A stretch of DNA of 64,000 nt from Glandiceps talaboti (lineage: Eukaryota > Hemichordata > Enteropneusta > Spengelidae). Made by a program: the position numbers and the translations under genes. Location of the stretch: assembly GCF_964340395.1 (NCBI RefSeq), contig NC_135566.1, positions 5,556,501-5,620,500 of the forward strand. The letters are read 5' to 3'. The notes under the pieces were generated by a model, which saw only the letters and a list, made by a program, of their open reading frames with translations, did not search any database and had not been told where the DNA came from. Position 1 is the stretch's first letter, and each line of letters opens with the position of its first letter. Positions 1-64,000 of this stretch are shown piece by piece.

Positions 1-12
1 TTTGCGATAGGA

Positions 13-262
13 TTTGATGGTGAAGAGAAGTAAAGCAAACTATAAGATAACGGCATTTGATGATGAATAAGGGTACTGGAAATAAATTGAGAGATAACTT
101 TACACCACAATATATTTGATGATGAATAGTGATACTAGAAATAGTGAGATAACTTGACAAGAGTTGGCGATGAATAAAGGTACTAATAGTGAGATAACTC
201 AACAATATTTGATGATGAATAGAGGTACTGGAAATTACATGATAATTCAACAGTATTTGTAG
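13..262. repeat. Degenerate tandem repeat, ~45-58 bp units
   Basis: About five imperfect units built on 'gatgatgaatagnggtactggaaa' followed by a variant of 'gagataactnnacaatattt'. Unit length varies and the array decays on both sides. Lies left of the last recognised channel exon, so probably intronic or 3' of that gene. Confidence 0.75.
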
Positions 263-587
263 GCTGTGTGATCAATTGCCAAACTAAAAGATAAATGTTC
301 ATAGTTCATTTTACAAAAGAGAAAACAGACACTGAAATACAAACACTGTCACATAACTATTGATAGTTCCCTACTTTCAGGTACCTATTTGTTGATTTTG
401 ATATTGGAAATTTCAATTACAAGGACACATTTTTCCTTCATCTGTCATTGTCAGGATATTCTGTTCAAGGTCATTTATCATCAGTAACTGATACCTATAT
501 GTTTTATAGGCTGTCTAAACTAATAATAAAAATTGACAGATTGTGTTATCAATATGTAATTTAGAAAGAAATGTCCAATATATAATA

Positions 588-965
588 TGAAATTTTCACA
601 GCCAGGGATGTTTTTATTACTTAGACATACGGTTTTAATTTATGATGAAAATTTCAGCCAGGGCCATTTTTTAGAAATAGGATGGGTAATTTCCTGTGGA
701 TATGAAATTTACACAGCCAGGGATGTTTTTATTGCTTAGACATACAATTTCAAATTTTTATGAAATATGAACTTTTCCCAGCCAGGGATTTTTTTAATGT
801 AATAACACTTGGCACAATATGTTGGAAGTACAAAGTAATTTCTTATGAATATGAAAGTTTCACAACCAGGGATGTTTTTATTGCTACATACAATTTTTAA
901 TTTATTATGAAATGTGAAATTTTCTCAGCCAGGAATGCTTTTATTGCTTATGGACATATGATTGT
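588..965. repeat. Degenerate tandem repeat with a 'cagccagggatgttttta' core
   Basis: The core recurs six times (near 599, 657, 716, 779, 866 and 928), usually followed by 'ttgcttagacatac' and a 'tatgaaat' motif, with spacing of roughly 58-87 bp. No coding potential seen. Confidence 0.75.
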
Positions 966-3900
966 TAATTTCTCAGCAATAGAATCATTCTTCTTTTTAT
1001 CCTGCAACCATCATAAATCACATACTCATCTTCATATCCCCTGACAAGTTTAATGACAAGATACCTTCTGTGAGACCATGATATAATCAATTTCTCATTG
1101 CTTGCTTGTGGATTACAAATGAAAATTGGGTTCGTTTTCATCTTGTTTACCAAAGTATCCGATCACAGCAGTCTAACTATGCTACTGACAATCAGTTAGT
1201 GCTGGTTTCTAATCAGTGTTTCCGAGTGTTCTATGACGCAAATGTCTTTAATGTCACATTTTTCACAGCTGGGTTTCGTCATATCATAGGAGCATGATAG
1301 CAAGATAGCTGTTCTTAATGTGGTTGACATTTAGAAAGGTGGTTTAATGTTAGATCTAATATGTGTTAGAAGTATAGACGGATATGAAAACTATTTGTAA
1401 AGTTTTAGTTGGAGATTGAATTATTAAAGTACCATATTATGTCTTCCTTTTGAAATAATTTTTTTCAAAAACTTTTGTGGTAATTAAGCCTTCAGTTTTC
1501 TAAGATAGACATAAACTAGAATTATCATCACAACATGTTGATTCAACAATGATAAGCTATTGAATGGGTGTTGGTTTAAATATAGACGTAGTAGGGTGGC
1601 ATATAGCAGAGTTTTATTGACAGAGTTCCATGAACTTGCAGTGTACTGTTTTGGGACTTCCAGTGTTTACACTATCATGATCACAAGGTGATTAGAATCG
1701 TGCAACAGGAACCGTTATCACCCACTTTTGTAATCTACCACATTGAGGAATGATAGATTTATTTTAGCACCTATCTTAGTAAACCGAAAGCTCGATTACT
1801 AGAGTCGTATTTTGGTTCAAGACAACTCAAATTCGTCATCATTTACAACCAAAATAAATTGCTCCCTGAGGTGCATTCTATCTTTAATAAGAAAAGCTCC
1901 CCTTGTTTTTTATTTTCACCAAAGTTAGCAAGAGGTTTGAACAGTATATATTGTCTAACTCATCAGGCATAAATAAAACTGGTCTCTCATATTTTGAAGT
2001 CAAGACAAATTTTCTTGAGCATTTGAGTCATGCATGTTAACGAGCTGCTAGCCTAATGAACACGCAAAAGCACGATTAAAAAATAATATCTTGACATCGA
2101 TGAAATTTCTCATTACAAGACATTCACTCTTGACTCTACAAGTAAAATTTGTGTATACAGACAAAATTTCTCGTCCGTTTTTTGATAACATGCTGTTTCC
2201 ATGACAACCATCACAAACTTGTCTAAGGGTCAATTGTAAATTCAGATTACATCTTTGATGTTATGCCGATGTCTGCTTGTAATTCTAGATTGTAATGTGT
2301 GATGGGAATCTAAATTACTGGCGCAGGAAAAATGATTCCATTTTCGGTGATGATTTCCAACAGAGTTCTAGTTCATACAGCAATTTTATATAATGCTATA
2401 GTTATAAAATGGAATTATCCAGGTTTCTACCATCAAAATAGAATACTACAGCAAGAAAACTACCACGGGTATTTTTAGGTGATATAGGGATGGATTATAT
2501 TTTACCAAGAAGTTAAAACTTTTTAACAAGCAACAAACGATTTGCACCTGTACGGATTCAAGACGTCAGCAACAAGCTCCTGTCTTGTGAAATTGATAAT
2601 TACAGTTCATCTAGAAAAATTTACCGACTACATAGAAACATTTCATTATTAGTCATTCTAGACTGCTTCATTTACATTTAACATGAAAAATTCTACTGCA
2701 ATCAAATTATAGTTTGCAAATATCAATCTTACAAGATGCTCATCATGCATATTAATCTTGTCATCAGGTACTAATTCACGAATTGGATTTTTTGACAATG
2801 AATTGTAGTGCGCCCTCAACTACTGAGGTGGTAGATGTGTGCATAATTACATAAATTAACATATATTATAAATACTTGACACATTGTACCAATTAAGGCT
2901 GAACTGTCAAATGTGAATAAGAACAAATCACAAGAAAAAAATGTGACTTGACACACCTGCTGGAGTTTAATCTAAAATCAATAAATACGGCTCATCTCTG
3001 GGATAATTTTGAGTACAACTAATTATCACCATGGCAATGAATACCATCATGTCCTTTTAGTTTAATTGGCTTATCTGTGCTAACATCTGGGTTCCAATTA
3101 ATGAACTGACGACAATGAAAAGATGAAAGCAGTCGCTGTTCTTAATCTGATTTCTGTTTGATAAAAAGTGATTAAGAGTACAGGATCAACATCTGCTGAT
3201 ATTGAAATAGTTATACCGGATAGTGTGTCAGGAAGTAAGGAAAACTGTATGGATTAGACTCCTGGAAGTACAACATAGGGTAATCTCTCACAGGGTTTGA
3301 AGCAAATGCCTGTATATATATCTTGATGATTAAAACTCTGTTGCTATGACAACAATGATATTATCCACTGCTTCAGACATGATGTGAAGATGAGGACATG
3401 AAAAGAGTAAAAAGTAACGAGAAGTACACAATGTAGCACAGAATACATACAATGTCTCTTTTTGTTATGATGATCGAGGAAGTCACTAAAACCACCCCTA
3501 TGTGATACTAGCTTGCAATTCATATGGGCACAAGCTGAATTTATATATTTTGGGGCATCATTTTTGCTGCATATTTAAAACATTCTGATGATATTCTACT
3601 TACTGAAGCATACTTAACCATCACTCACTAATGACTGAACTCAAACCTGGTATCAAGATATAACATATAAATGATCTGATGACATAATTTATATACATAT
3701 AAAGAATGTCAAGGAAACCCCTGCTATGCAATCAACTGTTATAACAATGCCAGAAGACAACTGTAATGTCATAGAAGGTAAACATTGACATAAACATTGT
3801 ATTAAAATAGTTTCATCAAAGTTTTATGCATGTTCATTACTTACAAACTCACCTTGTGCCACTTTAATAGCTCGTGCAGCGGCCACATAGCGGCTCAATG

Positions 3901-4908
3901 ACTAGTACGCATTCGCGTCCTATATAAATTATGTGATTTTTTTGGTGGTTTTACCCAAGGATGCATTGCGGTGCAATGACTACCTATGCACGTTCTATAT
4001 ACTATGCGCATTCTCCACGTGGAGGGCGTTATCTACAATATCATCGTGAGGCAGCCTGTCACAAATGAAACTACCCTCTGTGAGATTATGGACTTTGCCT
4101 AGTTATGATATTACATAACTTAATACCTTTTTGGGAATTTGAACAGAATAACAAACATAATGTTACATAGATGACAGTGCACTGTTTGTAAAATTTAGTG
4201 ATGCCTGTATGCCATGTTCTTGAAGTATTCTACCAGCTGAGGGTTCACTGAAAATTTTGGTAAGTGGGTATAGAAATCTAGGCATGTTTTATCCTGATTT
4301 TCCTACTTTGTTTAGTTGGAGTTCCTAAACCATAGTGTAACACTGCTAAACATGTAGAAATAATCACTTTTCATGTTGACAACATGTCCTATTTATGAAT
4401 CTGTCTACGAAACACAATTACCTGTCTTCTTGGCTTGTTGCTCTAGGGCAAATTTATTTCATCTAGTTTGTACTGACATGGCTGTCATGTCATATTACAA
4501 ATTATCGTCTATAGAGAAGTGATATGGTTGTCATAGTAATGATGCTGTTGTCATGGATATTGTGATTGAAGTGACTTCTACAGAGCAGCTTTCTGGTATT
4601 GGATGTGACATTCATTTTATTAGCACGAATTCATATAACATTTTAGTTGACTCCTTGTTTCTTCCAGGTGATTGTACATCATTCATACATGAGAAACTTG
4701 TCTCCCCATCTCGTGTCTAACCTTTGACCTTGTTGTAAAGGTCAAAGTTGACTTTCTAGGTCTTTCTTTCAAAGCCTAGAGCCTTATATTACAACATATG
4801 CATCCTCACTGAATTAAGTTGTAATTGCACATTTCCATTCAAACTCACACATTTCCATTCAAACCCACATGTATGGTGTAACATATCCAAGAAAGTGCTA
4901 GTACTTAC
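966..4908. other. No gene recognised; expected location of missing channel exons
   Basis: I looked on the minus strand for the next conserved channel segments (the GWN-F-D continuation of domain II, the RPLQLLRLFKLK-type S4 and the NNW pore motif) and found none. A 62-codon minus-strand frame at 965-1153 resembles no family I know. Small inverted repeats occur, for example near 4720-4752. The segment is either part of one long intron or intergenic DNA. Confidence 0.5.
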
Positions 4909-7900
4909 ACATTCCAGCCAGAATTGAAGTATGTGGTTGGTCCCAGGGCAAGAATCTTGAGAATGGCTTCTACTGTGTAAACTATAATAGAAAATATACA
5001 ATTTAATATTCAGTTGAAAGTGTTCCTTTTTGTTCTTCCTGACAATAAAACTATTTAAAAAAAAAACCTATTAAAAAATAATGATGTGAAATGAATACTG
5101 ATAGCAGTTTGTGACATTTGATATCCAATATGTTGCCATAGAGATGAATAGATCAACAAAGTACAAGTTGGGTTTGTCAGAGTTCTTGGTAAGTCATACT
5201 GAACAGCGCCCTCTACCATATCCATACTTGAACTTTTGTTTATCATCATATGCCAGTTATACAAAAATCTTGAATTGAAAACAAGTGCATATTTTGAATG
5301 AAAATCATTTTAGGTGATGAATCATCACACGTTTTCCTTCTGAAACTCTGCAAAATATATTGACTGATTTCACAAGAGTTCCGTCTAATTAGGACATGCT
5401 TATCTATAAAATAGAACCAAAGTATTGAGAATAAAATTTAAAATATTCACAGGATTCATTTTCTTAAAAACAAAACTCTTATGTTGACAAATATAACGAT
5501 TGTTCTTGCATCTTTATATTTCTGGTGTTCTGTTCATCCTGTGGTACAGATAATAGAATTCTTCCAAGTTTATTTGTTTTAGCTGTAAGTACAGAGATAA
5601 AACATACAACTTACTGGCTACAAACATGATGGAATACCAGGTTACTTCAAACACTATTGGTTCGCCTCGGTTACTGTCATTGTCTACAACATGAAAGAAA
5701 ACATATCAAATTTTGAGATTTCAATTTCACTTTCTTACCCTATCCACAGACAGTTCCTTACCTTACTTCCTTACTAAAACACTGCTCTTGTTTCAGAAAC
5801 AACACTGTTTCACTAAGATATCACATACATGTACCTGGTGTCAACCAAAACCTTCTTTCTACATTGTATACTACATTAAGTTCACTATCAGTCAGATGTA
5901 CACAAGATATGGAGTATGTACCAGTGTGCCTGCTAAGCCAATTTGACGTGCCACTGACGCACACAATTTCTAGTACAAAATTTGGTGTTCCCCTACCTCT
6001 TACTATGTGGTGACTCACAAGAAATGCTAGTTTTTCTCATTTTGACTCACAAAAACAAAATTCGGCTATCATTAGAGGGCACACCGGTATGTACTCTATG
6101 ATTATTACATATGTACCAGAGATTACTTACAGTTACACCGGTGAGTATGCATACTAGTGGTCTTTGCACTACAGTATAACACATTGCACAACCGAACACA
6201 TTATTGCATACTTACATGCAAATGATATGCAAATGAAGGCATGATCTTTTGTTGAACACAAAAAGCGTGTGATCGCAATGTCATTTTTATTGAAATTTGC
6301 TGTTTCAAAGAAACATACACAGTAATTTCAGAATCCCATTCTGCATGAGTTCCAGTGTGGGTACTCAGGAGTATTTGTACTCATGCTTGCAGTGTTTTCT
6401 GCAGCACTTCCACTTGCTACGCTTATGAAAGTATGGCCACCGAGCACACTGCAAGCACTCATGCGTCATCAGGTACTGTCATATTACTGGCCCAGGGGGT
6501 TTTTTGACATGTTATATTACAAGTCTTTCAAACAATTAACTACTTACTTGAAAACTTGACAGTGTCCACCAGGAACCAGATACCATTTGCACCAATTGCA
6601 ACGTCTGTTATGAAATATCAATATAAATAAATAGAGTAGCAAGGTTGGCATATATTCAATATGTTATTTTTGATGACCCTTACTCTATCCCTGTTTGTAC
6701 TGACAATGTTCAGGAAAATAATATGAGATTAAAATGACAATAACATATTAACATGACAATTACATATTAACATGACAATTACATATTAACATTACATTAA
6801 CATAATAACATACATTAACATAACATTAACTTGACAACAACATATTAAAATGACAATAACGTGACATTAACATAATAAACATGACAACACCATATTAAAA
6901 TGACAACACCATATTAAAATGACAATAACATAACATGACATTAACATGGACAATCCAACAGCTCTATGACACAAATAGTGCACTGATTTCAAGAAGTAAC
7001 TGCCACTGTAGTAAATTTAACAACAATGACGACGACAACAAGAACGTCATTGTTGTCATCACCACCATCACCATCATCCTCCTCCTCATCATCATCCTCA
7101 TCATCCTCCTCATCATCATCATCATCATCATCACCACCACCATCAACACAATCATCACCACCACCATTTTCATAAAAGTATCACCAATAATTCAAACGGT
7201 ACTTACAAATGAAATATTCAAAGAGCTTAGATGTGACCATTTTGTGAGTACACTTGAGAAGAACATAAGGCACACGGGGTAATCTGTCAAACCAGTGAGC
7301 ATTATCCGTCTTCACCTTCCATTTCAATTCTGACATCTCATAAATCTTTGTGAACTCTTGTAATGACAAAAGTTCAGTTTCATGAGTATTTAAGGCTTTG
7401 AAAGTCAAGTACACATCTTTCTGTTTGTGCCTCGGTTTGTAATACTTCATGAGTCCTTCAAAGTGAGTAAACGGTATTTTTCCTGGATTCTAAAATTTCA
7501 AAATCAAAAAGACAAAAATGAACAGGACATCGTATATTCTTTCATAAGCATTACGGTTTTCCAGAGATGCTGAAAATGTGTTTCACACTCATGTGTTTAT
7601 TTTTGATACTGATAAACTATGAGTAAATGTAACACACTGTTACTACTGTAGTCATTAAGTCTGACATGAATGCAACAAGTTGAATATTTTCACATGTAAT
7701 GAGTACAGTTAGCACATCTGAAATTTTATTCTTATCTACTTTCAGATTGATCAACATGACACGATGTGTGTATGTGTTACGATAGGATTCTCATTTCATA
7801 GTATCATATTAAAGTACCTGTGTGAGTGTGACATACCCACTTTCAGCTATGTCTGATGGAACAGACTTTCAGTGTCATACTATTACTAAAGGTCAATTCT

Positions 7901-8487
7901 AAAGTAAAATTTTTCTACAGTGGAATAAATCTAACAAAATTGGGTATATGTGGTACATGAATAGGTACATGAAAAGGTACTGACAACATGAGCTAACTTT
8001 GATTAGAAATGTCTAATTTAGAAAAAGAAATAAAAGGCAGACATGAAGTCAAACAAATACTTTAATATCTACATTTTTGTCTTTTCTGTTGACATTTTTT
8101 TGTAATACTACCTGTAGCTTGATGTATCCCAAGAAAATCAACTTTGTGAAAATAAGTGCCAACAAGAACTAAAAACATTGTGGGATAGTATATTATAGAT
8201 TAGAGTGGATGTTAGCGTGATAAACTTACATTCATATATAAAAATCCTCTTTTTGAGAATTGATAAAAGTCACATATTTTACCTGTTTACTGCACAGAAG
8301 TTTAAATGCACATGTAGCACCTTTATATTTATGGAGTAGTAACTGTCTAAATTTCTCTTTTTCTATGCCTGTAAATGTCTCATATACAACAGCTAAAAGC
8401 TGAAATGAGATAGAATATGATAGAATATAGACATTACGTTACAAGGTGAATGAATAGTCCAGAGACTTGAATTGCAAAACTTGACAA

Positions 8488-8534
<47 letters not shown>

Positions 8535-11500
8535 CAAATACTGTTTATTTCAGTTGAAACAACATTAGAGTAAGATATGTCATGTTGTTCTGTCATTATC
8601 AGCCTAGCTCTGAAAGGGGGTTGACCGCTGTGTGAGGGCGCCCCATCATGGTGTACCTTACAAACTAAAACAATAATAATACCTTATCTGGGATGATTGG
8701 AATGATAGCCTTCATGTAAGGGTCTGGGTAACCAAGTCTAGTAATACCCAATCTGGGGTAATTGGAAGGATAGCCTTCCTGTAAGGGTTTGGGTAACCAA
8801 AACTAGATTATTTGTAGTTGCCAGTGGTAATACCTAATCTGGGGTGATTGGAAAAATAGCCTTCCTGCAAGGGTGTGGGTTACCAAGACAAGGTTATTTG
8901 TATTTGTAGTAATACTTAATCTGGGGTGATTGGAAGGATAGCTCTCCTTCAAGGGTTTGAGTAAACTAGATTATTTGTGGATTACAAAGAATATACCAAC
9001 TTTATGTACAGCAGTGATTTATTCATGCATGTTTTTCAAATTGAATAATACAATAATTGGTGGCAAGATGGCAGTTCGCAAGTTCTTTCTTGTACATTGT
9101 CACACCATACAATGTTTCTGGAAATATAGAAAGAATGAATGAGTTGAAAGTAAAACATGATACTAACCAGGTTCATGAGGAAATAAAGCTCGATTACAAG
9201 ATAGACAATGAAGAACAATGAAGCTGATCGGTGAGTATTATAGGCTGGCATCATCACATCTGGAAAACTAACAAACAAATTCACTGATTTATTACATCTT
9301 AGATTGTGGCTAACACTCATGAAAATATGGCTACAGGAAACATCATATCTTGGCAGTATTATGTGTGTTTGTGTGTATGTGTCTGCATAACAGAAAATCC
9401 CTGGGAGCAATTCCAAGCACAAAAATACTTTTTAAAAACAAACAAACAAACAAACATCATGTCATGTTTAAAGGGGAAACATCACTCCAGGAAATGAAGT
9501 CATTTTCATAAACTATGGTCCTGGAGAGTAATTTCATGATTTTTACATCACCTATAATTACTTGTGATTTCAGAAAAATATAAAGTTGATTTTGTGCCTT
9601 TATAGGGTATCTTTCCTGTGGGCTATTGCATCATGGGAGTCAGCAGAAATAATATATTCATGGTTTCACAATGAATATTCATGAGATGTTTTACACTGAC
9701 ATGTATAGGCACTTAGGACACGACAGAAGCTAAAAACTGCACTTTCATTTTGGAAAACAATGCTACTGACTGCTACAACAAAACATACACTGGATATTGT
9801 GATAGAAGCATCACATACAAAAGTCTGTGCATGGTGGTGTTGCTGGTTAAAAACACAAGAGTGTGACTTACTTGGCAGTGGTTAGTAGTATAAAGAGATG
9901 AACAAAGCAGTCTTCAAACCTCTCAAATAGGTAATTTTGTTGGTCAGGTATGAATAGATAAAATGCTGAAATTGGAAAAAAAAATAATAATATGGAATTG
10001 GAGAACAAATATGAATGAAAGAATGAATGAATGAATTTACTTCACAAGATGATAACGTTTGCAAACAATATATAAATATGTGCAAATAAAATATCTTTTC
10101 CAAAAAGAATATAAAGAAAATGAAGACTGAAATGTCTGGTGAGGACAATGGAAATAAGTAGAACTAGTCATATCCATGCAATTCCCTAAATTTCTAAATG
10201 AGATAAAGACACACAAACATAGAGAAAACAATCAGATTACATTTTCTCAGTTCATCTTGCACAAGTAAATTTTCATAAGTAAGAAGAATCTATCTGATAC
10301 AATTTTTTAAACTGGTAACAACAACTGGACACTTACCAAGAACAGCAAATATAAGCATGAAGAATAACAGAAGTACCAACATGTCTACAATCGGTGGTAG
10401 AGACTGTAAGATTTGCCTCATTACCCTGTTGATAAAATAAACATAAACACAAGAACTTCATGAATACTAAAATTTTAACCAATACACACAACATACTTTT
10501 CATATCCTGAGAGCTCTAGACTGCAAACTATCGTGTTCACTCATGATAGAGGGCACTGTTGATAAGCTGAGAGCTACAGTCAGTCTTGTTCACTCATGAT
10601 AGAGGGTGTTTTGATAAGCTGAGAGCTTTAGACTGCAAACTGTCAAGTCTTGTTCACTCATGATAGAGGGCACTGTTGATAAGCTGAGAGCTTTAGACTG
10701 CAAACAGTCAGTCTTGTTCACTCATGAACAAGAACTTAGTCATTATAAAAATGTGTTGAAATTCATTGTGACAGCAATACATTAAATTTAAGATAGATTA
10801 AAATTTAATTCGAGCTTTCATGAATTTCATTACTATAAATGTACTTATTTTGGCACACAAAATTATTAGCAGAAGACAATTTTACATTTAAACACATTTG
10901 GGTCCAGGAGTAATAAACAAATTTTGACAATGGTATTCTTATATCCACATCACTACATTGTGTGGTTAAATGTATTGATTTGAAATAAAGCCACCATACT
11001 TTACTTTATTACCTATGGTTACTCAGAATTTATCAATGAAAGTAATTCCATTGTTTCAGCTATTATATATTATAAAAACATGCATGAGCCAATTAGAACA
11101 AAAAATATGGAATATATACTCTGGTCGTTCTATGTCATGGCAACACACGTCTATGTCAGGACAACACATCTCTATGTCACTGTTTCTGATGACTGGTTCT
11201 GCTGTATTCAAAATAGAGTCAAAATTAAAATCCAAAATTACCATTACTTTCCCTAATTTTTCTTTGATTTTACTGGCACTGGTATAATTATGTTATTCTC
11301 TGACATTTGTCTTCATCCAGCCAGAAAATACTCATAACCCAAGGGTTGTCACTACTCGTCTAGTAACTCATAGTGACAAAGACCCCTCAGGTCACTTGTA
11401 TTTTCCTGGGCTGAACGAAGAAAAATATTGAGAATAATATCTACTACAAATTTAGAATCAAAATATAGACACTGACATTACCTCATAGAATTAGATTCTA

Positions 11501-14241
11501 AAATAGTCATAGCTATTTTAATGGAAATGAGTCTATGATTTGAGTTGTGTTTTCATGCAATTAGACTTACCTTCTGACTCCACCACAGTATTGTGTGTCT
11601 ATCAGAAAGATTGGTCGCAATGCTCTGGTTACTCTGAAATGACTTGTTTGCCTCACTAATACAACAATAGCTTCAGCATACATTACCAGTAAAGTGGCCG
11701 ACTACAAGGTAATGTTAAAAAGTACATAACTATACCATGCACAGGCCAAGATATTGTTTTTGAACAGAAAATATGGATTATATACCCTGGTAGAAATATT
11801 CAAATCTCAAAGCAATATCATCTCTACTTATCCAATCAGAAAGTATGTAACATTCAAATCACAAATCAGTAACTTCTACTTAGCCAATCAGAAAGCAACA
11901 TGCTTAAGCTTGCCCTTGACAATCCAATCTGACTGACTGTTGTATTTTCTCAATAATCATACTTAAATTACTTACCTTAATAGCTGTCCTCTTGTGTGTA
12001 ACAAATGTTTTGAAACCTAACCATCTCATCTTCATACCCAACTGTAATGCTATTATTGTCAGTGCAAATAACTCCAAGGAACTGTGAACCTATGATAGCG
12101 AATACAATGGAAATACCAAGAGTGATATATAGGCCCTTTTCAAAATTAAGTCAAGGGTGTGAATTTGAATCATGTTTAATTTCATCAATGAATGGCAGTG
12201 TTTATAAGACATTCCATATTGTGCCACCCTATCAGTATCAGCCACTACTGAAGAGAGAACCAGCTAGGATAAAATGACATGACATATGGTGGAAATAATG
12301 ATGGCGTTCAGTTTCAGTTATCAAACATGTTTGATAACAGTCACATTAAACCAAGTACATACATCAGCAAAAACTTAGATAAGTAACATAGTGTAAGTTA
12401 TAAACCACAGTGGGTGGGTACAATCAGATCTATTCTATCAACTTGAGCTGGGTTGTTTGAATTTCATGCCCACGGTTTATAGTATAGATTTGATTGCATT
12501 TTATACCCACCACAGTTTATTATTTGCAATATTTAAAATCAAAATGAATTACATGTATTAACTATTTACATAAATATATCATTTCTTAGTGTTAATTTTG
12601 CCATGCTCTAGAAATATATTCTCTCCAGAAGATAGATTTATTTTAAGGATGAACGTGCCTCAGTGACTAAATTTGTTTGAAAATCAAAGTAGCTTGAATT
12701 ACAAAAAACTAAATGAATGATTGTCTCCCAGCCCAGGACCTATTATACATTGTTTACATAATTCTAGCAGTTGTGGGTTTACTCATTTGCAAGAACAATT
12801 CTTGGTGTATGATTTCTTATGGAGATAGATGAGATGAAAGAGTTTAAGATTTGAAGCCACAGATAGTGTCTAGACTAGCTCCAAGTTCCTTCTTGATATG
12901 AGCTGAGAATAGATTGGCGTTTTCTTGAACAGCGAAAAGCAAAATTTTAAGGCCTATTTTTCTGAAGAACATATTATGTTCTTTTAATATGCAATATCCT
13001 ATCAAAAATCCAAAATTTTCTATAAAAATGAAAACAAAATAAACACTCACAACTTCATCCAGTTTCAGTAAATGCACAGCAGGACGTTCACATAATGCCA
13101 AAAACAGCAATAATAATGAAACTAGCAAATCTAACAAGTTAAACCAGACATTATGAACAATAAGATATGATGGTACTGCATCTTGGTTCTTTGGGTGAGT
13201 TGTAAACCTTTCATTATTCTTTCCTTCTTCTAAGTAAATGGCAGCTTCCTGATAATTTAATTTCCAAATTTGGTTTTCATCAGAACGGCTGTTGCTTCGC
13301 ACTGGACTTGGTCCTTGTTGAAATGGAAGAGAAAATATAAAAACAGTTAACAACTGTGCAATAGTTTCAGGGGGTCTCAACCTGAGAGAATTATAAAGAT
13401 AAAATTTAGATAGACTAGAATACTTTGTACCTCAGACCACTTTTAGTGGTCTGAGCTTGTACCAACCTAGGAGTGCCAGTGGTACCCCGGTTAAACAGTT
13501 GGGGAACTTGTACACCTGACACTACTTGGGTAGATTTTACCTACTAACCACACATACCAAAAAACATCATCTTACAATTTTTATTTTTAAAAATTTATTT
13601 ACAGGATTTGACTGACGATTTCTAATAATTTTCTATATTGGATTCAAGATTAAAAAAAACACTCACTGGGCAAAAGTCATTTACAGCTTGCACATAACTG
13701 AAAAAAAACACCCTGAATTTAATATTATACAGTATGATTATTATAAGGACAATTTTGACTCACACAAAAAATGTCATTCACAGTTAAGTTTGCACATAAT
13801 TGAAAAAAAAAAATCAATATTGAAGTATTAAATACTGTATAGTAGGTACATGGATATGGACAACTATGACACAAGAAATGTCATGCAGAAGCACGTATTT
13901 TAAGTTGTGCACGCTTCACCATATGCTCCAGCCGACACAGCAGCGAGATGCTGACAATTTTATTTATATCGTAAGAATGGAAAAGTTAGACACAAAAGTT
14001 GTAGTTCACAACATTTGCTTTCGTTTCATTCAATTTCAATAAAATATAAATCATAGAAATTATATTTCAATGGAAAATGTGTTCATCTCTCAAAGTACCT
14101 ATAGTGGAAGTACAGTTGATATTGTTCACGTGCATATGTATGCTTTATATGAAATGTCAAAATTGCGTCGTTACCTGAACTCAATGTTAGTGTTTCGGGC
14201 ATTTGCTCCAGAAGGGGACTTCCGTCATTCACAGCTGCCAT
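4909..14241 (-). CDS. TPCN1: Two-pore cation channel, TPC1-like (5' part, 12 exons)
   Basis: Two-pore channels are endolysosomal cation channels gated by PI(3,5)P2, voltage or NAADP signalling. Coding exons in transcription order: 14175-14241, 13051-13313, 11976-12089, 11571-11701, 10337-10425, 9872-9965, 9168-9267, 8283-8399, 7207-7489, 6548-6604, 5615-5683, 4909-4981. Every junction has GT/AG and the phases match, giving about 485 residues. Start [11 protein letters not shown] is the only ATG in phase with exon 2. Landmarks: [12 protein letters not shown] after residue 40; domain I S4 [13 protein letters not shown]; pore-1 filter TTAN at 250-253, split by an intron, then FPDVMMPAY; inter-domain linker YYKPR...YLTFKALN; domain II S1-S2 ending at GWN. 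The vertebrate protein has about 820 residues, so the remainder of domain II and the C-terminus are missing here. TPC1 is favoured over TPC3 by sequence and by the IQCD neighbour; TPC3 is not excluded. Confidence 0.92.
6075..6500 (-). repeat. Composite dispersed repeat (family A), inverted copy
   Basis: Read on the minus strand, a foldback unit (about 6480-6328, arms containing 'gcatgagtgcttgcagtgtt'-like words) is followed by a tail with 'agtaatctctggtacata' and 'tatgtaataat'. The same two modules in the same order occur at 27975-28450. Intronic in the channel gene. Confidence 0.75.
6730..6948. repeat. Degenerate 'catgacaataacatatta' tandem repeat
   Basis: About twelve imperfect units of roughly 17-20 bp alternating 'acatgacaa' with 'ttaacata'. 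Intronic. Confidence 0.85.
7033..7165. repeat. (ATC/ACC/TCC)n trinucleotide-rich tract
   Basis: Imperfect tract of atc, acc and tcc triplets, which creates long artefactual His/Met/Ile open frames on both strands. Intronic, just left of the channel exon at 7207-7489. Confidence 0.85.
8486..8534. repeat. (AAAT)n microsatellite
   Basis: Twelve uninterrupted aaat units. Intronic in the channel gene. Confidence 0.95.
8678..8980. repeat. Tandem repeat, four ~65-86 bp units
   Basis: Four units beginning 'taataccnaatctgggg' (near 8678, 8743, 8829 and 8911), each continuing with 'attggaaggatagccttc' and 'gggtttgggtaaccaa'. Intronic; well preserved between units, suggesting fairly recent expansion. 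Confidence 0.88.
9469..9717 (+). repeat. Dispersed repeat (family C), copy 1
   Basis: About 250 bp sharing, in order, 'cctttatagggtatctt', 'ctgtgggc', 'atgaatattcatgaga' and 'cacttagg' with an inverted copy at 21630-21845. No open frame. Family unknown; non-autonomous element suspected. Confidence 0.75.
10505..10735. repeat. Tandem repeat, ~50-65 bp units
   Basis: Four units of 'gagagctttagactgcaaac', then 'gtcttgttcactcatga', then 'tagagggcactgttgataag'. Intronic in the channel gene. Confidence 0.85.
11085..11455 (+). repeat. Hairpin repeat (family B), copy 1
   Basis: A left module ('tatactctggtcgttctatg') is followed by a foldback module in which 'ccagccagaaaatactca', 'gttgtcactactcg', 'agtgacaaagacccctca' and 'gtattttcctgggctgaa' pair with one another. 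Related copies lie at 41585-41930, 43225-43585 and, inverted, 58525-58875. Intronic here. Confidence 0.75.
13431..13455. repeat. Perfect hairpin, 11-bp arms, 3-nt loop
   Basis: Arms ctcagaccact and agtggtctgag around ttt, in the channel intron between coding exons 1 and 2. Probably part of an old mobile-element fragment. Confidence 0.8.
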
Positions 14242-14791
14242 GTTTTTGTTATTTTCTCGTAAAATCTCGGGTGTTTATTTCGAGATTTTCCGTGAGGTCA
14301 CTGACTGACCTCGTCAATCTTCTTAGCAACGGAACGGACTATTCACTTGTGTATATTATTCCGCGCTCCTCACTAATACGGTGAAAACTCATGTATTATT
14401 GTATTTTTCAAATTTGAATCTGATGAAAATAAACAAATGAGATGTGTTAGTGTCTATTTTACTAGAAAACTATTTTCTATGTTGAAAGATTTTGTGGTAT
14501 TGGTCTCTATTTTCTTGTAAGTGTACGGAGATAATGGTTGCTGGACGGTTGCTTGGCCAACAAAACAATCATCGATACACAGTGATAGCAGCCATTGATA
14601 CTTCGGATGAGCACACCTTTATGTTTAGTATATTATAGATTTGACCCGTTATCAGTCAGTCTCCCCTATAATTACCACGCCGGCTGACGCTTCGACGCTT
14701 GGAAAAATAATTAGAGCGGGCGTGGTTTTGACCATATATGTCGTTTGCTCCTATCTCGTTGCTGGGTAAGTCTTTGATAAAAAATTAGACT
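14242..14791. promoter_or_regulatory. Divergent promoter between the TPC1-like gene and IQCD
   Basis: 550 bp separate the two initiator codons, which point away from each other, so both promoters and 5'UTRs must lie here or spliced upstream exons must be invoked. RFX half-sites GTTGCT occur at 14537-14542, 14548-14553 and 14758-14763, with AGCAAC at 14325-14330. Those at 14548-14561 and 14758-14770 extend to X-box-like palindromes with one mismatch each. RFX sites are typical of ciliary genes, which fits IQCD. A donor-like 'gggtaagtc' at 14764-14772 has no acceptor at a workable distance before the IQCD ATG. Confidence 0.65.
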
Positions 14792-17700
14792 ATGACGGCG
14801 ACAGATCTCGCAGTCAAGGAAACCCTCAGTTTGTTAGAAAAGGTGCGACAGGACGGGCCTTCGAGGGATAAAGCCAGTATGGAGGCTTTATTAAATCCAG
14901 TTCAAGCTCCTGCAATTCCAAGGGTAAGACGAGAACCAAAACAGAAGAAAACAGAAGCTCTTCGTGTTTTGGACCCAGGTAGGAAGAAATTGACAACGAT
15001 AGAATCGCAGAGAATCCTTGCCGCGTTTGAAGAGAGTATAAAAAAGGTCGAAGTCGTGACGTTGTTACCGTTTGTCGCAACAAATCTTGAACGTTACAGT
15101 GTTGTCCTAGGCGCAGAATTAGTGGCAGCAATTACAGAACATAATGAGCTAGAGAAAGCCTACACAGATCTGGTAACACCCCCTGAACCCGAGCGACCAC
15201 AGTCCAAGGCGTCCAAACGCTCAACTACACAGTTCAGTCGGAGATCGACTCCAACTTCGCACCATTCCTTTATAGAAGTTGACGTATTACCGCCTGTTGA
15301 ACCTCCAGGTAGTCGTAAGGGCAGCCCAATAAGTCGTAAAAGCAGTGCTGCACCAAGCCGGGCAAGTAGCGCTGCGAGCGAAGTTGTCACTCACACGACC
15401 GTCACTGACCCAGAAGCAGAAGCTGAGAAAGCTAGAAATATGAAAATACTAGAAACTCAGCTAGGATACTCATGTAAGAACATACTACGATTATTTACTG
15501 TTAACCCGTCTGCTGTTAATGCCGTTCGACAAGAAAAACAAGCCCGTGATATGGAATCAGGTGCTATGATAGGCTACCTTGCTGAACTCAAAGATGTTAT
15601 ATTTGAAAAATTGTTGACAACACCACTAGAAGAAAAACAGAAAAGGGATTACCTACAAGAAATTACTGTCAGGGAAAAGAAGAATTCAGAAATCATCAAA
15701 AAGATGGAAACTGAACTGAACGGATCAATGGAGGAAAAGGAAGCAGAGGTAAGGAATTATTTATGCAATTCGATTTATCATAATAAATGGTAAAATATGT
15801 CTGTCATGATATGATATTATCAATATTCAAAGCACATTTCATTATAATATAACCATGGCTATCATAGTCTGTGCATATTTACCATTTCATCTTATCTTTA
15901 TGTAATAAAGGTAAAGCTACATAAATTGTAGGCGAAACAGAGATATTATTTGAAAAAAAATAATATCACTGAAAGGACAGATTGAGTGCATGAAGTAATG
16001 TCAAAATTTTTAGTAAAAATGGAACTTAAGTTGAATTGAATAATACCATTGCTGTTGATATGTTTCTCTATTAAATTTAGATATGTAGTACAAAAATATG
16101 AAAAAGGCAACTTACACTATCACAATCAACACATACAGTACCTGTATTTGTGAAAATTGTAGAGAATTACATGTAAGTTGATATCACATTCTTGTTGAAA
16201 TTAATTCTTTGTTTTCCATTCACGCCATTTAATTTGATAGATTTCTAAGAGGAATGATGTTATTCGTCGTTTGAAAGCCGACCTCCATCAGATTGAGAAG
16301 TTCTCTGAAGACCATATTAGGAGAACCAAATCTGAAGCTGAGAAACAGCAACAGGCTGATGCTAGGAACTCGGAGGGTAAACAACAACGCTTACAAGCTG
16401 ATTTACAGGCTCTGAGAACACAACTAGCTAATATGATTGCTGAACATAGAGAAAATGAACTCGCTTTGAGAAAGGTAAGGTTATTAATTTTAGAACAGGA
16501 TGATTTTTTGCAATATCAGTATGATATGAATAAAGTCAGAAATGTCATTTATTTGAGATGAAAAAATAATAATAATAAGATGATTTGTAATGCGCCTCAT
16601 CTCTGAAGAGCTCAAAGCGCATGAATATATATACCAGGTGATCGACAGGTGTCAAAGAGTTTCTGCTTTTGACAAAAAATATTGCAACACATTCAACCTA
16701 AACCAGCAAATGTACACAAGGTCTAATGAATATATGAATTTCATGACAACTTGTAAAGTAATGCGAGACTATGTTGAATATTCATGAAAATCATAATCAC
16801 ATTAATGTTGTATTTGGTAATGTTAACTAATAAAGTATGCATGTACACAGCATTGATCAAAACATTATGACCTTCTTGTTTTAATCACATAATCTAGTCA
16901 TATGTATTAGATCAAGGGTATTAAATCAAAATATTGGTGATTTTAGTAATTTTAAGGGACTCTATATGCAACTTTTGCACCCATATCCTTATGTATTGTT
17001 GTATTTTCATATTGACCTCACTGTGGTAATACTGACTTCTGTGTATTCCTATCTTTTTTTTGCAGCGTAAATACAAGATAGAAACTGAAGTTGAAAATTG
17101 GATTCAGAAATATGATTCTGATATGGGAGAAAGACAGGTAAGGAGATTAACAGTTGAATTAAGTCAAGTTATGTAGTGGAAATAACATCACAAATATCAC
17201 ATGATATACTATTAGAGTCCATACATACCTAGTTTGTACATAGTTTGTAGTTAGTGCAGTCTTAGGTTAGTAGGTAAAATCTGCCTCAATTCCCATGTTG
17301 TCATTTTACTGGGGTTCCTCTCCAATATTATGGTATTGGAAAGTGCCAGTTTTACCGGATTTTCCCTTACTCTTACTGGGGTTCCCAGCCTTTAGCAAAA
17401 GCACTGCTATAGGTGTTGTGCCATGTTGTCTTTGTTAGCAAAATTCTAGTACAGTGTTGCTTCTTTTTTTAAGCAATTGTATTCGTAGGATTTGTAAATG
17501 TAACTCTTATAACTATCAAATTCCAGTAAGTCAAATGACAAACAGAAACCTTTCATATTGATATTGATATTGATATTGATATTTACAAATTCTTCAAAAG
17601 ATCAACATTGGCAAGTTAAATAGCATTTATGTGAAATTGAATATTCTCACAACTTGAAAAGAAGAAAAGTGATTTGGCAGTTTCAGAAGTATGGAAAACT

Positions 17701-18186
17701 AAGAAATCACTGATATCCGGGAATACATTATTACTCCTACAACACAATCAAAGGCTCATTTGACTTGATATTTACATACATTTATCACTTCAAATTAGAA
17801 AAGGGGTTATTGGTGAAGATTTTGTTCTCAGATTATTTTTAAGATGATTTGATAGATCAGTTGATTGACTGATTGATTGATTGATTGATTATTAACAGGA
17901 CGAATACGAGGAGGTAGATGCTGTGTACACTGAAGAAAAAGCTCAACTGAATGAATTAGAAGAAAGATTTAAGACTTTGGAAGAGGAATACAAGGAGATC
18001 GTTGAGGAACGTCGCATTGCAACCGAGAAGAAAGAACGTGAGGAGCGTGAGTTACAAATGATGATCAAGGCGGCAACTGTCATCCAGTCATTCTGGAGAT
18101 CCTACAAATGCCGTAAACAACTCAAAGGAAAGAAAAAGAAGGGAAAGAAGGGGAAGGGAAAGAGTGGGAAAAAGAAGAAGAAGTAG
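14792..18186 (+). CDS. IQCD: Dynein regulatory complex subunit 10 (IQ domain-containing protein D)
   Basis: IQCD/DRC10 is a coiled-coil subunit of the nexin-dynein regulatory complex of motile cilia and flagella. Four exons, 14792-15748, 16241-16474, 17066-17137 and 17899-18186, all joined in phase 0 with GT/AG, encode 516 residues. Matches to the vertebrate protein run throughout: [20 protein letters not shown] with [44 protein letters not shown]; exon 3 [22 protein letters not shown]-terminal IQ calmodulin-binding motif ([14 protein letters not shown], about 479-496) ends in a Lys/Gly-rich tail. The protein is longer than the human one (about 449) because of a Ser/Pro/Arg-rich insert at about 128-205. 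The start is the first ATG of the frame after an upstream stop. It is divergent to the channel gene and likely expressed in ciliated cells. Confidence 0.95.
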
Positions 18187-18434
18187 ACATTGTGATCACG
18201 TAAACTGAAATTAGCATACACTTGAGTATTAATGTATGCTTCGTATACGAGTGACTGTATCAACACAACAATTTATTATTTTTACTATGTCTCTCACAGC
18301 AATTATGGAATTATTGTGATGTTTCTGTTTTACTATTTCGTTCATGAATTCAAACTAACAGCATGTGTTGACTGACTGTTCACTGTTTTCATCATTGCTG
18401 GACTTTGTATATTTTGTACATAACATGTATTGCT

Positions 18435-18440
18435 AATAAA
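18435..18440 (+). terminator. Polyadenylation signal AATAAA of IQCD
   Basis: Canonical AATAAA about 250 bp after the IQCD stop, followed within 20-30 bp by a GT-rich stretch (gatgtgtgttttgtatg). The best 3'-end candidate for this gene. Confidence 0.7.
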
Positions 18441-20550
18441 GATTTTTAGAATTGTAAGGATGTGTGTTTTGTATGAAGTTACTGGTAGACTAAAGGAGTT
18501 GTTTCAGATCAGAGTAGATGGAGCTATCTGATCCGACCTCTATCGGCAAACTATTAAATTTTGTCTTTATGATGGCTGACCCATGAGCTTACTGAAAATT
18601 TATTGAACAATAACATGTTCATCATTTGAATGTCACAGATTTTGTCCAAATCATCCTACCCATTGTTGTACTTGTCATGATGTCAACATGTTTCATACAA
18701 ATAGTGTGTACAGGTATATAAATTAATATCGTTGGCATGTGAGAAAGTCATTTCAAGCTCAGTAGTACATATAAGTTGTGCTTGCTGAAAGAGAATCAAA
18801 CTTTCACATCAAATGACCTATCATTATGATTAGCTGAATTCCACTCTCTCTACAAGTCATTGACAATACTGTGTGTACTGGCTTGATATCATGTGTAAAC
18901 ATGAAAGAGGTACAGACAATTTTGTACAAATTTGGTCAACAAATTGCTAATTTGTGGAATGCTGTTATTGTTTCATCTCCAGGGTATTGTACATACTTCA
19001 CCAAGTACAACATATCATAAATAAGGAGAACATTAAAAAAAAATGTTTGTACAAAAAAATAGTTCCAGTAACAGCCACCTGGGTTTCAATATATCAGTAA
19101 CATAGGGGGTCTGGTTAACACATAATGAACCATTGAAATAAGCCAATAAAGTGAGAGTGGGTAGAATGAGGGATATTTACATGGAAAGCACATTTACAGC
19201 TATTGATTTATACAGGGGAAAACAATCAATAATGGTGTCCATAAACCTTGGTATGAGAACATTACCTCAACCCCCCACTGTACATAGTATAGTGTGTGTG
19301 CATGTGGATGTGTGCATCGTAGATGTATGTATGTATTTATGTTATGTATGTATGTATGTATGTATGTATGTATGTATGTATGTATGTATGTATGTATGTA
19401 TGTATGTATGTTTTTAATATCACCACTATGTTTATTATTATTTAATTTTTTTTTTAATTTCTTTTTTTTTGGGGGGGGGGGTAATGTTCAAAGCTTACAG
19501 TGCACGGGATGCAAATATTAGTTACATAAGGTGCAGCATTGTTACCTATTGTCAAATCAGCATTACATCTACACAAAATCTACATTTAACTCGGAAATGC
19601 ACCTTTATACACAAACAACTTTCACAAACTCTGCTTGTTGTTTTCTCAGCCATCCCAATGGAATCACGCCACCAAATGTTTGCAGTCAATTACCTTTCTT
19701 TTTTTAGTACGCGCTTTATCCGTGTTATGATGCAACCAACTCATAAACTAGATCCATGATGTAACGTAACATACCTCGGCGTGATATGCATAACAGATTA
19801 GCAATCGCCAGAGCCTGGAAATAGCTATTTGTCGACACTGTTTTGTTGATCTGTGCGATCTTTACCAATCACTAGCCAAAATATAACATTCGAAATTGTC
19901 AAACGTTAACAAACTTGTTTTGAAACAGGCACATATTGGATCCTGCCACGTCACGATTATTCGGAATGGCGCCGCCACTCGGTTCACATGAAAGAACTGC
20001 CATAACAGGTGGCATCAGGAAAACGGCGATCTTTCTCACAAATTTGTTCTATTTTCATTGTATGTCTATGTTAAATATAACCCATCATATACTATTTTTC
20101 TGTTTCAACTATAAAAGTATCAATTGCAAGCTATGTTTTTACGTTTCGTCTTCACTTAAACTTGTGTGTATGCATGATACAAACGGACGGGAAGAGTTAT
20201 GTTTAAACACTGGCTGCGCTAGAGAGACACATTTCTATTTATTTTCTGTTTTTAAAGAACATTTTTTAGCGTAAGAAAAATCCCATCTGTTTAATTTGAA
20301 AAAGCGACTATAATGATATCGAAAATTTTCGTCCAGCACCACATGACATCATAGTATTGATGAAGCACTGCAGGAACAACACAAGACAGGAAACTGACTC
20401 GCAAAGCTCTCTATAAAGAGATTGAGGACAAACATACCACTGCAATATCGATCAGTTAAAACTTTTCAAGTGGTTGAAGATAGAAAATTTGGTTACTTTT
20501 GGTCATGATAAATTATAATTACGCTTTCCTTGTAAAGGAAGTACACAGTC
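18441..20550. other. Intergenic, no gene recognised
   Basis: Between the IQCD 3' end and the tRNA. It contains a TATG microsatellite and, around 19444-19481, poly-T and poly-G runs. A 112-codon plus-strand frame at 19936-20274 has no features I recognise. Confidence 0.55.
19321..19410. repeat. (TATG)n microsatellite
   Basis: Imperfect at the start, then about 17 uninterrupted tatg units. Confidence 0.95.
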
Positions 20551-20556
20551 AAAAAA
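20551..20556 (-). terminator. RNA polymerase III terminator (T6 on the minus strand)
   Basis: Six T residues on the minus strand begin 5 nt past the mature 3' end of the tRNA gene, as expected for pol III termination. Confidence 0.8.
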
Positions 20557-20560
20557 TTGG

Positions 20561-20672
20561 TTCCCCAGGTGAGGCTCGAACTCACAACCTCCGCATTACT
20601 CGATAACAGCCACTGTCACGACCAAGTACTGTCATATAAGTACGGCGCGCTAACCGATTGTGCCACTGGGGA
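20561..20672 (-). tRNA. tRNA-Ile (anticodon UAU), intron-containing
   Basis: Acceptor arms TCCCCAG and CTGGGGA pair fully, with discriminator A. D arm GCAC-AATCGGTTA-GCGC has one A-C mismatch. The anticodon stem is CCGTA/TGCGG and the loop starts CTTATA, giving anticodon TAT. The T arm TGAGTTCGAGCCTCA is canonical. About 38 nt lie between the anticodon loop and the 3' anticodon-stem strand, consistent with the intron usual in animal tRNA-Ile(UAU) genes. The first base is T rather than the usual G, but it pairs with A72. A pol III terminator follows. It should decode AUA codons. Confidence 0.9.
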
Positions 20673-21629
20673 GCACGAACGCAATAGAAATATATTTTGA
20701 GTTCAGTACCTCGTTTCCTAAGAATAAATATTCGACTTCGGAAAAATAAAGTGAATCCAGGATTAAATGGCCGAATCATAAACTGGTATATTAAAATCTG
20801 GACCCCTTTAAATAGGTGCAAACGATAAGCAATTATTTTAAAGAAAGGGTGGTCAATGATTCATTATCATGGAGTGCTTGAGAAGTGAAAATATTTATTT
20901 TGTTAAAATGTACAAAAGTATAATTATATAATAACAATACAGACAGACGAACCTTACATAAAACTTTAAATCAAATCGAACAGAATGAGAATTTAAATGA
21001 CATCGTATTTCGTTTTAAAATCCACTGTAAACGAAACATAAGAGTATCATAACCTATGAAATAAATTATGGTAATGCAAAAAATATAAATCGGATTGTAG
21101 ACCTTTCAGAAATTAGCAGTGTCGGCCATTTCTTTTAATAGCTTTCTCAAACCTCAGTATAAGTTCAGGGCTACCATGGAAAAATAGTTGGTTGTTGTAT
21201 CGGAAACAACAATCATTTCTTTCTTTCTTTTACAATCGAAAGCAGCCGATGGTGCACGACCACTGTCAAGTACGATAACCTATTGTTCCACGCCACGTGG
21301 TGTTTGAGTTCATATCTGTACTACAGTTTTTTTGGGGGGTCAAAGTTGAAGACTGGCATTTCAAGCAAAATAAGACAAATTAAGATACTGTATCTGCTCT
21401 TGTGTTGTATAGAGATGAAAAACATTAATAAGGGACAGGGGTCATATTGAGTCAGTTTTCCTCCTAATTGTTTTAAAATGCCAAATAAACACCATTTTGT
21501 ATCATTCATGTTGATGTTTGCCCTGAAAAGTGCAAGTGTATAGAATATCAATATCGCATCAAGCGGATAGTATAAATGTATTTAATGTACTATCCCTAGG
21601 TTAGTACTAAGTGGTACTTTTTACGTACT

Positions 21630-21845
21630 CCTAAGTGTCTATTCGTCTCAGTGTAAAACGTCTCTCATGAATATTCATTGTTAAACCATGAATCTATTAT
21701 TTTCGCTGACTCCTATATGATGTAATGGCCCACAGAAAAGATACCCTATAAAGGTACAAGTTCAAATATTAAGTAATTGTTGATGTTGAAAATCATGAAA
21801 TGACTCCACGATCCATTATTCCTGGTGTGGCGTTCCCATTTAAGA
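21630..21845 (-). repeat. Dispersed repeat (family C), copy 2, inverted
   Basis: Reverse complement of the element at 9469-9717, with the same ordered motifs and an extended 3' end ('aggaataatggatcgtgg' on the minus strand). Divergence is moderate, so this is not a recent duplication. Confidence 0.75.
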
Positions 21846-22021
21846 TTGTTATCATTGAGCGAGACGCATACTATGAGATGCATACTATCTCTCTACGTAC
21901 GTATATTCAAACATAGAAAACATACATATATGTAACATTGTCTCACTTTTTCGACCTGTATATTTGCATGAGAAAGTGTATAGCAGATACCCAAGTGATT
22001 AATCATAGAAGAGTACTTAAT

Positions 22022-22027
22022 TTTATT
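22022..22027 (-). terminator. Candidate polyadenylation signal of the ASB-type gene
   Basis: AATAAA on the minus strand about 360 bp beyond the stop. If used, the GA tract at 22045-22213 is transcribed in the 3'UTR as a CT repeat. No closer AATAAA seen. Confidence 0.35.
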
Positions 22028-22044
22028 TCCCTTTATGTAACTTA

Positions 22045-22054
22045 AGAGAGCGAG

Positions 22055-22148
<94 letters not shown>

Positions 22149-22173
22149 AGGGGGAGGGAGAGAGAGAGAGAGA

Positions 22174-22213
<40 letters not shown>
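22045..22213. repeat. (GA)n tract with internal G-run
   Basis: About 170 bp of almost pure ga dinucleotides, interrupted by a g-rich run near 22138-22160. Purine-only on the plus strand. Confidence 0.95.
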
Positions 22214-22217
<4 letters not shown>

Positions 22218-22389
22218 CGGAACAAAAAACACTAATAACTTAACGTCTTCATCTAAAACTGAGTTTTTATAAAAGAATGGTTACGATGGAAATTTCGATA
22301 ACTTTACACAATCTTCAAATCACCCGCTTGTCATCCTGATTGCTGGCTCAGTTATCCTCTGATTCACCCACACGTCGTTCTGTGGAGAC

Positions 22390-23715
22390 TTATGATACCG
22401 ATTGAAACATGTCTTTGATCAATCTTTTCAACTCTTCATTGTTATCAGCAATAAACCGTTTGAGGGAGTTAGGCAACTGAAGTTGGGATACCGTTGCTAA
22501 GGACGCTTTTCCACGTGTATTTAGAGCAAGTGTTCTCCTGATGATATGCCTACACATGGCTGTAAGTGAAACAGGTACTTTGGACTTCTCCAGTAAATAA
22601 TTCACAAACACGGACTTTGTGGAAGACAATACTGTAGGTAATCTCTGTTGGTAGATATTTGGATGAAGCGTTTCTACCATTAGACGGATATAAGTTGGCA
22701 AATTCTCTGAATTAAATCTGAAATTGTCTAAATTGTTAAAAACTCCAAAAACTGCAGTATTTCCCTGATGATCAAGAAGATCTGGGTTTGCACCAAAATC
22801 CAATAAGCAATCGATAGCATCTGCGTTTCCATTCTGTGCCGCAAAGTGCAGCGGCGATCTTCCACGTTCATCTTGGACATTTGGCAGCAGACCGTGTTGC
22901 AGTAGAATTTTAACGCATTCCGCTGCAGTTTCCAGATTGCGTGAATTTGTTGCAGCTAGATGCAGTAAGTTATGTCCAGCACAAGGACTATGACAGTAAA
23001 TATTGCCACCGTATTTGATTATTTCTTGCAAAACCGTTTCATTACCACAATGCGCTGCCAACATTACAGGCGTTGTGCACTTCTCTCCATTTTCGTTGAT
23101 GGCGTTAACATCAGCACCGTATCTAACCAAATCTTTAACGCTGCCTGCTGTATTATAGTAGGCGGCAAAATGAAGTGGTGTAAATTCGTTGTTCATGGGT
23201 TCGTTGACATTCGCTCCGGCATTCCACAAACTACGTAAACTCCGCCGACACTTTTGATGCAATGTTGTCAGGTAATTTCTATATTTTCGCTCCTCAAGTG
23301 TGATATCACTATCGTCATCAAATGTAATCCTTCCCCTCGGCCAATAAATGACGACTAGATGACTTGGCCGCCTTCCCAACCTATCAGGTTGATTTGGATC
23401 GGCGCCGTTCCTAAGCAACAGATCTACGATTTCTGGCCTACGATATATGACTGCTGCATGTATTGCACGTATACCTGTATCTCGATACTCGTTTCTATGT
23501 GGGCTGGCTACACCATGTCCTGACAACAGAGGCTCATTCACGGGTACACCATCATGGACGAGTTTTTCGCAGTATGGAACGTCCCCCTTTACAATTGCGT
23601 CATGAAGAAGATGCAAAGTTGTCGATGTGCGACACGGACTGCCGCCTACACCGTTGTTTTCCACTGGATGCACATTCATCGTGTAATTTCCTGTTGTGGA
23701 ATTATAGTTTCCCAT
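22390..23715 (-). CDS. Ankyrin repeat and SOCS box (ASB) protein, intronless
   Basis: ASB proteins are substrate adaptors of Elongin B/C-Cullin5-RBX2 ubiquitin ligases. This single 441-residue frame has about seven ankyrin-type repeats (about 32-61, 80-111, an expanded one to 171, 178-208, 214-244, 248-282, 286-316), with consensus blocks TPLHFAAYYN, NLLHLAATNS and SPLHFAAQNG. A C-terminal SOCS box (about 383-425) carries BC-box SLTAMCRHIIRR and Cul5-box-like LQLPNSLKRFI. The N-terminus MGNYNS fits an N-myristoylation signal (Gly2, Ser6), which is unusual for the family and untested. I cannot assign a particular ASB number. The start is the first ATG of the frame. It lies head-to-head, 1.3 kb from ZSWIM7. 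Absence of introns suggests either a retrocopy origin or a naturally single-exon lineage. Confidence 0.9.
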   Translation of the reverse strand: MGNYNSTTGNYTMNVHPVENNGVGGSPCRTSTTLHLLHDAIVKGDVPYCEKLVHDGVPVNEPLLSGHGVASPHRNEYRDTGIRAIHAAVIYRRPEIVDLLLRNGADPNQPDRLGRRPSHLVVIYWPRGRITFDDDSDITLEERKYRNYLTTLHQKCRRSLRSLWNAGANVNEPMNNEFTPLHFAAYYNTAGSVKDLVRYGADVNAINENGEKCTTPVMLAAHCGNETVLQEIIKYGGNIYCHSPCAGHNLLHLAATNSRNLETAAECVKILLQHGLLPNVQDERGRSPLHFAAQNGNADAIDCLLDFGANPDLLDHQGNTAVFGVFNNLDNFRFNSENLPTYIRLMVETLHPNIYQQRLPTVLSSTKSVFVNYLLEKSKVPVSLTAMCRHIIRRTLALNTRGKASLATVSQLQLPNSLKRFIADNNEELKRLIKDMFQSVS

Positions 23716-25047
23716 GTCGATACTTCAAACATATTGTGAGGACGAAATAACCGGCATCGCCACGCTAAATCAATAGCACACTCAGTAAAAGTGTTCGACA
23801 ACGGTATAGGAATGGAACACATATCTCCGGAACGGCGATTTTGTCTGTTTAGAACACGCTACTACTAGTGGAACACGCTCATCTTTGCAGTCAAAAATGT
23901 CTTGCCTCATGTGCTTGTGGCATAAGCGCGTACCTGACAATTATTAGATATACAATCGAAGTGTATCGATGAAGACGAGTCGTAATTATTTTTCGAAGGA
24001 CAACCGTACTTGTGACGGTGAAAAGTTGACGAAGTTTTGTTAACATCGATTTTTTTTATTTCTAGAACCACAGACGTCTATCGTCTATGCTGAACATAGA
24101 TGCATGATTTTCTTAATGTACAAGCTAGTTACTTATTTGAGTGGTTCATATAGACAGACAGGTCCCTGTTAGAGAAGAGTCGTCTGTCGATACAGGTAGT
24201 GTAGTGTGTATATTGTGAATGTAAGCGATATTTCAGAATTAAAAATACTATTTTTACTTTAGTTTAGCAACATATTACTACAGTACAGCGACGTGTTTAT
24301 ATTTGCAGATAACGACGTCGACGATAATCACAGAATAGAGTAGACATTACGAAAAACTACTCTAATATAATACAAAAAGTGTAAAATTGTTAAACAGTCC
24401 ATGAAAAACCTTGATTGTATGTAAAAAGTGCGGTAAAGCACAGACAAGTAAGAAAAGTTTCTCACTTGTCTGTGGACGTGGGTTAAGGGTTCTGTTAACG
24501 CTGTTTTCACTGTTTTTCACGTATAGGAAAATCAACAACTACACCACATTCGTGTTTTATTTTGGTCGGGCTCTTGACAGCATCTTCCGGTCTGGTCAAA
24601 TGTAATCACAAACTATTTCTAAACCGCGGAATATAAATAGATTTACAATGACAGCGCCCACAACGGCGTATCTGTCAGTTTACTCTTGAACGAGCTCGAT
24701 AGACTTTAGCCCTGGACTATAGCTAGTTGTACTACGTACTGCCAAGAGGTGACCACTTGATGGCGCTGTTTAGATGACCTTGTGCTTCCTTCAGCAAGAC
24801 TTGACAGTTCGAATTCATCGATGTCTTTGTTTGAACCAGTTCTGCTGCCCTTAGCTTTCACTTGCTTCCTCGTGAATTGACAGTACAGTTGCATAGAACA
24901 CTGAAAGCACTCATGCAAATTCCCTGAGTACGCCACATGTACACTTGCACTCACATGGGGTTCTGTCACACTAGTTATTTATCCACGTACGTACAATCAT
25001 TTTGTGTCTTTCGTAGCAGATGAAATGAACTTCTGTCACTAACATCC
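23716..25047. other. Divergent intergenic region, ASB-type gene and ZSWIM7
   Basis: 1.33 kb holding the 5' flanks of both genes. Contents seen: a hairpin at 24440-24473 (10-bp outer arms acagacaagt/acttgtctgt) and a partial family A repeat. No additional exon recognised. Confidence 0.5.
24885..24985 (+). repeat. Partial copy of family A foldback unit
   Basis: Matches the right arm of the element at 27975-28150: 'gcaagcactcatgcnaat', 'ccctgagta' and 'cactcacannnggggttctg'. The left arm is missing. It underlies a spurious minus-strand frame. Confidence 0.65.
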
Positions 25048-26690
25048 ATGGCAACTGTGAATATTAGTGATATTCAAAGTCAACTTTTATTACAAGTCAA
25101 GAAAGTGTGCTCATCAGGTGGCCAAATATCCTGTAAGTATATAATTAATATTGAATGTTTTTCCTCCAAGTATTTTCCTTCACTCCGACTCCGCTTGGGA
25201 AAATATGAATATGTCACATCAGATGCGCAGTATCAATTTGAAACATCGGGTGGCACAATTCTTGTCACAAGTATTAGGGTGACTTTACTTATAAATCTAT
25301 ATTTCTTATGAACTAACTGAATCTGTATTTCTTCAATCTGGGAAAAAAAATGCCCTCTACGGCAGGATTATAAAAAAAATCACAACATCACCAATTGTCA
25401 GATGGCAACCCCATAAGTGCATATCTGAGGGAAAATTATTGTTGTATATTGTTTATCGCTGAAATTTGGGAAATTTAATAAAGCTCATTTTATTCCAAGA
25501 GTCCATCTGACTTTGTCATTTCTATGTCATTTAGACTGTTAAAGTATGATTATGAAATGAACGTATCACCACCATGTAATCACCACACACTTATTTAAAT
25601 ATTTAGTGTTTAATTTATTGTGTAAACGGTTGATTGACCCATCATTACTGTGTTACAATGAGCAACATAGAATTAAGTGCAGACACACAATCTGATTAAA
25701 ATCTGATGACAGTGGTGAAAGTGGTTGGATGTCTATATTTACCTCTATTTCCATCACTGTGTATTGTTTGTTTGTTCTGGGTGATTGCTACCTTCTCACA
25801 TCTGAACCTGTGTAATAGATAATCTCATTTGAATCTCGCACTTTTGAGTAGCTAATCAGGATGAGCAGCTGTGTACACTGGAGAAATTGAAAAACATACA
25901 AATAAACGTAAACGGAGGATTGTGTTGACAACACGACCTGGTGGTGGTGGCACTGTCTCACCGAACGGTTTTGAAAGAAGTGTGCTGATTGGTTGAAGAA
26001 ACCTTTCAAGATCCTTGACATTCAAATGAGATTTTCTATAATAATCTATCTGTACAAACTTGTTATTTATGGATAATTTTCACATTCATTTGCTTTGTTT
26101 CTGTATTATTTGAATCTGTCTAATACTAGCTAAAGTCCTTACAGATATCAAGCTGGGGGGGGGGGGGTATGCACTCAAAACATGGAAGTAATGTTTATGT
26201 AGTTTAGCCTTGAATACATCATCAGTGTCTCTGCTAGCTATCAGATAATGATTTAGTTAATTCCAGTCCCTAATAGCGTTTGGAAAGAAACTGTGTTGAT
26301 ATATATGGTGTTTAAAACTCTAGGTGTTTGAAACAGCTAGCTTCTTCTACCTGATGCTAGATGATCACCGTCCCTAGGGATTGCTATCTCCCCATTAATG
26401 AGTTAGAATGGAATCATCAACTTTACATTTAGATACCTATCTGCTAATGGTTCCTATTTCAAACTCTGTATACATATATCTGTTACACTGATCTCATACT
26501 ATAGTCTTGTTTCACAAAACAGACACTCTACTTCTATACATCCTCACAGACAAGGAAAAGATCATCTGTGATATTCTCAATTTGCTGAATCTTCTCTTCA
26601 CATTCACTCGCCCAATCTGATTAAAATGTGATGTAGGAATACAGCTCAATTTCTAGAAAGAAGATAATCACTTCCAGAACAACAAAATAA

Positions 26691-26742
<52 letters not shown>

Positions 26743-27533
26743 ATATGAAGAAAATACATGTAGAGGTAAATAGAGAAATCCAGCCAGCTGTGATATCCGT
26801 AAGGAGATTACTTGACATTATATAGATAGATAGATATTCCTTTGGCTTGTGTGCAGCCAGTGTAAATTAATTTCAAAATTGTGAAAAGGAACGTGAATTT
26901 TTGCCCCAAGTGCAACATAAGTGAAAATGTTTAGTGTGAAATAGTTGTTAGATACATGTATCACAGAAATCCTATGTCATTGATTTCTTTATTCTTTTTA
27001 ATACAAGTTTAATATTAATATACATAGAATTGAATAATTAATATTAAATTTCCAAAAGTTAATCACTTATTCTGTTTTTCTTTCAGTACCTGATGATTTG
27101 CTTTCAGCGTAAGTAAATTCTGTTTTCATATACTTTTTTTGATGAGTAGAACTTTTCTTGTAAAATTTTGTATTCCTTTCTTCTGGGTAAAACAGAATAG
27201 TGGTCAGGATAGTTGAACACTTAGAAATACTGTGTTGGATTATATTTTGTAAATGTAAACCTGCAACTAACTTGACATCTTGTCTGTGCTTGGTTTTCAG
27301 CTTGCATTTTGTATTCCAAGGGCCATTTCTACCAGCACTGGATATCATAGATCATGATGGTGTTTCAAAAGTGACTTGTCCCTCAGGAAGAACTGTTTTT
27401 CAGGTAGAAAGGGAACTGTTCCTGAATGTTACATTTGACCTATGTTCAGGATATGTAATCTATAAGGGGTTGGGGCTCTTGTTTTCATAGCTAATTCCAT
27501 TTTTGCCACTTTATGCATTTGTCGTCTTTAAAA

Positions 27534-27568
<35 letters not shown>

Positions 27569-28689
27569 ATGTGTGCGTGTGTGTAGTCTATGAGTTACAG
27601 CTACTCATCAGCCTACCCCACTCAAGGAGGGAATGATGATGGTGGTGGTGGTGGTGGTGGTAAAATGACAAAGTATATTTTACAATTTCTCGTGAAAAAG
27701 AACCAACAAATTTTCCTGTGTGAGTTAAAAGTACATAATGTATGTATTCATAGTTAATACTTTACATGCTGTATTTACTATTTATGATATATCTTGTTTT
27801 ACAGGTTGTTGGTAGTTCTGGTAAACTCTATACATGTTTTTCATCATCCAATTACTGTTCCTGTCTTTCATTTACATTTTCAGGTCAGTCGTTTCATGAA
27901 ATATGTTTTTATGTTTTCGGCTAAACTGTCAAAAGAGAGCTATCACATAGGTGATTGATTAATAACAATACTATGACAGAACCCCATTACTTGTGAGTAC
28001 AAGTGGGCTATTTGCATGAGTGCTTGCAGTGTTCTCTGCAGCAGTACCTTTATGAGCATAGCATAGAGTGAAAGTGCAGCAGAAAACACTGCAAGCACTC
28101 ATGCTAATACCCCTGAGTATCCACACTGGCACTCACACAGCTTGGGGTTCTGGTATTATTACATATGTTTATCCAAAGCAAATCAGTATGTATCATGCGC
28201 TTTTGTGTACAATTAACATTGCATCCTCATTTGCAGGTATGCAATAATGATTTTGGTATTGCAGTGCAGTGCTAATAAGACTAGTATGCACACACACTGG
28301 TGCTAGTAATCCCTGGTACATATGTAATTTATAAGCACACACACCGATGCAAGTAATCTTTGATACATATGTAATAATAGCACTCGTATGCACACACACC
28401 AGTGCAAGTAATCTCTGGTATACATATGTAATAATAATACTTTTTGAGCCAAAACATATTCAGAACTTGAGATATGTTGCCACTTGTGCATTATTGTAGT
28501 GTTAAAACAGGAAGTCATCAGTGAAAACCAGTAATATGATATATTTGGTTTGAACTCGGACTGCAGTGGTAAGAGAGAACACAAACTAATCACTTGACCA
28601 TTGACAACCCAACTTTACAAACAAATTATATTCAACAAACTAATTCACATAGCATGCAAGTATGTATCCTAGATGAAGGACACATAGAT

Positions 28690-28724
<35 letters not shown>

Positions 28725-29227
28725 TTGACAATATCAGTGAATTACAAAATTAAAGATAGATCATATTCAGTCAGTCAGGTTGTTAAAATAATATATACAA
28801 AAGCTATTTCAATATTCTCATTTGGCTCTGTAACAAAAATGATAATTATTCTAAACTATTCTAACTAGAAATATTCATAATAGCAAGTCTTTGGTTTTCT
28901 TGTGTGCATAAATTAACCTCATTCTGCGTATCTTTATTTTCAGTTTTAAAGAGGAAAGATATTGCCATGGTAAGTTGCACTTTTTGTATATTATTATATT
29001 TTGATAGTTTGGAACATGAAGGACATAACTCGTGTCTTTTTAGCTAGAAAATTTACTGAATTGTGCATTGGTGGTAAACTTGTTTGTCCAAACCCATTAA
29101 AAGTAGGTATTTTGAAAAGATGTTCATGTGCTATATGCTACATACAGTAACTTAAATATTGTAGGTATTTAAAGTATTGAATTTTTACCACGTGGAGTAG
29201 CAAATAAAATATGAAGGTAATGCAACC

Positions 29228-29307
<80 letters not shown>

Positions 29308-29316
29308 GCATGGCTC

Positions 29317-29353
<37 letters not shown>

Positions 29354-29509
29354 GTCAGTCTGTCTGTCTGTCTGTCTGTGTCTGTCTGAAAAAAGTACCT
29401 TGAATTATGCAGCTGTAAGACTACATGTTCTAAATTCAAGTCTGAGCTATCTGTAGAATATTGTAGCGTTCAGTTAATAAATCTACAAGTGTGTTTGTTC
29501 ATCCATCAA

Positions 29510-29606
<97 letters not shown>

Positions 29607-29926
29607 CTGCTAGTCATGCCCAAACAGTTACAGTATTGTATTCAAATATTGCAACAAGTATTTGATGCAATAACTATTATCATGATAATTTTAAGTGAGA
29701 TAAGAGTACCAGCCAAAACTTACAGACTTTCTAACAGTGATGTTCAGAATGTTTCATTTACAATGCTATATACACAAAGTTTCTTTTTTTTTCTCTCTTT
29801 CAGTGTAAGCATGTCCTGGCTGTGTATCTCAGTAGTGCAATGGGTAAAAATGAAGACACATCCATCACAGACCAGGAAATGACGCAACTCATCACCAGCT
29901 GTTCCACACCAAAACCTAGTGAATGA
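25048..29926 (+). CDS. ZSWIM7: ZSWIM7 / SWS1, SWIM-domain subunit of the metazoan Shu complex
   Basis: SWS1 acts with SWSAP1 and RAD51 paralogues to promote RAD51 filaments in homologous recombination and meiosis. Six exons, 25048-25132, 27087-27108, 27301-27403, 27805-27883, 28944-28969 and 29804-29926, all with GT/AG and matching phases, encode 145 residues (human about 140). The SWIM zinc motif is complete: C88-x-C90 in NYCSCLSF and C106-x-H108 in [11 protein letters not shown]. Other matches to the vertebrate protein are LPDDLLSALHFVF, SPSGR-like CPSGRTVFQ and [12 protein letters not shown]. Exons 2 and 5 are only 22 and 26 nt. The start is the ATG in ccATGGCAACT. Introns carry several microsatellites and a family A repeat. 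Confidence 0.95.
26691..26741. repeat. (CAA)n microsatellite
   Basis: About 16 aac/caa units in ZSWIM7 intron 1. Confidence 0.95.
27537..27567. repeat. (GT)n microsatellite
   Basis: About 15 gt units in ZSWIM7 intron 3; a ggt-repeat follows near 27639-27660. Confidence 0.95.
27975..28450 (+). repeat. Composite dispersed repeat (family A), reference copy
   Basis: Foldback module 27978-28151: arms of about 75-80 bp open with 'cagaacccca' and close with 'ggggttctg', with inner arms 'gagtgcttgcagtgtt' and 'aacactgcaagcactc'. A tail follows in which a ~65-bp unit ('cacacacaccngtgcaagta', 'tctntgntacatatgtaat') repeats three times. The same order occurs, inverted, at 6075-6500. Lies in ZSWIM7 intron 4. 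Confidence 0.8.
28689..28726. repeat. (TTTA)n microsatellite
   Basis: About nine uninterrupted tatt units in ZSWIM7 intron 4. Confidence 0.95.
29230..29390. repeat. (TCTG)n microsatellite, interrupted
   Basis: About 160 bp of tctg units with a few substitutions, in ZSWIM7 intron 5. Confidence 0.95.
29511..29610. repeat. (TCTG)n microsatellite, second tract
   Basis: About 24 nearly perfect tctg units 120 bp after the first tract, same intron. Confidence 0.95.
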
Positions 29927-32339
29927 CAATGTAGAAATATTGTGTTAATTTCTGGAAAGTAAAGTCAACTCAAAGACCGATGACACTAACCTTTATTTAT
30001 ATACTGTATGGAGTTTTAATTTGACAAAGTCCATACCTTACCACCTTATTAAAACATGGGAATCCACAGGTGTCTTTATCCGAAATGTACCTGTTGCTTC
30101 AGCAGAAACAAGTGCTCTGGCTTGCGAGAAGGATACTGAAGTCTGTTTGGAGTACATAAAAGTTTGAAGTTTTGTACAGTTTATTGACAACAGTAAGAAG
30201 TAAAACCACTATTCAGAGTTTGAAGCGTGTGACGCATGCACATGTATGGATGGACATGGATCACTCCTACATATAGCCCCTCTGGGTTGTGCCCTTTTGG
30301 GGGCTAATAATGAGACATGGCAGGTGTATAACGAAGCATATGAGAAATCCTATGATTGCATCGGATATACTGACGGAATATTTGATATTTGATATTCGAA
30401 TTACAAAAATCTTCTAGACAATTAGTTTCAATGGTATCATTGCCAGTAGATTTTATGTATTGTATGAATTTGTTTGCTTTCTTGCTAAACCTTTGTGATT
30501 GTCAAGTTGAAATTTAAAAAAAGGCTTTTTTTTTTCTCCCATGTGTCGACATGGTTGTTATTCACCTATACTTTCTTCTTCAGGGAATATGATTTCTTAG
30601 AAATTCAGATAGTTTTGAGGGTTCATCATTATAGCATTGAGACTTTCAGAGCATTCATTGATTAAAAAAAAACTTTAGATATTTAAATTTCATGAGTTTG
30701 TGAAATTGTCAGTCACCTTCTAGTAGCATAGCAATAATACACCTATACCGGGCTTGAAAAGTACTGATCTTATTAGAGTTTATTTGTAAACCATCTAAAG
30801 GTTACACTGCTTACTTCCAATTCTTCTGTCGAGTGCATCCATAATTATACACTCCAGAAGATTCCCATAAGAAACACTAAAATGTAATAAAATGAAATTC
30901 AAACTGTTTTTTGTTGATTGTATCTGTTACTGCTATGTGTTAATTACTGTCATCATTTCAAAGATGAAGATCGCTGAAACCATGAACAGTTACATGATAA
31001 TGCTTTCGAATTCCTCGATGACTCATATATGATACTTGCAAATCATTGCCAAGTTTGTAATTTGCCAGTAATTCTCCAGGGGTGAATTTTATTGCCTGAT
31101 GAAATGCTGTATGTTCAACGTCATCAAGACAGTGTCATAATAAACTCATGATGCGTTTTACAGCCATACTCATGAATTACTGAAATAACCATGGTTTCCT
31201 TGCTTGTGAAGACAGAAAAGTGAAATACCTACAGCAAACACTATGCTTAGCTAGCTTGCCATAGCTCTCTGGTATAGGATTTGCATTCTTTAGCTGTACT
31301 ATTAATTTGTTATATATAGACATTTATAAATTCACCAAATTTTTTCCCCAAAGGGTTTATGTAGGCACTTATCATGGAACAAATGACATGGTTGTTACTA
31401 TGATACAGCCAAACGGGAAAGTAATTCATTAACTTCTCATCGCAAGAACGATTTGGGGAATAAATTTTAACGCGTTAATTCGAGTTATGACGTATATAAC
31501 GCCTGCCCTCTACAACGTTAATGAAAGCTACTCCTGTTTTCTCGTTAAGCATGTAAAAACGGTCTCCAATAAGGACCAGAAATAACACATAGAATGTGTC
31601 GAGGTTTCAACATCATGATAATGAGATCTGCGTATTTTGTTGACACGTTGATGCATAGATTATGGAGTTCACTCCACGGTCATAGGTTTGAAGGCGTGAA
31701 CTAAATGATGACTGTCAACAATATTCGACTCACGGGGTTCGACTGACGCAGAAAGAAACCATATGATGAATAGAAATTTTATCTCGTCAAAAAAAAAACG
31801 TACATGCGATTACACTTCATCTCACGGGATATAAACACAAATATACACGTGTCTTTGTTAACACTGAATTAAAACTGGTCATAAATGATACACGTATACT
31901 AAATCAGATAAAATTCTACTACTGAAGAATGCACTTAGACAAGTGTGACAAAATGGAGAACAATTTGCATAAGATACGCAGCCTTTGAGTCACTATGCAC
32001 TCTATTTCTGTTTTTATCACTGCTAAGGTTAACACATATTGGCCATTCTAGCAGCTACTTAAAAGATTTCAACTTATGTTGTACTTTTAGGGGAAATAGT
32101 GTCACATTTTCTAATGATGGGTGCTGGAGATTTATTCTTAGTTTTAATAGGGGATATGTCACGATGAATAATGTGAATGTCGTCTGACAGTGAAATGTTC
32201 TCACTTTTAATACAACATTGGCTTATTTATTAAATATTCGACTAGTTTGGTACTGAATTGCATCAGTAACGTTTTGTAACTTTTTTACTTGTTATATACT
32301 ATTCTCGCCATCAATCGATGTATCAATGTGTCACTCTAT
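29927..32339. other. ZSWIM7 3' flank and intergenic DNA
   Basis: Candidate AATAAA at 30886-30891 (and ATTAAA near 30049) could end ZSWIM7. Beyond this I see no coding or structured feature. Confidence 0.5.
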
Positions 32340-32550
32340 TCATCCATCCAGCCATCTCGCTCTCCCTCCCTCCCCTCCTTGCCACCCACCCACCCGCCCG
32401 CCCGTCCACTCGTCCGTCCATCCGTCCATCCATCCATCCATCCATCCATCCATCCATCCATCCATCCTCCCACCAAACCACCCACCCACCCACCCATCTA
32501 TCCATCCATCCATCCTCCCACCAACCCACCCACCCACCCACCCACCCACC
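32340..32550. repeat. Compound (CATC)n/(CACC)n/(CGCC)n tract
   Basis: Tetranucleotide tract shifting among catc, cacc and cgtc, pyrimidine-rich on the plus strand. It creates artefactual Pro/His/Ser and Trp/Met/Gly frames. Confidence 0.95.
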
Positions 32551-32888
32551 CCTATTCCTGTATATCCTTCCGCCAGTCAGATTTCTTCATCCACCTACTC
32601 GTTTGCCCTTTCTTCAACGTACGTATTAACAATGGAAGCCAACAAAATCGATGTCTGACGAGACAGAAATCGCACTAATTATAACATTGCCACATTTGAT
32701 AAATGCTGTGAATGTACGGACTTTTTAAACAATGAACTCAATAAAAGTAGACATATCGACTCATTGTACCTTGATTACTCTAACACCGTTTACCATTACA
32801 TGTTCCTACTTACAATGCAGGCAGTGGAGGGGAACACTCCACTGTCTATGCTAACACATACATACATGTTGAACCTATATTGAACTAA

Positions 32889-33270
32889 TGGTCGTCTAGT
32901 CAAATGGTTTCAATCTTATTTCAAATTGGCTAATTAGAGCCTTTGAAGAAGAATTTCTCTCCAACGTCTATGCCTATGGGCTAATCAACAACAATCTGTT
33001 GTGATTGGCGACATGACCTCTGAATGGCAGAACGTACTATCTGTCGTACCCGGGGGTCTATATATTGGGCCCACTTATATTTATATGTACTTTAAATGAT
33101 TTTCCCGAATATATATGATGGGTATGTGCTGCCTGTATACTGACAATGCAAAGATTTTGAAGACAATTTCTGATGATGGTGGTGACTATATTAGATTAAA
33201 CTATGACCTTAATCTTTTAAATACCAGGCACTTCAAGCTTAATTTGAAGAAATGTAATGTAAGTACTTTT
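32889..33270 (+). pseudogene. Non-LTR retrotransposon reverse-transcriptase relic
   Basis: In shifting frames the plus strand gives VKWFQSYF, then SVVPGGLYIGP (cf. the RT motif SGVPQGSxLGP), then a YTDN box in place of YADD with AKILKTISDD, then LNLLNTRHFKLNLKKCNV (cf. the WxxxxxLxLNxxKCxV block). Spacing is as in LINE RTs of the CR1/L2/Jockey type. In-frame stops, frameshifts and the YADD to YTDN change show it is dead. Flanks give no other element domain; about 130 codons remain. Confidence 0.75.
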
Positions 33271-34098
33271 ATTTGAAAGAAAACTTGTTTTTTAATAAGT
33301 ATCCAATTAACATCACTAATATTAATGGTATAAACCATGTCAAAGGTCTTCTCACAAAGAAGTAGAGCAAGACATTGTCGAAAGACATATAATTAAGTTA
33401 ATAGATTTTATAAAGCACACCTGCAAATATTTTCAAAGTAGTGCCTGTATTTTGTGTAAATCGTTGATGTGTAGTCAATTAGTGTACTCGTCGCAAGTTT
33501 GTCGCCACATCAGTAGTTTTTAATCAATGAAAACATCCAAAGAACACTTTTTTAAGTACCTGTATTTCTGGAAATCATTCTCTGCTTAAAGAAGTGGACA
33601 CAATGAAAAAATTGCAGCGCTTATAAGATTTTTTCCCCGCGTCAGATGATGCTTTATTTCTACTGAACTGGTTTCCGTTGTATTAGATCCAGTCATCCAG
33701 TAATTACCCCACCATCGATCTCCGTGTCTGCCCGTTTTAGTCTGTTGGGTTCGGTTCTTACGTGTACCTCTAGATGTGTCCATCACACCATCTATACTTA
33801 TCGATCCTAGGCAATCTGTCTGAAAGTACTTAGACTTCTGAAAATGATGTCGATTTAACAAGACGGTGAAACCCATTTTAATGGCAGCAAGTTATATTTT
33901 CATGCCTGCGCATCTGTTCTTTTCCACAATTGTACCCCAGGGTATTTACTGTTATCTTTGTACACGCAGTTATGAATTGAAAGTCATCTGTTTGTAAAGA
34001 AAGTGTTTGATTGTTTTTTTCCCCAGAGGGTACACTTAAATGGAACTATCGGTCGCTTCACTTCCAGAAAACATCTTCTATTATTAATTGTTGACAGA
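33271..34098. other. Intergenic, no gene recognised
   Basis: A 96-codon minus-strand frame at 33586-33876 has no recognisable domain or splice context; left unassigned. Possibly further relic of the element to the left. Confidence 0.45.
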
Positions 34099-34235
34099 GA
34101 TGTATGTATGTATGTATGTATGTATGTATGTATGTATGTATGTATGTATGTATGTATGTATGTATGTATGTATGTATGTATGTGTGTGTGTGTGTGTGTA
34201 TGTATGTACGTACGTATGTACGTATACGTACGTTA
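34099..34235. repeat. (TATG)n / (TG)n / (TACG)n compound microsatellite
   Basis: About 20 tatg units, then nine tg units, then mixed tatg/tacg including a tacgtatacgta palindrome. Confidence 0.95.
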
Positions 34236-34739
34236 TAGTATATACTATGTGTATGTGTATGTGTATGCGAGAGTGAAAATCTGTCTGACATATTCAAATC
34301 TAAATAGAGCCAAATATCTACAAAGATGTGTTTTATATCATAATTACATATAAAACCAAATAAACTACGTTTGTACATACTAGTATGCACATACCAAAAC
34401 CCTTTTCCCTTATGTTTCATATACTATAAAAGAATGTCACTATGTGATAACATGAATTAATATTACAACAAAAACATTAATTTCATTACATATTTATATA
34501 TTGACGGTCAAACTACTTTGCCAAACAGAACCAAAGAAATAACAATATTCAGATTGTTTTTACCTCCCATTGTTCAAGTTGTTACGGTTAACAATAACTC
34601 CTGACGACATACTTGTCTATTCTCAAAGTGAGATATTGTGGACAGCTACGTTCACAGACAAAATAATATCTCGCTGTCCTATAAATCAAGGGATTGTATG
34701 TCATAGATGAATCGACAATGTTGTCAATGTCACAAATTT

Positions 34740-35630
34740 ACACCATCAATACTATGTTTATATTTCCAAGGTAAAAAACATGTGAAATATTCCCCTTCTT
34801 TTTTTTCTAGGTCAATTCTATCTAAAAGAGCCACACAGCCACACAATTGTACGTTTTCAAGTACGTCAAGGTTATATTTACGTGTCATCCCTATGTTAAT
34901 TCAGGACAATCTCACATCCAAGAAACATACGTTTTGAGAGCGTCAAGCTTAAATTTCCAAGTTAGAATTAAATATATAGGTATCGCTTCCATTTTAATAT
35001 CAAAGCTAATTTCATTTCAAAGACCTATAAAGAACATTAAGCTTATATTTCCAAATCAAAATATATAAATTTGACCCCTATTCTTTCAAGGTCAATTTCA
35101 ACTTAAAGAACATGAACAATCATAAATTTTAAGAATATTAAAGCTTAGATTTCCAAGCTAAACATGTAGGTATCATTATAAAAATAGGTAGATTTCATGA
35201 CCCCTAATCATTCCAGGTCAATTTCACCTTGAAGCACCATAGCAATCATACGTTTTGAGCACCCCAAGCTTGTATTTTCAAGTTACAATATGCAAATTTG
35301 ACCCCTACTCTTTCCAGGTCAATTTCATCTTAAAGAACCATAATAATCATACGTTTTAAGAATATCAGATTTCCAAACTAAAACATGTAGATTTCACCCC
35401 TAATCTTTTCAGCTCCATTTCATCTCAAAGAACCATAGCAATCAAACGTTTTAACAATGTCAAGCTTGCATTTCCAAGATGAAATCTCACTCCAATGTTT
35501 TTCAGTTTAATCTCGTCTCAAAGAGCTGCAACAACTTTAGCTTTTAACAACGTCAGTCCAATTTGAAACGTGTCCATTTCATGATCACTTCAATGTCAAT
35601 TACCAGGTCAATTCCATCTCAAATTGATTC
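34740..35630. repeat. Degenerate tandem array, ~100-bp units
   Basis: Seven to eight diverged units. Core order: 'tttccaggtcaatttcat', 'cttaaagaaccatarcaatc', 'atacgttttaagaatatcaa', 'gcttatatttccaa', 'atttgacccctaatc'. 'aggtcaattt'-type cores fall near 34811, 34903, 35007, 35079, 35216, 35319, 35410, 35505 and 35610. No coding capacity. Confidence 0.85.
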
Positions 35631-35992
35631 AAATTCTTATTTACATAAAATAATTTTTTTTTTGAAAATATCGACCACTCAACCATAGGTAATGCATTGT
35701 TCTGAAAAAAAAATCGACCCTAAAATTATATATTCTATGGTGTTGAGTGTAACATGCAGCTAATGTTTAACCAAACTGTCGTCACCCGGTAACAGTAGCA
35801 ACTCATTGTATGACTATTTTCAAATATTGAATGGGTTTTTCATGATGTTTTGTGTGAATTTGAAATAGATAAGATAACAAACAGATTCACCTACTGTGTC
35901 TTTGATAAAAAAAAAAAAAGTCGCACGTACTGATGGCCTTTTCACTGACAACTTGACGAATGGCTGTCAAAAATATCAAATATCAAAATACA

Positions 35993-36070
35993 ATGGCGGA
36001 CAGGAAACCTGATTTTGGAGATAGCGTATCAGAAGAAAAGGCTATTGATGGAAATATGGGATTGATCATG
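35993..36070 (+). other. Possible orphan first exon (low confidence)
   Basis: An ATG in good context (acaATGGCGG) opens a 26-codon frame MADRKPDFGDSVSEEK... ending in TGA. A GTATCAG donor-like site occurs after DS (near 36025). No downstream exon could be connected with confidence. May be chance. Confidence 0.2.
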
Positions 36071-36766
36071 TGACGTCATTTATAATATGAAGTATTAAGG
36101 TCACTATCCTATTTTAAATTAAGATGCACAAAACACCGTCTGATTTCACGTATGGTAGGGGACGTGAATAATTCATTATCACTCATCAATGTGAGTGTCA
36201 TCAGAATATAGTACTGTCATAAATAAAATCGATTTCTATAATTTAAACCCAATTCCAAAATTCACACAAGAAGAAAATATGAGGTACTCAGATGTGCATT
36301 TTCATAAAGATATTAAAATGGTCTTAATTACTTTGCAGGACAGACAAAAATCAATCATTGAAAACCTGATATTGCAATAACATATTTCTCATTTGGAAAC
36401 CTTTTTTTAATACTTAATCATCTGCAAACCATTTGTAAATTCTTTTTTTAATTTAACATCTTTGATTGAAATGAAACTAAGTATGAATAGCATAATGAAG
36501 TGATGATCAATATTACATGTGCTGTGAGGGTTTTGATGTTATTACCCTTTTCTTTTCTTTTTTAGATATATAGATGGCATTCATTCTTATATTCAGTACC
36601 TTGGTGGTTAACATCTTACACACACATCATACTTTGATTTAATATTAATTTTCATTATTTACCTTTGGCAAAAAGCAGATAGTGAAATTATGAAAGTGTT
36701 TAATCAATGGAAAAATGATTAATCGAAAAATGCGTGTGAAACGAAGTGTTCTGAAGATACAGCACG

Positions 36767-36900
36767 ACGACAGCAAGATTGTTATCGGGAACACATACGA
36801 GGACGGCAAGTCAACTATCGGGAACACATATGACAATGGCAAGTCAGCTATCAGGAACACAGCCGACGACAGCAAGTCAGCTATCGGGCACACAGACACA
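36767..36900. repeat. 33-bp minisatellite, four units, in an open frame
   Basis: Units of 33 bp ('agtcagctatcgggaacaca' plus 'gacgacggca') repeat four times and keep one plus-strand frame open (36715-37011), translating as an 11-residue period xxDGKSAIGNT. A multiple-of-three period without stops could mark a coding repeat or be fortuitous. Confidence 0.7.
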
Positions 36901-37011
36901 AAATGTACTATTGCTACATTATCTCGATACACGCCAGGAATGCACCTTGATTGTAATTACATCTTTGATTGCAGGGTTTCCTTAAATGGCCACACGTTCA
37001 ATTTCATTTAA

Positions 37012-40000
37012 TGTTTACATTATTTTGATTACAGGGTGATTACAGCTACATATCCAAGGCACTGCTATCACCCACTTGTATAGTCAACAACTCCAGTTTT
37101 AGCTTGTGTTTAGTGAGCCAATAACTTGATCTTCGCAGTAATACATGTAATATTGTTCTGAACATTCGTGAAAATATTTCTCAGAACCATTGAACTCAAC
37201 CCCATATCGTAGCCACCAAATTGATAATTTTAAAGACACTGGTTGTTTCCCACTACGACCACCACAGTGAATTTGTGTGAATACACTAAATTATATATTT
37301 AATTAATTCCTGTGTTTGGTGCCAGGGCTCCTCAAGACTATGGGCGCATTACCCACATTGTCTGGAATGAGGTGAACACCACACTGCTCCTAACTCCTGT
37401 GAGACCCACTCCTCACATCACAAAACAGCTAACAATTGATTCACTGCATGGCTGTCAACAGCAATTTCAATAATGTATTCTGATACTAAGGTACAATGGT
37501 GGCAGTGGTGGAATGCAGTAGATGTTGGCTACATGGCAGTGGTGACAGCGGTGGGATGCCCAAATAACAAAATAATGCGAACTTAGATAAGGTAAATACA
37601 ATGAACGAAAGGAAAACATGACCATCTCCTAATTCCATTTTCTAAAATGTGACTACTCACAGTTCCCCCCCCCCACCTGTAATTATTGAATGCTGTAACT
37701 ATTAAGCAAATGTAGCAAACCACAGTGCAGACACTGTGGTAGTAAGGGATGTTTGTGTGTCAACATGAAAACTTGTGATCTATCTAGATCTCACTGACCT
37801 TGATACATCGATCGTTTAATAGCATATGAAAGCTAAGACACGTAGACGAAATCGCCTGTAAGATACCACTAATGCGAGAACCTAGAAGTGAGTTATGAGG
37901 CTTTAAGTTGCCCCGTAAAGGGACACCTGGTGCGATTGACTTTGTTTTGTAAAAGTCGAAGAGAATTGTGAAAGCTTTGTATTTCTTGCTATATTTGACA
38001 TTGGGATCGTTGTTCGACTACGGCTTTGAGCGTAATTTTTATCAAGAAACATTGGATCTTCCCGGAAGACATCGCTCGTAAATCGTCATTAATCGTCCGT
38101 TCAAGCGGTGAGTAAAAAGAAACAGACAACGTGACCCTACCATGCGATGACTTCTACGCTTACGGATACATTCTCGATACGATCTACAGGATTGCAGCTG
38201 CGATGTGTAGTTTATCCTGTGGGACTTACCAGCCAAATAAAATATTAACTCGCGTATAATAATCCTTTGCGATTCTGTACACGTAAAGCGGATATGAATG
38301 ATGAATCAATTTGATATCCTGACAAAGTATTATTCGATAATCTCTCTAAAGGTAAAGCGGTGAGTTTGTGTTTTAAAATGTAAAGCCTTACTAAGCTCTT
38401 ATTGGGAAGCGTTTGAACATTAAAATACACCAATTGGTATTTAGTACAATACATAACTTTTTTCTAAAGATCTCATTCGATTGATGTCTTTCAGTTCATT
38501 AATTCGTAACTGTCGACTAGATTCAATATCGTCCCTTACAGAAACCATTTTTGTGTGGACGGCAAAGAAAAGTGTGAACCAAACTAGAATGAATCTATCC
38601 TGTTTTTAGAAATAGACATTTGGCCATTACATTTTCTGACAACTTTAAAAAGTTTAAGATGTTTGACATTTTCAAGGCAAACTTACCTTTGGGTTTTTGA
38701 CATACCATATTGTCAATGGTAGAAATAACACGCGTGTCAATGACACTTATTTGAACTGTCGTCCGTGTTTAGATGTCAGTATATATTGCCGATCAGTGGG
38801 CTTTGAAGTCCCTGCAGTCTAATCAAGCATACCTTAATGTGAAACATAATCGTGCGTTTAACGTCTTTTTATACTCATTTATTGCACAAAATGACTGTAA
38901 GATACAAATCATTAGGAACGCCATCAATAAACGTTAAAATAAGGACAGCGAAGTAATCAGAACATGTCAAGTTAATATAACATGACATCTAAAATGGTCT
39001 CTGATTCGAAGGATACTTAATAGCGGGACACCAAATTTAGGGTTAACTCGAAACATATAGTATCAATTGTTCATGCTTCAAGGTATACGTATGAATCAAC
39101 GTCACAACATGGCTGCCGTACAGTCGTCAGAAAAAAACAGCTCCATTTCCCTACCACTTTTCTTTGCAAACCCATCATTACGACAACCACCAACGAATAA
39201 TAGTAATATACATACAAGAACATTGTCATGGAAACGAGCATCCAATTCGAAACGTATAATAGAATGAGATGATGACACATTATTAACCGAGTGTATAGAC
39301 TAAGACACATTTTCACACCAAGCTGACATTTCTACTTTAAAGTAACGATTTTTTGGATTCAATTTGTTAGTTTCGAAATAAGATGTTTGAAAACGACCTC
39401 TAAATTGAGGTACAGGTTCCCCTAGGAGATTACTTAATTATAGCCTGCTGTGATTGTAATGCTGTTCAGCGCCAGACCAATTCACTTATTTGTGATCTAT
39501 GGAGTAGATATTTAAACGACCATAATGGCTCGATTATGATTTCTTAAAAGCAAGAAAAAACAAGGGAGACTGCAATATATTGAAAATGGACTTATTAACA
39601 TTTACGGTCGATTAACTTTGTGGTGAACGAGCACTACTCAATGCTTGCTAGATAATGTAGGAACAATTCCACTTTAATTTATAAATATTCATATTGTAAT
39701 AAATTGAACAAGGCCAATACGTACGCATAGGTTAAGGAGGAATGTACAGATTAGATAATGGATAAAGTAATTCAAAACCTCATACGGAAGTAATCTTAGA
39801 TTGTGACTCAGCAAAATATACTTTAATAAATTGACCAATGTCTATTTTTACGCATGGGTTATGGGGAATGTATAGAAAATTAAACTTAACTCTAATTAGA
39901 TAATGGCTAAACTAATTAAAGATCTAATTCGGAAATAAGCCATAAACATCAGGGAAAGATGTTAGGCACGATCGTTAAACATTTGCTGTGTTTTTATTCA

Positions 40001-41584
40001 ATCTTCGTACCTAATATGGGTTTGGCAAAGCACGTATGGTCGTAACGAGAACAATTCATTGACAAGGGGATTTATACGTACTAGAATGCCCAGCAGTTTT
40101 CGACGGGTTATGTGTATGACTGTGATGCAGTTTTGAGATAGTCACGACTTCCATTGTATCATCATAAATCTATCTTGCCCACTCAATTGGTATGAAGTTA
40201 TTTCCTCCATTTTTAACTTAGACTCTAAATCTATACTTATTCAGGCATATTGTCACTTTGGTTATTCCATACACTAGAAAACAAGCACTGCTGTAGATAT
40301 GACGCCACGAAGACACCAGTTCATAGAATTGATAATGGCAGATTTGTTGGTACGAGCCTTCCGTGTGTCTGGTAAACCAGACATGCGTATAGCTAGGTAC
40401 TTCACAAGTTTTGTGTTGTGAAATGATACCAATACTAGTCTAGACAGGATGTATATTTAAACGATTGAAATGCGAAATTTGAGGAGATTGCAGAGTTGCG
40501 TTTTTACTAGTTAGGATCGTTAAGGTGCCACCATCTTCAAGATGTACTAAACCACGAGCCAAGCAACTTTGGATTCTGACTGTGTCCGAGTCCATCCTGT
40601 GTCTGTCCATCTTACGATGTGTCTGTCCATCTTAGGCTGTTTCCCAAGAACTCTATCTATTTCCCTTATTCCTAATTATTTACAGTATTGCTCTGGAAAG
40701 CACGTTCTCGAAAAGACAATTTTGAAGAGAACTATATCACGGCAGATGTGGTCGATTTAATAATATATTAGTGTAAGAGATAAATGCCGAGAAGACTTTT
40801 GAATATGATATGATATGTGTTTCATTGTCATATATATACTAGTACATATGTAATGAAACGTGCTTTGCTTTTGCGTGTAATGAAAAATTTACATGGTAGA
40901 TATATTATTCTACAAAAGGAATGGCCACATTAAATATTCCCACAAACACTGTAAACAAACTAAATTTTGTATATACAATGTATAGAGTCATATGTCCCAA
41001 TCTCTGCCTGCTATTACGTATTAGGTCTACGATAAGCATTATATTCTTATTGTGTGTGTTTTTGCAGTTGTAACGTCTGTTAATTGTCATGAGTTCCTCT
41101 ATCCACAGAAGTCTGTCTTGAAAATCCGTGATGCAATTCACAACAGGGTGTAGTGTGTAACCCATCAAGAGTGCGACGATATGATTATTCTTAAATGAAT
41201 TTAACGTCAACCACATTTAATACACCTCGTTGTCTATTTGACTGACTTACTACTAACAAAAATAAGGGCACGTCCTTGTGAAGTGGTATTCCCGTGCGGA
41301 CCGACATGCATCTGGCTGAGGGAACGATCATCCGATAGGTTTGGCAACAGATACTCTCTATATGGGATTTGAGAGAAACCTATATTCACATGATATGCTG
41401 TTAGCAATCACAATTCATTTCGATGCATTCTAAGTAATGATGATCAGCGTTGCAAATAAGACTTATTCACCGACCCGTTTATCTACGGTATTGAGTAAAG
41501 AATACAGGATGTCATCAATTTTATAGATGACTAAGGTGTACAATAGAGCCCGGATATAGCACATGATAAAACACACAAACCATA
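37012..41584. other. Intergenic, no gene recognised
   Basis: Checked for splice-flanked coding blocks and long frames on both strands; none convincing. A c-run occurs near 37666-37676. Confidence 0.5.
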
Positions 41585-41930
41585 TTGTAAGTGTTTGAAC
41601 AGAAAATACGGTATTTATATCCTAGTCGTTCGATCTACGTCACGGCAACGTGTGTCTACGTCATTTGGGTTTTTGGTGCTGGAAACGTCAGTCAATCGTT
41701 CAGAATAGCCATTATTTCCTCCCATTTCTTTCTTAAATCAGCTTTCTGAAAGTACATTATTCTCTAATCTTATTCTTTATTCAGCTGGAAAATACTCGTG
41801 ACATAACAGTTCTGTCACTGCTCGTTGTTTTCAAATGGTACTGATGAGGTCCCTTATGTCACTCGTATTTCCTCGGCTGAACATAGAAAAACGTTTTTGG
41901 TATAACATCTAAATATTAGCTGAAATAAAT
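41585..41930 (+). repeat. Hairpin repeat (family B), copy 2
   Basis: Left module 'tatcctagtcgttcgatcta' with 'gtgtctacgtcat', then foldback module 'cagctggaaaatactcgtga', 'ctgtcactgctcg', 'gaggtcccttatgtcactcg' and 'tattctctaatctt'. Same orientation as the copies at 11085 and 43225. Confidence 0.75.
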
Positions 41931-43224
41931 ACCAGGCTACCATAAGCCCATTTCAATATATTTCCTTTTACAGATGCAAAAATATTCAGACTAACTAGCT
42001 GGGCAGGATAAGACTGATACTTTTGGCGATTTCATAATTTGTCTCAAATCAAATTCAGCTATACGTTCATTTCCCTGTAAAAAATATTTTAATTTTATAG
42101 TCTGTAATGTCTGTCGGGTTAACAATTTCTTTGGGCAATCGTCCTATGAGGTAACTTCCTGGAGGAGGAGGGCTCTCTCGGAGTAACTGTCCCTGTAGGC
42201 ATGTCCACGTGGGCAGAATCATAAACATGCTCTAATCGAAAACGCACGCCGCTAAGCAAACTTTACAATCATTGGAAATGGCAGGCTGTCTTCATTGCCC
42301 ACAGTCCGAACATTTTATTAATATCATTTTGTATGTTGGGAGTTACAAAAAGTCGAAGGGTAAAGCGTGCTTTAAAACTCACACTGTGAAAACGTGATTC
42401 GTTTTTTAGATGGAATTTTAAATCTTACCACATGGCGTTTTAATATATGAACATAACAGCTTCTAACAAACTGAGAACATTTGAATTGTTTTGATAGATA
42501 ACACATGGTTCAAAGTTAAAAACAAATCCGAATAGATTATTCTTTGAAAAGTTGTATGGACAGCATGGGAATTCATCAAATATGCTAGTAGTCTATCAAA
42601 AAGGTCAACTAACTGATGTTTATCGTCTGATTCTACGACTAAAACAGTCGAAAATTAATGTATAATATGGTACATTATTGTCTGCTCCTGGCGGAGGGCT
42701 GATGTATTTTAAGTGTTACTGCTTCTCAAAAGACCCTATGCCCCTTTCAATCAGTAAAATGTAATAAAAGCATGGTTTACCACTGATCTCCCGTAGTTTG
42801 CTTCTCGTTTAGTGATAAAGACTTAAGAGTGATCACGACTGCTAACAATGTGTTGATAATGTGTAATTGCTACTCCAAATCATTACTAGTCCTCATGCAT
42901 TCCCGCTCAAACGTGTTCTTACATATATTTATAAGAACACTCTAGATTTCACATACTGAGGCTACGCTAGCTGATGAAACCCGTTTGTATCAATCTATGT
43001 AATTCTTTTTGCAAATCCATTCATTCTAATATGAGAAATTAAATACGTTTCTAACTTAATAATGAAATTAGTTAACCTGAATAATTAATATTGCATTTAG
43101 CTAACCTGTCACGTCATTACCATGAAAGAATATTGGTAAAATGATGTCTGGATAGAAGTAACTGAGACTAAGCAGTCGCAATGGCTGTGTCAATCTCTGT
43201 GTGTGTATGTGGACGCACGTTTCA

Positions 43225-43585
43225 CATTCAGCACAGCTATTATATACCATATATAATAAGTGTGGGATTTATACCCTAAGGTTGGTCTTTCTATATCACG
43301 ACCAAGCACTTCTACGGCATTCGGCGTGCGGTGCTCGAAATACAAGTCATAACGTTCAAAGTCGCCATTACTCTTATCGGTTTTCATACATCATGCTTGT
43401 GCATATATCATTAAATCATTCCACCTTTACTTCATTCAACCGGAAAATACTCGAGACCATAAGCTTTTGTCACTTCTCGTCTTGGACTCGAAGCGACAAG
43501 GCCAATCAGGTCATTCGTATCTGCTTTTGGCTGAGAGATGGCCTGGGAAAATACTGGGGAATAATATGTAATTGACAGGGGTAAG
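43225..43585 (+). repeat. Hairpin repeat (family B), copy 3
   Basis: Foldback module with 'caaccggaaaatactcgaga', 'tgtcacttctcgtc', 'cgaagcgacaaggccaatca' and 'gaaaatactggggaataata'. The end motif 'ggggaataatatna' is shared with the copy at 58525. Spurious frames on both strands lie inside it. Confidence 0.75.
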
Positions 43586-43914
43586 AACAAGTATAATCAG
43601 CGTTCGTTTCGGGAAAGCGCTTTTTTCCAATATTCTAAAGCATCTTTGACCGTTATTTAATGTAAATTAAACCATTTTATAAAAACCTACTCCATCCATT
43701 CAATAATGTTTTTTTTCTCTCTCTAGGAAATGATATGATACAGTGAAAACCGTGTCACCTAAAATAGAGCTTTTTGCATATCATACTAATAGTGTTGCAT
43801 TGTCACTGTTCGACTGGGACACAGTTTAAAGTCAGAAATTACTACACTTCATTTTCGCGAGATAACATTATCTTAGTAGATAGTTATATTATATCTAACA
43901 CTCGTAGTCCAGTT

Positions 43915-44420
43915 AAACAATGAAATGTAACAATGTAAGTAAGACTGCTGTCCAGTCAGATGACAACATTTAGCGATGTTAGTAAGATTGATGTCCAGTC
44001 AGATAATAAAATGTAGGATTATTGTCACAACAAACAAACAAACAAACAAACAAACAAACAAACAAACAAACAAACAAACAATGCAATGTAGCAATGTAAG
44101 TAAGATTGTTGTCACAACAAAAAATGCAATGTAGCAATGTAAGTAAGATTGTCACAACAAATAATGCAATGCTGAAATGTAAGTAAGATTGTTGTCACAA
44201 CAAACAATGCAATGTAGCAATGTAGATAAGATTGTCACAACAGACAAAGAAAAGTAAGTAAAACTAGCAATTTTAGTAAGATTGCTGTCCATTCAGGTGA
44301 TAAAATGCAGCGATGTTAGTAAGACTGTTGTCCAGTCAAATGATAAAATGTAGTAATGATACTAAACGCTGTTGTCTAGCCAGGCGATGAAATGTCGCAA
44401 TCAAAGCCAAAGGTGATATA
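43915..44420. repeat. Tandem repeat, ~42-52 bp units, with (CAAA)n insert
   Basis: Eight to ten units of 'aatgtagcaatgtaagtaag' followed by 'attgttgtcacaacaaacaa' or, in outer units, by 'tgtccagtcagatgataaaa'. A (caaa) microsatellite (44033-44080) has grown inside one unit. A related single unit occurs at 52970-53025. Confidence 0.85.
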
Positions 44421-47400
44421 TAATAGTATGAAGTAATGTTGTCAAGCCAGGTGCACCGTGGTTAAAATAATGCAATGCAAGTAAGATCGTTGTCGAGTCA
44501 GGCACGACAAAGTTTTCATCTTCATGGTAACCAAGGGTGATTTGAGTGTTTCTGAGTACTGTAGGAGGAGGAGGGGAGGGAGGTTGACAAGAATAAAGAA
44601 TGGAAAAAAGAATAAAATCGTAGTGACAGTTTTGACACTATGAATTATAGCTTTTATATACATATAATGCTTCATGGGTTTGTAGTAATCTGCGCAGTCA
44701 TGTGTCGTCGACAATGATCAACTGTGCCAGTCACAACCCGTCACATGCATACAGATAATAACGGTACAGCTTAAAGGTGCACTTTGATTGAATGAGGCGA
44801 GTCTTAAGAATACGTATGTGTTAACCTATCACAACTAAACCAAATGTCATATAATGACTTTTTTTTTCATGGCTGTCTGCCTTCACTTCCGTTGTGACTT
44901 TTCCTGTAAGCAGTAAATAATCACAGATTTAAGAGAGAATCGCTAAGTGACTTTTGTGGATCTTTTGAAGCTCACAGATGTAATTTGAAATTATACAAAT
45001 TGAATCTGTTAGGCCTAATGATAAGGTACTATCAAGATCTCTAACTTAAACCAGGGAATCGTCAGCACGTTTCTTTGTATTTGTGTCAATGCGGTGATTT
45101 TTTTGAGTAGTAAATCATAGCTCTGTTGATCAATACTTAATATAATAGCGCAAACTTTGATTTCATGGATGTCTAATCAAATCCGATGTGCTGCACAGCA
45201 TGACATAGAGCTCAAGCTTTGCATCATGTACACGTTTCACAAAGGTGTTCACTTTACACTTTACTGAAGCTCGCATAAATATGCAGACTGGCTTTCTGAA
45301 AGTATGTGTATCAAAAGCGGGGATTATATGGCTATATAATTATACACAAATATAGTTTTAAATGTAATATTTATATTAACACTGCTACCCTTTTCAAGCC
45401 GGGGGCACTTTATATGTTCAATTGACGGCATGCAATCACTATCTTATTTACTTCCAAGACCTTAAAGGTGAAGTAGTTAATCCCACGTTCTTTCATTAAT
45501 TTATCAATCAATGAACTACGAAGAATTACAAAGGATCACTGTTTTCTTGCTGGCCAACTGTTTTTATAGCTTTCTATGACTAGTTTTGTCGGTATATTCC
45601 TCTTATGCATAGCACCTTATTATTTTTCAACTGTCCTGCTTTGTATATGTACTGCACCCGTTAAGAACAGTAACATTAAAGATCAGCGGTCGTCCGACAG
45701 GCGTGTCCAAATGAAGTTATTTGTTTGTGACAAACACGGTGAGCAGTTGAATTTGGTTTATTTGCATGATATCAGTGTTCACTTGGGGAACAAGTCTTTC
45801 GTAAATTATTTACATTTTTATTCAGAATTAATGTTTTGGTTGATTGTCTTTTAGTTACTGTCTAGGTTTCCGTGGCGTGGGACCCCGAGCCGCGCGTGTA
45901 CATGAATCGGACACCGGTTGCATTTTAACTACATTTAGCTATATAACTGTAACGTTGATCTGTGTGGATACGTCGGACAGTTTATCAACCAAAATGTACG
46001 TTAACATCATTAATCATCGACAATCTTTCGTTTCCCTTGTACTGTGCACATGTGAACGCACGAACAAATTCTCAACCACTGAGTAACTATAGTTACTCAT
46101 CACCAAGTATACACACAAATATGTTGATTTTTTCATGATGAATGACTGCAAATATTCCGAGGCTTTGATCGCCAATGGTCATTCTTTGCAAATGGAGATA
46201 TTAAGTAACTTTGATATTTGATCGCCTTTCATTCGCATTATGAAAAATAAGATAATATTATGTATTTCTGTGTGTTAAATATGCATGAAATATTCTGGAA
46301 ACCACGCATTCTGTCACTTTAAATATGTAAATACCATCGGGATTGAAATACGAAGATGGATATAAGAAAACGTGTCTTTGACATCAAAGTAATGACAATC
46401 TATGAGAAATATTTATCAATATCATCTTACAATGAAAGTGTTTTGTTGAAAATGAGGAGCAATGAATTTAATATAACGAATATGGTATAGGGAGATAAAA
46501 GCAACAGATCTCGGCATGATATGAGCTAGGGATATGAGAAGCAAAACGTGAAAAGGAAATAGTCCCCTAAGCCTGAGGGATGCCACTGTTATACGTAATA
46601 CGATCTTGCCAGTGTCTTCGTGTTGAAAACCAACTCGGAATAAGACAGAGCCAATACCTTATATATTCAATGTGACGTACGCGTGCATATGGAAAGCCGC
46701 AGCTGTGCATCTTTTGAAGGGTATGGGTTGTATTTCGGATTACATTCGTTCACGGCTTATTATAATGTTTGCCCGATTTTGTGATTTGCAAGAGACGCTG
46801 GCATTTTCCATGTGATTAAGTTGTGTTTTCAATTAGATGTTATTTCCTTGGGTTATAAGGGTTAGGGATAAAGGTGGAATTTTTCTCCCGTCGAACACGA
46901 TCTTTAGGAAAACTTCGTTAACTTCTACGTCAATTTGAATACTTCCACTAAAAGTTTCATGAGCGCATTCAGTCGCGAACCGTTGGAGAGTTCGAAATGA
47001 CGCGTGGAGGCGTTACTGGGAGACGTGTGTGATCACCTGTGTCGGGCAAAACAACACCAGGAATACCTATTCCTAGCAACTTGTCTGTTTTCAACGGTAT
47101 CTAACACACTAACTCATGCTCGATACCCTAGATCTCAGAGTTCGTGAACGGTATATAAACCCATTAAGCTATATCGCGCTCAGCTACGAAATCACACCTC
47201 CGTCAGGATTTTATAAATGGATGAACGTGTTAATAGTAATCTCAATACTTACACAATGCAGTATTACACACATATTCCATGGGCATATGCTTGGATACAC
47301 AACGTCGACAAATTGATCACACGTGTAGATAACGATTGTTCAGAGACTGAATCGAAACATGCATTTTTAATAAAACTATGGATGATAAAATCTCATTAGT

Positions 47401-48972
47401 TGTCGGGAGACAGAGTGGAAACGGTGCGAGTACTAGTACTTCCTATATTATCGTGGATCAGAGAAACATTAGCATCAGACTTTCAAGTGTAAGGATGGAT
47501 GCACCGGGACATTAGCACCATCTGAAATCTTGGTACACGTTATTTGTGACGCTTTGTCACTTCGTATGTGTATTCAATACAAATGTATGTACGTAAGACA
47601 TATTTGACAAAGTATATTCATGTGTGGTGCATACATACGCATTCAAATGATGGAGCCATGTTTATAAATGCGTGGACAGTGTTTTGGTTACCATGGGAAA
47701 GCTTAAGAATATACATTAGCATTCATTACATGCAATATTGTCGCTTTATGTAGGGAATCCACCCGGGAACCAACCTGTCATCATACGTCTTTCTTGTGCT
47801 CTGCAGTAGTCGCTACATGACGGTGACGGCAGAACAACCCACTCATACCCACCCATCCAGTAAGATATCTGTAATGTTGCGCATTTCACAGCTGTGTTAT
47901 TCCCGTGACCGTAATGCCAGATTGACATAAAACTGCGACGTTAACGTTCATCATCTAACTCACTCACCGGCTGTTTTTTCGTAGATAAGAGCTCTGCTAT
48001 AAACTATCTATTCCAGGTCGAACAGAAATCTGCCGATTCAAGATAATTTTCTAGGATTCTAGCTATTTTCAACTGAGACGATATCTAGCAGTCTTTAATG
48101 ATTCCTTCTCAATACGGAATCACCATAAAAATCTTCGATTTATAAGGAGTACAGGAAACACTGCTTTACGGTTATGAAACATCATTGACAGCCATACTGG
48201 AGTCGCGGAAAAAGAAAACTTGACTTCTAGGTGAAACACGATGAAGTGGTGTCTGTCATTTCCAGTTACGAATACACAAACCTGATCGATTCAACAACAA
48301 CTGAAAAGTGTTGTATGTATGACCTTACACAAAACTTATGTCAGCGCGAGTTATGGATAATCAGCTCCCGATTACATAGACTCTTTTTGTCATGCCAGCC
48401 AAGCTGCCGCACCCTACACCACTAAGATATGGTGGAATGACCCTGTAATTTGAATATTCGCATTCATAGAGACACGGTACGCTTCTGATTATCACGTAAA
48501 AATAGCAAATGTTATGTCAAGGATTATACAGCATTGTAAATGTTTATATAATTTTAGGGAGAACATATAACTAGGCTAACATTTATTTGCATCTCCCCTA
48601 ACTAAATACTGGGGAAAATTAGTTCTCCGATTACATTCATTTATTATAATTCCCAATAGTAGCATGATTATAGTTATTTTTAAAAATAAAATCTGGTAAT
48701 TTGAGCTATTAGAAAATATTGACGATATCCTAGCAAGTATTTATGTGGTCGATAAAGCCCGCACGTATTTAGTGATGGTACGCTACCTACCAGTAGAAAT
48801 AGAAACGTCTGACTTCTTAACCAACAGTAAAACGTTCACGTCCTCATAGCTGACAAACATGGAACCAGGTGAGGACGGAAATTGCGGCGGCAAATTTTCT
48901 GTTGGACTAGTCATCACGTCTTAACATCACACAGGTTGATAGTATACGTCGACCGAGTCGTGGAGTGTTACC
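44421..48972. other. Intergenic upstream of the GPCR; no confident gene
   Basis: A 92-codon plus-strand frame at 45576-45854 begins with a hydrophobic stretch (MTSFVGIFLLCIAPYYF) and has a dibasic site, but matches no family I know. A frame starting after a tag at 45866 reads VSVAWDPEPRVYMNRTPVAF then stop. I cannot connect either to a gene. Confidence 0.4.
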
Positions 48973-50149
48973 ATGTTCAGTGGAATGGATCACATCGCGG
49001 GAAATTCTACCGTGTTTAACAACGACACGAACTCGACTACCGCGAGTGAAGACGAATCGCTCGAGCACAACGTCGTCACTTTTACTATAGCGAGTTTGAT
49101 ACTTGGTTTAATAATAGTAGTCACAATCGCTGCCAATGCTGTCATACTTATCGCGTTTTGTACTCATGAAAAACTACGGCGAAGACCGACTAATCATTTC
49201 TACGCCAATCTAGCTGTTACTGATTTACTGGCGGGAATCTTTGTACTCCCTTTGGCAGCGTACGACAGTCTCCTTGGCATGGAAGGCTGGACACTTGGAA
49301 AGGTATGTTGTATCACATGGATTTCTATAGATTACTTCGTCTACAACGCATCAGTATATATCATGTGTGCAATATGCCTTGATCGCTATCTGTGTATCGT
49401 TCATGCTGTCTATTATCGCAACAGACGCTCTCTTCGTCTCGTGAGGAGCATGAACTTGATAGCTTGGTTTCTCGGTTTTATTACATCCGTGCCAGGAATG
49501 GTGCTTTGGGAGCCTATCTCTGGCCACTCAATCATCGATTACAACGAGGAATGCTTCGAAGAGTGGATGGACAATATGCCATTCGTTATTACTAGTCTAG
49601 TTATAACAATTTTCTTACCTTTATTTATGATAACTTTCCTATACATTCGAATATACATCGCTGCGAGGTACACTCCTGTGAACGTACCTCAAGAGGGTGG
49701 GAGAGGCCAATACCAGTTACGGGATCTTGATCATAGCTATCAAACGAGTATCATCCAACGTAAAAGTAAAAGCTTGAGGGCAACCACAAACAGTGAAAGT
49801 ACAGTGAATTGCATTTCTACGCAATTAAAATGTGATTCAAATAGTTTGTCCTCAACTAAAGCTGATACAACTAACATTGACGCTTCTGGCAAAGGAGGGT
49901 TTCCAAATGATTTAGCGAGTGGCGAACAAGGGAGAAACAGCAGGGTGTCAGCAACAAGAAGATGTAAGAGCCTTCCTCGGCAAAAAGTGTCGTTAGCAGT
50001 TGAACAACATAGCCACGGAGACAATCCCGTGATCAATCGCCAGGATGATAGATGCACCAAAGCTGTTGAATGTAAGAAACGAGATATCATGCATGATCCC
50101 AACGGCAGTTGCACTCGGGCTAAGGAGAGCGACAATAAGCTGGTACTTC

Positions 50150-50223
<74 letters not shown>

Positions 50224-50661
50224 AGTGATTTTGTTTCCGCAGGCAGTTTGAAAGAGCAGGATCATTCCGACCAACATTCATCAGATGATGTTGGATCTGA
50301 CTTCGGCGCTCCACAAGCTGAAAAACAGGGCAGAGACAAGAACGCACTGAACAGAGACGCCACTCTGAAAGATCGAAGGAAACGAAATGCGACAAAGAGC
50401 AAAAGAGATAAACGGGCAGCAAAAGTGTTAGGGACACTGGTGGGGCTGTTTTTGCTGTCGTACACTCCTTGGGCTGTGGCTATGATTTTCGACTCTTTCT
50501 GTTCATCTGTCTGTCTGTCACCAACCTTATATAGCATCGCTGTTTGGCTGCAATATTCAAATTCAATTGTAAATCCGTTTTTGTACGTGTATAATGACAA
50601 AGAATTTCGCATCGCTGTAGCCAATGTTTTGCAGATGGGTCTTTGTTGTTGCCGGTTGTAA
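48973..50661 (+). CDS. Class A aminergic-type GPCR (histamine H3/muscarinic-like), single exon
   Basis: A 562-residue seven-helix receptor in the plasma membrane. The N-terminus has three N-glycosylation sequons (N11, N17, N20). TM1 starts near 34. Class A landmarks: D84 (2.50), C113 (3.25) with C194 in loop 2, DRY at 137-139, W165 (4.50), P216 (5.50), P499 (6.50) and NPFLY at 534-538. D120 falls at 3.32, the amine-binding aspartate, and W525/Y528 fit 7.40/7.43, so a biogenic amine-like ligand is inferred. DYFVYNASV and LWEPISG recall muscarinic and H3 receptors. Loop 3 is very long (about 232-480), polar and charged, with 25 consecutive glutamines. The toggle residue 6.48 is Tyr497 rather than Trp. 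The tail ends CCCRL, with likely palmitoylation sites. No introns; no operon-like context. Confidence 0.93.
50149..50223 (+). repeat. Pure (CAA)25 encoding polyglutamine in GPCR loop 3
   Basis: Exactly 25 CAA codons without interruption, residues 393-417. The tract is in frame, so length changes alter the receptor without frameshift. Uninterrupted repeats tend to be polymorphic. Confidence 0.97.
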
Positions 50662-50986
50662 TTTTTCTGATGATTTTTCACACTTTAACTGGACAGTTTA
50701 TTTGATCCTTAATGTAGCATGAAGCAGGTAGACATCTGATTTGTAGCTATTGATGACTTTTCAATGCTGTTACACGAACCCTGATGTGATTATATTATAC
50801 AGATTTTCCTACTATTTCAGTTAATCCAATTTTACAGTGTACAGACGTCGGCTCACCTACAGTTGAGTTGTTGCCGACAAAACTATGTACCCAGTCAGAC
50901 TTTCATTTCCATGTTCTCCGTCACTATTAACCAACTAATGTGTTCCTGTATGCTTTAATTAAGGTTGCCACTGTGCGTATGTGCGT
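50662..50986. other. 3' flank of the GPCR gene
   Basis: No AATAAA seen within the first 300 bp after the stop; no other feature. Confidence 0.4.
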
Positions 50987-51054
50987 ATGTATGTATGTAT
51001 GTATGTATGTATGTATGTATGTATGTATGTATGTATGTATGTATGTATGTATGT
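50987..51054. repeat. (TATG)n microsatellite
   Basis: About 16 tatg units, with a separate (TG)n tract near 51157-51178. Confidence 0.95.
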
Positions 51055-51178
51055 CTTGGTCTAATGCAGAAATCTTTTTTGTGAATGCATATGTAAGCAT
51101 ATCAGTATGTGTTCGTGTGTATGTATATGCATGTTATTCCTCTGTGTGTATTCGTGTGTGTGTGTGTGTGTGTGTGTT

Positions 51179-54100
51179 TGTGTTTGTGCACGCATGCGCA
51201 TGTTATATGCGTATACATGGGTGTATTTGTGGGCGTGCGTATGTCTGCATGTAGGAGTGAACATTTTAAGAGAAAGATATTAATCCAGTACTGGTGTTCA
51301 AAAGAACCCATTTAATCATATTGACGATTTGTAGGGTTAGTAAAATATGAATTTGTGGTTCAAGACTCCATAAAGTCTGTTCACAGTTGATGCTGATGCT
51401 ATAGTGCGAAACAATATTCGGATTTTACTGCCATTACTTTATTACTACAGCCCTACTTGACAACTGAAAGTTTCAATTGATTGTATATTAACAAAACTGG
51501 AACAGTTCTTGATGAATGTAGACCAATAGATTGACGTAAGACAATCTGTCACAAGGGAAAAATAGGTAAATGAACACACTATAGTTGCAGAATTTCAATT
51601 AGCAGAAGACGTTTCAGAGTAAACTCATTAAGTCATTTCAATTTTTTATTTCCATTCCTAAAATTTGACGAATAATCCAATTTGGAATAATTTACATATG
51701 TTTACATTGGTTGCTTTCGAAGTGTCAATTTAGTGTCGATTCACAATGAAAGAGGAACAGTTCCTACATACAAATATTCCAATCGAACTAAAACTATCTA
51801 CGAAAACTTTACAAAACTTTCTTTATGGTTATTATTATTCAGTAACACGAGAAAAGAAACCCTGTAAACAAGTAGATGGCCATAAGATAGGGAGAAGTAT
51901 CTGTGTTATCGTGCGGAAAGCAATTGATATTTGTTTAGATAAAAATTGGCATTCTGTTGCTGCATTGTAGAATCTACTTACTGTGCAATTAAAAAGAAAT
52001 CGCTTTGAGAAAACTGTTGTGACTCATTGATGATTGTATCCACACATGCATATATGTATACCTTTCCTCGACAGGCAGAGCAGACTTCCCCAATATCGTC
52101 CTTTCCTTGCCCCGGGCGGAAGAAATTTAACGATCTTCTCATGTAATTTACATTCATAGAATTTAGATTCACACGGTGGTGAAGTATTCATTGTGTGAGA
52201 TTGCACTTGTTTGGTGAGTTTTACGATCACATTTTTCGTGGTGAATGTTTAAAAATATTGCTCCAATTTCTTCCACTTCTAATAAATAAAAAGAAATAAA
52301 AATGAATAATGGGGAACAAAACTGACTAATGGGAAATAAAAAAGTGATTTCATACATGTAAAATTGTACACGTGTATTCCAATGTACAATGTTTATGCAG
52401 ACCCCTACTATACAGATATGTGTATGCATGGACTTCGCCTACACGAGACTGGAAACGACTACCTGTATCATGAAAAGGCTAAGATTCTCCATATGAACAT
52501 CAAACCCAGAATGCTGCTGTTTAATATCCTTATAAACACATATTGGACGCGTCTTGAACTTGTCCTCGCATGATGTATCCTTTGAGATCCTATAAAAACA
52601 TCTACGCCCAGGCTATTTTAAATTTGTTCGGCAAGTGCATGGGCTCGCGACGTGATATATTTTTTATCTTTCTTGGTGCGAACATTACATCACACTTGCC
52701 TAGAATAGATGTACTGTAGAAAGAGTTACGGCGCTTACGTGACTGATATCATGACCATCTACAATAGAAACCAGCTAACATGTAATAACGTCGTCTAGCT
52801 TGACAAAAGTCTGACCCACCCAACTAAGATATTAGTGCCACTACAGACATTGCAGCTGCAATTTCATCGTCTTGCTCGACAAAATTCAAACTCAATTATT
52901 ACACTTTAGTCACTTCTAAACTGAGGCAACGTTTGCAAAGAAGATGTGACAATCTTGACAAGAATAATATCACACCAGATGATAAAATGTAACAGTGTCA
53001 GTGAGGTTGTTGTCGAGTCAGACGACGTTTTCTTTCAGGTCGACTAGTTTCTATTGTACCGGAAGAGAGAACCCCTAAGAAATATCACGTCCGTGGGAGA
53101 AGTACCCTTGCTTCGAGAACAGAATTCTTAGCAGCAACTCAATACAAACAGCTACGTGCTCGCTGTGTGACTTTCAATGGACCTTGCTAATAACCTTAAT
53201 TTTATAGTTCTTTTACGGTTTACGTAAGAATTAACTTGAAAATATTGTTCACATACAAGTATACATTTTTGTCAGCTCACAGAACGTAAGCTCATAGAGC
53301 TTACGTAGTTTCTATGATAGAATCATTAACGTATTCCTACGGTGAACAGCGTGTCATCAAATCGTACATTATGTCTGATGGCCTTGATGAGTTGTGCAAA
53401 CAATGCATCATGATTTAACATGTTCAGCTTACATTGTTACTTAAACCTAATCAAGATAGTTCTGTTATGTCCCACATATCAATAGACATCGACTTGAATG
53501 TTCTTTTTTTTTAAATGATAATTACAATGACAATTATGTTTAATGGCTGTCTAGGCTACGTCAAAATAATGCTAGAAAATGACAACCCCAAAGTCAGCAA
53601 AAGTGACAAAAATAGAATTCTAGTATGGTAATACAGGGAGAGGTAATACGCCTGAAAGCTTGCTCTGTGATGAATCTAACCTAATCCTAATGGCAAACGC
53701 CATTACGGGGTTTTTCAACCCTTTTAAGAATTCATCAAGCGATACGATCGCCTTTAGCCTGTTTGTTGTACAATCTCCCCATGTTTTAGAAACTCACTTC
53801 AACTTAATGTGCCTATTATGCCTTGGTGTTACAGTTACAGTAACACATACTTCACCGACTTAAAAGTTTGACTTAATGGAAATAAGTGAATGGCTTCAGC
53901 CATAGCGAGCTATATGACCTTTTCGTAAATGTAGTTAAGAGTAACTTGTTTGTGTTGAGTTGTGTAATGTGACATTTGTACAACGAAGTATACCTATTAC
54001 ATATCACTCAAATATCACTCCTTGATAAGAAACAGGAGATGAATATTGTGTGATAAGAAACATAACAGTTCTGGATGTTAATATAGATGCTGTGGAGTCT

Positions 54101-57065
54101 GTAGTCAAAACAAGTTTATGTAAATGTGATACATTCTGGCAAGCCGCACTGGCTGTAACGGACATTTTTTCATCAAGCAAGCAAAGAAAGACATATTTGC
54201 TAAAAAAATGTTAAGTTAATTATGAAAAGACATTATGCCTGATAATTAGTGGTCCACTTTATCCATAGGTAGTGTAGTGACAGGTTTGTATCTTGAGAAA
54301 AGGTTGGTTTTAAATTCATGTTAATGATAGTTTGATTTGCCTCGATGCCTATATATAGTATTTCTTATTAAATATTCAATATCGTGGTAATTTTCAGTCA
54401 CAGCGATCGCCACGCACTCTTTAACGGCATGTCTCGTGAATTGCCTTCTGCACGATAAAAGCGCTAAGTTTGGATCTGTACCGTAAAATACAAATTCACT
54501 ACGTTTTTTGTCGCGTTATTTGTAGAGCTATACACATTGATTTACCTAGTACCTACAAATGGTTCAACACACATAAGGCTGTACTGCATATGTAAAGTTA
54601 TTATATCAAACAAAATAATTTCAAAAATGGAGTGGTTGTTAGCTAGGGCAGCTTTAATTAAGTCGATAATATGCAAAACACAGGTTAAAGGTTAAAGGTT
54701 AAATATGGCATTAACACAATTTAAGGTCATTTGTAATTACAATGAAAGCTAGCATGACTACTGACGGATAATAATCTACACATAAGGAATCGATTAAGTG
54801 TTAGTTATATAATACGACTAACAAAGTAATCACTTTGTGGATTTCAATTAATATGCCACTGCCTGTACACATGTGTTTATTTAGTCATATCCTAACTATT
54901 TGCCAGCATGACGTAACAGTGCTAAAATAGAAATATATACTCGTGCAAACATAGATGTGTCTTTAAGAGTCAAAATTAAAAAAAAAAAGTATCAAAGAAA
55001 TATTGCACAACACACGAGTGTTTGATAACGACCCTTTTTAGTCTCCTGGCGCCAACTTGGGAAAATAATTATAGCTGGGCACAGTACGTAGGCATACCGG
55101 GAAAAGCAACAGTTTGTGAACTATAACATGTTGTTTGTGGAAATTGGTTTTCATGGGAAGACAAAGAGTTTGGAGGTCTCACAACATCGTTTGAAATACA
55201 CCGTTTAACTATATGTAAATAAAACGTGGCGAAATAGAAAACAAATCTGACAACCGTAGAAGGAAAGTTTATGTGAGAAGTAATTTATACACCTCCTTCC
55301 AAAAACGTCTGACTGTTTACCTAGAAATAAGTCTTACCGATGTGTTGTGTGTAGTTTGTGACCCAGAACACTTATAAGGTAGATTGACTTCTGTAAGCCG
55401 TGTGAGTGTCCACGAATCCGTAGTATTTACCGTCAAACGTGCGAATGCAAAAGTCATACGTTTAGTCAGAATGCCTGGGGTAGAACGCCTACGTATGAAG
55501 GGGATATATTACGAAATTCAATATACATCAGTCAGAAAGATTATTTTAGAAGTCTCCCTAGAGAAACATCCTCAAAACAAAGATTGTGCAATTAATGGAA
55601 GGCAGGTGTACCTAATACTACAAGTAATGGAAAGCACAAAACGTCGTCTGCTGCAACAAAAATCTTAATAAGATTGCTTCATTTTATGGTCTGCGCAACA
55701 AAAAATGTTTCGCTTCATCGCCAGTGTGGTAGAAATCTTGCCAACATCTTCCGGCGCGACAAACATCTTACCTACATTCACAGTGAGATATCACTATAAA
55801 TTAAACATACAGTGAATTTGACAATACTGTTCTGCTTTTCTGTCTGATACAAGTTACCACGCAGAATCCAGCAAGAAACTACATATGAGATGAGATTTAA
55901 AGAAGTCTGACATTTCTTATACCGCCATGTTTTATAACTGATCACGTGAATTGGATTTCATTGAAGGTGAATTATGGCAGGTCTTACCATCAACACATGG
56001 TTGTCTCAGTTTCATTATTTCAGCGATATCTTTTTTTATGTAACCCTTGCCCGAAAAATAAAAGAAACCCTGTCTCCGGAAATACTATTACAAGGTAAAC
56101 AGACACGGATGCTCGCAAATAGAAGATAGGCATGTTTTGTGTAGAATGCATCATATATTTGAAAGTTCTACCTCCTCCTCAATCACCATCACCACCACCA
56201 ACAGCAGCAGCTGCAGCTGCAGCGGCAGTACCCCACCATACTCAACACGACTAGTCCCCTTCTTCTCGTGGCTGCGCCGGTCGGCATACATAAACAGATT
56301 ATGGACGATAGTCACGAGTCTGGCAGCGAGACTACAGCACCAGCACCAGCACCATCACCACCACCGCCACCATCACCATAACAACAGCAGCAACAGCAAC
56401 AACAACAATAGCAACAACTACAATAACAACAACAATACACAAAACAAAATCGTTTGTCGCTCTTCTCAATCCAGCTTGTGATCGAATCTTATCGTCTGTC
56501 GTTTTATGTGCGATTTTATCAGCATAAAAGATGGACATAAATTAAAGCCTGTTCTAGTTGTACAATGCTGTTTTACGAGCAAACACACTTTCATCAAACA
56601 TCTGTCCATTATAGCCATTTTTCCTAAAAGGATACTTTTAAGTAGATAATTCATTTCTAAAATATTTGTCTCGATATAAACTACTTCATTCTACGACGTT
56701 CATGTTTTCACAAAATAAACAATCAGCAGTCCTCATAGTTGGCGTTATTGTTTAATGAATACTGTGACCTATTTCTTTTGTTCGACATGCAAATGTAATT
56801 TTGACAGTATATACAAAAGTATAATAAAGTTAGTCGATGTTATTGTAAAACTAACGTATGTTATTGCCTGGTCACATTTTTTTGACATGGTAAAAGTAAA
56901 CCATCAGCGAGGTTTTATGATGTTCAAATGCACCTTTACAATTATGACATAAAATATATTTACAGATATTTTGCTCCACTTAGGTTAGATTAGGTTTTAC
57001 TTTATATCTCCACTCAGTAAATTGTTAACCTTATCTCGATAACACAGACGAAAAGACACATTTGA
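51179..57065. other. Intergenic, no gene recognised
   Basis: Contents seen: a related unit of the 43.9-kb tandem repeat at 52970-53025 ('ccagatgataaaatgtaaca'); a perfect hairpin at 53284-53306 (arms acgtaagctc/gagcttacgt, 3-nt loop); CAC/CAA/CAG-rich triplets at 56160-56450. A 94-codon plus frame at 55384-55668 lacks recognisable features. Confidence 0.5.
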
Positions 57066-57184
57066 CACCCACATATGCATATATACATACATGCATGCAT
57101 ACCTACCTACCTACCTACCTACCTACCTACCTACCTACCTACATACATACATACATACATACATACATACATACATACATACAT

Positions 57185-57222
<38 letters not shown>

Positions 57223-57246
57223 TGACTGACTGACTGACAGACTAAC

Positions 57247-57283
<37 letters not shown>

Positions 57284-57316
57284 TAGATAGATAGATAGAC
57301 AGACAGGCAGATAGGC
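57066..57316. repeat. Compound (CTAC)n-(ATAC)n-(AGAC)n-(ATAG)n microsatellite
   Basis: Four different tetranucleotide blocks follow one another within 250 bp, the agac block interrupted by tgac. Successive single-base motif changes are seen. Confidence 0.95.
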
Positions 57317-57563
57317 ACAGACGGTGTCATCAAGTTGTCTTACAGCTTCTTAAAGCAATACGACACGTATTCTTCGGTTATTAAAAGCCACAGTGACCCC
57401 CTCAGCGAATGCCATACTTTAAAAGGAGCTGTAACCTTACAAACGTGTTTTTCATACATAATGTATGGTATGGTACTGAGTAGGGCCTATACAGTCGGTA
57501 ATTGTTTGAAATCTGAAATTGTGTATTGGAGTATAGTACACAGAATACTACTAGTATTATTAA

Positions 57564-57710
57564 TTCCCGTAATTTACTTTCAATCCATAAAGACAGAACA
57601 TCTGATGTAAAATGTCACAACCTCTTCCGTTTGTTTATTTAGATGTCTTATGCCAACACTACTCATCTGGCAATCAACCCAACAAAAAACAATCAAAGTA
57701 TGCGGGAAAA
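57564..57710 (+). repeat. 147-bp direct duplication, copy 1
   Basis: From 'ttcccgtaatttactttc' to 'tatgcgggaaaa'. Differs from the copy 346 bp downstream at about five positions by eye, hence roughly 97% identical. Confidence 0.92.
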
Positions 57711-57909
57711 TGATTTGAAATCGAAAACAATTACATTTCCAACGTCCTTTACAAACTGATGTATTTGTCAGCGAGTGTCCCCCTCTTTAAAGATAATGAA
57801 AATAATGACATCAATTGATTGTAATGGTTTCTAGGCTAATCAGTGGATTATTATAAAAAACGTTTTTAATGGAACGATTTATCATTTCTGACACGGTTGT
57901 GACTGTTTA

Positions 57910-58056
57910 TTCCTGTAATGTACTTTCAATCCATGAAGACAGAACATCTGATGCAAAATGTCACAACCTCTTCCGTTTGTTTATTTAGATGTCTTATGCC
58001 AACACTACTCATCTGGCAATCAACCCAACCAAAAACAATCAAAGTATGCGGGAAAA
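57910..58056 (+). repeat. 147-bp direct duplication, copy 2
   Basis: From 'ttcctgtaatgtactttc' to 'tatgcgggaaaa'. The 199 bp between the copies are unique. Confidence 0.92.
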
Positions 58057-58524
58057 GTAGTTGTATCACCAATGGTGAATGCACAAGCTTTTTTTTCTGT
58101 ATCAGATGAAGAGTGGAGATTTGTGTTTATATAACAACATGACAAAATTGAGGAACTTACGGTATGGAACGACACCGCGCTCATGATTGAAACCTTTACG
58201 AAAATGCTTATAATGGGCGACACATTCGTGGCTGGCAAAATCACAAATGTACTGATTTTGATTTTATTTACAGGAAAAATCTTGCTTTTAAGAGTGTTTT
58301 CAAAATTACCTCCTTTTCTGATAACCGTTGATTCCAAAATAATGACCTCCTTCCAAAAATAAAATAATTGTTGTCACTATACGTGTATATATTTATAGGG
58401 ATGAATCTTTTGTGTTTCCAATCCGTGCAGAATGTATTTATTTATTATTTATTAATCTTTCATATACAGACACCATTTCCACTGTTCTCCCAATGGAACC
58501 TGTTTAAGACATGTATTTGTTGAA

Positions 58525-58875
58525 TAATTGAATATTATTCCCCAATACATTTCTTCCAGCAGCCAAGAAAAATACGAGTGACCTAAGGGACCCTTGTCAC
58601 TACAAGTCTATAGACTCGTAGTGACAAGGGTCCCTTAGGTCACGAGATATTTTCAGGCTGAATGAAAAAAATATTGGGGAATAATATAATTATACCATCG
58701 CCCATAATACAAAATAAAATCGGAGAAAATATTGGCAATTTGAGCGTTTTGACTTATTTGATCACAGCAGAACCACTGACGTAGACACATGAGACACGCG
58801 TTGTCGTAATGTAAACGCATGTTGTCTGACGTAGAACGACCAGAGTTTTTATTCTATGTTTGTTGAACCTGGCTC
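58525..58875 (-). repeat. Hairpin repeat (family B), copy 4, with 66-bp near-perfect palindrome
   Basis: The core palindrome at 58578-58643 has 26-bp arms (outer gtgacctaagg/ccttaggtcac) and a self-complementary agtctatagact centre, with a single mismatch pair. Outside it, 'attattccccaatac' and 'attggggaataata' form outer arms. The downstream module (gtcgttctacgtcaga on the minus strand) matches the left module of the other copies. Confidence 0.85.
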
Positions 58876-59638
58876 AAGCATGGTATCAAGCTGTTGTCGT
58901 GATTGAAAGATTTATAGGCAGGCACCAATAATTGGTTCCTTTAACCACCTATCGGTATCAAATCCCTGTGGTGACAATACATCATTTTGTTGACTCTAAT
59001 AATAGTAGCATGCTTTAATATGACACTTGCGCTGATGAGTAATTGTCTAGGATTATTGTGCCGTTCATGTCTGTACACAAAGAAATAACGATGTAAAAGT
59101 TTCTTTGATCTCGGCGAAACAATATTGCATATGTATTTAATAACAAATACATGTCTATCTTACTTTGTTACTATCTTCCTGTTTATTTGTGAGCTTCAAT
59201 GTGATCCTATGTTACAGTTAAAATCATGTGCTGTAATAATGCCGTACGAATACGATGTTTTCCTGCTTATTAACAAAGAAAGAACATCTTTATTAACTAA
59301 AATGTACTAATAATTATTCACTTTGTGATTGAGCAAACTAATGGACTAAAAGACTGATGTTCCTGTTGCCGAAATTAGTAATGCAAAATTGGATTAGTAG
59401 AATTGCGTTCCATATCCATGCAATTAAGATCCACCTGGAAGTAAGACACAGGGTCCAAAGTATTAAGTGAATTGTCCACATGTATATTAGGCCAGCTCAT
59501 ATTTGATCAAAGTTGAAATACCAACCCGCCATCAGAGTGTCGAATACACTGATTTGAAATGGCATATTAACCAAATGCATATACATGTACATGTATAGGA
59601 GTACATTTTTTGCAACTGCGCCCTTGTCTACTGTAGTC

Positions 59639-59945
59639 TTTACTACCAAACCAGAGTGACTATAGAATTTCAATTACGCGGCACGTTTATAACTGATAAC
59701 GCTCAAGCATATAAAATGGTACATACACAAATCAACATCACTGTCGGATGAAACAAGGAAGATCCAAACACAAATCTGTACAGTTAATTTGTGTTCACAG
59801 TGAGTTAGAATGCAACATTTCATATGTATATGTTTTATCTGTACCTGTATTTTGTTTATAAATGACAACAAAATACGCTGTGTGAGATGTACAACACATT
59901 GTACGCCTAATTGAAATACTATAGTCACTCTGGTTTGGTAGTAAA
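59639..59945. mobile_element. MITE-like foldback element, ~307 bp
   Basis: Terminal inverted repeats of 42 bp, starting TTTACTACCAAACCAGAG, with about two mismatches between ends (59639-59680 and 59904-59945). No transposase frame inside. Superfamily not assignable; no clear target-site duplication seen. Confidence 0.8.
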
Positions 59946-60001
59946 CAAGAGCATAATCAAGGGAATATATATACTTTCTCATGATCAGTAGTAAAGTCAA
60001 C

Positions 60002-60423
60002 ATTAGAGAGGTTTAGATACACGTTAGAACTCGTACATGTATGGGAGCATTTATCGCGCAGACGTACATGTAATGACGCGTAAAGGTGAGTTTAGTTAGA
60101 CGTTCAGAACGCAAACGTGAAAGACAGTGGAATGTGCATATTCTGTCCAGAAAGCCACGCACATGACATTGTTTTCTAAACATGTCAGTATTTTTGTAAT
60201 TTTACTCACAACTACTCAAACGACGAACCACACTAGTAGTTTACAGTTATGCTTCCGAATTTTGATATAAAAAATACGACATTTAATGAAGAAAAATGAC
60301 AAAAACTTAATACATTTTGACGTAGCATCGTCTGATACAGAACGCTTGGACTGCTTCGAATCACGTGACTATGAAGCTAGGCGTATACAACACACGTAAA
60401 TACGTGCATCTAAACTCTCTAAT
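60002..60423. mobile_element. MITE-like foldback element, ~420 bp
   Basis: Inverted ends ATTAGAGAGGTTTAGATACA (left) and the complement of ATTAGAGAGTTTAGATGCAC (right), 22-23 bp with one indel and one mismatch. No open frame inside. It lies only 56 bp from a different foldback element. Confidence 0.7.
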
Positions 60424-63190
60424 AAAGCAAACATCGCCATGACAACGTGCTGAAGAATCGACTCTGCTTGTTATATAGAATATTTCAGAACTGAAATCAC
60501 CTTGAAACTCAATCTACATGCAAATTGCGAGCATGTATATTTTGAAATACTTAAGCTTTCAGAGAAACACACATCAGCCATAAGCTTACTTGATAGAATG
60601 ATGTATTATGAATAGAAATTCAACAACGATGGTTAATATGTAAGATCAAGTTACAATCTCAGTAAATTAATCTAATTTTGAAAAAAAAATATTAGTCCTG
60701 AGTGGTGCATTTATATGGTTGACGATACCAACTAAATTTTATTAACTGTCAAATTGCGTACAAAGCGCCGCAAGTGTTAATCAAATGCTTAAATAACGAC
60801 CACTTGAAATACTCGTAGCAATATTTCTTTATGGTCTCAATTTGTAACTTGTGAGTTTACGTCACGTGATGAATGTTGGTACCAGGAGATCATTGTAGCA
60901 AGTATCCTTAATTAGCCATCAATCTTTTCACTACTTGATGCAAAGCAAATACACTTTAACAATGTATTTTATTACTAATGACTTTTTAACGATTCGTTTT
61001 TACCCACAATGTACAGGAACGAGTGTACAGCAGACTTCTGTAAGGTCATAAATTTGTAATACATACATTCCTCAATAAAAAGACATGATTAGCCATTCTA
61101 CCGATAAACAAACACACAGACGGACATGAACGTGTAAACATCTAATACCTGCCTGACTCTGCCTGCCTGCCAACCTTCCTACCTACCTACCTAGCTACTT
61201 ACCTAGCCACCTGCTTGCCTGCATCTTTTTTGTTTTTTTATTTCATTTCACAATGCAACTTACTTAAAATGTTATTCATACACTTTACAGGCATGCTAAT
61301 AGAAATTCATGCTTTGTAGAGCAATCTCATCCATATACTCTGAGAACGTATAGAATATTAAAAGCATAGAAATGATATAGACACGATGCACTCCTTTTCT
61401 GAAAAGTTTTAGATTGCAAAAAGAAAACGAAATAAAGAAAAGGGAAAGGGTCTCCATGTCAACCACTTTCTAGCTCATATTCACTGCGTTTTAGGTAAAT
61501 GAAAGGCAATGTAAATGTCAAAAAGTAATCGAGCTAAACGTCAAAGGAGCGCTAGAAGCGTGTGAGTTTCAGATTACTCGGAGATCTTAATGAATATTAT
61601 ATACAATGGAATTTGGTTGAGATGAAACAGAACTCTGCCATGTTTCAACAAATCTATTACGTATAATGCTTGTGTTCATTATCTGGTATACGCGTGACAA
61701 ACATCTTAACGACATTGCTAGAATTTCGTCGCCTGGATTACCGTTTTCTTTTCAAATCGTCGCCAAATCATAAATATTGCAACATCATATACTTTTTTGC
61801 AGGTATGTCAATGGATAATTAATATGGTAAAATTGTTCTTCTATTTCCGGAGTGCCAGACAATAACATACAGTAATCAGATATATTGTTGCAACATGTAT
61901 TTTTTTTCAGGCACGTAAATGGATTCCGTTTTACCTTTAAGCAAACCTTACAGTACATTTCAAAGTGTATTTCAAACATGCTTGCGTTAAGGCAAGTTCG
62001 TTCTTACAAAAGCGACTGTGTAATGTCCACGACATTTCGTTTTATAATTTAGACAACGCCGCAATCCTGTTTCAGAGAATACCATCGGCTTCGAATGTAG
62101 AAATGTACCAAAGACGTTGAAAATATAAATAAGTCATAGAGCCTACAGTGTGCACGATATTTCAGCTGTCTAATGAACGAGACAAAACGTCTACTATCTC
62201 CAGGCAACTGGATGGTATGGTATCCTGCTTCCAGGCAACATAATGGTACAGTGTTTGCCACTCTCTGTCACTAAATAAGTGAGAATGGGTAAACTATTTA
62301 CCATCGTAACCTTCAATCGTAAGTTCAGCAAACATACCTTCATCTAAATCAATTAATATATTTTATGGAGCTGACAATGGCCTGAACAAATTTTTGTTTT
62401 CAATGGGAAGTTTACTGTATTTTAATTGATACAAGTTCTTTAAAAATTTGGTCTGCCCATTTGGTCAAATAGATTTGTCATTTTAAGTAAAACTTGCATA
62501 TATCTGTGACCCCCGCTTTCGGACTGCTGTGAAACAAAATTGAAAAATTCTCAGGAATACCATTAATACACCAGTCTTTACCTGGGGGAGATCGCCATTC
62601 CCAACAGCAGGCATATGGAGTGGAGAAATCAATACAGAGACCATTGTATATAGCCAAAGTTGTTATAAAGAAGCAGAACGGAAGATTTTTTTTAATGTAA
62701 AATGATTTCAGATAGAATTATTAAAATGATGTCGACCATATGGATGAGGATTGGGTATTTAGTTTGGATTTTAAATGTATCAAACAAATTTATCATGGCT
62801 TCTTACTCGAAAAATCAATTTGAGCAACATTGACAAAGTCTGTGTTTGCAACACAAAACATTGCAAACAAGCTAAAAAAAATGATATATGTGTAAAACGT
62901 CTGTTATTGCACGTACAATAACAATCATTTTTAGACATTTATTATGGTTTTGCAATGTATTGAGTTACAAACAAGGACTTGTCATATTTTTTCACATAAA
63001 GTCTTCAAGTAGGAAGCTATAATGATAAAATTGTTGTATAAATTCAAATCCAAAATAAATACCCTACCCTCATCCACATGGCAAATTTATTAACTTCTTT
63101 TTACTAGAATATCCATATCCATTAGACATGGAATTGACCAAGCAACATACAGACACAATCACAGACTAGACACAGACACACACACACACA

Positions 63191-63239
<49 letters not shown>

Positions 63240-64000
63240 AGACGCACACAAATTGTATGTCTATCGACACTTCAGATATTTTTTCGATTTTAGAGTACCT
63301 ATATATGCAGACTGAAGTCATTTGCACACGAGAAGTCGATATTCGACTTGACAATCAAGAAGGGACAGAAATTTGCTTTGTCATAACATCGACGAAAACG
63401 ATTTTTACGTACAAAAGTTAATCTTTCGTGATGTGTATACTTTAATATCATTACAGTTTAATTCGACTCTATTTATCACGTTATTATTTTAATGTACCAG
63501 AGAAACCTTAACAGTTTTTATAATGGTTTCAAGTCCATAACTCTCTAATAACTGTCTAATTTTCCATCCGTTTATCTTACGCATCACCCATAGGATTCAA
63601 CCAAGAGCCTGCAGGTCATCAAATCGTGTCTTTTTATAATGATGAATTGCCTCTGAGCTCTAAGCGTAATATACTACATTCCTCTGGTGAGTATCTATAT
63701 ATTACATTGTGTAATGACTTCCTCGCAATACTGTCTGTATCCCTCTGGAACTATTAACACGAACGAGTTGGAAGGAAGGAAATTAAATCCCGTTTTAAAA
63801 GGACATATCTATGACAAACATCAAGTATAGTTTCATTTTTTTGAAAGATTAAATGATATGAGTGGTTTCGACCACCTGTTGAATCAGTTATTTACATGAT
63901 GAAGACAGCTAGTGAAACATGTCATATTTGATAGGTTGGATGAATAATTTACATTATGCAAAGTTGCCAGTTTTATGGCGCAAAATAATGGAGTGGAACT
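60424..64000. other. Intergenic, no gene recognised
   Basis: A degenerate cctg/ctac tetranucleotide tract lies at 61147-61222 and a (CA)n tract at 63173-63243. Otherwise AT-rich DNA with no supported exon. Confidence 0.5.
63173..63243. repeat. (CA)n microsatellite
   Basis: About 35 ca units with a few 'caga' interruptions. Confidence 0.95.

Follow-up and report, generated by a model that had tools for sequence, protein, structure and literature searches.

The locus analyzed here raises the question of why a gene for a two-pore channel and a gene for an axonemal regulator lie head-to-head, and whether the short region between them is a promoter that has kept them together. If the pair is ancestral, then it provides a concrete case of regulatory constraint fixing gene order for hundreds of millions of years, as well as a genetic lead on what TPC1 does in sperm and in cells with cilia, which has been little studied. 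Should it be just another divergent pair, it adds a single entry to a list of hundreds. We analyzed the pair within a 64-kb stretch of DNA (hereafter, the window; C19:5556501-5620500, from an assembly of 590 Mb in 47 contigs). Positions given below are those of the window, except where contig coordinates are used.

Identity and structure of the two genes

The head-to-head arrangement of TPC1 (TPCN1) on the minus strand and IQCD/DRC10 on the plus strand is confirmed. The distance between the two start codons is exactly 550 bp (14242-14791), with the genes diverging from it, and is thus within the 1 kb that is used to delimit bidirectional promoters. The first-pass annotation had given these two gene names and this geometry of opposite strands and starts 550 bp apart, and it was right in both respects: the best scores were 542.5 bits for TPC1 and 299.4 bits for DRC10, and E-values of 1.1e-161 and 6.3e-88, respectively, place the two identities far beyond chance. 

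The channel protein scored 542.5 bits against chain 6c96 (chain residues 58-509), which we take to be mouse TPC1. The scores against the other chains were far lower, at 110.1 bits for TPC3 (6v1q), 89.6 bits for TPC2 (8ouo) and 81.3 bits for plant TPC1 (5tua). The identity to mouse TPC1 was 54.6% (247 of 452 aligned columns), compared with 27.0-27.4% for the other three TPCs, and a tree of five rows paired the channel with mouse TPC1, with a support of 89/99 that falls below the 95/80 threshold and with long branches for the other rows. It had been suggested earlier that a grouping of the channel with TPC3 would speak against an old TPC1 pair; this comparison was run, and the channel went with TPC1 by bit score, identity and tree. 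TPC3 and TPC2 were ruled out as its identity on the same three grounds. A 116.9-bit match to PF00520 was also found, and within domain II a stretch of 56 residues carried 39 that equal those of mouse TPC1. Judged by these comparisons, the channel is a TPC1 orthologue, with TPC2, TPC3 and the plant TPC all more distant. The residues R220, R221, R224 and K331 of mouse TPC1, which presumably form the PI(3,5)P2-binding site, are all retained in the present protein as R191, R192, R195 and K302, and its N-terminal DGSPLL conforms to what we take to be the dileucine sorting consensus. No relative of TPC1 occurred in the viral contigs.

The TPC1 coding sequence starts with an ATG at 14241 on the minus strand and runs through 12 coding exons as far as 4909 (14241-14175, 13313-13051, 12089-11976, 11701-11571, 10425-10337, 9965-9872, 9267-9168, 8399-8283, 7489-7207, 6604-6548, 5683-5615 and 4981-4909), which together give 485 aa in one open frame. 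In this splice-site model, all 12 donors are GT and all 11 acceptors are AG. The first-pass annotation had ended the gene at 4909, which is in error, since exon 12 merely has its donor site there and domain II lies further to the left. Positions 1 to 4908 are accordingly the initial part of intron 12 on the minus strand, with the remainder of domain II found left of the window. When two domain II fragments of mouse TPC1 were compared with positions 1-4950, nothing credible was seen among the matches listed (lowest E 0.11), and the same two fragments gave a lowest E of 0.11 against the 40 kb adjoining the window on its left. A search of a 244-kb stretch joined from adjacent contig pieces located domain II further to the left on this contig, on the strand that carries exons 1-12; its best pieces had E-values between 6.8e-9 and 1.2e-5. 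Exons 13-18 extend from C19:5,510,592 to 5,502,103, beyond an intron 12 of 50,816 bp. Exon 13 is in frame with exon 12 (GWN-VFDF), and the acceptors and donors of exons 13-18 are AG and GT in six of six cases. Domain I and IIS1-S2 are thus encoded in the window, and pieces of IIS3 to IIS6 follow on this strand of the contig, so that both six-transmembrane domains of a TPC1 are present. A TPC1 truncated after S2 of domain II had been considered, and was dropped once the domain II exons turned up further to the left. Given that domain II lies past the left edge of the window and beyond a 50.8-kb intron, the total extent of the gene is 68.6 kb or more. Stop codons after exon 15 show that the model lacks one or more luminal-loop exons; a search of the left contig stretch did not find such an exon ahead of exon 16, and for this reason no single open frame across domain II was obtained. 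Two other frames lie inside the gene: intron 12 houses a single-frame receptor of the rhodopsin family, which shares the strand of TPC1 (PF00001, 58.6 bits), and intron 13 houses a reverse-transcriptase frame (PF00078, 123 bits).

The plus-strand gene is complete within the window. It starts with an ATG at 14792, comprises four exons (14792-15748, 16241-16474, 17066-17137 and 17899-18186), and encodes 516 aa, with the stop codon ending at 18186; DRC10 is also named IQCD (PMC7606486). We compared the protein with seven DRC10 and DRC9 chains. The DRC10 chains scored 299.4 and 296.1 bits, with two more distant ones at 65.6 and 22.2 bits, and the DRC9 chains scored 59.3, 57.4 and 41.5 bits; the weakest DRC10 chain, 9y6s, scored below every DRC9 chain. 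DRC9 (IQCG) was ruled out by its best score of 59.3 bits as against 299.4 bits, and on this measure the gene is DRC10/IQCD rather than its paralogue DRC9. The protein carries one IQ motif, located C-terminally (PF00612, residues 478-497, 27.3 bits against a cut-off of 20.3). Pattern matches to IQCD exon 1 numbered 28 in the viral contigs, and none of the 28 was confirmed.

CpG pattern around the two starts

Next, we consider the region between the start codons (14242..14791), a putative bidirectional promoter with a CpG observed/expected ratio (o/e) of 1.22 and no match to TATAWAW. It lies in a CpG-retaining block that covers both first exons (13801..15600; o/e 1.01, falling locally to 0.59 and 0.67 at 200-bp steps). 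The flanking values are much lower, at 0.24 for TPC1 exons 1-12, 0.31 for intron 12, 0.40 for exons 13-18 and 0.32 for IQCD beyond exon 1, and the median over 127 windows of 500 bp was 0.71. Other 500-bp windows also exceed an o/e of 1, reaching 1.54. Compared with values typical of amniotes, the general level of CpG speaks against an amniote as the source of this DNA, and the animal is probably an invertebrate.

In amphioxus, nearly all 5mC is reported to lie in gene bodies, where it increases with expression (PMC6292497). Gene-body methylation of this type may occur in the present animal as well. On this reading, the start region would be unmethylated, flanked by a methylated unit of 68 kb on one side and by IQCD on the other.

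Motifs in the gap

It has previously been reported that RFX factors act as regulators of motile-cilium genes across animals, and that the RFX motif ranks first at promoters of multiciliated-cell genes in the frog, as it does for the orthologous genes of five further species, which include fly and Nematostella (PMC5245798). The RFX half-site RGCAAC occurs four times in the 550-bp gap, compared with 0.35 expected. This count was reached in 0.0005 of 2000 shuffles and in none of 227 equal-sized tiles; given that 15 motif groups were tried, P is about 0.0075 after correction, at the resolution of 2000 shuffles. Over the entire window, AGCAAC stands at chance level (32 vs 29.4). One AGCAAC in the gap lies at 14537..14542 on the minus strand, and another at 14325..14330 on the plus strand, on the TPC1 side, within a loose X-box match at 14317-14330. 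A palindromic RFX matrix, which was built by hand only after the half-sites had been noticed, placed two of its eight best matches in the 64-kb window within the gap. These are an imperfect palindromic X-box-like site, GTTGCTTGGCCAAC (14548..14561, no strand assigned), which ranks third in the window, and an RFX-like site, GTTGCTGGGTAAG (14758..14770, no strand assigned), which ranks eighth and lies 21 bp upstream of the IQCD start codon.

Other forms of the motif gave no enrichment. The strict X-box had no match in the gap, the loose X-box had two (P 0.21), and the 14-base X-box with at most two mismatches was at chance level in the window (7 vs 4.5), with one place in the gap. The strongest class of half-sites (at least 10 bits) was missing from the gap, where just 0.18 were expected. 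We propose RFX input to this region on the strength of the motif counts, which are good enough for a proposal and fall short of a claim.

The gap also contains two exact matches to a FOXJ1-like 9-mer, TGTTTATTT, at 14272..14280 (plus) and 14427..14435 (minus), a number with a P of 0.002 that was seen in 2.2% of tiles. Both sites lie in an inverted repeat with arms at 14264-14280 and 14427-14443. The generic forkhead (FOX) motif was not enriched in the gap (2 matches, P 0.40), and forkhead motifs were few at the promoters of the RFX study (PMC5245798). No match was found in the gap to E-box, CLEAR, CRE, CRE half, NRF1, YY1, ETS or TATA motifs; CCAAT occurred once (P 0.71) and AACGG three times (P 0.06). 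Nothing in these motif counts supports TFEB/CLEAR control of TPC1. The first-pass annotation had suggested a promoter shared by the two genes, and this part of it is supported indirectly, by the CpG block over both starts and by the clustered RFX half-sites. The evidence for a putative promoter region common to TPC1 and IQCD is indirect but fair.

Linkage in other animals

We presume that TPCN1 and IQCD are head-to-head in human and mouse. In the herring, coding SNPs on chromosome 8 lie at 21,072,591 and 21,077,772 in tpcn1 and at 21,086,634 and 21,088,137 in iqcd, so that the distances between SNPs of the two genes are 8.9 to 15.5 kb; the source gives no orientation (PMC7115899). The tpcn1 changes affect residues 245 and 537, which are 292 apart (PMC7115899). 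In a rough mapping to mouse numbering, a Q near 225-228 followed by an S near 514 fits the herring spacing best, and the opposite order, with the S at 229 and the Q at 543, fits it worse. This loose mapping, the sole indication of orientation that we found, leans weakly towards a herring TPCN1 with its 3' end facing iqcd, and so against a head-to-head order there. In cattle, both genes are among the 15 that lie no more than 0.5 Mb from two SNPs, in a list that gives neither order nor orientation (PMC6125589). As far as the accessible text of papers naming both genes goes, these two (PMC7115899, PMC6125589) included, TPCN1-IQCD is not treated as a unit.

The next recognized gene past IQCD is an ankyrin/SOCS-box gene of the ASB type (22393-23724). 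It was one of two Pfam matches, the other being an aminergic-type GPCR, among 10 frames scanned out of 100 frames of at least 70 aa in 18200-64000. Neither of the two is known as a neighbor of human TPCN1, whose neighbors include members of families PF08147 and PF04916. To the left of TPC1, three long frames searched in Pfam gave merely coiled-coil-type matches under the cut-off. Given the ASB-type neighbor and the left frames that have no family above the cut-off, no larger block of synteny is visible. The only Rfam match in the window is a tRNA, located outside the TPC1-IQCD pair.

Possible reasons for the linkage

Divergent pairs are common. In amphioxus, 3,950 of 15,884 neighboring genes (25%) are in bidirectional promoters, and 372 bidirectional promoters have been counted as putatively ancestral in chordates (PMC6292497). 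Given the 25% figure, head-to-head order by itself is not beyond chance. Since such pairs are common and hundreds of ancestral ones are known, one more is unsurprising, and the TPC1-IQCD pair is one further case of this known class.

We consider it rather probable that TPC1 and DRC10 are divergently transcribed from one CpG-retaining bidirectional promoter, and that they form an old pair held together by constraint on this promoter. The short CpG-retaining region would act as the promoter of both genes. RFX factors may bind in the gap and activate DRC10 in cells that bear motile cilia or flagella, and TPC1, whose product acts in the endolysosomal membrane, may be read in the other direction from this stretch of open chromatin. 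The divergent arrangement probably existed already in an early deuterostome or an early bilaterian. Any break between the starts would harm one or both promoters, and the linkage would have been kept for this reason rather than through joint action of the proteins.

It is possible, at a clearly lower probability, that two independent core promoters came to lie back to back by chance with nothing shared between them, and that the pair persists simply because close divergent genes are seldom broken. The frequency of divergent order and the number of ancestral pairs agree with this. However, a single continuous CpG block runs across both starts, and motifs occur throughout the gap. In addition, the majority of the 372 ancestral pairs have been lost in vertebrates, with 54.5% lost in stem vertebrates alone (PMC6292497). 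Given these losses, retention as far as mammals, if true, is not automatic.

We also considered the coupling raised in the first-pass annotation, whereby ciliated cells or developing sperm co-express TPC1 and DRC10 from the shared promoter and selection keeps this joint expression; we regard this as unlikely, somewhat more so than chance juxtaposition. The reason offered, which like any functional coupling of NAADP signaling to the axoneme is speculation, is that these same cells make use of endolysosomal or acrosomal Ca2+ released by TPC1. The half-sites lie both on the TPC1 side (14325) and on the IQCD side (14537-14763), and both gene bodies are CpG-depleted, as would be expected if they are transcribed in the germ line and hence methylated. 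Suggestive reports implicate TPC1 in the sperm acrosome reaction through knockout mice (PMC6162333), and describe IQCD as an acrosomal protein active in that reaction (PMC12832936). However, mouse Tpcn1B arises from an alternative promoter and is broadly expressed across tissues (PMC4386455), which means that TPC1 is not specific to cilia. In the zebrafish, expression of tpcn1 is reported to peak in the mature ovarian follicle (PMC7115899), and our literature search found no co-expression evidence tying TPCN1 to RFX or multiciliated cells. Co-expression of TPC1 and IQCD in cells with cilia or in sperm is a plausible prediction. A bolder version would hold that TPC1 belongs, as a conserved component, to the motile-cilium or sperm program, for example in Ca2+ release from acrosomal or ciliary vesicles, and that for this reason an RFX-driven bidirectional promoter has joined this endolysosomal, NAADP/PI(3,5)P2-linked channel to a regulator of the axoneme from a time preceding the deuterostome or bilaterian ancestor. 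We find this improbable.

Finally, adjacency gained separately in the present animal and in vertebrates is very improbable, because, for any two genes in a set of about 20,000, we estimate the odds of becoming neighbors by chance at about 1 in 10,000 per lineage, even though the ASB-type gene beside IQCD is not known as a human neighbor and the orientation in the herring may differ. The simplest account is an old pair held together by a shared promoter region, which would serve a ciliary gene in one direction and, in the other, a gene of general endolysosomal function.

Comparison with known systems

The channel resembles vertebrate TPCN1 in its 54.6% identity to the mouse protein, in the PI(3,5)P2 residues named above and in its DGSPLL N-terminus. 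It differs in having a shorter N-terminus than mouse TPC1 and a 50.8-kb intron 12 that encloses another receptor gene. The IQCD protein is similar to DRC10 of the nexin-dynein regulatory complex in that the C-terminal coiled coil, the IQ motif at 478-497 and the lysine-rich tail align, and differs in a Ser/Pro-rich stretch (approximately residues 137-216) that is skipped in the two best alignments. At the level of the pair, the nearest parallel is to the ancient bidirectional promoters and metazoan microsynteny pairs that Irimia et al. reportedly described in 2012. The TPC1-IQCD pair is like them in joining unrelated genes, with divergent starts a few hundred base pairs apart and a CpG-retaining gap, and we propose for it, too, that retention occurred through shared cis-regulation.

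Genes and repeats around the TPC1-IQCD pair

Exon-level matches to Ion_trans number at least 116 in the animal's own genome (E up to 0.001), at C13:17561339-17579181 (contig C13 of that genome, G000) and elsewhere, and part of them are clustered. The 50.8-kb intron 12 of TPC1 houses a nested, single-frame gene for a rhodopsin-family GPCR, which lies to the left of the window on the same minus strand as TPC1 (C19:5531236-5532354 on the window's own contig; L011:4736-5854 in the piece left of the window). Immediately upstream of TPC1 are two imperfect inverted repeats, a narrower one at 14255-14295 and a wider one at 14264-14443, the latter containing both forkhead-like 9-mers.

IQCD (plus) is arranged convergently with a single-frame ankyrin-repeat gene of the ASB type (22393-23724, minus), which carries a SOCS box at its C-terminal end. 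A minus-strand tRNA match (20561-20672, 47.1 bits) covers 112 bases; because this span exceeds the usual tRNA length, the tRNA is perhaps intron-containing or degenerate. A second single-frame rhodopsin-family GPCR, of aminergic type (48943-50658, plus), contains a long polyglutamine tract, and its top PDB matches are the 5-HT1A and histamine H3 receptors.

CpG depletion over the gene bodies

CpG is strongly depleted in the gene bodies of TPC1 (4909-13800) and IQCD (15601-17890), and the depletion of the TPC1 body continues outside the window, through its long intron. Such depletion is the pattern that mosaic gene-body methylation would predict.
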